From assembly GCF_030253575.1 (NCBI RefSeq), contig NC_080562.1, positions 24,889,352 to 24,953,351 of the forward strand: a stretch of 64,000 bases of DNA. Reading direction: 5' to 3'. Shown here piece after piece: positions 1 to 64,000 of this stretch; the first letter of the stretch is position 1; each line of letters begins with the position of its first letter. The DNA is from Rhododendron vialii (lineage: Eukaryota > Streptophyta > Magnoliopsida > Ericales > Ericaceae). Under the pieces are notes generated by a model that was not told the origin of the DNA, searched no databases, and saw nothing but the letters and a program-made list of their open reading frames with translations. The translations under genes and the position numbers were made by a program.

Positions 1-359
1 ACGAGACATATCATTCTCTCACAATACATCACCTATAATTCAAAAAATAAAATAAAAAAGTACTTATTTTAGTTAATAAAACACACCCTAAAATGTGTTT
101 AAAATTCTTCAAAAAGCAATAATTAACGCCGCTCTTGGTTGTTTACACATATATGTGTTGGGTATCTATATCCTTGAATGTTGAAATCAAATCAGACCAA
201 AACTTCATCAAAGCAAATCTGATGTCTCGATTAACTAGATATCCAAGTGGCATTTTGTAAACGTGTAGCATAAGATTGCAAGGGCTTTATTCTACAAACA
301 AAAGACAAAAGTGGTTTCCTACACTACACACCCTTCTAGTTCTAGATCAAATGCATTAA

Positions 360-599
360 GGCCCCGTTCCGGAACGTAAAAAAAACTCTTATTTTTTAAG
401 AAGACAATTTCAAACTAAAAAATTATGGATTTATTGAAATCTAAAAATATGCAATATAGATCTTGTTTGAAAGATCTCATCGAGATCTTTTATACGATGC
501 AAAAAAAAAATTTAAAAATATTTTTCATTTACATTATTTTTGAATTTGAAAATGTGAAATAAGCTGCTTATTTTTTAAGAAGGTTTCTGGAACGGAGCC
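360..599. mobile_element. Tourist-like (PIF/Harbinger) MITE, copy 1
   Basis: This 240-bp element has terminal inverted repeats GGCCCCGTTCCGGAAC and GGCTCCGTTCCAGAAAC (right end reverse-complemented). It is flanked by TAA at 357-359 and 600-602, the 3-bp target duplication usual for Harbinger. The matching intron at about 11600 has the empty site (gcattgagaac), which confirms a true insertion. A sister copy is at 36326-36564. Confidence 0.9.
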
Positions 600-857
600 T
601 AAGAACTATGTCTAGTGCCAGCCCTAAAAGTGCAAAATAGCACCCTTGTTTCGAGGAGCAATGAACATAAAAACACCACTTGCTCAATTTGTACTTGTAG
701 CCCTTCTTTTCTAGAAGTATTGACTAGCTAGCTTCCAATATAGTAAAAAGTAGGATCAGCTATCCTACGGAACCACTAGACTCGGCATTTTATCTAGTAA
801 GTCAAGGACCTGGGCACCCGTAGCGCAACAATCGCACTACGGGATTGTAATGCTCGA

Positions 858-979
858 GAGTGAGGTCTTTTGAGATATTATCATAACGATCTGAACCATA
901 TATTTTGACAATTTTATAGAGTGAGGTCTTTCGAGATATTATCATAACGATTGAACCATATATTTTGGTGATTTTATAG
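858..979. repeat. 61-bp tandem duplication in truncated GPAT copy
   Basis: The unit beginning GAGTGAGGTCTTT occurs at about 858 and again at about 919, with minor differences. The intact gene's intron (near 11888-11940) has only one unit, so the duplication arose after the segmental copy or was lost in the other. Confidence 0.75.
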
Positions 980-1236
980 AGTTCGTCGACCACTTTATTT
1001 CTTCCAAGATTTAGATTCATAGAACATTTATAATCACGTGATCAAGAGAAATTTGTGTCCCGGTTCATTCTCTAAATAACCATCAATTATTTAGAAACAC
1101 GTGATGTCTGATCAAGTTATTAGTATCCGATCAACTTGGCTTTTCAAACAAGTGCTTGACGAGCTCTATATGATCTATAATTCAGATCGTGATAATAATA
1201 TCTCCAGAGAGCAATTGCAAGATGCACTAAAAACCC

Positions 1237-1600
1237 GAAAAAGCTATTTGCACCGACGGTTTCCGTAGGGAAACCGTACCGACGGCCACCGGACGGCCGA
1301 TCCGAGCCGTCCAAAAATTTAAAAAAAAAAAAACCGAGGGGGCCTTCGTGGGAATCAATGGCATCCGATGTGTGTAGAGTGCTTGATCTGAACACTCTTT
1401 TTTCGTGTATATATGTGTGTAGGGTGCTACACGAAAAGAGACTGTTCAGATCAAGCACCCTACACACATCGGATGCCATTGATTCTCGCGTAGGCCCCCT
1501 CGGTTTTTTTTTTTAAAATTTTTGGACGGCTCGGATCGGCTGTCCGGTGGCCGTCGGTATGGTTTCCCTACGGAAACCATCGGTGCAAATAGTAGTACTC
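1237..1600. mobile_element. Mutator-like long-TIR foldback MITE
   Basis: This 364-bp element is an almost complete palindrome. Its arms start GAAAAAGCTATTTGCACCG on the left and GAGTACTACTATTTGCACCG on the right (reverse-complemented) and stay matched nearly to the centre near 1420. It is flanked by an exact 10-bp direct repeat CTAAAAACCC (1227-1236 and 1601-1610), of which 9 bp would be the typical MULE target duplication. The homologous intron at about 12170 lacks it. Confidence 0.88.
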
Positions 1601-1792
1601 CTAAAAACCCATAGGGGAACTTTATGTCCCTAAAACAGATGTATATCCAGATTTACTGTAAGAGGGTCATACCAAAATTGATGATCTACACCATATATAC
1701 ACCTGATTTTTGAATAAAATTTCTGGAAAACTTTTCTTGTTTCTTAGCATTACAGAATATATTGATTAGTGCTAATTAAGAAGAAAGAATAC

Positions 1793-2440
1793 CTTGCAAA
1801 GGGAGAGAAAGAGGTGATCACGAGGACTTGAACTCCCAATCCCAACATCAGGCTTTTTCTCTCCAAAGAATTCCTTAATGGCTATGTGCTTCACAACCAA
1901 ACCAGGCCCACAAATCAGTCCAGTGAAATACTGCCCCACAGTGTGCAATTCAGTCCCTACAACATCACCCACACCCAAATACTCCTTCAAGAACCCCTCC
2001 ACCATAACCCTTGGGACACTAGTGAAAACAACCCTGTTCCCAGTTGAGGCCCAGACCTCGTACACCTTGGGATTGAGATTTTCAAGATAAAACTTGGGCA
2101 AAACAGCCCTACTGATCCCCTCCATGTCCTTCACTTTAAGCCCACAAAAGGTGATGAAGACCATTGCCCTTAGTTTGAGCTCATAGTCCAAAAGAAACAG
2201 GATGGGGGAGGATAGGAACAAGAGGAGTGCCCTTATGATGCTACCACCTTCAAAAGCAACAAGCATGAAATAGGGGAAGAAAGACTGGGATTTGGCTAAC
2301 AATGTGTTTTGGATGTCACAAACGAGTGTTTGGGACACCCTGCCCTCCAAATCGCCACATTTGGTCAAGTTTGGGTATGGAGGAGGCTGTGGAGGTGATT
2401 TGAGAGATGGGTTTTGGGAGAAGAAGCCATGGTTTCTCAT
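1793..2440 (-). pseudogene. 5'-truncated GPAT1-like exon 1 copy
   Basis: This open frame encodes the exon 1 protein of the GPAT1-like gene from residue 30 (MRNHGFF) to its end. Only a handful of amino acids differ from the intact copy at 12356-13090, for example Q for K early on and I for R near the end. The exon 1 donor (GTATTC, read on the minus strand) is preserved at 1791-1792. The first 29 codons, the 5'UTR and the promoter are missing, because homology stops at about 2446 and unrelated AT-rich DNA follows. Exons 2 and 3 of this copy, if present, lie left of the window. The absence of stops suggests a recent duplication; without a start region it is probably a pseudogene, unless new upstream DNA supplies a promoter. 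Confidence 0.8.
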
Positions 2441-2446
2441 TTTCCT

Positions 2447-3402
2447 AACTGATTTGCTCTTTAAATTAAATTAGAAGTTATTTAGCCAAGTAATCAAGAC
2501 ATATGTTTTGGTAGTCAATATTATAGTGCGATTTATTAGATGAAGAAGTCCAGAAAAAAAGACTAGTATGGCCCTCAATACTAAACGGATACTACCAGCA
2601 TTTCTTACTTTGAATTTTTTGATAGCTTACTTATTCACTTATTTAAAGTAAAATAGAAAAATAAGACAGGATTGTTGGTTACTGCTAACTTATTTATTCA
2701 TTTAAAGTGATGGTAGCTTATTGTATTTACTTCTTTTTTGTAAACCACATTGTTTCATTATTCTTTAAAGATAAAATAAGATGAATAACCACAGTGGTGC
2801 TAAAAATGAAATTCTTGTTTCCAAGAATTTTGTTTAAAATCTCATATTATCAATATGGGAAGAGGGGATCGAGAGAGGATGCATTTAAATTTTAAACCAG
2901 TGGCCGTGCGACTGGGAAAGTCAATTAAATAGCGTCGTGTACGTAGTGGAGTATATGATAAAGGAACAAAATGAATGGCTTGCATTCCTTGATGTCAACT
3001 GCAACCATCCAATTTACTGGCATCAACCATAACATTTTAAGCAATTAGTGTTCCAAGAGGGACATGACATCCCCCATTTAGAGATTGTCTTTTGTCCTCA
3101 TCAAAGTCTTAAAGAAGAAATTAAAAATAAACAAGCCTTTGTTGATCACATCACATCCATGGGTACATAATTACTCCAACTACCACCCAATACCATCTTT
3201 ATACCAATTGCTATTTTGATTTTAGATGTATTTTACGTTTGTGAACCTTTTTGTTTGAAGTACCATTTTTTCCCCCTAGGAAATGTTTAAAGTACTATGA
3301 TTAGTTCTTTAGGTTTTCCCATATAGACCACTAATTGGGGTGCATACCAGCCTGCTAATTTGCCGAACCTATTTATTTAACTAAACAGGCTTATAACTTC
3401 AA
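2447..3402. other. AT-rich intergenic DNA, nothing recognised
   Basis: The sequence immediately beyond the duplication breakpoint. No gene, clear repeat or structured element was seen. Confidence 0.5.
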
Positions 3403-6240
3403 TGTCACGTCCTCGATTTTCAACAAAATAATAATACATTTTCTACAAACAAAAGTCTTTCTCTCAACTATATTTATCCTTAAATGTCATGCCAATACAA
3501 ACAAAGAATCAAAGTCACTTCTTCTTCTCTCTAATTTTTTTTTTTTTACATAAAGTCTCCCAAACGTCTTCCACTAAAAGGGCTTCACAATAATCAAGGA
3601 GAGGAGTTTATACATAGCTTTACATATGTTCCAGCCAAAAGGTACAACCTTCAATTGCGGGTAAAGTACACATGAATTAGACTAGATGATAAACAACTCC
3701 TTAATGATTCCAATGAAGCTCTCAAGAGATGTCTCAATGTGCACTTCATGCAATCCAAGCTAAGTGCCATAGCGAGTACCTGAAAGGATAGGGTGAGCTA
3801 CACTAGCTCGTAGAGATATCCATACCTAAATTATGTGCAGAAGTGAAGATAGATACCAAGGAAAAATATTTTCCAAAAGCATATTTGTTTTGTCAAAAAG
3901 TGGAACACAAAATACCATACTCATGCTGGGAAATATTTAACTCCATTTATCAAATACTGACATTCTCACCCATACACACACACCCCAATGTACTTGAAAC
4001 CTCAGCTTATCATTACTACCAAATTGATCCTTACTCTTTCAATTTCCATTTAGATTTATCTGAATTCTTTAATAAAATGTTTTCTTTCTCTTTTTTTAAA
4101 CAACTAGCCAACCTCTCACCAAAAATATACACACCATGCATATAGAGTTAAAATATAAAGTAGATAATGATACGTCGGACAATACCGCACCTCCACAACA
4201 TGGGAACTCACCCGTCAACCCCAAATCAAACTTCAAATCTCAACATCTAGCAAAACTCCTCCACATTAAGATTTCCTTTATAAGTCTGACATGCAAATAG
4301 CATATATGAAACTCTCGCAATGCATCATACCACAAGGTACCAATTATACATTCACATATATAGAACAAGTTGCCTATCACACATCAGGAGAACAAGCCAC
4401 AATGATTTGGAGTTCTAGAGGGAGAATCAAAAGAAAACATGTATTGACATATAAGACGATCCTAGGAGGCAACTTAAGTTTAAGTTCTGTGTTTCTCATA
4501 CGTATATATCAATTATCAAACCAATTCCATACAAAGCTTCCCATTTTAAATGTGAGGTAGTGTGGATGAACACCAGACTAATACAGGTCAAGCTCTGTTG
4601 ATTCGAGTTTGAAATACCGGAGTTTGTTGATTCGCTCAAGAATACCAGAGAATTTCTTGTTAAAAACCCTTTTCCTTTATTTTCTTTTTAATCGAGGAAT
4701 TCCCATCGTTTTTCTCAACATCACCCTTAGGGTCACCACAGTCTCACCCAATTCCTTTTCCCTCAATAATAATCACTTGGGTCACCTCAGGTCTATTTCC
4801 CTCGAGCGTAGGGTCACCCCAAGTCTATTCCATCAATAATAATCCCTTGGGTCACCTCGGGTCTATTTCCCTCGAGCTTAGGGTCACCCCAAGTCTATTC
4901 CCTCAATAATAATCACTTGGGTCACATTGGGTCTATTTCCCTCGAGTGTAGGGTCACCCAAGTCTATTCCCTATTCAGCATACACTCATGACTGCATACA
5001 TTTCAACACGACTTCATAATAGAGTTATAGTATTCCGGGTTCCTATGATCCCATAGATCCTCCAAACACAAAACTACCACTTTCAAATAAGACTAACCAC
5101 TTCCGATCTCTTCTCTTTACCAATTTATTTACTAAAACCTACCCTTTTTAACAAAATCAACTTTTCATATCTCTTAAATTAAACCCACATACCAACGAGC
5201 ATAACAATCACGCCCATCTCGCATTAACATAATTTATATCAATAATAAGTCATCACATCACCATTTCTAACGTTAGTTTACCGATTAACCGTTTCCTCTC
5301 ACGTTTTCCATAATCGTCATCATCTCATAATTATTGTTCATGCATTTCATTCTTATTGGTGATTACAACATGTGTCAACATTTCATCACGTCACACACTT
5401 TTAATGTATGTTGAGGAGTGGTTTAGAGGTGTTAAAAAGCTGTTATACGTGACCGGTGGAGCAAATGGTAGAAGGGTAAGCTTTTTCAAAAAATTTCAGT
5501 TTGGTACATGTAGCAGCTAAGGGCGCTACATGTACCCAGTGAACGAAATCAAGAAATTTGGGTTTTTCAGCACGAATTTGACAGCTTTCAAGGGCAAAAA
5601 CAAGGCTTCCAAACAACAACCCAAAGCAAGTTTTTGACACCGAATCCACTCATAAACACATAAAGAAAGTTAGAAATCCCTTCATTAAAACTCAATTCTT
5701 CCAAAAGTCCCAGCACACACGGCACCACAAATTTCTTTGAGCAAATTTGTCATACTCTCTTAGAAAAATCATAACTCTTTCATCTTAAACCCAAAAATAT
5801 TGAAACCAACGCCAAACGTTACACCACTACAAGCACTAAGTAAAACTCCCAAGTTCAGAAACAAGAGGAAATCAACCCAATCATCAAGAGAAAAACATGT
5901 TCACAACCATTTTCGCACTAGTTAACCAACCCTGCTTTAGAAATTCACCAAAAATTGTATACTTAACCGAATTACTTGATTCCAACACCAATCTCTTCTT
6001 AACTTAAATATGCAGCTCCTGTAAAAGACCCAAAGCCACCCAAATTGTTCATCATGCCCAGAAAGTTAAAAGAAGACAGTCACGCACAGGCTCGCACACC
6101 CAGGTGACCGTCGATATTCAAAAATCCGTAACTAATTGTGTGATTATCGGTTTTGCACGATCTTGATACCGAAATCTTCGTATTGAAACATACTTTAACA
6201 GTTATGAAAGACAAAAATTGATTCCTAGCAGAAGGGCCCA
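3403..6240. mobile_element. truncated LTR-retrotransposon LTR (probable)
   Basis: It begins TGTCACGTCCTCGATTTTC, the TG-start layout seen in many plant Gypsy LTRs and resembling the start of the solo LTR at 59800 (TGTAACGCCCCGACTTTC). It contains a tandem repeat block in a comparable position (4761-4970). No matching terminal CA end or target duplication was found; similarity to LTR-like sequence fades near 6240. No pol or gag coding is visible. The call rests on architecture and remains tentative. Confidence 0.45.
4761..4970. repeat. three-unit 70-bp minisatellite
   Basis: Units start at 4761, 4831 and 4901 with the shared core TCAATAATAATC, followed by TTGGGTCAC, then CTATTTCCCTCGAG and AGGGTCACC. 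The units differ by a few substitutions. Confidence 0.9.
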
Positions 6241-6896
6241 AAAAGACAGATTACTAGAACCAACAAAATTTTCTCAGCATACACTAGATTTATTCTAGGA
6301 GGTCATGGGTTTGAGTCTCTTGGGAGACGCTTGCAGAGAGACATTGCCATTAGTACTGGGCCACTAGTTTCTTGCCAGTTGCCACTATGCCCTTTGGTGG
6401 GATTATTTTAGCATCTAGCCAATCCTGAGGGAGCACTTGTCGATCCCTCGTGTGCATTACCCCGCGGTGCTCTAGGCTCCTCTTGTCCGTCTTCCCAGCA
6501 GATGGAATCTTTTGCTCACCCTCAGAGGGGTTGTCATGCTATGGTCACCATCTCCTATCTTTTTTTGCTTAACAAAAGATAGGAGTAGTATCCCCATTCC
6601 TGTCTCTTTCCCCCTCTTTTCCATAGAGAGCTAAATGATTTTCATAAGATTTGAAACGGTTCCAAAATGCTTGGGGCTATATAATTTGTTGTGTGCCAAA
6701 TCATGACCTACAAGAGCATCTACAGCAGTTGGGCAAATATCCTGCCACTGCCTAATTAGGCAGCAGGTTTGGCAAGTGACCTCTCCAGCGGGTTGCTAAA
6801 CTTGTTGCAATATTGTCACTACCCCATCTATTCTGGCAATTTTTTGGCAGCAATAGCAGGAAAACTACAGTGAAAGTTTGGTTCCTGGGAATATCA
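6241..6896. other. intergenic, possible SINE remnant
   Basis: The segment at 6300-6340 contains GGGTTTGAGTCTC, which resembles a tRNA-derived B box (GGTTCGANTCC). No convincing A box, tail or target duplication was found, so a SINE is only a possibility. The rest is unremarkable. Confidence 0.2.
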
Positions 6897-7480
6897 TTTT
6901 TTGTTAGGTTAAGTTTAAATCTCATTAAGAAACCAACCGAAAGAGGAATGAGGGAGTATCCTACAATTTTGAACAACCACACCGGAAGTTACAGAAAACA
7001 GACACACCAAGATCATTCCAAAGGACTAGAAACACAGCAACAAGCCAAAGGATTGACAGAACACTCTAAATTAATGAAATTTTTAGGCCACATCTGCAGC
7101 ATCAATGCCCCTGCCATCAAACCATGTTCCCAGGCCTCCCCAATTCTTCTATTTCCAAAAGTGGGCACATTCTTCATAGACGCCAAACAAACTGTAATGT
7201 TACTAATAGTAAGCTGACAAACCCGTTGACTATCTATACTCTTTTGTTGAAACACTCTTGTTCCTTTCCCTTTCCATATATGATATAAAGCAGCTGAGTA
7301 GGCTACTTTGAAAACCACATCCCTGGGAGTTTTTCCCATCCTGTGATCAACAGCCCAATCCAGCTCACATCCCATCTCACAGGACTTCTGGCAATACCAC
7401 GTTTAGACAACAGCCCCTTCCATACATTAGCAGAGAAGGTGCCTTCAAAAAATACACGCAAGTGATTACTCACAAGTCAC
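6897..7480 (-). pseudogene. L1-type LINE 3'-end remnant (zf-RVT region)
   Basis: On the minus strand, about 7480 to 7020 encodes a piece of the C-terminal zinc-binding region of a plant LINE reverse transcriptase. Visible blocks are FSANVWKGLLSKRGIA, then ELDWAVDHRMG and ALYHIWKGKGTRVFQ, the usual order of the zf-RVT tail. The frame shifts near 7370. A T run near 6897-6902 could be the reverse complement of a short poly-A tail. Upstream RT and endonuclease are not recognisable, so this is a 5'-truncated, decayed insertion. It is distinct from the large LINE at 18486-32216. Confidence 0.65.
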
Positions 7481-8756
7481 GAGTAGCATATCATGAGCAT
7501 GCCCTGTTTGCTCAATCTGCTATTTCTAGAGCCTTTCCCTAATAGCCAGCCATAGGAAAATGACTAAAACATTCTACAGGTGTACCAATGACAACTAGGA
7601 GCTCAGTTCTAATACCTTACCAAGCGGATTTGGAATTCTAGAGACTATTAGCAGTACCATCCACACTACCTCGTTCAAAACCAAAGTTAGGGCCCAGAGT
7701 TGTGGGAGTTTGAGCAATAATCTCCTGGATTGCAGAGCTTCTGCCCCAAGGGCATTTCTACTCTCCATTCGAGATCACAAAACTCACTTTATCCGGCCTT
7801 TGGAAATATTTTCGTCCAACCATCAAAAAACTGATCCTCCACCCTTTATACATTCCTTAGCCCACCCAAATAAAACAAAATACAGCTAATATCACATTAC
7901 ATCCCATCCCATTTAGTATCTCGGGGCCAGAGATCCAAAATCATTAATCCCACCATTTCTAACCCTTCAAAAAGTTAATCGGACAAGCAAACCTTCAATA
8001 TTCATCAGAATTTCCGGAGGGGAGACTAAAATGGAACTGCAATATGCTAGGTGCTGGTTAGAACTGAGGAAATCAATTGGGCTTTTTGCCCATGGCCCCA
8101 GATTGTATCCTAGCAAAGATTTTGTCCTTCAGCATGTTGGAATCAGTGTTGTCAAGTCTAGCGGTGATTAGAGGCCAAAGGGACACCTTTTCACTCCACA
8201 GGAAGGATAGTTTCTGGAAAAGCAAGAATGCAGAAAATGAAGAAAATAACATAGCACATTTACTCAAATCAGGCTGGAGACCTGAGTACTTGAAAATCCT
8301 AGAAATCCATCACTAGTGCTAAACGACAAGACAAAATTTTGTCGACCTCAATGAGTTGTCATATAAAGAAATTAAACACTAGGTAGCCGCCTTAAGGACA
8401 CTTTAATTCTATAAATAACATTTGTACCTTAACTAGAAATTCATCCAAACGATATGAAAAATATTTGTAATTTGATAAATGCACGTAATAACAAATACAT
8501 TCCAAAATTGGTGTCACAGTAGGTAATAGGTATCGTAAAAACGATCCAAGATCTCTTTATATATAGTAACATCTAGCAATAACAATTGATAGAAACATAT
8601 ACCAAATACCCCCGAGATCTTTACAAAAATGTCCCAAAAATCTACCACATAGATCATAAAACCTAGATATCTTCTTTTTTTTAAAACAAAATAAATGAAT
8701 GATGAAATGGGAATTTCCAGAAGCTTGATAATTAAATACTAGTTTTTTAAAATTAA
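7481..8756. other. 3' flank of GPAT1 gene, no gene recognised
   Basis: Short open frames on both strands around 8073-8316 show no recognisable domain. Further decayed LINE sequence may extend into 7481-7990 but could not be read with confidence. Confidence 0.35.
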
Positions 8757-11700
8757 TTAGGGTCTCCTTCTATTATCTTGGAGGACCACCCCTTCATTCC
8801 CTGCAAGCATCATGTACTTGTCCTTCCTGGTGAGATTAGTGCACTCAAAGCCCAAAGCATCGCCCAATTGCCTCTGTATGTAGTTGGCCACTTCGAAGCT
8901 GGATTTCCCGCCGGCGCAGGTTAGCTCCCGGGGCACTTTCCCGAGGACCTGGATGTAGTAGATGGGCCTGGGGTTCATCAAGAAGAAGATTGGGTCCAGG
9001 CATTTGAGGCCACTGGCTGTAGTCCCGTAGAACATGGTCACCTCGGTGTTCATAGCCACAGGCACGATTTCATCAGTTAGTTCAGCAAACAGTGAGCTGA
9101 ACCTCAAGAGGTATGGCTCCCTGCATGTGGTTCCTTCCGGGCACACCACCAAATCGCCTGTTGGCAAAATTTTAGAATGTGTGTTAAATATAGTGAACAA
9201 ACCATCATGAAAAATCGGAAAATGTAAGTACATAGATAGAAAATAAGCAGTATCCACCCAGCGATGTAGAGACGAATGTATTTGTTCTTCAATTGCGATG
9301 TAGAGAATCACAATTGTTTTTTCCCATTTGTTCTAATGCCATTGCATCTTTGATAATATGTCTAAAATCTCAAACCTTATTGAATTCGAGACTACGAAAT
9401 TTTATGGGGATGCCAATGCATTGAACAGAGGACAAGAGAAATGGAAAAAGGGGATTCTGTCCATTTTTTAAAGCAACTACTATTTTGTTGTTTTAGATAT
9501 GTAATTGACTCCTCAAGCGAATGTATTCACAGAAATGTAAATGTCTTGTTCGAAATCATTACTCGACCACACAACGTAGTTGAAATCTCCAAATACTAAA
9601 CTCATAAGAGAAACTTGCGCGGCTGCCAATGCATCCAAATTGAAGAATTAGCGAAGATATTTGGGGACAGAAGACTCTAATATGATTTCAAAGCATTTTT
9701 CTAGTTTAGAAACTCGAAGTTGCCAAAATAAAAAAAAAACATACCTTCACTGAGCAATCTCTGCATTGTTTCACCATCTTGCTTTCTATCTCTGGTCAAC
9801 CTAACTGTCCTTATAGGTGCAATGAACTCAGACATTTTGCTGAGGCTGTAAGTGACTGCAGTCAAGGGCTTCCCAAGTGATGTGCTAAGAAACACAGGGT
9901 CCAAAAGGGTCCTATGGGTACAAACATAAAGCACATGACCTTTCTTCCCACCCTCTGTACCAGAATGGTTGAGCCCTTTAACCCTTATTCTCACGCCACT
10001 CAAAGTGCCCAAGAAAATGGCCATTTTGTAGGGCAAAAAGATGCCCACAAAGAGCCTGAAAATGGCTAGGATTATTCCTGGCGGGAGCCACATGAACATG
10101 GAAAGAGTTGCAAAGGGTGTGGGCAGGAAAGCTAGCCTCCCATCATGAAATACAAGAGGCTTTGGGTATTTCTCTCTTGGCATAATTGCTGAATTAGCCC
10201 CAGCCTTGATGTTGTCTTCAGTGCTGTTCACCACATAAGCTTCCTGGTACAGACAATGGCAGCCAAAAAATGCATCAAACATGTGGATATTTATATGGTA
10301 AAAGCATTTTTGTATGGTAAACACAAGTGTTACGTAACCGTAATTTGTGTGGGTAAACTTATTGTATTGTGCCTTCATTCATTAGAGCTCGAAAAAGAAT
10401 GGCATCCGGTTCGGCAAAAATGTCACTGTGATAGTAGGTTTTTTTTTTGGGGCGATTTCGGAGACAACTAATTAGAAACCTAAAACAACACCTCATAGTT
10501 TCCGATCAAATTTTAATGATCCAAGCCGCTCAATATGATCAGAACGTGATTTTAAGGGTACTCGCTAGAAATCAGCGAAAAAAAAAAGACCGGAAAGGGC
10601 TTGATCTGAGTAGTTTTTAGCTTAGATTTGATGAACGGTTCAATTAAAAACTGCTCAAAACAAGCACTTCCCGGTTTTATTTTTTTCTATTTTCTCACAA
10701 GCACTCTTAAAATCACATTCTGCACACATTGAACGGTTCAAATCATAAAAATTTGATCGGGAACTATGAGATTGAGATTTTGAGTGTTTTTTTAGGTGTT
10801 TAATCGGTTGTCCCCGGAGCTGCCCCTTTTTTTTTTTTATCCTCACTGTGATAGTAGTTTATATGAGCTTTTTATCAATTGTTATAAATGAATAGAATTT
10901 TCCAGATATTTTGGACAGAAATATGTAATATAATCACCTAGATCAATGTTGATTTGGTGCCAGACCAAGGAATGTGCCTTTTTTTGTTAGGTAGGGTCCA
11001 AAAGATTAAAATTGTTGAGTGGGGCATTTATTAGAGTTAGACATAAGGTTGCGGCCTAGGACCCTCTTATTATTATGTAAAATATATAGGACCCAACTTT
11101 GGTATAAGGTTAGATATATAAAATACAGTAAAATGCGGTTAAATTTCTTCAAAGAGCCCCATTCTGCTAAGGTTATTATTTTGTAATTACTTTTTTATCG
11201 TTGTAAGAGACAGGTCATTCTCTCACAATACATCACTTTTAATTCAAAAATTAAGTAATAAGTACTTATTTTAGTTAGTAAAATACCTTAACGCTTGTCT
11301 TGCTCGTTTATGCACATACATATGTGTTGTGTATCTATATCCTTGAATGTTGAAATCAAATCAGACCATGTATTCATCAAAGCAAATGTGGATATGCTTC
11401 TTTCGTTGACCAAAAAGAAAAACTGATTTAAGTCACGACTAACTAGATATCAAAGTGATAATTTAAAAATAAAAAAAATAAAAAACTAGATATCAAAGTG
11501 GCATGCATTTTGTAAACGTGTATCATAAGATTGCAAGGGCTTTATTCTACTAACAAAGACAAATGTGGTTTCCTACACACCCTTTCTAGATCAAATGCAT
11601 TGAGAACTTTGTTTAGTGCCAGCCCTAAAAGTGCAAAATAGCACCCTTATTTTGAGGGGCAATATAATGAACATAAAAACACCACTTGCTCAATTTGTAC

Positions 11701-13090
11701 GTAGTTGTAGCCCTTAAATTACGTTCTTTTCTAGAAGTATTGATGACTAGCTAGCTTCCAATAGAGTAGTAAAAAGTAGGATCAGCTATCCTACGGAACC
11801 ACTAGACTCGGGATTTTATCTAGTAAGTCAAGGACTGAGGTAACCCTTACCGCAACAATCGCACTACGGATTTGTAATGCTCCATAGTGAGGTCTTTCGA
11901 GATATTATCATAACGATCTGAACCATATATTTTGTCATAGTTTGCCAACCACTTTATTTCTTCAAAGAATTACGGTTCATCGGACATTTATAACCACATG
12001 ATCGAGAGAAATTTTTGTCCCAGTTCATTCTCTAAATCACACTAACCATCAATTATTGAGAAACACTCGTTGTCCGATCATGTTGTTATTAATATCGGAT
12101 CAAAACTTGCTTTTCCAAACAAGTGCTCAACAAGCTCTATAAGATCAATGATTCAGATCGTGATAATACAAATCCAAAGGAACTTTATGTCCCTATAAAA
12201 CGGATGTATATATGGACCAGATTTACTTTAAGAGGGTCATGCCAAAATTGATGATCTACACATACACCTGATTTTTGAATAAAATATCTGGAAAAAATTT
12301 CTTGTTTCTTACCATTACAGAATATTGATTGGTGCTAATTAAGAAGAAAGAATACCTTGCAAAGGGAGAGAAAGAGGTGATCACGAGGACTTGAACTCCC
12401 AATCCCAACATCAGGCTTTTTCTCTCCAAAGAATTCCTTAATGGCTCTGTGCTTCACAACCAAACCAGGCCCACAAATCAGTCCAGTGAAATACTGCCCC
12501 ACAGTGTGCAATTCAGTCCCTACAACATCACCCACACCCAAATACTCCTTCAAGAACCCCTCCACCATAACCCTTGGGACACTAGTGAAAACAACCCTGT
12601 TCCCAGTTGAGGCCCAGACCTCGTACACCTTGGGATTGAGATTTTCAAGGTAGAACTTGGGCAAAACAGCCCTACTGATCCCCTCCATGTCCTTCACTTT
12701 AAGCCCACAAAAGGTGATGAAGACCATTGCCCTTAGTTTGAGCTCATAGTCCAAAAGAAACAGGATTGGGGAGGATAGGAGCAAGAGGAGTGCCCTTATG
12801 ATGCTACCACCTTCAAAGGCAACAAGCATGAAATAGGGGAAGAAAGACTGGGAATTTGCTAACAATGTGTTTTGGATGTCACAAACGAGTGTTTGGGACA
12901 CCCTGCCCTCCAAATCGCCACATTTGGTCAAGTTTGGGTATGGAGGAGGCTGTGGAGGTGATTTGAGAGATGGGTTTTTGGAGAAGAAGCCATGGTTTCT
13001 CATTTTCCTTTCTCCTCTGTGACATGAGTTGGCCAAAAGATGGTACAATAGCCAGTCCAGTAGCTTGAGAAGCACTGTGGGAAACACCAT
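8757..13090 (-). CDS. GPAT1: GPAT1-like glycerol-3-phosphate acyltransferase
   Basis: Spliced minus-strand CDS of three exons: 13090-12356, 10243-9745 and 9157-8757 (544 aa). Phases join cleanly, with GT-AG at both introns. Land-plant GPATs of this family transfer an acyl group to glycerol-3-phosphate at ER or mitochondrial membranes. The closest fit is the GPAT1 clade, from the start [16 protein letters not shown] and the block [18 protein letters not shown]. Acyltransferase motifs are intact: HRTLLD (His355, Asp360), [10 protein letters not shown] and PEGTTCREP (about 418-426). The N-terminal HAD-like phosphatase motif reads DIQNTLL (Asp71): the second Asp of DxDx(T/V) is Gln, so phosphatase activity is doubtful. 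Hydrophobic stretches near 85-115 and 290-320 fit membrane association. The start is the first ATG; a TATA box and a GA repeat lie just upstream. GPAT1 of Arabidopsis acts in tapetum and pollen development; that role here is inference. Confidence 0.93.
10449..10826. mobile_element. foldback hAT-like MITE in GPAT1 intron 1
   Basis: This 378-bp inverted-repeat element has left end GGGGCGATTTCGGAGAC and right end (reverse-complemented) GGGGCAGCTCCGGGGAC. The arms match over most of their length. It is the same family as 52914-53283 in the MEI2-like gene. Flanking T runs obscure the target duplication. The 14-bp string CACTGTGATAGTAG occurs on both sides (near 10424 and 10846). Confidence 0.8.
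11205..13012. repeat. right copy of GPAT1 segmental duplication
   Basis: The intact gene's exon 1 (from residue 30) and much of its intron 1 correspond to 1-2446. This copy lacks the two MITE insertions and the extra 61-bp unit, so it better preserves the ancestral intron. Confidence 0.9.
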
Positions 13091-13113
13091 GGTTTTGTTC
13101 TCTTGTGGGTTGA

Positions 13114-13118
<5 letters not shown>

Positions 13119-13157
<39 letters not shown>
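13119..13157. repeat. (GA)n microsatellite in GPAT1 5' leader
   Basis: Pure GA repeat about 30 bp upstream of the GPAT1 start codon. It is read as (CT)n in the sense of transcription, a common form of plant 5' leader. Confidence 0.95.
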
Positions 13158-13159
<2 letters not shown>

Positions 13160-13190
13160 GGTTATGAGGAGAGGAAGGGGTGCAGAGAGA

Positions 13191-13197
13191 ATTTATA
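13191..13197 (-). promoter_or_regulatory. candidate TATA box of GPAT1-like gene
   Basis: The minus strand reads TATAAAT about 100 bp upstream of the ATG at 13090, with a CT-rich stretch in between. Position and sequence fit a TATA box with a short 5'UTR. No transcript data were available. Confidence 0.6.
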
Positions 13198-13249
13198 GGG
13201 GGGTAATTGAAGGGTTTAGAGGGAAGTTGACTATTGTATCTATTTATTA

Positions 13250-13464
13250 GGCCACACCGCTAGCATTAATAGGATGGACTCAGCATTTCTTAATTTTGGT
13301 TTTGGTTTTTGCTGATTTTGTTTTGTTTTCGAAATTGATAGGTGTCCTCTGCATGGGGTTACTACGTTGGTTTTCCTTTCTTTGGTTAACAACACTGGTA
13401 GGTTGAAATGTTGGTGACCATCTTCTTTTGTTTGAAAAATCTACTCTTAATTGCTTGTCAAAAC

Positions 13465-13529
<65 letters not shown>

Positions 13530-14245
13530 GTATGTATGTATGTACACTCATGCCAAGTGATGAGATCGAAAATATGTAACTGGCCGATTGGAGAGGAAAA
13601 ATATGAGCCAGCTTTAAAACTATCGTACACATCAACCGAGATGTTTTCCTACTAATACATCTTCTTCTGTTTTTTTTTGGTCGGCTACTAATACATCTGA
13701 TACATAATAGTTAATTTAGTGATTATAGCAATTCGCCGTATATGTACGTATATCATCTATTGTGACACTTAACAAAATTTATTCACTATTTTGTTGGGGA
13801 AAATTATCGGTATCAACGGTAGTGACTTCTTAAAAGAACTCTAATACGCTGATTAAAAAAAAATAAAAAAGAACTCTAATATGACACATAGACGTAGCAT
13901 TACTTACAATCCATTTATTATAGAAATGGTTGGTACTGTATTGGATTGTGTGCGAATGTGTTTAAATTCAGTCTGAAGATAAGACCAGAAGACCATCAAT
14001 GTTGTGTTTCAATGGAGCATCAATCTCCTCTAGAAAAGGTCAAACCTCGATTGAGTTTGATCATCTGCACCATCTGATTATTTGACCTCTTAAGCAACCA
14101 CCCTGTGGTCAATTAATCCCATCAGTTCAAAGGAATTTGCAACAAATTAGAGTTGACTTTTTTGGGTTCAAAAAACATCACCACCTTCATCCACTAAGTT
14201 TGTTTGTACTTCTCAACCTCTTCATCCATTAATTTCCTGAGCAGT
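13250..14245. other. upstream intergenic region of GPAT1
   Basis: Presumed distal promoter region. It holds a (CT)n tract at 13466-13519 that runs into TA and GTAT repeats. No gene was recognised. Confidence 0.5.
13466..13519. repeat. (CT)n microsatellite
   Basis: 54 bp of CT repeat followed by (TA)4 and GTAT units to about 13545. Confidence 0.95.
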
Positions 14246-14475
14246 GCTACGTGCACAGCAGCTGCTACACAGCAGCTGTGCACCCTAAATTCTGAAGTGA
14301 TTTTGGGTGTTTTGTTAACGCCTCTAACGATATCGAACGAAGCTCATTTTTTACAGAGACCTTAAACGACATATTTTGAACAAAATGAGCGGCTCCGATC
14401 ATCTTTGCGCTACCCGAGGCGGGAGAAAACGGGGTCTGTGCACAGCTGCTGTGTAGCAACTGCTGTGCACGTAGC
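14246..14475. mobile_element. 230-bp inverted-repeat MITE
   Basis: Outer inverted repeats of about 36 bp begin GCTACGTGCACAGCAG on each strand and include GCTACACAGCAGCTGTGCA. The arms contain inner CAGCTG palindromes. The centre has no coding sequence. No clear target duplication was found. Confidence 0.8.
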
Positions 14476-17406
14476 TTTTCTGTAATTTCCTCGGCTATCT
14501 AGTTTTTTTTTTTTTTTTTTAATCCGCTCCTCGGCTATCTAGTTGCATGAGTGTTTTTCGTGCACGCAGTGCTCTTTATTTAGAGTGCATAGTTTTTTAT
14601 TATTATTAATGAAGAAAGGTTTTCTATCATTAATAAAAGAAAATTTCTAAAATCAATCCAATAGGCTGACAATAATAAATGTGTGAATGTGTATTAAAGG
14701 GTGCAAAAAGTACACATAATTACGTATTTTCCTTGTTTTCTAGTGTCCTTATCGTCAGCCCAGTGAACTGACAATAGCAAGACCGTTAATAAAAATAATA
14801 CAAACAGAAATCTTGTAGTGATACACCAAGGAGTATCAGTGCATCATGCAAGAAGGTTACTCCTCACCTATCACTACACCTCACCAAAGTGCGTACGTAG
14901 TTGGTAAAGGACAGTTTTCATAAGAAATCTCGTTAATAGTGCAACTACCATAATTACAACTATTCATCGAGAACTTGCATGCGCATGTTATTTGACTCGT
15001 TTGTGTGCAATAGTTTTTTTTTTTCCAATTGTATTAGATGCACCCGGTGGATTGTTATAATCTATATATTATCAATGAAGTTCTTACGCAGATTAAAAAA
15101 TAAATAAAGTTCTTACCCTTCCAATAAAAATCCTTGATGCATTAAATATGAAACCTTTGAAGAGGTACGTTATCCCATAACTTGTTTCAGAAGAATACAC
15201 CTCATGCTTGATTGCTTTAATAAATGGATACTGATCCCATAACTTGTTTCAGAAGAATACACCTCAATTATTTTTTTAAATTAAAAGTGATGTATTATGA
15301 TAGACTGACATGTACCAAAAATCAAAAAAATAAATACTTAAAAAATAAAAATCTTAACGCGGAACGAGACCTTAACTGATGGAAACGATAATACTCTCCC
15401 ATAAATTATTCCCTCGTAAATTACTCCCATTTCAAGCACACAATGGTTTTGTTGGGATCTCAACAGTATTTCACCAACAAATTTAAGACCACTTCCCCAT
15501 CTCCATTTACCAAGACAACCATATAGACCAACAGAAGAAGGCAAGCTAGACCCATGCACCATGTGAAAATGGCAGATTTAATTCAATATCCGAATGGAAT
15601 CTTTTGATCATAAATTCAAATTGATCTGCAAAATCTTTCTGTTTTTTTTTTTTTTTTTACTACTACTCTATTATGTTTTTTGGTTCTCATGAGGCAGTCA
15701 AGATTCATGCATTTCTTGTTAACAAGTTGGTGAACCCGCAAATCATTTCATGTATGTGGATGTTTGATTATCATGCATAGGATTCGCATGCGGCATAAAG
15801 TGTTTGAACACGCACCTTTTGTGTCTTTTTCCTTCCCGAGTTTACTATAGCACGCTAAAGAACGACTTACGTATCCAATTAGTTTCCAATAACCACACAA
15901 AGTTCATGGCAACTTAACTTGAAAAGGCCTTGTAAATTTTGTTCGGATTTTAACAACTAGCTAGTAAATTGGTACTCGAATTAAATTAGGCTGCTGATTT
16001 TGGCATTTCCTTTTTTTGTTAACGGCACTCCCCTGCAAGTGTATTTTTTGCACTAAAAATATATTTGCAGAGGAGAGTCATTAACAAAAAAAAGGGAGTG
16101 TCAAAAAAATACTAAAAAAATGTATAAATAATACAAGGAAATATATCACCTTTAGAGGGAACTATAAGGAATTTCTGTTAATCCCTACACAAGGAAATTA
16201 AAGCCTCGGTATAAATAATACTCCATCTGCTCACCTTTCTCTATTCCTTTTTCAAAAAATGTGCATTTTCTCGAGGAATAAAATTGATGTAATTTTTATT
16301 TTTTTTTGCACTAATCAAAAGATCTAATTGAGTTTATACATGTTGATTGGAGCCAAAAAAAAAAACAAAACTTTGAAAACTTAGCCACGAAAGTGTATTT
16401 CTTTATTCGAAAATGTAGTTTAGGACCAACAAAAAAAGAACGGATGGCGTACCTATTTCTTCTTGATTTCCTCAGTATTTTTGTGACATTACCTGTAACG
16501 CCCTAAGCAAATCACTGGCACAATACCTTAATTTTAATTTACAAGCCACACCACATGATCAAAAATATGCTTAAGCCCGAGTGGTAGCTGGCTTGACTAT
16601 GAAAAAAAGGACAAAAGAAACCCTACGCACAAAGTCAAAACCTCATTTGAAAGCCAGTTGCAAAACATGCACAACACAGGTGACAATGGGTCTTGGTATG
16701 ATCAGCCAGGGGGCCCCACATCCTTCAATATTTCAGTTTCAGTCTGTGTTTGCTTGTACATAATATCATGGGATAAAATCCCTATCCAAGATCTCAACTC
16801 AACAACTTCATGCCTCTGGTGTGGTTGGATTAAAACAAATTTAAGGGCACCAAAGGTGGAATAAAACTTTATCCATGTGTAGCATTATTAGTCATCTCAG
16901 GACTAGAGGAGAGAGGTGAGATAAAATTTGGCACGCAATCCAATAGTTAGATACGACTGGCCTCACTTATCTTACCATAGTTCATTCATTTCTCACTACA
17001 AGAAATCATGTACCTTCAATTTAGTACCGTGGGATGTCTATTCTAGCATTAGTTTTTTTATTTTTTTAAATGCAAAATGTCTTGAGCCAACTTGCGTGCA
17101 TTTCGAATTAATTTTTATAATATCTCCCACAGCCGTTTCACACGTTTACGCGTGAAGGGAAGGTGGCGCCCCCAAAATTATTGGCAATGAAAATCAAACC
17201 TACGATCTTAAAATGAAGCAAACACCTAAATCTTAAATTAAAACCATTTAGCGAACCTCTTGGGATTATTCTATCATTAGTTATCCCCTTGTAATCCCGT
17301 TTCACAAACCTATTGGGATTCCCAAACTCGTACATTCTTAATTTAGACGGTAATGTACGTAGCCAAAATTCATATGACAAATATAGAAAAACCTTCTTAG
17401 GTAGTA
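14476..17406. other. intergenic, no gene recognised
   Basis: AT-rich sequence with poly-T runs near 14503-14520 and 15642-15658. A 30-bp direct repeat (GATCCCATAACTTGTTTC core) recurs near 15170 and 15235. A small hairpin element is listed separately. None of the short open frames shows a domain. Confidence 0.5.
16000..16106. mobile_element. small palindromic element
   Basis: Arms such as TTTTTTTGTTAA (16011-16022) and TTAACAAAAAAA (16081-16092), with CACTCCCCTGCAA paired to TTGCAGAGGAGAGT. A hairpin of about 105 bp, consistent with a short MITE. Confidence 0.55.
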
Positions 17407-17638
17407 CTTCCTCTGCCTCACTTTAAATGTTTCCTACAAAAATTTATGCAATTTCAAATCCCCAAAAAATAGTATAGTTTTACATATTTTTATTTTTATT
17501 TTCATATACTAAATTGAAGTGTTCATTGAGTACTTTAATTTGGTGTACGAAAATAAAAATAATAATACGTAAAAATATGTTTTTTGTTTGAAAATGTATG
17601 AATTTTCGTAGGAGACATTTAAAATGAGACAGATGGAG
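17407..17638. mobile_element. Stowaway-like MITE
   Basis: Terminal inverted repeats CTTCCTCTGCCTCACTTTAA and CTCCATCTGTCTCATTTTAA (right end reverse-complemented), 232 bp, flanked by TA on both sides (17405-17406 and 17639-17640). This fits a Tc1/mariner-type Stowaway element. A second family member is at 35203-35417. Confidence 0.85.
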
Positions 17639-18080
17639 TAACAATATACCAATCAAAACCCTGAGGGGGTACGAGAAAGGAAACAATTAAGCGTTTGTCC
17701 TTCGTGAAGTCGCATGTCCGAATCTCATGCACAGACACCAACACATTACAAACTTTGGGGCCACTAGAGGGTTTGTTTAACTATAAGGCCCCAAAATTAG
17801 CAGAGGTGCCCGCAAAATGGCCCGCACATCTAGTTATAAAAACAAAACAGTATCTCCAATCAATGATGTCAGCATTTTTGTACTACTTTATGTAAAGTGC
17901 ATTTTAATGCAATTTGTTGCAACCAGATTGAATAGTGTGAGAGAGATAATATATGATGTCAAATTTATCACTAAAAGTAGCACAATGATGCCATAGGTGT
18001 AACAGAAAGTAGCGCAACGTTATTTCATGTGCTCAATTTGTTACTTCACCTAGCTCACAATGTAAATAGTTCTATGAGTA
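17639..18080. other. intergenic, nothing recognised
   Basis: Short stretch between the Stowaway MITE and the nested transposon complex. No feature could be supported. Confidence 0.5.
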
Positions 18081-19810
18081 GTAAATTTCACTGACCTCGA
18101 TTTCTGACATATGCAGAGACTACCCCGAGATTTTTGAAATTATACTGTCCTCCTTTACTTTATAACCTATTTTCTAGATTCCCCATTTCGTTAACTAGAG
18201 ACTAACGCTGTTAGATTTTGGCTACTAAATGATTTAAATACCCCCCAAAAATTAGATACACTAAAGAACCAAGTCTTCTTGTTCTATTTTTCTTCAAATT
18301 AAAATTTTTAATGTTTGATTAAAATTAACTATCTATATTTCATCGAAGTCAGAAAAAAAAAAATATGTGTCTCGGTTTTTACTTATTTTTTTCGTGAAAG
18401 AAACCAATGTAATTTGTCATTCAACTCTTTTATTAATTTTTTTTGTTATTGAATTTTGCGATTTTATGTTCAAACAAGATTAGACTTTTTTTTTTTTTCC
18501 TCGGCAAACGAAACGATTTTATTAACTCAAAAGGGGAACATCAAGGGAAAAAACAAGAGTGAGTCAACACTTACTCACCTACACAACAAAGAAAGAGCAT
18601 CCAACCAAAAGTTAGAAGCAACAACACCTCAAAGACAAACTTAGAGCTTCAACTTACGGATTCCACCTAGAAAGCTCCTAAAATCCTCCACCGAATAAAC
18701 CTTGATGTCAAACTTTGCTTTCATCCACATAGCCACCCTTGTCTTGACTAGCTCCCCAACCTCACTAGCAGACCTTCTAACATTGTTGAAAATGAGGTCA
18801 TTTCTCGCAAGCCACATAGACCACAAAGTAGCAAAGAATGTCACCTTCCAAATGAGCCTTTCCAAATTCCGAAAACTATTGCCAAACCACCAACTTGCTA
18901 GGTCTGCCAAAGATGGAGGACAGACCCAAACCAACTGCCACCATTGCTTGATAATCGACCAAATGTGCCAGGAAGACAAACAGTGCAAAAATAGATGCAC
19001 AGGGGTTTCCTCAAGGAGAGAACAAAGAGGGCAAAGAGGCAGTTGTCCCTCTTGGATCATATTTCTGTGTGCAAGAATTGATCGAGTAGCCAGCCTACCT
19101 TGTAAAGCCAGCCAAGATAAAATTTCTACTTTTGGTGGACTTAGGTTCTTCCATAATGACCCCAACACCTCATCTCCAACGTGGACTTCTTGCTCCCACT
19201 GTCCATACAAAGATTTCACTGAGAAACATTTATCTGCTGTCCATTTCCACTGCAGCGAGTCCTTTTTGGATGAGTCCAACACTATACCATGCAGCCTATG
19301 TTGCAACTTCTCCTCTTGGCATTTTTCCCAATCATACAACCGTCTCCCAAAAGTTAAATTCTATGTGCCAAAACCACCCTCTTCCTTCGTATTGCTAATC
19401 GCTTGCCCTTTTTTAGTAGAAATCAAATAAAGTCAGGGGTAAACTTCCTTGAGTGCTACATCTCCTAACCAAACAACGTCCCAAAACAAAGTTTCCTAAC
19501 CGGAGCCCACTTGCACTTTAAATCCCTCTTGAATTATAGGACCAATAGGCAAAGAGGCAGTCCCAATGGAGCAAATATCTCTCCATAGACTCGAAATCTG
19601 TCTAGAAGCGGGGAGATGGGGAAGCCAACATCCCTAGTCCAGATTGTACTTCCCTCGAATAACCTTCACCCACAGTGAATCCTTGTTGTTACTAAACCTC
19701 CACCACCACTTTGCAAGCAACGCTAGATTTTGAGTCTTCAGATTCTTCACTCCCAACCCTCCATACTCATTCCTCTTGGCAATTACATGCCATTTCACCA
19801 GGTGCAGTTT

Positions 19811-20008
19811 TGTAGAGATCCGAAAAATCTAATTATTGAAAATGCTTATTAAATGCCTAATTGGAAAAATATGGTTTATTGGGTGATTATTTGAATTGAG
19901 GAGTGAAGTGAGAGAATAGAATTTTGAGGGAGTGTGAGTGTGAGTGTGATATAAAGATATAGGGATATATAAGGGATGGGTGTGTGTGTAGAGAATCATT
20001 GCATCACC

Positions 20009-20084
<76 letters not shown>

Positions 20085-21753
20085 CGTTCTCCCTCTCTCT
20101 CTTGGTTGATTCTCTCTCTATCTCTCTCTCTCTCTCAAAACCCTTCCAAGACCTCAAGAACCTCAAGAATCAACCTTCTCTCGACCTTCCTATCGCGTTC
20201 TTGAGCTTGAAAATCCTCGGGTCAAGCTTGGAGCGAAGCTTTGAAGTTCAAGTAGGCTAGGGCTTGCTCAAATCTCATAAATCTTGGTTTTCGTCGCGAG
20301 GTAGGGACTTCTTTACCTTTTTTATGTGTTTATATGTTGATTTGATGTGAACATCAAACATTGATCGTCCCTCTTCATTCTCTAGAAAGCTATCAAAAAA
20401 GTGCAGAAATTGCCCAAAATCGCCCAAGGATCGATCCCCCAAGCAAGAGGGATCAATCCCTCAACTCAAAACTGGATTTTTAACCTAGGGGATCAATCAC
20501 CGTGAGAGGAGGGATCGAGCCCTCCCCTCACTGGAAATTCTGCTCGCCTTCTGGGTTTCAGCCCAACTTCAAACAGCCATAACTTTCTCGTCCGATGTCC
20601 GATTCATGCAAACTTTATATCAATTCGAAGGTCTTGAAGTCAGCTTTCCATTTCCATTAAAATCGTCTTAAGACTCTTAGTACACAGAAAGTTATGACCA
20701 TTTGAGTGGGAGTATGTCAGTCTACCATCATTTGCTAGCTACCCCTAAGATTTTCGTTCTGTCGTTATGACTTTCTATGATTAGTGGATGTTATTCTTGA
20801 CCCATTGGCCTTCCGAACGAGTAGGGAATTACTTGGTTAAAACTTCATTTGAATGCATTCTATTGATTGTTGGTACTTGTGAATGTCTATGGCGCATTTG
20901 TGATAACGTTGGCATAATGTATGATGTCTCATCTATGATTGTGATCATGGGGGAATCCTAACTCGCATATTGTATGAGAAAGTAGTTGTTTAGGTCGGAA
21001 GTTGGTTTAGGGAGTCTTGTAACACATGGGGTGGTAATACAGAGACTCAAATGGATCTCGTAACGTAAGGGGTGGTAATATGGTGATCCAAGTTGTTAAG
21101 GTTCTCTGTAACGCAAGGGGTGGTAATACGGTAACCCTAGTAGTGTCGTACGGTATCACAAGGGGTGGAGATTGGTGAAAAAGAGTCATGTCAGAACTAC
21201 TAAAGTCGCGTGAGTATTATGAACAATGTGGCTAATTGGTGATACCGGCATGTGTTAGAACAATTGTTGTGAGTGATTGGCATCTCTTTGAGTTAATTGC
21301 CATCTACAGATTGAACCATACATTCATGTCTTCATCCTTTGCACTTATCATCATGTTTTCATATAGAATTGGTAAAGATATTCCTATTGGGCTAGTGTAG
21401 CTCAACCCAATCTTTCTTTTCAGGTTCAAACGCTGGACAATAGATTGCATACATCTTGTGCTTGGATGTGAAGACTTTCTTTGGAAGCTAACTTTATTAG
21501 TTACTTAATCATCTTTGTAATTGACTTTCTTTTGATAAAGATGGATTTGTAACTATTCATTCAAGAATTTCTTTTGACTAAACATTTTCTTTCTGATAAC
21601 TTTTTCGTACTTGTACTTAGGCTTAATTTGGGCTGGAGTGCCAATGTTGTAAACTCTTTAAACTTGGAAACTCTTTTGGGTATTATTATAGTTATGCGAG
21701 GGTCTTTTATCAAAATGGATTATTTATTTATGTTGAAAATTGAGGGCATGACA
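19811..21753. mobile_element. solo LTR A inside LINE ORF2
   Basis: A 1943-bp element beginning TGTAGAGATC and ending GGGCATGACA (TG...CA ends), flanked by the exact 5-bp repeat AGTTT (19806-19810 and 21754-21758). No gag-pol or second LTR is present, so it is a solo LTR, probably of a Gypsy-type element by its ends. It carries a 70-bp CT microsatellite at 20012-20081 and short tandem GTAACRCAAGGGGTGGTAAT units near 21020-21140. Confidence 0.9.
20012..20081. repeat. (CT)n microsatellite in solo LTR A
   Basis: 70 bp of CT repeat, with further CT-rich sequence to about 20136. Confidence 0.97.
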
Positions 21754-22222
21754 AGTTTCCTCTTATCAACCGAATCACCCCAGAAAAATTGTCTCTATAA
21801 TATCCAGTGTTCTAAATGGCAACCTCGGCGGCCGCCGAGGAGCTTGGAGGTACCCCACCGCCACGCCAATACCCTTCGGCGTTTGATTTGGTGCCCAGGG
21901 AAATTTGGCGGTGTTTGGCAGCTATTTGGCAGCCGCCTAGACGGCCTTGGCGGACCTTGGCGGCGTCTTTGGAGGCCAAAATTGTATACTATTAACTTAA
22001 AAGGGCTAGGATCAAAAGTGCAAAAACTAAAAGGGCTTATTATGTAATTTTACAAAATCATATCTATATATATTAGAATTTCATTTACATCCCCATTCAA
22101 TACTCCTGTCACTCCACACTCTAGAGCTTCAGAGGCGGAAAGTGAAGAACTCCAGTCGACCAGAGCTCCAGTCAACGCCATCGTCTCTCTCTCCCGCCGA
22201 TATGTCTCTCTCCCTCGCTGTG

Positions 22223-22223
<1 letters not shown>

Positions 22224-22266
<43 letters not shown>
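22224..22266. repeat. (CT)n microsatellite in hAT
   Basis: 43 bp of CT repeat in the 5' region of the hAT element, upstream of its transposase. Confidence 0.95.
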
Positions 22267-22268
<2 letters not shown>

Positions 22269-22894
22269 CCTCAGAAGAGTTGCTCTCTCTCTCTCACTCT
22301 CTCTCTCTCATAGTGATTTGCCTGATTTATAGAGCTTTCAGAAGTGTACATACCTGATTGAGTTTTTCTGAAATTTCTGTATTTCTGATTGAGTTTTTTT
22401 TTTGGTATTTAAAAAAAAACAGATTGTATAACGACAAATAGATTGTAAAAAAAAAAACAGATTATGACAGATTGTAAAAAAAAAAAAACACATTGTATAT
22501 GAGTATTTCTGATTGAGCTTTCAGAACTCAGAAGTGTTGTATTAGTATTTAGACTGACGATGAGGGCCTGTTTTATTTTGTTTTGTTACTTTGACTTGTG
22601 GCTTCTGTTTTTCATCATAGTAGCAGTTCCTGACAAGAGTGAGAATTTAGATATGAGCCAAGTTCTGTGAAATTTCAGAAAGGCTATGTACCCAGAATTT
22701 TCCTCAACATGCTCAGAAAGTTAGCTGTATGATGCATATTCGAAGCTGGCTGCTTTCTTTACTTGCCTTCTTTTTGTTTCCTTCTTATTCCCTTGTGTAC
22801 GTGGCTGCTTAATTGTGATTCTATGATGAACTTTGACTGCATCAGTGCATTGTATAACTTGTATAGTTAAATTTAATGTGTAGGCCTATTGTAA

Positions 22895-25465
22895 ATGTCT
22901 CAACCAATGTCTCAATCTCAAAATATATCTTCAGCGGCCTCTAATGCCGCCACCGATAATTCAACAGCCCTTAAAAGAGCATCAAATGATATGGGATGGG
23001 AGTATGGAATACTAGTGGATCCTACGAATTTTGGATAAAATACAATGCAAATTGTGTGGTAAGATTATGAGTTCAGGGATTAGTAGGCTAAAAAAACACA
23101 TAGCTCAAATTAAGGGGTCTGTTTCCTCTTGTCCTAATGCAAGCAAGGAAGATATAGCCAAGTGTAAAGCGGCAGTTGAAGAGGGAAGTAAGAAGAAAAA
23201 AGACAAGCTTCAAGCGGCCTAGGAGATTAGAAAGAAAGTGACTATCATAGAAGAAGAAGATGGTGATGAGGAAGTTGATTTCATAGGGACAAGAAAGAGG
23301 CCCTATACTCTAGGTCCCATGGATAAATATGTATCGGATATCAATCCTGGGAAGAAGATGACGTCGGGACAACAAACCATAAGTGCTACACTTTTGAAGG
23401 CTAGAAGTGAGAAAGTGAAAAGTTTCTTGGCTCGATGGGTGTATGAAGCCGGTATCCCATTTCATGCCATTGACAATAATAGCTTCGCTCAATTTTGTGA
23501 AGTGGTTGGTCATTTTGGCGTGGTCTACCAACCTCCAAGCCAATACAAATTAAGGGAGCCATTGTTGAAGGCGGAAGTGGAGAGAACCAAAAAATGTCTC
23601 AAGAAGCAAGAGGAAGAGTGGGCTTCAACGGGTTGTTCTATTATTACTGATGCTTGGAGCGATCGAAAGAGGAGAAGCATCATGAATTTGTGTGTCAATT
23701 GCAAGGAAGGGACTACTTTTCTTTCTTCTAAGGAAACTTTGGATGAGTCGCACACGGGGGAATACATCTTCAACTATGTTGACAAGTGTATTGAAGAGGT
23801 TGGGCCAAAAAATGTAGTTCAAGTGGTGATGGACAATGCATCAAATAACATGGCTGCGGCGGAGTTGTTGAAGGTCAAGAGGCCTAACATCTTTTGGAGC
23901 TCATGTGCCACGCACACCATACACCTTATGCTTGAAGGAATTGGTAAGCTACCAAAATTCAAAGGAGTTATAGATAAGGCAAAGGCCTTTACTATATTTA
24001 TTTATGCTTACCATACGACTTTGGCATTGATGAGAAAAGCTACCAAAAAGAGAGATATAGTGAGGCTGGGTGTGACTAGATTTGCAACATCTTTCTTGAC
24101 TTTGAAAAGTTTGGCGGAGAAGAAAGAAGCCTTGAAGGTAATGGTTACTAGCAATGAATGACCGGGGAAAGAGTAAATGGGGTCCTAGTAGCACAAAAGG
24201 GAAAACACCATATGCTACCGTGCTTAGTATATCATTTTGGAATGGTGTAAGTCTATGCTTGAAAGTGTTTGCTCTCCTAGTGAAAGTGCTTCGACTTGTT
24301 GATGGGGACCGTCCCTCAATGGGCTTTGTGTATGGAGAACTACAAAAGGCGAAACAAGAGATCATAGAGGCATGCAAATCTAAAGAGGCCCAATTCAAGT
24401 CGATATTAGATATCATTGATACAAAATCTCAAGGTCGGCTAGATAGTCCATTACATTTGACGGCTTATTTGTTGAATCCTTTTTTCTTCTATAAGGATCA
24501 AACCATTCAAAATGATTCAAGCATCATGGAGGCAGTTGTTGAATGTGTTGAAGGATTCTATCCAGAAGATGTGGATGCCCAAGATTATGTCGTCAATAAA
24601 GAGTTGTTGATGTACAAGAACAAAGTAGGTATGTTTGGAAAAAATGTGGCCCTTCGCAGATGTGAAGCAAACAATGACAATTATGATCTGGGTAAATTAT
24701 GGCATTTTTTACGCTTCTTAGTTCTTCATTTAATTTACTAATTACTAGTAATGTTAGTAGTAAGTTAGCAACTTCGTGCAAATAGAATTTTAAGTTGTGT
24801 TTTTTTTTTTACATGACTAGTTGGTTAGTGGGCTAATTATGGCAACTCTACACCCAAATTGCAAAGAATGGCTATGAGAATTCTCGCTTTGACTTCAAGT
24901 TCATCCGGGTGTAGAGAAATTGGAGCACCTTTGAGGGGGTAAGTCCATATACTTTTCTCTTCATCTCTCGCTCTTATAGTAATTTAGTAGCTTGAAATTA
25001 TTATTAAAGGAGAAATGGCATGGATTTTTTTATGTATAGATACATACAAAGAAAAGGAATAGACTAGATGCAACAAGGATGAGCAATCTAGTGTACGTCC
25101 AATTCAATGTCAAACTCATCAACAAGAAAGCAAAGAAGAAGGAGAAAGATGTCCTACTTGCTAGCGAAGCAACGTATGCACAAGGATGGATTGTTGAAGG
25201 TGGTGATGATGATGAAGTTGAGCCGGGTTCAGGACTTACATATGAGTTGCTTGCCACCACTATGGGAGTGGATGAAGTCTTTATGCCAAGAAGAAGTGGT
25301 AGAAATGTTGGAGTACGTGAGCCGCGAGAGCTACATGAAGAAGATTTTGTATCAGAAGATGTCTCCGAAGAGGAGGAAAATGAGGAGATTGACTTTGAGT
25401 CTGATGGAGATCAAGTTTTGGAGGGGTATGGAGGAGAAGAGATAGAGGAAGGAGATGAACTTTGA
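22895..25465 (+). pseudogene. hAT transposase (BED finger, DUF659), broken
   Basis: The frame opens at the ATG at 22895 (MSQPMSQSQN). A 1-nt shift near 23028 precedes the BED-type zinc finger (IQCKLCGKIMSSGISRLKKH). An in-frame TAG sits at 23220-23222, after which the frame continues. The DUF659 domain covers about 23440-24150, with ITDAWSDRKRRS, VVQVVMDNASNN and CATHTIHLMLE. A frameshift and stops near 24155-24173 follow; the next block (SISFWNGVSLCLKVF, LVDGDRPSMGFVYGE) is in another frame to about 24690. After an apparent intron the dimerisation region reads ANYGNSTPKLQRMAMRIL and SSSSGCRENWSTFE. A clean GT-AG intron at about 24938-25039 joins it to IHTKKRNRLDATR, and an acidic tail ends at 25465. 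Such enzymes cut and paste hAT elements; this one cannot make a full protein. Confidence 0.9.
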
Positions 25466-28250
25466 ACTTGGCATTAGGGATCTTCGATCTCGTTTATTTC
25501 TACTTATTGTCTTATTCAACTTATTTACTAGTTGCTACTACTTAATTTCATTTGGGTTTGTACATTAAACTTTGTATTATGGTTATGTAGAACTTTGAAC
25601 TTGCATTATGGATACATAGAATATAGTTTGATTGGATAATGGTTTGTTAAAAAAAAACGCCGAATTGCTTGGCGCCGCCTAGGCGACTTGGCGCTTGGAG
25701 GTGGGTCTCCGCCCTGCTAGCGCTAAGCGCCATTTAGAACATTGTAATATCTCAATTGACTGTGCTACAGCCACAAGCATCTTGAAAATAGACATGAAGT
25801 AGATAGGGAGGTGACCAAAATTTGAATTTAACAGAGTAAGACGACCACCCGAAGAATTAAATCTCCTACTCCATGCACTCAACTTCTTACCCATCCTGTC
25901 CAAGATTGGTTCCCAAGTTTTAATTCTTTTCAGATTAGCACCCAAAGGCAACCCCAAGTATTTGATTGGCAATGTCTCAATTTTACACTCCATCACGAGA
26001 GCAAAATCTTTCACATCCTGATCACAAATCTTAACACCACACACAGAGCTTTTGGAAAAATTAATTTTCAAGCCTGACATGAGCTGGAAATATCTAAGAA
26101 CCCTTTTTATATTAGCCAACTCCACTCCATCGTTATTGCAAAAGAGAATCATATCATCCGCAAATTGAAGATGAGATAAGATAACTCCATTAGCCCCGAT
26201 CTGAGTTCCTTTGATTATATTTAGTGCTCTGGCTCTTTCCAACAAAATATTCAAGGCTTCAACCACAATATTGAAAAGAAAAGGGAATAAGGGATCCCCT
26301 TGCCTAAGATCTTTCTGAGACTCCCTAGTAGCAGACCCATTTATAAGAACAGACATTGCTATAGTAGACATGCATTCTTTGATCCATCCACACCATTTTT
26401 CACCAAAGTCCATTTTCACATGCAAATCCAGTAGAAAGCCCTAATTCACATAATCATATGCTCTCTCAAAATCAATTTTGAGAATGAGGCCTCCTGTGAC
26501 CTATTTTTCCAGCTATGTATTACTTCATTAGCTATTAGAACACCATCCAAGATCTGTTTTCCCCCAATAAAAGCAGCTTAAGACTCACCAATTATAGAGG
26601 GAAAGTGGAATTTAAGTCTATTTGCCAAAACTTTTGAGAGTACTTTATAGACCCCCACCATACTAATTGGTCTAAACTCCTTAAACCTAGTAGGGCAATC
26701 AACCTTTGGGATCAAAAAAACAAAAGTAGAATTGATACATTTTGTAAGCTTTCCATTGGCATGAAATTCAGAAAAAAAACTGAAATAGTAGAGGCTTGAT
26801 GAAAACCCATCCTTTCCTGATAAAGGAGAAGTTAAAGCCATCAAAGCATGGTGCCTTAAGGCTACTGCATCCTTTTAGAGCTGAGACTATCTCTCCCTCA
26901 TCAAACTGCTTTTCCAAATCAGAAGATACTAGGGGACTAAGTTTTCTGATAAACACCCCTCCTAAAGTAGTTCTAGTTCTTTGTTCCTCTTTGAAGTTGG
27001 TGCAAAAATATTCAACAGCTGCATCTTTAATTTCCTTGGGATTTTCCTCTAATCTTCCATTAGCCTTAATTGAACCCATCATATTCCTCCTAAACCTGCT
27101 ATTGGCCAACATTTGAAAAAATCTAGTGTTTTTGTCCCCCAATTTCAACCAGGTAGTTTAAGATTTTTGCCTCCACTTGGATTCAATCAAGCGAAAGAGT
27201 CTCCAAAATTCAGATTTGGTTTTGCATCTTGAAGTCTTTTCAACCTCGCTAAGTTGTCTCTCTTCGGCTAATAACTCAAAATGGTGAAGCTCAGTTTCAG
27301 TTTGCTGTAGAGCAAGTTTAACATCACCAAAGACTTCCTTATTCCACACTCTGAGCTTATCCTTAACAGCTTTCAACTTTTGCATAATCATAAATCCAGC
27401 TCAACCATCCACCTGAACCTCATTCTATGTATCCTTAGCTAACTTCGTACAACTTGGATTTGACAACCAAATATCCATAAATTTGAAAGGCCTAGGACCC
27501 CAATCCTTGCCATCATCGAGGAGCATAATAGGACAATGATCAAAGATTGGTCTCGGCAAACCCCATTGAAGCACTTTGAAATTTTCCAGCCACTGGATAG
27601 AGACTAGAAATCTGTCTAAGCGGCTGAGGATGGCATGGCCCTGAAAATTAGTCCAAGTAAATTTTCTGCCCAACATTGGAAGATCAATGATTTCCATGTT
27701 GTTACAAAACTCTACAAAATCCCTCATGCCCCTTTCAATCCTCACACATCCCACTCTCTCATTCACGTCTAAGATCTCATTAAAATCACCTCCCACACAC
27801 CACGGAACATTGGAATTTGCTTTACAGTTCAGCAGCTCCTCCCACAGCAACCTACAGTTCACCACGTCATTAGGGGCATACACATTCACAACCACACACG
27901 GAAAGACATTATTGATCAGCCCTTGAAGCAAAATAAAAGATCTTTACACAATCATGTTGTCTACTTTGAAAAAATCTTTATTCTAGAAACACAATAAACC
28001 CCCCAAAGCCCCAACAGCATCGGAGCAAGCAAACTCGAACTCAGAACTATCCTATAGACGCTAGATTGCTATCCTCTCCAAGTTTTCTAACTTTGTTTCT
28101 TGAACCAGAACCATATCAGGTTTCTGTTTTTTAATGAGTTTAAACAAAAATCTTTTCTTGGTCAAACTCCATAATCCTCTAATATTCCAAGATAACATCT
28201 ACATAAAAATTGGAACACCCACACGCAAACTCCAAAAGAGGTTAAGAAAT

Positions 28251-31200
28251 CTAACACTCCACTTCTCTCTCAAGCATTTGAGAGTACTCCAGAGATTCGA
28301 TTTCAATCATTGAGCGTAAAACCAAATCATCATTAAGGTGAAAATTTATACCCAACTCACCTCCAATTTCCATCGTAGCTCTGACCACACGAATTACCCT
28401 TGAACTGCTCTGAGGAGAAACAACAGAGGAGGAGACAGAGTTTTCTACCTGAGTGCGATCCCCATCCACCACCTCATGAATGATAACTAGCTTCGAGAGT
28501 TGTCGCCTTCTCCTTCTCCTGCACTCAGCATCATTTAGGTCCACCAACAGATTGATACTCGAAATTTGAGAACTCCTCACCAGATGAGCTGATTACTCAG
28601 GGTAGCCACCACTTGCCACAAGAGATACATCTAGATGGAGCTCAATCTCAAAACGAGGTCTAGCAGAATCAACTACAACTTCAATGGACCCTAAAGCTTT
28701 AAGGCCTAAAGACCCTTCCACATTAAAAGGCACCACAGGCCCACCAACAGTTAGAATAGTGCTAGCTGCCAAATGGGCTTCCTCGTGGGCCAAAGAGGTA
28801 ACCACATTCTGGCCCACTACACCCAACTCAACATCACCTCTCTTCAAGGCCTCCACAGAGTCCTCGACCACCGATTCAAAATCCCCTGATGGGGCTTGCG
28901 TATTGGACAGCTCAGGCATTAAATGCTTAACTGCAATCTTGAGTTGAGACCCTATAGTCCCATCATGAACCTTGTCTACCCCAAGCACACCTATTATACC
29001 AGCTATACTACCACCAAGACCCCCTATTCTATTGGCTGCTGGGTTTGAATAGGCTTCCACGTCACCATCACCCTCCTTCCCTTCCCTTCCCTTCCCTGAT
29101 TTGAATTTTCGGCCTGCTTCCCATTGGAAGTTTTTTTAGCTTCCTAACAGTACCATGAGCAATAGCAACCACCGAAGAGCAAAGTTCAACCTCCTCTAAA
29201 CTAACAAATGAGGATTCCTCTGTAACTTTAACCTCATAGACCACGCCCTAAACCTCCAACTTGATCCATCTGTCTATTTTTTGCCTCTCCTCTAAAGCTA
29301 TCAGCACCATCCCCTTAGCAAAAGAAAAATCTTTCAAAGTAGCCTCATCCATCGCAATAAAGTAACCCCAAACCTCTCCAATCAGCTTGAAAGTTTGGGT
29401 GTTCCAGGCATTTAGAGGAATTCCTTGGCATTTCAACCAGACAAATCTTTCAAAGCTAGCAGTCTCACCATTCCACGGTTTTACCACTTCAAACTAGAGA
29501 TTCATCCATGGGTCCTTAATAAGTGAGTCCCTAGCTTCTTGGCTTTGAAATATGATAAAGACTGATCTCCCTCCCATAGTCCTGAACTGGGTCTCAATAT
29601 CACTCTCCAAACTGAAATTGCTTTTCAAGGTCGACATAGAAACAACCATGTGCATAACAACCACCGCACTTCTAAATAACCCTTCATTCCCAACAGAGTT
29701 AACCTGGAGAGTAATACTCTGTTCTGTAGAAGGTTTTTTGGAAGATTCCCTTTACAGAGCATGAACGTAGGATTTAGCTGGACCAAACATGCCCCTTGTC
29801 GATTTGTCACAGTCGAGGACATTTATCTCATTAGGCCCAGAAATCAACTGCTTGAGGACCTGCTCAGTGGGAAATTTGGGCAACTTCTGATGGAGTTTTG
29901 CTTCATTGTGGCCAAAGCAAGCTTCCTTTACAAACAGACGATTGTTGTCCACCTAAACCCCATTCATTCTAGTCATTGCCATTCCTGAAGACACATGACA
30001 ATCAAACCTCACAAACCCGAATTTATTACCCGTCTGTTTACTCCTTTTGCTTGGTATAAATGCATCCTTAACCACCCCAAACTTGTTGAAAGTTCTCCGT
30101 AGCCAGACCTGGTCTTTTTCCTCTGGTATGTTGTCCACAAATAGAGTTGTGGGCAGCGTGCTCGGAAAAAAGGGCGAATCGATGAGCGCGCTTTTTTGGC
30201 AGACGAGCGCTCAATTCAGAGTCACCACTTGGGTTTGAAGGTCCGACACCCAAAGAACCAAACTTGAAAAGCTCACTGCGCTGTTTATTTTGAAAAAGGT
30301 GAAGGCACCAGTCCGTCATAACCATATCTGGGTTCGGGAGCCAGGTTACGAGAGAGGAAGGGTTTTAAGGCACCCCTCTCGCCCAATCCGAAGATCGGTC
30401 TCTACTTAAGCATTTGCAAAAACATTTGCGATTCTGTTTGATTAATTAATTCTTTAGCCAATTAGGGTGGGGAAACAGTTAATTGGGGATTAAGACTGTA
30501 ACACTTTGCAAGATGCGATATGAGATGATATATTAGAAAATAAATTAGATAAAATTCAACACTGTGACTGGATATCAAAACAGTGCGTTAGTATGAATTT
30601 GACACAAACAGTGACCAACTAGTATGCATGGATCTGCCAACATGCAAGTCCACCGTCGCGCATCAGACCCACACCATCGCGCGAGATTGATATCCTCCCA
30701 ACAGGGTAAGTTTTATCTCCTTCTAGGCTCTAGAAGGACCAATGCACACCCAGGACAAATCAAGCAGTTCTAAGCAGTTCTAATATACAGTTAAAAGGCT
30801 GAAAAGCCCTACAAATTAACAGATCACCCCGTAAAGAGTGTGGGGACAAAATAATGGCCTAAAGCCAAGCTACCCGCGCAAGGCCAGCCACTAGTCAGAG
30901 GCGCTCTGGAGCGCGAATGTGGCACTCTGGCGCGCGATGGTCGCGCCCTGGCGCAACCAGACCAATACTTGGTTTGCATGTTTCTGGGTTCTAGGACAGG
31001 TCCAGAATGACCCCAGGGGTACTCCATAACAGCAGAAACTCATATTGAACTAAGACTAGTAGTTTATACTAAGGAAAGCAGTAAACTGGTTGTTAGCATG
31101 CTTGCAAATTGATCTATATAAACAAAAAGACAAAAAATAGTAGGAAACCAATCCCCACGCGGTCCTGTGCGCGCGGCCACGGAGTGTCGCGCGCGAGACT

Positions 31201-32174
31201 GGGACCGTCGCGCGCTGGTTCCTACCACAACGGCTTTTGAAACCCTGCCAGCTTTAGGTCCAGAATTGGTATTGATTACCAGCCTTGGCCCTGTCAGCCC
31301 CCTTCAGGGATCAAAACAAAAAACAATAGGTATGTTATACGTAGATTGAGTTTGAAAGAGGTTGAGTTTTGAAGTTTGAAGTTGATTGGGGTGCTTGTGT
31401 TGAGTATTTTGAGAAATGTGAATTTGGATGAAAAACACAAGAGCTTATGTGCTTACTCTTTTTTTGAATTTTTGTAACCCTAAGAAAGAGCAACAATGGG
31501 GGCAATATATAGGAGGAGATGGAAGTTGGTATGAGCTGCAAAGAGGGGAGTTCAGCCAGTCCACGAGGCTGGCTGAGGTTGCATTGGTGGCAAAGTTTCT
31601 ACCTTAAGAAAAGTTGGTAGGGACTGACATTGCGCTCAGGCGCGCGAGGAAGTCAGTTCGACGCCCGATGGAGTCACTCCAGCGCGCGAGAGTTGCGCCC
31701 TGGCGTAATGGTCAATGGTCAAACTTTGACTGTTGACCACCACCTGACAATTTGACCAGCGCGCGATGGTCGTGGAACAGCGCGCGCATGTACCACCTAC
31801 TCACGCGTTGGTCAACGGTCAAGCTTTAACCATTGACCAACACCTGTCAAGTTGATCTGTGCGCACGGGTTCTCAACCAACGCGTGCCAGTAGGATTTTT
31901 GGCTCTTTTGAAGGGGCTCATATTTGGTTAGGTTCAAAAGGGTGTCAAACACTCGACATTCTCGAGGTGTTCTTAATCTGTTTCATCATTGGAGAATCAA
32001 ATACCGTAAGTAAACTAATCTGGAAGCCCAGATTGGAGTGTCTACAAGAGTAAATACCTCCTTGACGCCTGACAACCTTACAACCTGATTTCTGTGATTC
32101 TTAATCACAGGAATCCAACCACCGCCATCTCGGCCATCAACTTTCCTTTTGCCTCTCTCACTCTCTCTCACCAT
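28251..32174 (-). pseudogene. LINE ORF1: RRM and DUF4283-like protein, broken
   Basis: ORF1 starts at the ATG at 32174 with a basic N-terminus (MVRESERGKRKVDGRDGGG). It is cut after FTL by the solo LTR at 30148-32046. Translation resumes with LFVDNIPEE (RNP2-like) and NKFGFVRF (RNP1-like), a complete RRM, at 30142-29953. A DUF4283-like block follows at 29487-29248 (WLKCQGIPLNAWN). A low-complexity linker is open at 29060-28593 and 28580-28251. RRM plus DUF4283-like ORF1 is known from plant L1 elements, where it binds element RNA. Stops between blocks show decay. Confidence 0.85.
30148..32046. mobile_element. solo LTR B inside LINE ORF1
   Basis: An 1899-bp element starting TGTGGGCAGCGTGCTCGG and ending GGAGTGTCTACA, flanked by the exact 5-bp repeat AGAGT (30143-30147 and 32047-32051). 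It has no coding domains, so it is a solo LTR. Its true orientation is unclear. It is unusually rich in GCGCGC motifs and holds an imperfect 100-bp-spaced repeat of GGTCAAYGGTCAA sequence at 31710 and 31810. Confidence 0.9.
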
Positions 32175-33118
32175 TTTTTCTGCAACACTTGTTTAACGTT
32201 TAAACATTTATAGTATAAACAAGATTAGACTTAAGTTATACATACTATGCTCGAACTTTTGAAATTACTTATGCATTTTATATTTTGATAATCATGGTCT
32301 ATTGTTTTTCTCTCTTACTTGTATTTTTAATTAAAAATAAAAGCACTCCTAAATACATAATTCACCATATTAAACATTTATCTTGACATATTTATAATAT
32401 GATTTGACAAAATAAATTCAGTATTAAACATTCTTTAATGATACAAAGAAATAAAAAATATTTTTTTTTACCAAAATATCAATTCCATTCTTCTCCTTTT
32501 TTTTTGCCAAAACCACTATAAAAAAAAAACTTATATGTTGCCTATCAACAACAACAAAAAAAAAAAACCTTATCCATTAATAAACCATTTCAATATGTTT
32601 TTATGATTAATGACTCAAAAACTAATGAAAAATAAAAATATATATATCACATTTTTCTAAAAGATCACTGTGTAAAGAAACATGAGAAATGGAGAAGGAA
32701 CAATTTGAAAAATAAGTCCATGAAAATAAATTCTAATAGTATTGTAAAATAAATACCATAAAATATCTAATCAAATTAAAAAATAGTATGAGAACATAAA
32801 CGCCCTAGAAAATTAATGAAAAAACAAGAACCAATAATTCAATTAACAAAATACTAGTAATCAATATTAGTCAACAAACCCAATTAAAAATGAAATGCTG
32901 AAAAAAATAATAATACATATATAAATAAATATATCAACTTATTTTTTAAGGTTATTTGTGTCATTTAAGAGCTAAATTTAACACCGTTAGTGAGTTAGTT
33001 AATGGAAGGGGGAATCTGTATAATAGTTTCAAAAGTAAAGGAGGAGAGCATAATTTCAGAAACCTCAATGGAGGTCTCTACATTTGTTAAAAACCTCAGC
33101 AAGGTCGGTGAAATTTAC

Positions 33119-35202
33119 CCAAGATTTATACTTTAAGCGTGATGACTGCATTTTCGAATTCATATTTTCGATGAATATGGATAGTTAATATAAGCTTAAT
33201 TTTAGAGTATTCGTTATAAAATGATATCTCATTTTTTGTCATACATCTACTTTATATAATATGAGTTCATGGTTCCGATTTTTTTTAAATATTGTACAGA
33301 AGAATTTTTAAAAATTAAAAGGGTTTAAATGAGCATATATATAAACTAATCTTCCCGTTATTCCAAAAGTAGTCAGTGCAATTTTGCTAGCACTGCAGTA
33401 TGTGTGAGGCCTTAGTCAGTAATTCTTTAGAATCCAATCTATTTCTGCTCTCGATTCTCACTTTATTTTTACACTTTCAATCATCGTTCTCACGAATTTA
33501 GTAGTTTACGATATTATTTCAAAAAAGCTTTCATGCTCGATCTCTCACACACGTATACAAATTATATGACTTCACTTGTGAATGAGAGTGTGTAAGTATT
33601 TCGTGTAGTTGTGTGTGGTTTCAGAGCTATTGGTTACTGGTTAGCATTTTGGGTCCAAAGTTCCACAGAGTAGTGGAGGGCACCAAGAGCATTGGAATAT
33701 TCATCCATGTGTATATTTGGAGCAATTGTAAGCTAGGCTTCCTTTGAACAAACTTTTTGGTATTGTTTTGACTCGTCTTTTTGTTGTTTTCCCTTCAATT
33801 ATACTGGATTTGTTCGACTCGAACAAGGAAAATCAAGAAAGTTAATAAAAATAAAAATTAGACTTAGTTGAAAAAATTGAATAAAAACAACGATGAAGTC
33901 GCTAATCGATTGTCTTTCTGACTATCTTTTAGTGTCTTTTTTTTCATCTTACATGAATTTTTTTTTCAACTTTTGTCTATACTTTTATACCTTTCTGATT
34001 TTTCTCGTCGAGATAAATGATGTGACATAAAACTTATATCCAAATCTAGTAAAAGTAAAGAGAAAATAACAAAAAAGTCACCAAAACTTAGAGGCGGGTC
34101 TGGGCGGGTTGAAACGGGTCGTGAGTTAAATATGAGCGGGTCGAATATGGATCAAAAAAGTAAATGGGTTGAAAAGGGTCAGGTCGAATATGGGTCAAGC
34201 GAAACCCAAACCCGCCCGACCTGACCTGTTTTCTTTTCTTCCCCTCCCCCTCTCTTATTTGTCTCAATAAGGGGATTCAGAAAAGTAAAATTTTATGATT
34301 AAAACTCAATTTTTTTTAAAAATCAGGTTTTTATTTCTTCTTTTTTCCATTTCCAAACAGTAACGTAATTTCGACGAGGAATCAGAGGCCGCATCAAAGA
34401 ATTGTCTGGAAGGCAATGATTGCATCGATTGTACAGCTTCGGTCTTCGTTGCATTCGCCGAAGCCACTGCTTAGGTTTGAATTAATTAAAAAGTTAAGAG
34501 ACTTTTTTTTTGTCTCTATTCAAATTTTTTTGTATTTGTTTATTTTGCAATAAACTTTTTATCCCTTTTAGTTCGTCTCAAGTATCAGGTTTTTACTTTT
34601 TTTCCATTTTCAAACAGTAACGTAACTTTGACAAAGAGTCAAAGGACGCGTCAGAGAATCGTTTGGAAGGCGATGATTGTACCAATTGTATTATTTCGGT
34701 CTTCATTGCGTCCGCCAAAGCCACCTCTACTTTTTTACAAACATCTCCAATAGCAATTCTTTGTTGTGATTTTCCAATTAAAAAGATAATTTTAAACATC
34801 TCTTGTAGCAGTTTTTTATTTATTTTTATTGCTCCGATCAAGATGAATTAATGATTAAGCTAAAGATTATTGAGGCTATCTAAAAAATTTCGGGAAAAAA
34901 CAAGGCGCATTGATTTGATTATAATCATGAATTTAGAATGTAGATATTAGCAACCAAACATCCGGCTGATCGATGAGTCTGGTGATGCAAACTCCTGACA
35001 TCTCGTCCATTTTTATTTTTGTTTTCCGGGAATTTGCATCTCGTCCCTCACTCAGAAACAGCAAACAGAAGTGGAGTAATGAAGGTAATTAAAGGACAAG
35101 GTGGGTATTTTAATTCTAACCCATATAGAACCCATTTTTAACCCACTTATTAAATCCATGTAAATGTGGGTTTATATGGGTTCAACCCATATAAATCCAT
35201 TA
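33119..35202. other. intergenic, with one direct repeat
   Basis: No gene was recognised. The sequence at 34324-34472 recurs at 34586-34729 at perhaps 75-80 percent identity (shared blocks CAAACAGTAACGTAA, GGAAGGC and TTCGGTCTTC). Around 34085-34225 there are loose GGGTCGAATATGG-type repeats. Confidence 0.6.
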
Positions 35203-35417
35203 CTCCTTCCATCCCTAAATAAGTGTCCGGCGCGCAAAACTAGGCCTTACAAAATATGCATGTTTTTCATTGAAAAATTAAATTTTTTTTCACAATCTAA
35301 TAGAACTCATTGCTATCTATTGATTTGTGAAAAAAATTTGATTTTTTTAACGAAACAAATGCATCTTTTTGAAGACCTAGATTTGCACGTTGGACACTTA
35401 TTTAGGGACGGAGGGAG
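35203..35417. mobile_element. Stowaway-like MITE
   Basis: 215 bp with ends CTCCTTCCATCCCTAAATAA and CTCCCTCCGTCCCTAAATAA (right end reverse-complemented), flanked by TA at 35201-35202 and 35418-35419. The CTCCCTCCGTCCC terminus is the classic Stowaway signature. Confidence 0.92.
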
Positions 35418-36325
35418 TATAAAATATGGGTGGATTTGGGCTAATTATAAATGGATGGGTTTGGGTGAAACCATATTACTTGACACAAATTGCCACCTCT
35501 ACCAAAACTTTTGTCTAGCACACAAACTTTAGTCTCAGAACATGGTTTTTCTGAGTGCACCTCAGCTAATTTGGATGCCTGTAATTTGTAATCTTTGATC
35601 AGAATAGGAACTTGATTAGGCGACGTTTGGACTAATTCAGTATCTTCTTCAGGAACTATATATTTATTTTGATTTTTTTTTAAGTTAAACATTTTTTTGT
35701 ATGGATTGAGATAATAATCTAGGATTCTCACGGGGGGAGAAGAATTAGATTCTTACTAGGGAATGGAATTTCTGGTTCAATATCTATATAATAAGCTAGT
35801 ATTTGAATATTATATACTACATAAATTCAAGGGTTCTTATCTTTCCAAACTAATCTAACAGTATCTCATGGGTTAGAGAGAATAGACGTGCTCAACCATT
35901 AAATCAAATATCTCTCTCCCTCTCTCTCTCTCTGTCTTTGCGCGTTTGGACCCCTCCCGACATTTAAAATATTTTAACTAATATTACATGTAATATGGTT
36001 ATTATTTATATAATAAGTATAGCAATCTCTAAAATTATAAATAATTTTGATTTGATCTAGTCGAAAATTAAGGTTATTTTACATTGTCAGGTAAAATTTT
36101 CTCAAATTCTTTCAAATTCAAAAAAAAATCACACATGTGCAATGCAATTGTTGACAATAATGCAAAAGATATTATACCCGATATATTAATATACCACAAA
36201 ACTACACCGTATATTGAGTACATTTTTTCATGAAAATACTTTTTTTATGTTGGCCCCCTTTGGGCTAAAATTTTGGCTCCGTCACTACTCTCATCAGACT
36301 CATCCACTGCCTCTCCTCTCAATAA
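35418..36325. other. intergenic, nothing recognised
   Basis: AT-rich sequence with a short CT-rich tract at about 35910-35935. No gene, repeat family or structured element could be supported. Confidence 0.5.
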
Positions 36326-36564
36326 GGCTGCGTTCCGGAACCAAAAATAAGTCCTTATTTTTTAAAAAGGCAATTTCAAGCTCAAAAATTATGAGTTTAT
36401 TAAAATCTAAAAATATACAATATGGATCTTGTTTGGAAGATCTCAATGAGATCTCTTATACGATGCAAAAAAAATTGAAAAATTATTTTTCATTTACTTT
36501 ATTTTTGAGTTTGAAAATGTGAAATAAGCTGCTTATTTTTTAAGAAAATTTCTGGAACGGAGCC
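36326..36564. mobile_element. Tourist-like (PIF/Harbinger) MITE, copy 2
   Basis: 239 bp and closely similar to the element at 360-599 along its full length. Ends are GGCTGCGTTCCGGAAC and GGCTCCGTTCCAGAAAT, with TAA on both sides (36323-36325 and 36565-36567). Confidence 0.92.
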
Positions 36565-37238
36565 TAACTCTCCTCGGATCTCGCCTATTTCAACCGCACG
36601 ACGCTGAAAGCTTTACCAATTGACATTGAAGGGAGTTAACAACAGACAGCATTCATCTGTCGATTGCCCCCTTAGTTTTTTTATTACACATTAGTAATTG
36701 TTTCATTTTATTGGTTTGAAATTTTTTTTAGGCATTCGGAACATTATAAATTTTATATTGTATTCAGGGAGTTTGTAAGAATGCCTAGATGGAATAAAGA
36801 AATATACATCGACCTTTTGTTTATTCTTCTTTCTGTCATTCACCTAACAGTTGTGCCTAATTTGGCTCCTCCTAACAACATCAATAGTAACAATGAATAA
36901 TTGATTTTAAATTGATCTTGATTATATTGCATCGTGCCTTTGAATATAGATAATTGAAGCTTGCTAAAAAGTGAATTTCGAGTCATGGTGATTTTATGAG
37001 TGCTAATATTTGAGCCGCATCCGAACGTATTTGAATTATTGACATATTATCTTTCGTATAATACAGTGGGCAGATGTTAGAAACAGGACCGTGAGGAAAT
37101 TCTAATAACAGAAGATTTTGGAATCTTTTGGGGTGTACGGTACCGAACAAAGTGTGCGTTTAGACTTCAGAAGCTCCGGGGAATAGTTATTTGCACTTCG
37201 CACCCCAGGTCCCTGTCCGATCCTCTCTCTTTTTTTTT
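36565..37238. other. upstream region of PRS4, nothing recognised
   Basis: Intergenic sequence between the second Tourist copy and the MITE in the PRS4 5' flank. No open frame or element could be supported. Confidence 0.4.
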
Positions 37239-37562
37239 GGGCGCTGCTATTCGCAGCCCTCTATTTACTCCCATAATCCGTTAAAAATTTTCAATTATAC
37301 TCGACAGTTAATTACCGAAATTGAGATATATTTTCAGCGTCCAATTACCGAAATATAATATTTTTTTCAACAGATGTTTACCGAAAACGCATGTTCGGTA
37401 GTTGTTTACCGAAAATTGAACATATTTTCGACATGTAGTTACCGAAATATAATCTTGTTTTCAACAGCAATTTACCGAAATGTTATTTATGATTTTCAAC
37501 AATCATTTACCGAAATTTAGTGAGCTACGGGAGTAAATAGAGGGCTGCGAACAGCGGCGCCC
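37239..37562. mobile_element. MITE with internal 33-bp minisatellite, 5' of PRS4
   Basis: 324 bp with inverted ends GGGCGCTGCTATTCGCAGCC and GGGCGCCGCTGTTCGCAGCC (right end reverse-complemented), continuing through CTCTATTTACTCCC. Inside, the motif TTACCGAAA recurs seven times (starts near 37312, 37345, 37378, 37406, 37439, 37472, 37506) at mostly 33-bp spacing, with one inverted copy near 37394. It ends 143 bp before the PRS4 ATG, so it probably forms part of the promoter or 5' leader. Confidence 0.85.
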
Positions 37563-37705
37563 TTCTTTTTTTGGTCAAACGGAAATTTCCTCTCTTTCAC
37601 CTGCGTACGTACTATGTCGATACTACTTTATTGGCGGCAAATTAAACCCTTTCTGAAATAGCCATCAGAGGGTTTTGAGCAGCTGATTAAGATCAAGAAA
37701 CCCAC

Positions 37706-37821
37706 ATGGAGAAGCCCAACAAGAAGCAAGTGCTTTTGTTCCACTGCGTGGAGTCTGAAGATCTTGCTGGCAAAGTAGCCGCTCAATCCGACCTTATTCA
37801 GCTTCAATCCATCAACTGGAG

Positions 37822-37871
<50 letters not shown>

Positions 37872-40800
37872 TTCATTTGTTATTTTCTTCTTCTCTAGAG
37901 TATTATCATGGTTCGGATGAGTTAGATTAACTCTTATTTTGGGTGAGTGTAATTTTTCTCATGAAATTGGAAGTGGGCATTACTATTTTTCACTGCTTAG
38001 TTCTAAATCTATACTTATGAACTCAAAGCTCAGTCTTGAAGGATCTTTGGTTTCATATGAACCAGCATGTTTGCGTTAATGTGTTTAGGTAGAATGTTTG
38101 AGTTTCAGGGTGAAAATGTTGAAGGACTGAAGTACATTGTGCAATTAGGTTATGCTCCTTATGGACTAATGATAGGACAAATATACAAAACAAAGTATGT
38201 AGAGATGAAGCGGGCAAGAAACGAAATCAAGGAACACAAATGCTAAGAAGGGTCCTAGTTAAGGGGTGATTGCGAAAGTTAATTGCTTGTTCAAAAAACA
38301 AAAAGAGAAAGCTAATTGCCTAACCTCTTGGAGAGGCATTAAAAAGACTGATGTTAATTGTTTAGGTTGCCTTACATGGCAAATTCCCCCTTATGCCTTT
38401 GCTTAGCTTGTTTTCCTTTTCATCCTTGTATTGATTCTAGCTAGTTAGTAACTAGTAGCTTTGTACTGTACTGCAAGGGTATACCCTTGGTCTTTGCTGG
38501 ATGTTTTTTTCTCAATGAAAACTTAACTTGCCCAGAGAAAAAAAGAAGATTTAATTGCTGAACTGTTAAGGGATGACCAAGTTATTGCATTCATTCTAAT
38601 TATCATGATTCTTTTCTTCTTCCTACGACATTCTGCCACACCCTCTAGTGCCACCATCTCTGTGAAACATAACACTCCATATTTGTGTATCTTCTGGTGG
38701 GGTATTAAGCTGGTTATTTGTGCAAATTATTTGATGTCCTATTTTCATCATCTATCTCCCAAGCCGCTTTTATTCTTATTAAAATGTAGATGTACTCATT
38801 GTTTCATGCGTTCTGTTGTTCGCAACACCCCATGGAAATTAGGATAGGGTCCTTCGAATGCGTTATTGCCTGATTGTGAATGCCTATTCACATACGCACA
38901 TGTTTTATATTACACTTTTTGGTCCAATAATTTGAAGTTTCAAATATTTTACCCCGAAAAAGCTTTTCAAATTTATAAAAACCACCCTATTGTGTCCCCA
39001 GTGTGTCCCCAACTTGTCCCAGACTCCCAGCATGAAAAACAATATAATTTAATACACACGCCACGTGGAGTGTCCCATACGTGTTCCCGTGTGACCCCAA
39101 CGTGTCGCATGTACCCGGAGTGACCGACGCCGGATATGGTGATCTCTACCAGTGTCGATGCTTTATAGGTGGTGACGGTGAAGTATGGGAGTTAGTGGGG
39201 AGACTGGATCTATTTGGCGGTTAGTGAGTCTTATTGTCTTTGTAAAGGAGCGGTTGGCAAGAGTTCTAGTCCCACATGAGGTTTGTGGTTGGAAATGGTG
39301 TGAGAGTTTGCTTTTGGTGTCATCTTTGTTGGTGACTCGCAAGACTGGAGGTGAACTTTCCAGTCCTTGCAAGGGTCGTCATGATAAAGGCTCTGTGGTT
39401 AGTGATTATCTTTGGAGTGAGTGAAAAATTGATTGGTAAATGGAGTTCCTCATCTATGGTGCGTTGGGTAGAATACTTTGGGCTCTCTCTTGATGTTTAG
39501 GACCACTGCCTCGTTGTGGACTCTATGGATGGAGGCAATAGATGGACTTTTTGAAGGCGTGGAGACTCCACTTTTTTGCTCTAAAAAGTAGAATTGTGAG
39601 CATTTTCATGTAGTTGGTTCTGAGGAGAAGTTGAGCCTGCTTTGATTTATTGAATCAGTTTTGCAATTTTATCAACTTTCATGAATAGATTGATGCGTAT
39701 TTTGTTCTCCTTGGCATGGCTTGATGCATAGGGACACCCATTTCAAGCCTATTGATTTATGTGCCAATTGTTTTATATAACCCTTCTTACTTATCGAAAA
39801 GAAAAGGTCAGGTATAAGGTATGGAATACAAATAAACCTGAGGGAGAGATCCCACTGGCCATAAAAAGTAAACATAGGGTCGGGGTATAGGTTTCAATAT
39901 TCTAGTATGAGTAACCTCACGTTGGAGCCTGGAGGTAGACATATCCTGTTAGCTAAGATGCATTGACATAGTGACTGCCCGCCTCCTTGACAAGAGAAAA
40001 CTCAGTGGGTGGTATTTTAATGCTTTCTTCTGCGCTGCTTCCATATCTCCTGATTTTCAATTCCTTTTCCCCTTCATCTGTTTTCTGTTTGAGAATTGGA
40101 CTCATAACAGAAACATGTTTGTGATATTCCCCTTTATTAAATGTTTTCAAGATCATTAATTTTCTTTGGGAGAAATGGGGTGACACCAAATGTTGAAATT
40201 AATACTACAATCGTATTGCTAAATTACTAAATGATGCATCACGATCCTGATTCATGGATCTCTCGGTTCAAGAAACAAAAATAAGAGGATCTGAATTGGA
40301 ATTGAGATACCGATGCCAGTTGTTCACTTCTGAATCATGAGGTTGATATCTAATAGAGGTTAACAATGACTTCTTTCAAAATTGACTATTTGTTCCTCTG
40401 TTAGAGGTGTTCCAGAAATGTCTGCGATTGGGTAAATAGCTCTACGAATTAATGGATCTATTTGATGACCACCTGATAAAGCAATTGTTGTCGATTGATT
40501 ATAATGAAAATTTTATTCTTATGTACTAGTCCTCTTTCTGATTTGGAATGGGTTTTTTTTTGAAACTTTATTTCGTGGTTGTGTTTCTCATTTTCAGAAA
40601 ATTTATTACAAGTTGAATAACTGTTCCTCTTTAAAATTTGTTGTTCTGATTCGTGAGTGATTTGATCTGGTTGAATGGGATAACTGTGCGACTTCATGCA
40701 TGTGACAGGAGTTTTGATGATGGATTTCCAAATCTCTTCATAAACAATGCTCAAGACATTCGAGGGCACCATGTTGCCTTTCTAGCATCTTTTAGCTCCC

Positions 40801-43800
40801 CGGGAGTCATCTTTGAACAGCTTTCTGTCATATTTGCACTGCCCCGCTTGTTTGTTGCTTCTTTTACATTGGTATTACCATTCTTTCCAACTGGTTCATT
40901 CGAGCGTATGGAAGAGGAAGGTGACGTGGCGACTGCATTTACCATGGCAAGGATTTTATCAAATATTCCCATTTCAAGGGGTGGTCCAACAAGTTTAGTT
41001 ATCTATGACATACATGCATTGCAGGTTTGACTTCTGTTAAGTTGTTTCAATCATGCTGTATATGATTTGGTGCTTGCAATGGGGACACTACAAGTAGGGT
41101 GATGGGATCCACTGACCCCATCAATTTTTATATACTTGTTACGATGATATTAGATTTTTAAATTTTGTATGCTATTCAGTATTCAGACCCCTATAAAGTA
41201 CAAACTAAATCAGCTAACTAAAAAAGGTAGGTCAACATAGGATATTGGGGTCAATGTAGAAAGTTAATGCAATAGTTGAGTTGAAACCAATCATTTTGTT
41301 TATTAATTTGTCATCAGTCTCGGAGATATCACATTATAATTGAATTTAGCAACCATTTCTCCCTAATTAGGGAATTTGAAATAAACTAGGGGAAAAAAAA
41401 CAATTCATGTGACCCCATCAGGGAAAAAAATACTGAATGTTTAAGGGACAAGCTTCTCTTTTAGCAGCTTGTAGAAGTGCTGATGCTGTTAAAGAAACCT
41501 TCTTATGAACTTGCTGTCAATTTACCTTTTAGCTTCTTGCAGAAGCTGCCACAACCAAGGAAAATATGTATGTATGTATGTATGTGTATGTGTGTGTGTG
41601 TTTGTGTTACTAAGATATAGGTAGAATTTCTTTTGACAGGAAGGTCCTTCTTGTCACACCACAAATGTCTACTTTATTTTCATCACTAAATACTGGCAGA
41701 TGTGTATCTTATCTGTTTTTGTACGTGATAGAATTTTGGAGTTGGTTTGTATACATTTGGCTGTGTCTTGGAAAACCACCAGGCGTAATGCATGGAGACT
41801 AATATAATGCTAAATTAGATGTCTATTTTCCTGTTTAATATAAGGAGTGAAAAATACATGATATGCCGTTCATTCTGTTTCAGTTTCTTTTGATTGACTT
41901 CTCTTGGTTTGTTCGAGTCCATTTCCATAATCAAATATCAACAGTTAACGATGTACTACAAAATAAGTAAATAGGTGAGCTGAAACTTTGATCCCACTAC
42001 CAACTCTATGGGCATGACTACTCTCAAAGAATTGTCTAATTAACCAATTGAACGACTGAGAGGCAAGCACCTGAGGCAATTAGGTTTACCTATTACATCT
42101 GCTCTTTTCTGGATATGGTGTATTGTTCCCTGGCTTCATCTGCATGTTTTCTTCTTCAGTTGTTTGATAGTAAGTTATCTTCATAGACGCAGCATAAAAA
42201 TTAGAAAAGAGATAAGGTATGGTTGCCTTCATATATTCTAAATGTTCTGGATAAATCAGAAGGCAGGAATTTTGAATGATTTCCCGTATTGTGAAGAATG
42301 ATCTAGTTTTTCGCAATTTCAAATGTTCCGGATGTATCAGGAGGCAAGAATTTTGAACGCAATTGCAAATAGTGTTTTGCTTTCTCTCTTTCCCTCCCCT
42401 TTGCGGCCACGTTGTCCTTATGCTCTTATTCTTTTGGCACCTTTTGCAGGAAAGATTCTATTTCAGTGACCATGTTCTGCCTTGTTTTGAAACTGGTATT
42501 CCCTTATTGAAACAACGCCTTCAACAGCTTCCTGATTCTGATAAAGCAAGTATTTTAGCATTTCCACATAATTTTGTTCTTTCTTCGAGGGTTTCTCCCC
42601 TGCCTCCTGTTGGTTTTTTTTTTCCTGTCAAATTCTCTGCACATTCATTACCTCTCATCTAATAGCTGCTTCCGTTCAGATAGTAGTTGCTTTTCCAGAC
42701 GATGGAGCTTGGAAGCGCTTCCACAAGCAACTGGATCACTTTCCCATGGTGGGTATTGTTTCTCCCCACCACATTGAAGTCTTATTCCTTTCCTCTCTTA
42801 TATTGTCTTCGGTGTTTGGCATTGGTGAAATTATTGGTGTTTATTGTTGTGTACTGTTGTAGAAAGTATAATTGGTGTTTACTGTTGTGTACTGTTGTAG
42901 GAAGTATAATTGGTGTTTATTGTTGATGTGTACTGTTATTACGTTGTAGGTTGTGAAAGCTGTACCTAGTAGGAATAGGTGTTGAAATAATAGTATGTAG
43001 TCAGGTGTGACTTATGTCTGATCCATGGACTAGTCATAGTCATATGTAATTATGTAAGTGATGTAAGTGATGATGTAATCAACCCTCCTTGTGCCTATAA
43101 AAGGAGGGTTCTCCCCAGTGTAAAAATCAGGCCAGTTAAAGTCAGTTCAAGTAAGTCAGTGCTTTCCTAATATATCATGTGTCTTGTATTTACTCTCTTT
43201 GATCCTAACCTACTTTGTGTTTGTACCCACTTCGTGTCTATCTAATTATGGCAGGTGGTTTGTGCAAAAGTTCGGGAAGGCGATAAACGAATAGTTCGGC
43301 TCAAAGAGGGTAATCCTGCTGGTTTTCATGTTGTCATTGTTGACGATTTGGTGCAATCTGGAGGTACACTAATCGAGTGCCAGGTACTTCTGTTGATAAG
43401 ACACCCCCTTGTTCTCTTCTATCTAATTTGAATCATTTTGGTCAAGGAACACGTTTTTTGAAAGAAAGTTGGTAATAAATCGCAACTGTCATTGGATTTG
43501 TGACAGCGAAGAGAAGTCAGTGAGGTTCAAACGACCCATTATTAGCTGTCTAGGAAAATCAAGCTATTTAATGGAAAGATATTCCATCAAGTTGGTTGAG
43601 AGTGAGAGGGAAACAAGATATATGAAGTCAGAGCATATCCAAGTAGCTACAAGAAAGATTAGATTCATGAATTACAATATTGGATTTGGATTCACAAATT
43701 AAAAATGTTGAGATCATCCCCATCTTCTAAAACGAGCTAGTTTGTTTGCTTTTCATTTGCTGGTGTAGTTTGAAAGGGTATTTGCCTACGTTTATCTGAG

Positions 43801-44313
43801 ACAGAGTTATCTCCTTTTCATATTGTGGGTTGTACATCATTATTTACTTTTGTAGATCACAACCTCGCTGTGTGAAACTGGAAAATGGAGTTTGCTCTAA
43901 AATTTATCCTTCGCTGATTATGCTACTTAGAATTTCATTTTAATATTTTCTTGTATTTGATTTTCCCTTCATATTACCACCTCTTTGGCTGTACCAGAAA
44001 GTTTTGGCAGCCCATGGTGCATCAAAGGTGAGTGCTTATGTAACCCATGGTGTATTTCCTAAGCGATCATGGGAGCGGTTTGTTCACAAGAACGAGGGTA
44101 ATTATCTGAATATTGACAATTATTTTTCTTTCGTTTGCATTTTCTTTGGATTCTGATGGCCGTTGATGTTTATATTCAGCTGAATCAGAGAAGGCCTTCG
44201 CCTACTTTTGGATCACGGACTCATGCCCTCAAACTGTGAAAGCCATAGCAAATAAGGCACCTTTTGAAGTTTTGAGCCTTGCCGGATCGATTGCAGATGC
44301 TCTTCAAATCTAA
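37706..44313 (+). CDS. PRS4: ribose-phosphate pyrophosphokinase 4
   Basis: Seven exons: 37706-37821, 40709-41024, 42450-42545, 42680-42748, 43255-43383, 43998-44097 and 44180-44313 (319 aa). An in-frame TAA lies 15 nt before the ATG. The enzyme makes PRPP from ribose-5-phosphate and ATP, the precursor for nucleotides, His and Trp. Class II plant PRS4 proteins are probably cytosolic, and no transit peptide is seen here. Diagnostic blocks are [48 protein letters not shown], the PRPP-loop region [12 protein letters not shown] (Asp229-Asp230) and [16 protein letters not shown] at the C-terminus. Exon 3 ends before GCAAGT, so intron 3 is either GC-AG or uses a GT four bases later with acceptor 42683. 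Intron 1 is 2.9 kb and its donor runs directly into a CT repeat. Confidence 0.95.
37825..37867. repeat. (CT)n microsatellite at PRS4 intron 1 donor
   Basis: The CT repeat begins 3 nt after the GT of the donor site at 37822-37823, so the beginning of intron 1 is a polypyrimidine tract. Confidence 0.95.
42833..42950. repeat. 38-bp tandem repeat in PRS4 intron 4
   Basis: Units beginning ATTGGTGTTTA start at 42833, 42871 and 42909 and contain GTGTACTGTTGTAG. The third unit is diverged. Confidence 0.88.
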
Positions 44314-45857
44314 AATGCTTTTGAAGGGGATTGAATCAGACAAAAGAATGGCTGCCGCAGCCTTCAATAAGGTCCAAAGGAATGCTCCATTGTATTTTGA
44401 GACAGCTTTTGTTGCTGTCATATTTATCCTGACATTCGATTGAACTAACGCATAGGCTTGCCGTGTGTTTTATTATGGTTTCCAAACGTTGTACATCTCT
44501 AGTCGTGTTTCTAGTTAGCTATTTGCAGGCAACGTTACGTGATTCCGGCGTTGAAGAAAATGGAAATCATATTCCGCTCAAACTTGAGACAAGACTGACT
44601 AAAGTTGTATGAGATTCCAAATTTGTTAAGCAGCACATCTTGGCATCCAAGCAGAGGCCACATTTAGTTGTAGTCTGCTAATTCTCTCTTTGGACACTTG
44701 CATTTACTGTACCATTTACTTTTTAAGCTGTGCTTTGATTCAAGAAATCTTCAATTTGAAAGAGGCATGGAATAGGAGGTGGAGAACAAACTTCAGACAA
44801 CTAATGTTTAGAAAAAGAAAAAAAAACAATTGCATCTCTATACTTCAAAAAACTACTATCTTATTTCATAAATTATACTAACATCTTTTATGATTTTTAA
44901 AATTTTGTTTAATACTGCCAAGTAAGATAGACACAAGAGACAACGAGAGAGTAAAAGTATAATTTTAGGCACATGAGAAGTTGATCGTAAAATAAATAGT
45001 ACCATTTATTATACTACAATACCATTTCATTAAATGGTCACAGAATCAGTAAAAATAGAAAATAAATAAGTTACCCTTTAATTATACCTTATGTTGTTGG
45101 TTCCGATTCGTTGTGGGTAAATGAGGAATTTGAAAGGATAAATGAGACAAGTGAGTCAGGGAGTAATAGGTTGGTTATTGGTGAGGTAGATTTTATTTCC
45201 TAATTTTCTCGACTTTTGTTGGAAAAAAAATAAAAAAGAAAAAGAAAAGCGGCTTATAGGGATAGATAGATGCAGATGTATAACCACACACAGAGGAGAG
45301 AGAGAGAGATGTCATGTACCTACTGGTTAAAGTTAAATAACTGTACAATGACACATTAAATACACAATTTCTTTAGTTCAGTTCATTAGGTACATGACAC
45401 GACACTGGACACAACCAGGGGTCTGTTTGTCTGTCATTCTGTACACTTCTGAAAACAGCCCCAGACTATACTCTCAACTCCCTTTCCATATTTACCCCAA
45501 TAAACATGTAATATTTGCAGATTAACACAAAAGCCTCGTCACCAAAAAAGGAAAAAAAAAACACAACAGAACAAGGAGAGCTCATAGTCAAAGTCCAAGT
45601 GGCAAACGCGGGTACTTCACTTCTCAGCTGTATGCTCCACCTTATTCCTCCCAGCTACTTAGATATCAACTTCCTGTTGCTCTACTTACAAACAAAATGC
45701 TCCCTCTTTCTCGGTCTTCCGCAGTTTCCTTGTGAATATTTATAGGTAATATATCCACACCCAAAAAGCGGACACTGCTTATAATACAAGCAATTATACA
45801 CTTTATACCGATGCACAAGTCAGAACTCAACCACCAATTAAAGGCCGTGCACAGCTC
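44314..45857. other. convergent intergenic gap
   Basis: Contains the presumed 3'UTRs of PRS4 (plus) and the MEI2-like gene (minus). No other gene or structured element was recognised. Confidence 0.6.
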
Positions 45858-48800
45858 TCAGATCTCTTGCTTCTCATCCGGATTACTCTTTGGGCTATCT
45901 AGTGAATCCCCGGAGTAAGACCCATCTGGCTGGCGAATACAGATGTTCAAATTGCTGGAGAGTAGTGGTTCCTGGACAATCCATATACGTCAGAAAATGA
46001 TTTGATGTATTCTCTTCTTAAAAGTTCTGAGATCCTAGCAATCCACGACAACAAGTTTTATATATATCATCAAGCCTCTGGGTAAGGTTCTAATCAGGCT
46101 TGAAAATCCAAGTTACAACCAAGCAGGATAGGATTGCATGAGCACTAATGTGTATTTGTAGGTTCCTATTAACTTGAAGACAAAAGATTATAGGACTGCT
46201 ATAAATCCTACTTTGATATATCGTACAGAATGTTGGACGGTGAAGAAAAAACATGATCAGAAAATCTGTGCTAAGATGAGATTCAGAATGTCGATAAATA
46301 AGAAATGACTACACTACACGATGGAGATGAAATGAGGGATAATTTTACGAGATGGTAAAGAGTAGAAGATGTGCTTTGTTGATGGCGATAAACGAATTGA
46401 CAGGTTGAGTTGGAAACAAATGCTTACCTTAAACCTATTTGAAGAAATTCTCTCAAATAATATCAAGTAGAGAAAATGGGTACGACCCTACCTTAGATAC
46501 GCATATGACCTTTAACAGTATCAGCTGGAGAAAATGGATCTATGTGCCCTAATCCAAGTAATAGGAACAAAAGGATCATGAGGTTAGTGTCACCTAACCC
46601 AACAAATAAAAAAGTAATAAACGAGAAAAACAGAGAAAACGAAGCGGACAAAACGAAAGCAAACGTTAGAAAGGTAAGTGGTATTGTTTTCAACATCAAA
46701 AGCCATTGGCATCTTACTGTTATGCTGTTCCATATTTATTCCGAGTTTCTGATATTCTAAAGTCTCAAATCTCTTGGATGAAACATGCATAATGGCCCAG
46801 TGAATTCCTACCTTTCCCCAAACGAGCCCAAATCAGGGGAGGAAAAATCCTTTAACTCGGTTAAACATCATGTTCAATATCATATTTTTAGTGGTGATAG
46901 AGGAAACTCAAGCGAAGTGCCACCAGATTTCTACGTCAAAACTATTGACAATTTTTGGCCGCTGACAAATTTCTTATTGCCAAAAAAAAAATTCACATTT
47001 CGAAATTACCTCCAATGTCCGCCTGTTTGAAGTCTTAGAATGGGTGTATGAATACAGAAACACAATTGAGAATTTTTAATTTTGTTTAGACCGGCAAGTT
47101 TTGGCTTCCAAACACGGAAGTTCAAGACAACAATAACAAGGGCAAGCAAACAAACTTAATTACCTGATCAACAAACTCCTGGCCTTCTGACTGGAATAAA
47201 ATTGGCCGGCACCGCTTGTCTTCATTCATTAGGCTAGAATTCTGGAAGTGTGTAACAAGGGCTACCTTGCCTTGAATTCGGGCATATGCCAAGGAGGCAA
47301 CTTTTTCACTATTAAACTTTTCCCACTTCTTTCCGTTGAATGCCTGCACAAATTGTGTAGACAAGTACTTCAGCACTTTAGTATGGAAAAAAAGATTGCT
47401 CAGAATAACTTCCTCCCAGAGAACAGGAAACAACACAACACTGAACGCCTGCAACCATTGGCGTACTCGTCCTTTTCATTTAGCTTAGCAAAGAAAAGAA
47501 AACTCTCTTTTTTATCTCGGTTATTTAGATAATTAGGTACGAATCATGGAGACTTTCCCTAGGTGTTAGAATCCTAGTTGAGTCAAATGATTTGTGAATT
47601 TGACCCTTCAAATTCACTTAGTACCTGAATCGTGCATGAATATTACTATTCCTGATTCGGATACCATCATGCGCTTTGGCAGTCTTTCATTTCCACCAAC
47701 ATTTTCCAAGGCCTTTAAGCTTGAAGTGTAATGCTCGTATTAATTCTTCTATGGGAAACTTATGCTCTCTCATCAATTGCTCTTTATAACACAACTTCAA
47801 ACAAAATTGCCTTTCTCACACTTGCCCAACATGCAAAGTTTTCATCGTACACTCATACGTTTGTTTTTGCCTTGACCTAGGTATTCCCATTGATGCCATG
47901 CAACAATACGGGATGGTAATGCTACAAAAGGATAAAGATATTAGAAGAAGATTTAGCTTTATTGATACTTTAGCCCTTAATTAGAGCCCAATGGGAAGAT
48001 ATGATCCGTACAGGTAAACTCAAACTGCTGTGACAGTGTGTTACTGAGTTGCTACATGATACATAGAGGGAACTGGTAGTTAACACGAATAGTATTTTGC
48101 ATGTTTTCAGTCTAGGTGACTGACTTGCCTATGAGACTGATCGCAATGTTTTCTCCCTGAGTAAAGGGACAATTCTTGCCTTCCGCATTTGTTTTTGAAA
48201 TCAACATGCCTGCATGCTTTTTTGAACTCTTCCTAAAATTGTCCTTGACCACAAAGATTCCATGATCATATGGTGATACGATAATGGGTATGTATTCATA
48301 AATCGATTTAAGATCTATGATAATTACAAAGCATTATAGAAATGAACCTCATAGAAAGGGATTATGTGTGATGGAGACACCATATTGATGAAAGCATAAC
48401 CCACATTGCATTTATTCTGCACAGAAAGGTAAATTAATTCAGTTTTAATTCAACATGGGAATTACATTTTTTATAATCAACAACATGTGAATTACGAAAT
48501 AATGCATTCAAGTTCCACAGAAGAATTACCTTAAAATCAATTGGCAAGTAGAGAAAGTCATAAGAACCCCTATGATTTTCATCAATAGCTGCCAGCAACA
48601 TCTTTGAAGTGTACCTAGAAAAAAGAAGCACAAACCATCAAGACAATTAGCAAATCTAGATTCTAGATTGAGGAAATTTACATGCTTCGCAGTTATAAAA
48701 CCAAGTAAAATGCATACAAGGTAATATAACAGTCAAAAGAATGACAGAAACAGTACTAGATTTAGCTTACTTATTGGGGATGTTTTTGATCATTAAAGTA

Positions 48801-50473
48801 GTCTTAGTATCTTCGCCACTCTTGATCTTATCCAAATCAAGCTGATACTGTTTCTTGTTATCTATCTGGTTGGCATTATACTCCACCCTCCGACTTCGAC
48901 TGCGTTCAAGCAATCCGTCATTGCTAGTCAGTCCAATTCCTTGAAAAGAACCATTAGCAATATACATAGGACCATTCCTCGACAATGACATCATCCTTGA
49001 ACTAGGTGAACCATTTTCGGGCATATTTCCAGGGAAAGAAAGGCCAGCACTCATAACCGGATGTGGACCCACATTCATCACATAACTTGCAGTTTTGCGA
49101 CCTAAGCTCGTACCCCCAAATCCACCTGAGCTCATAAAGGACGTGTCTGGTGACTCTGGGAAGTAGCCAAAATGCCTGTCAAGAAGAACACCAGATGGAG
49201 CCGATCCCACGTGATGGGGGTTAGGGGAACCGATAAACGGGCCGTGTGGATTGGAGAATGGGTACCCTTGACCCTGTGAACTGGATGCAAATGGATGGCC
49301 AACCGAAGATGTTGACCATGCAGAAGGACTGGTATGATCAGAGTAAGGAGTGGGACTACCCCAAAGAAACTGTGGACCAGACAACGTTCCAATTCCAGAT
49401 GAGTTAGCATTTGATTCGCCAAAAGAAGACATGGGTGCAGAACTTGCAGTTAGTTTTTGCTCTGTAAAGGTACGAGACATAGGTCCATTTCCTTGGCTCC
49501 CATGGCTAATTGTTCCCTGGTCCTTACCAATTGGTGGAATCTTTGCATGGTTTGCAAACTGTGGTGGTAGTATGGAGGCTAAGCCAGGCAAATTGCTGCT
49601 CTTCAGCGGACTGAAATTTCCCAAACCTGGTGATTGACTAAACCCTTGCAAAGGATTGTGTTCAACTGGGCTACTGAGATGCGGCCAGTTACCTGTCATA
49701 ACTGCCCTACTTTAGCTTTGTAGAAAACCCATTCACAACAAAGAGACAAGCAGGGCTCGCACAGATGTAAAGGCCCTGTCTGGTTACCTTTTTAAAATGC
49801 AGTTTTGCTGCTTACTTTCCAAAACAATTTTTGGAAACAAAAATCCCCTATTATTTTTGAAGCAATTCATTATTTAGCAGAAACAATATTCTAGACCTTG
49901 AAAACTTCTTTTTGGTACTGTAATTGTACCAAGACATGGGTCAGCAAATAAGTTTCAAAACTAGTCACCAAAATTTTTTGTGCTTTAGAACACAAAACAA
50001 TAAACAAAACTGGTTTTTTGTTTAAAGTGGCTTGTGATGTGTACCTGGAGGAGAGTTTCCTACTGGTGAGCCTATTTGATTCCGAAAAGTCCGAGCTTCA
50101 TCCTGGTCCAGCTCCTGGCTCAATTGCTGCATCAAACTGGACATAGAAGATACCGTCAATTCATTTTATTTGTCTGTGTTGAACTAATAAATTTAGAGAC
50201 CCCATAAACCCATTAATTAACGAATGAAATAAAATGGAACAAAAAAAAACAACATCCAGTAAAAGCAAGGGACATTAAGCATGAGTAGAAGACACCAAAT
50301 ACATTAAGGATGACTACTGTTCGTTAGACTTGTAGCGGGTGAAAGGAAAAACTATTTACCCCATGCCAAAAACAATAAACAGAGAAACAGAACCATACCA
50401 GGCCTAAAAGGAACAACTGCTGCAGTTTTACCACTTACTAGAAGCACCTTCTCGGGGAGGCTTAGAATAGAGA

Positions 50474-50523
<50 letters not shown>

Positions 50524-50565
50524 TGTGTAGTTAAGTCATGGAAAGCAATTATGGAAGCACTTCAG

Positions 50566-50596
<31 letters not shown>

Positions 50597-53500
50597 TAGT
50601 TAAGTCATGGAAAGCAATTATGGAAGCACTTCAGTCTCACTTCATCCTTCTCTAAACATCAATCCTAAAAGGTTCATGTTTCCACATTTTGTTCCCAAAA
50701 CATTTTCAAAAACTGCTGGAAGTGCATTTTTTACTTGGAAACTGTATTTGAGAACTACTAATAATTCCCGGGGAGAGTAGAAATTAGGTTAAGTGAATGA
50801 CAATTTCTGTTAATCCCATGTATTTACTTGAAATTAAATCCATTAAACTTAGAAAACAAGATCACTTCTGCCTACTTTATGAAGCCATAACTTGCAGTAT
50901 CAAAGGAACAAAATTGACCAAAAGAACAGGAAAGCCGCAAAATAAACATACTTCAATCAAGAAAAACATGCTACCACACCTCCTTCAAAAGTTAACAGAA
51001 GCAAATTACGGTGATGATCATTAAATCTAAAGCCGTCCATATGGAACCTTCAGAAATGGTAATTTTGTGGACAGGTTTTCGCAAATCCAGGCTGTTCATA
51101 TCACAAAACAAGCCTCTTTATCACTAGCTGGCTCCCTCTTTGCAGACACTGTAAAGATGATGGAAGAGATTTTCTATGCAACTGGTAAACCTAGCTATAC
51201 ATTTTCTTATAGTCTATTTATTTAGCTTGAAAAAAAAAAGGAAATTCACATATGACGCGTTAATTACAGCTGTTGCCTGTTGGAGTCTTATTCTTTACAA
51301 ATCGCCAGCAGTCCCATCAATAGTAGTCTCCGGTACGACAAGAGGGGTGGTATGTGTCACGACCCGCACCAGCTAACCTAACCTGCTTAACTCTTAGCCT
51401 AACCACGTGGCTCAAAAGGTTAACCTCAAATTATACAATAGCCCGTCGCATGTCCTTATAAATTACGTTAACTTTATAAGTTTCCCCGATGCGGGATCGT
51501 TTCCTGCCCCTTTTGGGCTCTCACAATCACCCCCACTTGGACCGCAACGTCCCCGTTGCGCCCCAAAGTCCATCACAACCCACCAAGTATTGTGAGACAA
51601 GTCCCCACTTAAGCACAACAAGCACCTCAAGCTGGGCTCTCACAATCACCCCCACTTGGACCGCAACGTCCCCGTTGCGCCCCAAAGTCCATCACAACCC
51701 ACCAAGTATTGTGAGACAAGTCTCCACTTAAGCACAACAAGCACCTCAAGCTCGTCTCATGCACACCAAGCACCTCGGGCTCATCCTATGTGGGACCCGC
51801 CCAAGCATGTCTCCTCGCGGGACCCACCTTACACTTCCGGTTGGTTCAAGCTCTTATACCACCTATCACAACCACCCACGCCAGTTAACCTGCTTAACTC
51901 TTAGCCTAACCACGTGGCTCAAAAGGTTACCTCAAGTTATACAGTAGCTCGTCGCGTTTCCTTATAAATTACGTTAACTTAATAAGTTCCCTCGATGTGG
52001 GATCGTTTCCTGCCCCTTTTGGGCTCTCACAGGATGGCTAAGAGTTGGGCATATAAGGTACCAAACAAAATGTTGAAATTCTGAAAGCCACAAAACCAAA
52101 AAGAAAGTCCAGTTCTAGAAATATCTGTCAATTTTCACTAAGCTTGGGATGGAGTGCTACAAGTTGTTGCATTTGGATATTTGCAATCTGGGATCCCAGC
52201 AGGCAGAGAAATGACCAATTCTAATCAAGAATTCACTTTCCATAAGATACATCTATTTATTACAATCGAGTTCTCATAAGAGACGTTGCAGTTATATAGT
52301 TGAAAGTACCAGTATAAAGGAGGAAAAAAAAATTAAACTTAACACTTGCAGAAATTGTAAGAGTAAATAATTAACAATATGCAAACAGAGAGAACGCATT
52401 CAGATGTACAAGCATCTAAGTTCCACAAAAATAGAAAAAGAAGATAGCATGACAACAAGAGTGCCAAGTTGAACTGTAATGATTCAAAGAGAACAATTTA
52501 TCAATACATACTTCCGACGGGCTCCACCGGGCCGGCTAGGTTCCAGCTTTATGCGTTTTCCAGCTATGTCACTCCTATTCAGAGCTTTGAGAGCTGCCTC
52601 AGCAGCTCTAACATCGTAAAACTCAATGAACTTATGGTGACGCTTGTGTGGTGTCTCCCTGATCTGCATTTTGTAACAGGCAGCCAACAACTCACATTGG
52701 TCACCAGAAAGAGAGGTACATATGGACACGGTAGTTGACTTTTGGGGACAGGGGAGGAGAACTAAAGAAAAGCAAGCAATGGCAGATACAGAAATATGCA
52801 TCAATGTGAATTTTATTTTTTTTCATAATGAAAAGGGTAATCAATTTTGACACATCCCCTTTCGGGAGATACTTTGTTTTCTCCTCGTAAGGCAAAGCTA
52901 TGAAAATACTCATCCGGGGTGGTTCCAGGGACACCACAAAAACATTTTAAAAAAACACTCCAAATCTCAATCTCATTGTTCCCAATCAAATTTTTATAAT
53001 CCGAACAGTTCAATGTGTGCAGAATGTGATTTTAAGAATGCTTGCAAGAAATTAGCAAAAAATATGACCGAGAAGTGCTTGTTTTGAGCAATTTTTAATT
53101 GAAACATTCAATGAAAACTACTCAAATCGAGCCCTTCCAAGTCTTTTTTTTTTTTCTAATTTCTCGTGGGTACCCTTAAAGTCACGTTCTGATCACATTG
53201 AGTGGCTCGGACCATCAAAATTTGATCATAAACTATAAGATATTTTTTTAGATGTTTTTATAGGTGTCCCCGGAACCGCCCTGATACTCATGTTTACAAT
53301 TGATTGCAATATTTCCTATATATGTCACTTCACGTCATGTTTAACATTAGGCGTGCATTTCGACAAAAGGAGAGTGAAAATAATCATGCTAAGGAAAAAA
53401 AACTAATAAATATCACCACACATAGGATCAAGTGTATCTTTACGAGGACACACACAATTTTACACGGAACGGTACAACTACACAAGATGATATGGTAATT

Positions 53501-56231
53501 CTAAAAGTTCAGTATGGGGCTCACCCCCACAGCCCTCTACGTGGGTCCGCCCCTGAAATCAAGACTATACCTCTTTAACCTCCCCATAAGCACCAAATAT
53601 TTGACGAAGGTCATCGTTCGACACTGACGCATCCAGATTGAACACAACCAGAGTTCCTTGGTTAACATCCTTCTCTGATGGGTTATCCTGGAAGAGGAAC
53701 AAAAAAAGTTGATATAGAAGTTAGCTAATCAAGAATTCAAGATTCTCAAACTACATCATAAATTCATAAGAGCAGAAGTCTTTGTTCAAACCTTCGGAAT
53801 TGAAAAGTGAATATCAAGTTTTCTTCGTCTTAAGGGCTTATTTTGTAATGCACGCATTGCAGTTCGAGCTGATCGGATATCATAGTAAGATATCATCACG
53901 AACCCCCGATGCTTGCATGCAGTGTATAGAGTTCTGATATCCCCATATTGCTACAAGAAAAGGTAAGTTTCATGGTCAATTAGATCTTAATCTAATGGTA
54001 CAAATTGAGATACAAAACAATTTCTATAGAAGAACAGAAAAAGTGAGGAAACAAGAAGCAAAAAGCCCTGATCTAGATCTTCATAAGCTCAGTTCAAACA
54101 AGTGAAGGTTGCGGGCTTCGCGAATTTTACTGTGCTTCAATATTTTGCATTGGTCAACCATTGTTCAGTAACTCAAAATAGTATCTTAGCCATAGAAGAA
54201 AACAGAAACAAAAAAGTCATTCAGTTACAAATAAATTTACATACCTGGAGATCTTTTCATCATTTATTTTGCACGGTTGATTGTTCATGAGCTAAATTCA
54301 AAACTTGTTCGGTTACAAATAAATTGTTTTTTTATCGGCACAACAAATATTTTTGTTGAGACAAACTGTCAGTAGGTATCAGGAACATAACCACAGTCCA
54401 GGATTAAATCACCAGGCATGTTTCAGGAAGTAGCTTCCATTCATATAAAAAATGACTTAGTTTTGTATTTCAATAAAATTGGTCTTCACATGAGTGCCTG
54501 ATTGTTGTTATAATAAACCTACATGAAGAAACCAAAATACTCTTCTTTGGGAGAAAGTAAAATACTTGGCAAATACTCTAAAAAGACAAGTGAGGTGAAA
54601 ATGGTACACGCCTAGAACCAGAAGGATCAAATACCTAATCTAGCAAATATAAAATACCTCAAAGAGAGCTCTCAACTCAGAATCTTCAACATTACTATTG
54701 ATATTCCTGACAAATAATGTCCTTGAAGGATGTTCCCCATATGGATGTTCTCCAGCGACTGTAGCCACACCATTTGTAAGACTGTAATGACCAATCCCAT
54801 TAACAGAAACCCCATCTGACATGCTTAAATTTGGAAGGCCAATGTTTAGACTCTCAAAATCCAATTCCATACCCCCTCCACTACTGAAGAAATCGTCTTC
54901 AAAATCCTCCAGTTGAGTAGGCAATCCACTCAGGTCAAGGTCATCCATTATACCTGCTAAAAGCTCATCTTCATCATCTGGAAGCAAGCTTCCAATTGCA
55001 CTTGCACTTGCTTCAATATCACCAAGTGGATCCTCACTGTCATCTTCTTGGTGAAGTTTATCTACGCTAGGGAAGCCATCATCAACAGACTGACCACCGT
55101 GCTCACAGTCAGTGAAGTTCACTGCAATGGTGCCAAAAACATGTCAGAAACCAGTCACGTTAGAGTAATTTAAGGCTCCGTTTGTTCCGCAGTAAAATAT
55201 TTTCCTGTACAACGTTTTAGTCACTTTGCTGTAAAAAGAGTTTAATATGTTTTCTAACAAAAAGTTTTACATCATATGGCCAAAACTATATACGTCTCAT
55301 ATCACCCATAAGTAATTGTTGGTAGTTTCATACCCCAGGATTCTCGACCCCTGGCGAGATTATTACCGTTGACATTGTCAGAAGCCGCACAATGAGAGAG
55401 AGAGATGAGTGCACACACGCAAACCCAGAGGGGAAAATGAAAATGTGGCCACATACCAACTATAACCACAGGTTGTTTCTTCAGCAATCATCCCTTCTTT
55501 TATTTTCCCTTTTGCTTTTACCTACATCAACTGTGCATATCTAAAGTGTATCTCTTACTGAGCGCGCACACACCCAATGGGGAGGAGGAAAATGTGGCCA
55601 CATACAGGCTACAACTTCAGGTTGTGGCTTCATCAATCATACTTTCTTTTACTATCCCTTTTTGCTTTTAACCTTTCATCAACTACACATTTCTAAAGTG
55701 TATCTCTTACTGTCTCATAATAGTGATTAGGCTGGGCAGAGATTACTAACTGTCTTCCCCTTCCTCCCTTCTCTTCCGTTATCCTATTTCACTTGTTTTC
55801 CTTTGTTGTGGAAATAGTTTTTCCAAACAAAAACTGGAAACTATTTTACATGAAAAATATTTTGAAGGGAATAATTTTGTTTGGGTAAAAAGTATTTTAC
55901 ATCAAAACAAATCAGAGCCTCAGTGATGAAAAGAAGAGTCAAATACACTTCTCTCGCGGAAAGACAGGCAATGAGCTAGAAAACAAGCTAGCATCAGTCG
56001 ATGTGTGATATGCATCAGTTCCGCGTGGAATCCTCCATGCATTTCCCACTTGACCATAGACATCTACCGATGGACTTTTAGGTGGACCTACAAGACATAG
56101 CATAAATATGATCAAAAATGCGTATAGCATAAGCCTGATGTTTGAATCTAAACATTAGCCAGTACAAGAGACCAAAGGAGTGATTGCGGGAGGGCCTTAC
56201 CTGAAGTAGGATCCTTGAAATACTGATCCAT
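45858..56231 (-). CDS. ML: MEI2-like RNA-binding protein
   Basis: Twelve coding exons, minus strand: 56231-56201, 56087-55947, 55121-54658, 53950-53792, 53687-53571, 52663-52512, 50136-50045, 49692-48771, 48614-48530, 48416-48348, 47343-47164 and 45971-45858. They sum to 2526 nt (841 aa) with matching phases and GT-AG ends. A stop (TAA) directly precedes the ATG. MEI2-like proteins bind RNA and in plants affect meiosis and meristem growth. RRM1 (about 192-262) starts RTLFVRNINSNVEDSEL; RRM2 (about 276-350) has TLVVFNLDASVSNDDL; the conserved Mei2 C-terminal RRM3 (about 680-805) has TTLMIKNIPNKYTSKMLL, NKCNVGYAFINM and FNGKKWEKFNSEKV. SLFSSSLPVFPREK and HVGSAPSGV fit the ML2/ML5 type, but the exact paralogue is not certain. 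Introns hold several transposons. Confidence 0.95.
46140..46440 (+). pseudogene. RTE-type LINE reverse transcriptase fragment
   Basis: The plus strand encodes VPINLKTKDYRTAINP, TLIYRTECWTVKKKHDQKIC and, after shifts, GDEMRDNFTRW. This matches the known RTE/BovB C-terminal pattern (K/R-TAI-P--LYGTECW, then MR-N--RW). It is short, frameshifted and antisense within the last intron of the MEI2-like gene. Confidence 0.75.
50474..50632. repeat. TA/TG microsatellite with 66-bp duplication
   Basis: (TA)n at 50474-50492 runs into (TG)n to about 50522. The following unit GTTAAGTCATGGAAAGCAAT...CACTTCAG is repeated after a second TG tract (50565-50589). It lies in a MEI2-like intron. Confidence 0.9.
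51355..52031 (-). mobile_element. TRIM retrotransposon (complete, non-coding)
   Basis: Two direct repeats of about 170 bp, 51355-51525 and 51864-52031, share CTTAGCCTAACCACGTGGCT, the ATTACGTTAACTT block and the end TTTTGGGCTCTCACA. In minus orientation each LTR starts TGTGAGAGCC. Next to the right LTR the minus strand reads TGGTATAAGAGC (about 51849-51860), close to the initiator-Met primer-binding site TGGTATCAGAGC. Next to the left LTR it reads AGTGGGGGTGATTG, a polypurine tract. The internal region is only 338 bp and non-coding, the definition of a TRIM. Within it a 119-bp unit is duplicated (starts 51515 and 51634). Flanks GTATG and GGATG are an imperfect 5-bp target duplication. It lies in a MEI2-like intron. 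Confidence 0.88.
52914..53283. mobile_element. hAT-like foldback MITE in MEI2-like intron
   Basis: 370 bp with inverted arms through GGTTCCAGGGACACC and GGTTCCGGGGACACC. It is flanked by the exact 8-bp repeat ATACTCAT (52906-52913 and 53284-53291), the hAT target-duplication length. It is the same family as 10449-10826 in GPAT1 intron 1. Confidence 0.88.
55174..55919. mobile_element. possible Harbinger-type non-autonomous element
   Basis: Ends GGCTCCGTTTGTTCC and GGCTCTGATTTGTTTTG (right end reverse-complemented), each followed by a GTAAAATA block, resemble Harbinger termini. Flanks TAA and TCA do not match exactly. It sits in the intron between MEI2-like coding exons 2 and 3. Confidence 0.5.
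55412..55710. repeat. 149-bp tandem duplication in MEI2-like intron
   Basis: The block with AAATGTGGCCACATAC, CAGGTTGT and TCTAAAGTGTATCTCTTACTG appears at about 55412-55560 and again at about 55561-55710, with moderate divergence. Confidence 0.85.
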
Positions 56232-56242
56232 TTAGTTAGTAT

Positions 56243-58554
56243 CTGCAATACAAAAGATTTGTGAAAACCAATTAAACTCCATTTAGTCTGTCAAAGGCCC
56301 CTAAAAAGACTAACATACTATGATTATAATATAGATGTCTAGATATGTCTAGTTTTGCACATGTAGAAAGGAGAACACAATGCCAAAAGGACAGTGTCCA
56401 TATGCAAAATATTATCAAGATCCATTCTGTTGGGGAAGTCTAGAAACATCAAATAGCATGTTGTCGAGGGAGTGCAACCCAACCCTTGACCAATTCCTTA
56501 ACATGATAGATAGCTTTGGTGTTTGGAGTGGTGTATAGGACCATTTCCTTGACATGTTTCTTTTTAGTGTTTCTTGATGTTTAGGCCTTTTTGTTTTTGG
56601 CCTTTTTTTTGTACATGGTGGCATGTTGGGTTTGTGAAGCTTGATTTGGTCTGATTTGCCACTTTGTTGACTATGACAGGGTTGCATCGACGAAACCTAG
56701 ATGGGGTATTGGGTAATTGGTGATACAAAACCCTGTGATATATATTTCTCTATGTGCAGGAGCCATTGTAATTTGTAGTCTCTTCTTTATTCGATACATA
56801 GTGAAAAACTAGAGTGGGTTATGAATGTAAACTAAACAGGGGTATTACAGTAATTTGTGAAGTAAACCCCTAGAAATATATACATTTCACTATACACAGC
56901 AACCGATGTTATCCGTACTCTCTTATTCAATGATATATAATATAAACCAATGCGGGCCGTGGATACGCCTACTCAATTGGGGAACCATGTGAATCGTTGT
57001 GTCATGCTTTCTTTGTTTCTTGCTTCATTATTCTTTGTGCGATGGTCCATGTGTGTTGGTTTGGATCAAATATGCAAGATGACATCCCCTTGATGCCTCT
57101 TCTATTGCCAAAGGTTGTGCATCAGTGTCCTGTTTTATTATTGCAAAAGCTAAAAAGCTTATACCCAGGATTTATCCTTTCAGGTACTTCCACACTTTGG
57201 ATCTAAGCTTTACGTTATTGAATATTACACGGACACAATTAAAATGACTCCGATGTGAGTCTTCATGTCTTGGGAATGCAACCTAAGGCATTAGGGCCTT
57301 GTTCATTTGGAGCTTTTAAGGGAGGTTTTTGAGAGTAGAGAGAGATAGAGGGAATTTATTGGAGAGCGTGCCCAGGGGTTTTGAGGCCCGCAAATGAACA
57401 AGGTCTAGGTGTCTCCTAAGATGTCAGCAAATGTACTTGCCGTTTACGATGTCTGCATATACAAAAGTAATCATTAGAACAAAATCACATTGATTGATTG
57501 CCTTGTCGCGAAGTTTCAAAGGTATATGGTCCTGAGATCGGTTTCTCTATAAAACAGAGCAGTTTCTTGTTGAGCTCTCATAAGTCATAATCAATAATCA
57601 ACAAGTTAGGAAGAAACAATTCGACAACCAAATATTCAAAGCACGGCCAGCCATCCCAAACTAGCTAAACAAAGCCGGCGCAGTCATCAGTTTATTGAAG
57701 CTAACAAAGGGGAGACAAACAATCTACGCTCTCTTTTAAAGGATAAATGTACGCTATTCAAGCTTCCAAATGACGAGTCAGCTCACATTCCAGAATTAAC
57801 CACACAACCTCAAGACTACAGTATGAACCCACCAAGTGAAATTTCAAATAAACTCCCGAAAATTGAAAACCAGCAAGTGAAAATTAGCGGTTACGTGGTC
57901 AACAATTCACCAAGTTCAAAATTACGTACAAGTTCCCTCAAAATGTGAAAGGACATCATAAGAGCAGTTCATACGGAACACTCGTTTCATGATCAACAAT
58001 GTTCCCAACCGAAATTGAGGTTTCCAAATCAACCACAAAGAGCTCAATTGAAACAGAACCCTAAACAAAAATACAAGCTAAATATCACATTAAGCTGACA
58101 AACAGGGGTATGAATGTAAACTTCATCACCGTTCACTCTTAATCCAAGAGTCCCTAAAAAAAATACAACTTCGTAAACGAAAACAGCCAATCTCGAGCAC
58201 AAGAACGAAAACAGAAGCAATCCCAGTAAACCCAACTAATTTATGGCAACAAAATATAAAAAAAAATTCCCAACTCAAATTTATGCCACCAATTCAACCG
58301 CAGAAAGAGTTCATTTTGACAAGCTACAATACAAATTATTGTGGAAAAACAGTAAACACGCTCAATTCGCAACACCACTAATTTCTTCCACAACAATTAA
58401 AGTTTCCAATACTAATCTCAAGCACAAAACCCCAAAAGAAAAATCCGAGTAAACCCAACTAATTAACTGCATGTAGTAGTCTATATAGATAGATGGATAG
58501 ATACGTAGATAGACAGACAGATATAGAAAGAGAGGGGAGGGGAGAGGAGAGTAC
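56243..58554 (-). other. 5'UTR intron of MEI2-like gene (predicted)
   Basis: The acceptor TTGCAG lies 11 nt upstream of the ATG, just before ATACTAACTAA. A donor CAG|GTACTC is at 58553-58554. This predicts a 2.3-kb intron in the leader. Apart from the MITE at 57295-57405 nothing coding was found in it. Additional small leader exons cannot be excluded. Confidence 0.6.
57295..57405. mobile_element. 111-bp Tourist-like MITE in 5'UTR intron
   Basis: Ends GGCCTTGTTCATTTG and GACCTTGTTCATTTG (right end reverse-complemented), flanked by TAG on both sides (57292-57294 and 57406-57408). Size and termini fit a short Harbinger-type MITE. Confidence 0.82.
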
Positions 58555-58654
58555 CTGATATGATGATCGCTTGGAACCAAGAAAGTAGAGAGAGAAAAGG
58601 ACATATAAAGAGAAGACAAGACAAGGCCTGAATTTATTAAGTTCAAGGGTTGGA

Positions 58655-58689
<35 letters not shown>

Positions 58690-58850
58690 TAGAATGAAAG
58701 TGGATATTTTTGCAAGATTCAAAGAGGGTTAGAGGAACACACAATCAATCGCACACACCAAATACACTAGAGAGAGAGAGTAACAGTTCCGTAGAAGCAG
58801 AGGAATAACTTTCTTCTACTCATCCACTTCCTTCTCTCCCGCCGGGAGAC
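58555..58850 (-). promoter_or_regulatory. MEI2-like 5'UTR exon and proximal promoter
   Basis: CT-rich in the sense of transcription, with a (CT)n tract (GA on the plus strand) at 58656-58687. The transcription start is not defined; the far limit is an estimate. Confidence 0.45.
58656..58687. repeat. (AG)n microsatellite in MEI2-like leader
   Basis: 32 bp of AG repeat upstream of the predicted leader donor site. Confidence 0.95.
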
Positions 58851-58859
58851 TAGAGAGCG

Positions 58860-58995
58860 ATAATAAAACTATCTAGAGAGAGAGACAACAAATTGGAACA
58901 CACAAATGCACTACTCTCTAGTGCATGATTGGAGGGAATTGATCAGTTTTATTTTATTTATTTATTATAGATAAACAACTGCAAAATTATTGAAA

Positions 58996-59041
<46 letters not shown>

Positions 59042-59748
59042 AAGTGCTTCTTCTCTTTTCTCTCTCTCTCACTGCTTTCTCTCTCTGGAATTATTTGGCT
59101 GCATTTGAATTCTATTTGGCATCCGTTGACGGTACTGCTTTTTGGAAAGGGACCTGAGCATGGGGTTGAATTACGGGGATGCCATCAGCCTGTGAACCTG
59201 ATTTGGGTCGATAGAAGACAAAAAAGCAAATTGCTATCCCCCCCCCCCCCCCCTCCCCGACCCCACAGCCCAATTTCCCTTATTACCCTCGGTTCCCCCT
59301 GCCCTTTCCCCTGTTACCCCAGTCACCACTCCCCCCCCCCCCCCCCCCCTTAAACTAGTATTTTATTTATTTAATTTATAAATTATTTTATCTTTTACGT
59401 TTAGAATAATAATTTTTATTATTTTCAATTATAATTACTCATTCAGATTTTCTTCTCATTTTCTTATCTTCATTTATAACCACTTTTTCAGATTTTTTTT
59501 CTTCTTACCTTCTTATCTTTAATTATAACTAGAAGTTGCAATCTCAACCCATATTTTTGAACCCGCTCAAACCCGTCCACTTATAATCCAACCCAATTCG
59601 CCCATATTATGTAATGGGTTTATATGGGTTGAGAGTGGGTTCAATATGAGCTATATACTCATCTTCAGTGACTCCTCCAAAAACAAAACCTGGCTAAACC
59701 AGAAATTATCTCTCTCTCCATTTTCGTGAAAACACAAATCATCTCACA
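58860..59748. other. intergenic with CT and poly-C tracts
   Basis: A (CT)n tract at 59002-59038, then two poly-C runs (16 C at 59238-59253 and 19 C at 59331-59349) about 80 bp apart. At 59540-59650 AACCC-type repeats resemble those near 35110-35190. No gene was recognised. Confidence 0.7.
59238..59349. repeat. paired poly-C homopolymer tracts
   Basis: 16-nt and 19-nt C runs joined by a C-rich, A/T-punctuated spacer. Assemblies often misjudge the length of such runs. Confidence 0.9.
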
Positions 59749-62420
59749 CCCGAGCCGTTCTACTAGCATTAAAATCAATTCTCTCTATCACACACACACT
59801 GTAACGCCCCGACTTTCAGGAAGCAATATAAAATAAAATCTTAAGAAAATTTGCTAAATAAATATAATTTTTCAAAATAAAGTTTAGCTATTACAGTCAC
59901 AAAATAAATTTACTGATTCAAAATACATTAATTTCAGAGCTGACTCTAAGCTTGATATAAATCCAAAACATACTCAATTTTCGTTCCTGATATTCTTTCC
60001 GTGTTGAACTGCAACATCTTTGAATCCTTTCCATTGAATCCTGCGCCAGCTGGCAAATTGATCGCCGAAGCAAACGATTTGCCATGATACAGACGTATCT
60101 GTAAGTGATAAATCACCCAGTAGAATAATCCAACTCAACCACCCCTCTTATTTTACAATTAGCAGGTAATAAGATAATATTGAATCGAAAAAGCCAAACA
60201 AATATTCTCCACATAAGCCAATTCATTACTATCCATAACCTAATATGAAATCTAAGATCTCTCCGCGAGATCTTCCCTCCCCAACCGCTAGCTATGCCCT
60301 GTCCCATGAGCTCACTTTCTTTTGTTGTCGCAGATTGCACTTCAGTTATGTACCTAGCGTGTATCCCTCTCATTACAACAAAAGAAAGCTTATCATGCCC
60401 GAATCATAATTAGGGTTCACTTATCTTATATACCACTTCACAATCATCACTGGGCTTACTTTGCTAGTATCAATACATCATTCATCATTGGGCTTACTTT
60501 GCCAATCATCATTCATCAATCAACACTGGGCTTACTTTGCCAGTTTCAAACCATCACATCCAACTCATCACATCTCAAAATCCCGCCTGCAGGCATTCTA
60601 AAGAAAACAAAACTTTCCAATTCATCCATACCTAGCATCGTCTAAGTGAACTCTATTCGCATACCACCCCATGTCTCTAGGGTCTAATCTAGCATTTAAA
60701 TCAAGTATCGGCACAATATGCAATTAATCAATAATAATTAAAACGATTAATAATTAATGAAATCACGCAACTTTTTATGGATGGGCCGTTGCCCTTTATC
60801 TTGTATGGTCAAGAAGTAAATATTATTAACAGAAATCTTTATTAATAAAAAAATAATAATTTTGTACAATTACTAGTAACTCTAGGCTTATTTTTTTATG
60901 AATTTAAATCAACATATTAGTGATAATATAACGATGGGGTCGAACTGGACAATTAAGTAACCTAAGGGCCTAATTGTTTTAAGTCTATAACTCAATTGGG
61001 CCAAATTTCTATACTAAACAACCTCAAGGGTGTAACTGCAATAAGATAACCAATTACATTTATTAATGATCTGGGCTGAAACGTTACATTTAAAAAGAGC
61101 AGGGGGATAAGTGTAATTATAGTGTCAATTTTTCTAAAACTTCCAGCGGTGAACAGTTCCAAAGGAAAAAAAAAATGATCAGCAAGCGCGGCTACAAACA
61201 GTGCGCAGTGTTTTTTTTTTTTTTTCCAAAAAATTTGGGTTTCGTTCGTTGAATTCCAATCTCGATTCTTTTTTTGTTCTAGTCATAAAAACTAACATCT
61301 TAGCACATTAATATACTTAGAGAGGAGATTGGAATGAATTATAATACCTTTAATCGGATCGAATTGATTTAGAAACGAATCTTGAATTTTGGGGAAGAAG
61401 ACTTCGGGTTCTTTGATCGGGAGACGTTGGGATCAAATTGGACGATGCTTGGTGATGCTAGGAGTTGTGGGAAGAGTTTGGAACGATCGAATTAGATTTC
61501 GGTCGGGTCTTGGTACAAAACCCACTTTTCTCTCTCTCTCTTTCTCTCTCTAAAACTCCATGGATTGAAACTTGGTTTTCTCTGGTTTTTCTCTCTTTTG
61601 GACTGGTGAGCCGTGGGGAATATTGTGGTGTAAATTTCGTGGGTCATTGGGGTGGGGTATTTATAGGAGAATGAATTTTGGTGGAAGAGAATAAGAGTGA
61701 ATTTAATGGGGTTGGGTTCATGGGATTTAGAATGGACGAATTTGGCTTGGTTTTAGGGTTAGGGAGGAAGTAGAGACTGAGTAGGAGACAGAGAGACGGA
61801 AAGAGTTTGTATTTGTGAATGCATGTAATTTGTGTGTAGGAAAATTTTAAAAAGAATACATGTATATATTACATGCATAATTGTATTTTAAAAAAAAGAA
61901 TTGCATTAAGGAAAATAATTCTAAATAATATTATATTTAGGAAAGAAAAATTGGGTCAAAAATCCGGATCGTTACACACACTTCGGGTAGGTTTGAATTA
62001 AAAAGTAGGGAGTGATTTTTTTTCATCTTAATTCAATTTTATTTTTTTTGCATTTGGTAGTTTTGCGTCACACTTTTGACTTACTGGTTCATCTCCATGA
62101 GAGGAACCGAAAAAAGTAAAAAAATTTGATTGAAACTCATTTTTTTTTTTAAAAAGACAAAAATAAGTCAAAAAGACATCTCTTTGACTTATTTTTTTCT
62201 CTTTTTCAAAAAAAATTGGGTTCCAATAAAAAAATTATAATTTTTTTGTTACTCTCGTCGAGACGAATCAATAAGTCACAAAAATTTGACGCAAAACTAA
62301 CAAATGCAAAAAAAATTGAATAAAGGTGAAAAAAAATCACTCCCTACTTTTTAATTCAAACCTACCCCGAAGTGTGTGTGATAGAGAAAATTGATTTTAA
62401 TGCTAGTAGAATGGCTCGGG
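59749..62420. mobile_element. palindromic foldback element split by solo LTR
   Basis: The left arm (59749-59799 plus 61982 to about 62160) is the inverse of the right arm (about 62170-62420). Shared blocks are CCCGAGCC at the ends, CTACTAGCATTAAAATCAAT, CTATCACACACAC and TTGAATTAAAAAGTAGGGAG. Without the LTR the element is about 490 bp and palindromic almost to its centre. No target duplication was identified. Confidence 0.85.
59800..61976. mobile_element. solo LTR C inside foldback arm
   Basis: 2177 bp with ends TGTAACGCCCCGACTTTC and GGATCGTTACA, flanked by CACAC (59795-59799 and 61977-61981). The uninterrupted right arm of the host palindrome shows the empty site, proving the insertion. 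TGTAACGCCCC...GTTACA is typical of plant Gypsy LTRs. Three CTGGGCTTACTTTGCCA-type units lie at about 60449-60543. No coding domains. Confidence 0.92.
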
Positions 62421-62513
62421 AGAAAATCACTCCATACTTATCTTTTTTAGTTTGGGAGAAAATACTTTGTTTTGCTTGTCTATAATTGTTTTGGCATTAT
62501 CAATTTCCTATTT
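62421..62513. other. spacer between foldback and tandem duplication
   Basis: Short AT-rich spacer with no recognisable feature. Confidence 0.4.
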
Positions 62514-63430
62514 GCAAATCTTTCGTATTTGTTAAACTGTCTTCTTTGCTTTATTTTGTATTTTTTCAAAAAAAATTTGAGTTCCAATCATAATTTTAAA
62601 TTCCTCTTAGCAAGACGAACTAATAATACTTTTTCATTTAAGCGAACACTTCTAATATGAAGGGATCCAAACAAAATGTGGTGGAGGGAGAAAATGAAAT
62701 TTTGAACATAATGCTCATGAGACGGAAATAATATGTCGAAAGTTGTAGAATCAAAATAAGTGCCCATTGAAAGGCCTAAGAGCCAAAAATCCGTTATGAC
62801 CATTTAAAATAAAATGACCAGAAAATAAGATCTTTGCACCGGTTTAAACATATTGAAAATTAAAACACTTAATTTCTTAACTATATTTTTAATATATAAA
62901 CTATGTAAAAAAAATAAGCGTTCCAATTTTTAATCCGTTTGAATCGGTGCGAAAATGTTTTTTTTTTTGCAAATCTTTCGTGTTTGTTAAACTGTCTTCT
63001 TTGCTTTATTTTGTGTTTTTTCAAAAATTTTTGAGTTCCAATCATAATTTTAAAAAATTTTAAATTCCTCTTAGCAAGACGAACTAATAATACTTTTTCA
63101 TTTAAGCGAACACTTCTAATATGAAAGGATCCAAACGAAATGTGGTGGAGGGTAAAAAATGAAATTTTGAACATAATGCTCATGAGACGGAAATAATATG
63201 TCAAAAGTTGTAGAATCAAAATAAGTGCCCATTGAAGGGCCTAAGAGCCAAAAATCCATTATGACTATTTAAGATAAAATGACCAGAAAATAAGATCTTT
63301 GCACCGGTTTAAACTTATTGAAAATTAAAACACTTAATTTCTTAACTATATTTTTAATATATAAACTATGTAAAAAAAATAAGTGTTTCAATTTTTAATC
63401 CGTTTGAATCGGTGCGAAAATGTTATTTTT
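62514..63430. repeat. 455-bp tandem duplication
   Basis: The unit from GCAAATCTTTCGTATTTG (62514) recurs from 62969 with about 95 percent identity and small indels. Both units contain GCACCGGTTTAAAC and, inverted near their ends, GTTTGAATCGGTGC, so each unit includes a hairpin-forming section. Confidence 0.92.
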
Positions 63431-63634
63431 TTGATCATTTTATCCTACATGTTCATAATAAATTTTTGACTCTAAAGCCTTTCAACGAGCACCCTAAGAC
63501 TTTTTATTTAGTTTTAGAACTCTCTTAGGATGCTCGCTGAAAGGCCTTAGAGCCAAAGAATTATTATGACCATTGAGGATAAAATGATAAAAAAATTAGA
63601 TCTTTGCACCGATTCAACCGGATTATAAATCGGA
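63390..63634. mobile_element. hairpin MITE related to the 455-bp units
   Basis: A palindrome centred near 63510. AATCCGTTTGAATCGGTGC pairs with GCACCGATTCAACCGGATT, and CTCTAAAGCCTTTCA pairs with TGAAAGGCCTTAGAG. Similar sequence occurs inside each 455-bp unit. Confidence 0.75.
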
Positions 63635-64000
63635 ACATTTAAATAATATTTAATAAATAAAAGAGAAAAAAGATATAAATATTATTAAGTAAATAAAGGA
63701 GAAAATAGGCTGGGGGTATATTTGGAAGAGCGAGGGTGGGGTCGGGAGGGGTGTGTGTCAGGAGGGGGGAAAAGCACCTCTCGACCAAAAAAGAGAAAAA
63801 GAGAAAAAGAATTTCTTTTCACCTCTGGTGGTGATTAGAACTCCAATCATTATGGGACACGTATGGAGCAAACGTGGGCCTGACCTCATTGTGAAACTCA
63901 CCCTGCTTTTGGAGCAGTAGTGTTCTTGTGGGTCCTGGGGATGTGACTTTCATACAGTGTACTCCTCTCCATTCTTTGGTCTCGCATCCTATTTTAATCG
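63635..64000. other. right edge, nothing recognised
   Basis: Purine-rich tract to about 63810, then unique-looking sequence. No gene could be supported. Confidence 0.5.

Follow-up and report, generated by a model that had tools for sequence, protein, structure and literature searches.

Positions 18081-33118 very likely hold a conventional plant transposon nest, the product of five or more insertions and, if its LTR-like members are solo LTRs, of two later deletions. A degenerate inverted-repeat element contains a decayed LINE with the sequence traits of the L1 type, and the LINE contains a hAT transposon and two LTR-like inserts. We read the stretch 17500-34000 and located every duplication and element end named in the original prediction. 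The three levels it described (outer element, LINE, three inserts) were borne out by the coordinates and duplications in the sequence, and the sizes it gave for the two hosts without their inserts matched those found here (5930 nt for the LINE remainder and 1293 nt for that of the outer element). Throughout, "the window" refers to the whole 64-kb stretch of DNA that was analysed. The members of the nest are as follows.

18081-33118: outer element, a degenerate inverted-repeat element whose own sequence is 18081-18487 plus 32233-33118
18488-32216, minus strand: decayed L1-type LINE, 3' end at 18488 and 5' end at 32216
18472-18487: LINE target-site duplication, copy 1, AAACAAGATTAGACTT
32217-32232: LINE target-site duplication, copy 2, AAACAAGATTAGACTT
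19811-21753: LTR-like insert 1 (LTR1), 1943 bp, TGTAGAG...ATGACA, with duplication AGTTT at 19806-19810 and 21754-21758
21805-25744, plus strand: hAT transposon, 3940 bp, with ends CAGTGTTCTAAATGG and CCATTTAGAACATTG
21798-21804 and 25745-25751: hAT duplication TAATATC, 7 bp
30148-32046: LTR-like insert 2 (LTR2), 1899 bp, TGTGGGC...GTCTACA, with duplication AGAGT at 30143-30147 and 32047-32051

The outer inverted-repeat element

The outermost level was delimited by aligning its two ends in inverted orientation.

18081-18255, plus strand: left terminal inverted repeat, in inverted alignment with 32938-33118
32938-33118, minus strand: right terminal inverted repeat, in inverted alignment with the left end

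These ends are 74% alike over 182 columns (about 180 bp), and their local alignment scores 125, whereas none of 200 base shuffles exceeded 39. The alignment stops exactly at 18081 and 33118, the outer limits originally proposed. Abutting positions were searched for a duplication of 8-11 bp (at most two mismatches) or 3 bp; either end could move by -4 to +6 bases, and in the 3-bp search both moved by the same amount. No convincing duplication emerged from this search. In particular, the only match for an 8-11 bp duplication of the Mutator-like kind was one of 6/8 bases with the two ends unequally shifted.

Judged by its ends, the outer element may be Mutator-like. It shares long inverted ends and the lack of a recognised coding region with Mutator-like elements and MITEs, but differs in having no convincing duplication and no transposase that we could see. 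The 74% identity of its inverted ends also falls just under the >75% asked of Mutator-like elements in PMC3903597.

The inverted repeat could instead reflect two related elements that landed in opposite orientation, with the LINE inserted in between. The missing duplication around 18081-33118 would fit such a history, as would ends that are only 74% alike. The two similar stretches nevertheless start right at the outer limits (18081 and 33118, outward-facing) and extend inward for about 180 bp, the pattern that a single element with terminal inverted repeats would show, and we consider the two-element explanation unlikely. A single outer element remains the preferred reading.

The LINE

The original prediction placed a 16-bp target-site duplication around the LINE, and AAACAAGATTAGACTT is indeed exact at both flanks. 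Among 776 non-simple 16-mers with copies separated by more than 5 kb within the 64-kb window, it is the sole one touching 17000-34500. At its 3' end the LINE carries AATAAA followed by poly(A), and its 5' duplication shows the sense-strand site CTT/AAG, similar to the TT/AAAA preferred by the L1 endonuclease. A poly(A) 3' end and a long duplication that varies in length between copies, here 16 bp, are both traits of the L1 clade. Coding remnants were distributed across the LINE, all on the minus strand.

32052-32174, minus strand: start of ORF1, an ATG and 41 codons up to the LTR2 junction
29935-30144, minus strand: RNA recognition motif in ORF1 (Pfam RRM_1, E 6.1e-14), one internal stop (X in the search)
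29332-29589, minus strand: DUF4283 in ORF1 (Pfam PF14111, E 2.5e-9), in the same frame as the RRM, one internal stop (X)
27599-27880, minus strand: endonuclease remnant, L1 EN-like (Exo_endo_phos, E 7.9e-4, under the curated cut-off)
25946-26398, minus strand: reverse transcriptase, C-terminal part of the domain (Pfam RVT_1, E 8.3e-12)
18959-19225, minus strand: zf-RVT near the LINE 3' end (Pfam PF13966, E 4.6e-15)

Both RVT_1 and zf-RVT exceeded their Pfam cut-offs. The top PDB matches of the reverse transcriptase were human L1 ORF2p chains (E 7.5e-15 to 2.3e-14); a "reverse transcriptase-like protein" (1.2e-5) and R2 proteins (2.2e-5 and weaker) matched less well. The query for this search, ORF 25679-26440, ends in hAT sequence beyond the matched part. 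Together with RRM_1 and DUF4283 in one frame, these matches uphold the earlier identification of the element, which by its sequence is a LINE of the L1 type. The endonuclease remnant gave a weak Exo_endo_phos match (19.7 bits, below the cut-off of 24.5) and four weak PDB matches, the best at E 0.22 (LTX) and an L1 endonuclease at E 0.33. A 42-nt leader precedes the ORF1 ATG.

In Beta vulgaris, the plant L1 LINEs of the BNR family (Heitkam and Schmidt, 2009) reportedly carry an RRM in their ORF1. The LINE described here would share with them this motif and the L1-type reverse transcriptase; its own ORF1 has a DUF4283 match as well.

The stretch from the LTR1 junction to where the 3' ORF ends has five stops, counting the final one, and the frame changes within the reverse transcriptase region; both show the LINE to be decayed. 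Pfam returned no match for five of 10 pieces searched, including two from the upstream part of the reverse transcriptase region and two from 28251-29135, and none for five of 10 peptides in a second set. In NCBIfam, the reverse transcriptase piece matched nothing but a group II intron maturase, at 28.1 bits where the cut-off is 300, and the endonuclease piece had no match. Searches of non-plant collections confirmed no relatives of the LINE, either among viral contigs (reverse transcriptase piece) or among genome contigs (3'-end piece). An AlphaFold model of the reverse transcriptase piece, made without an alignment, had a mean pLDDT of 37 and was useless.

Restoration of the LINE reading frame

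The lengths of insert plus one duplication are 1948 (LTR1), 3947 (hAT), and 1904 (LTR2), equal to 1, 2, and 2 modulo 3. Thus, no insert leaves the LINE frame intact. Once each insert was skipped together with one duplication, the frames on the two sides agreed at every one of the three junctions, as the original prediction had held for the rejoined LINE peptides. Around LTR2, the frame is anchored by RRM_1 downstream and by the ATG-headed run of 41 codons upstream. The hAT and LTR1 are anchored jointly, by RVT_1 upstream and zf-RVT downstream, and the 39 nt separating them are anchored by their own peptide alone. By frame alone, such register would arise by chance once in nine on the anchors, or once in 27 if the 39-nt peptide is accepted.

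At the hAT junction a stop codon follows immediately after the duplication, so this LINE copy was also point-mutated or broken earlier. Extending RRM_1 with the rejoined upstream flank brought no gain (50.9 bits, compared with 52.1 bits without it), because the domain starts at the junction. Pfam had no family for the 86-residue peptide obtained by rejoining across the hAT and LTR1.

The LTR-like inserts

Both LTR-like inserts have TG...CA ends and a 5-bp duplication, and the AGTTT and AGAGT copies originally reported were present at 19806/21754 and 30143/32047. With 25-44 stops per sense frame, the inserts are not LINE coding sequence. Their structure suggests that both are probably solo LTRs. 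A solo LTR lacks the second LTR against which it could be dated.

To place the 5-bp duplications in context, TGT...ACA pairs flanked by such a duplication and 1.5-2.3 kb apart were counted. The window yielded 27 from 17,908 pairs, both inserts included, and the LINE span five from 2,390, two being the inserts. With TG...CA the counts were 303 of 218,492 pairs in the window and 58 of 41,974 in the LINE span. Base composition predicts 1.3 per thousand for TGT...ACA with a 5-bp duplication, or about 23 in the window and about three in the LINE span. As the observed pairs are near this chance rate, the duplications are consistent with LTR insertion but not decisive and add little alone; the case for the LTR-like inserts is carried by the interrupted LINE frame. 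More generally, TG...CA ends with a 5-bp duplication arise by chance often enough in 64 kb that a second line of evidence is needed.

The near-chance frequency of this signature in the window also leaves room for elements of another kind, for example non-coding insertions of no recognised class that truly end a few bases from the positions given here. We regard such elements as very unlikely here, given the TG...CA ends, the 5-bp duplications, a length of about 1.9 kb, and a LINE frame that is restored at exactly these ends. Solo LTRs are the reading that we retain for both inserts.

Each insert also has internal repeats. In insert 1, a 37-mer unit occurs in three spaced copies at 21019-21144 (70-100% identical to the reference copy). 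In insert 2, a stretch at 31709-31839 is 72% self-complementary and adjoins repeated GCGCGCGATGGTCG motifs.

The hAT transposon

The second element within the LINE, claimed earlier as a hAT with duplication TAATATC, proved to have inverted ends, the 7-bp duplication, and transposase domains of that superfamily.

~23.04-23.10 kb, plus strand: zf-BED of the hAT transposase (E 3.8e-5, above cut-off)
23535-23987, plus strand: DUF659 region of the hAT transposase (E 5.5e-59)
~24.8-24.9 kb, plus strand: C-terminal dimerisation remnant of the hAT transposase (Dimer_Tnp_hAT, E 0.002, below cut-off)

The inverted ends form 16-bp arms that are 94% complementary. A signature of 14-bp inverted ends (at most one mismatch) and a 7-bp duplication, 1-8 kb apart, was found once in the 64-kb window, at this hAT. 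Seven bases of the duplication are identical; in an 8-bp register, the size usual for hAT elements, the first base differs (A on the left, G on the right). The transposase frame is broken by an in-frame stop before DUF659 and a frame change near 24150. For the piece 24142-24741, Pfam gave only VASP_tetra, below cut-off.

Plant hAT elements of the Ac-like BED/DUF659 type share with this copy the CAGTG-type ends, the BED and DUF659 domains, and the C-terminal dimerisation region, here a remnant. In contrast to them, this copy has a 7-bp instead of an 8-bp duplication and a broken frame.

Relative order and proposed history of the nest

The nesting makes the LINE younger than the outer element and older than each of its own inserts. 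The original prediction went further and read a strict relative order from the junctions. For the three inserts this claim fails: they occupy separate places in the LINE and none lies inside another, leaving six mutual orders possible. As siblings within the LINE, the two LTR-like inserts and the hAT receive no mutual order from nesting, which orders only elements that contain one another.

A history consistent with these features would begin with an old, non-coding inverted-repeat DNA element at the site, its ends now only 74% alike. Target-primed reverse transcription would then have placed in it an L1-type LINE with RRM and DUF4283 in ORF1, with the 16-bp duplication and the poly(A) tail as its traces. 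The LINE may in turn have received a hAT DNA transposon and two LTR retrotransposons, each at a site of its own, with no mutual order implied. At a later step, both LTR elements would have lost their interiors by recombination between their own LTRs; on the solo-LTR reading, each insert counts as two events, an insertion and a subsequent loss of the interior. The sequence directly shows the coordinates, the duplications, the LINE and hAT protein domains, and the restored frame. We infer the class of the outer element, the LTR identity of the two inserts, the recombination step, and, from the protein families that occur here, the plant origin of the window. Since the LINE and transposase frames are broken, what is left of the nest looks inactive.

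A more novel account would combine an undescribed outer-element family that leaves no duplication with a plant L1 lineage joining RRM to DUF4283 in one ORF1 frame; we judge it highly improbable. An assembly artefact joining unrelated repeats, conceivable in a region rich in repeats, is a negligible prospect, as misjoins would not be expected to leave matching duplications or complementary ends at five boundary pairs, nor an interrupted protein in register.

Comparison with known nests

Nested plant transposons are already well known, and the locus is of a kind common in plant genomes. In maize and rice, nested insertions are present in over one third of the Mutator-like elements classed as candidate coding ones (PMC3903597), and 12 plant genomes yielded 1491 nested LTR-element pairs (PMC6911290). 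In both those clusters and the present nest, elements lie within elements. PMC3903597 likewise omits the insert and one duplication in alignment, and REANNOTATE (PMC2672092) states that nesting level reflects insertion order. Compared with the plant nests in PMC3903597 and PMC6911290, the main host here is a LINE and a hAT is among the inserts, with no difference in principle. The locus is a clean teaching example for reading nested insertions and does not change the view of transposon behaviour.

Other features of the window

Outside the nest, a block is present at 1616-2446 and again at 12179-13009, its core 96% alike. Minus-strand ORFs at 1772-2470 and 12335-13192 each contain a RAM2-like glycerol-3-phosphate acyltransferase HAD domain, and in the flank the similarity, of 3-1197 to 11207-12168, is weaker. 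The block is probably a tandem gene duplication.

On the minus strand, 48767-55143 carries exons that we take to resemble a MEI2-like RNA-binding protein gene; one of three pieces matched, with RRM_1 just below cut-off.

A fold-back stretch occurs in two copies (10450-10816 and 52948-53281) that are 82% alike, one of them 70% self-complementary, and is probably a MITE. Self-complementary stretches (78-89%) at 61974-62379, 63380-63641, 35201-35419, and 1244-1592 are probably further fold-back elements.
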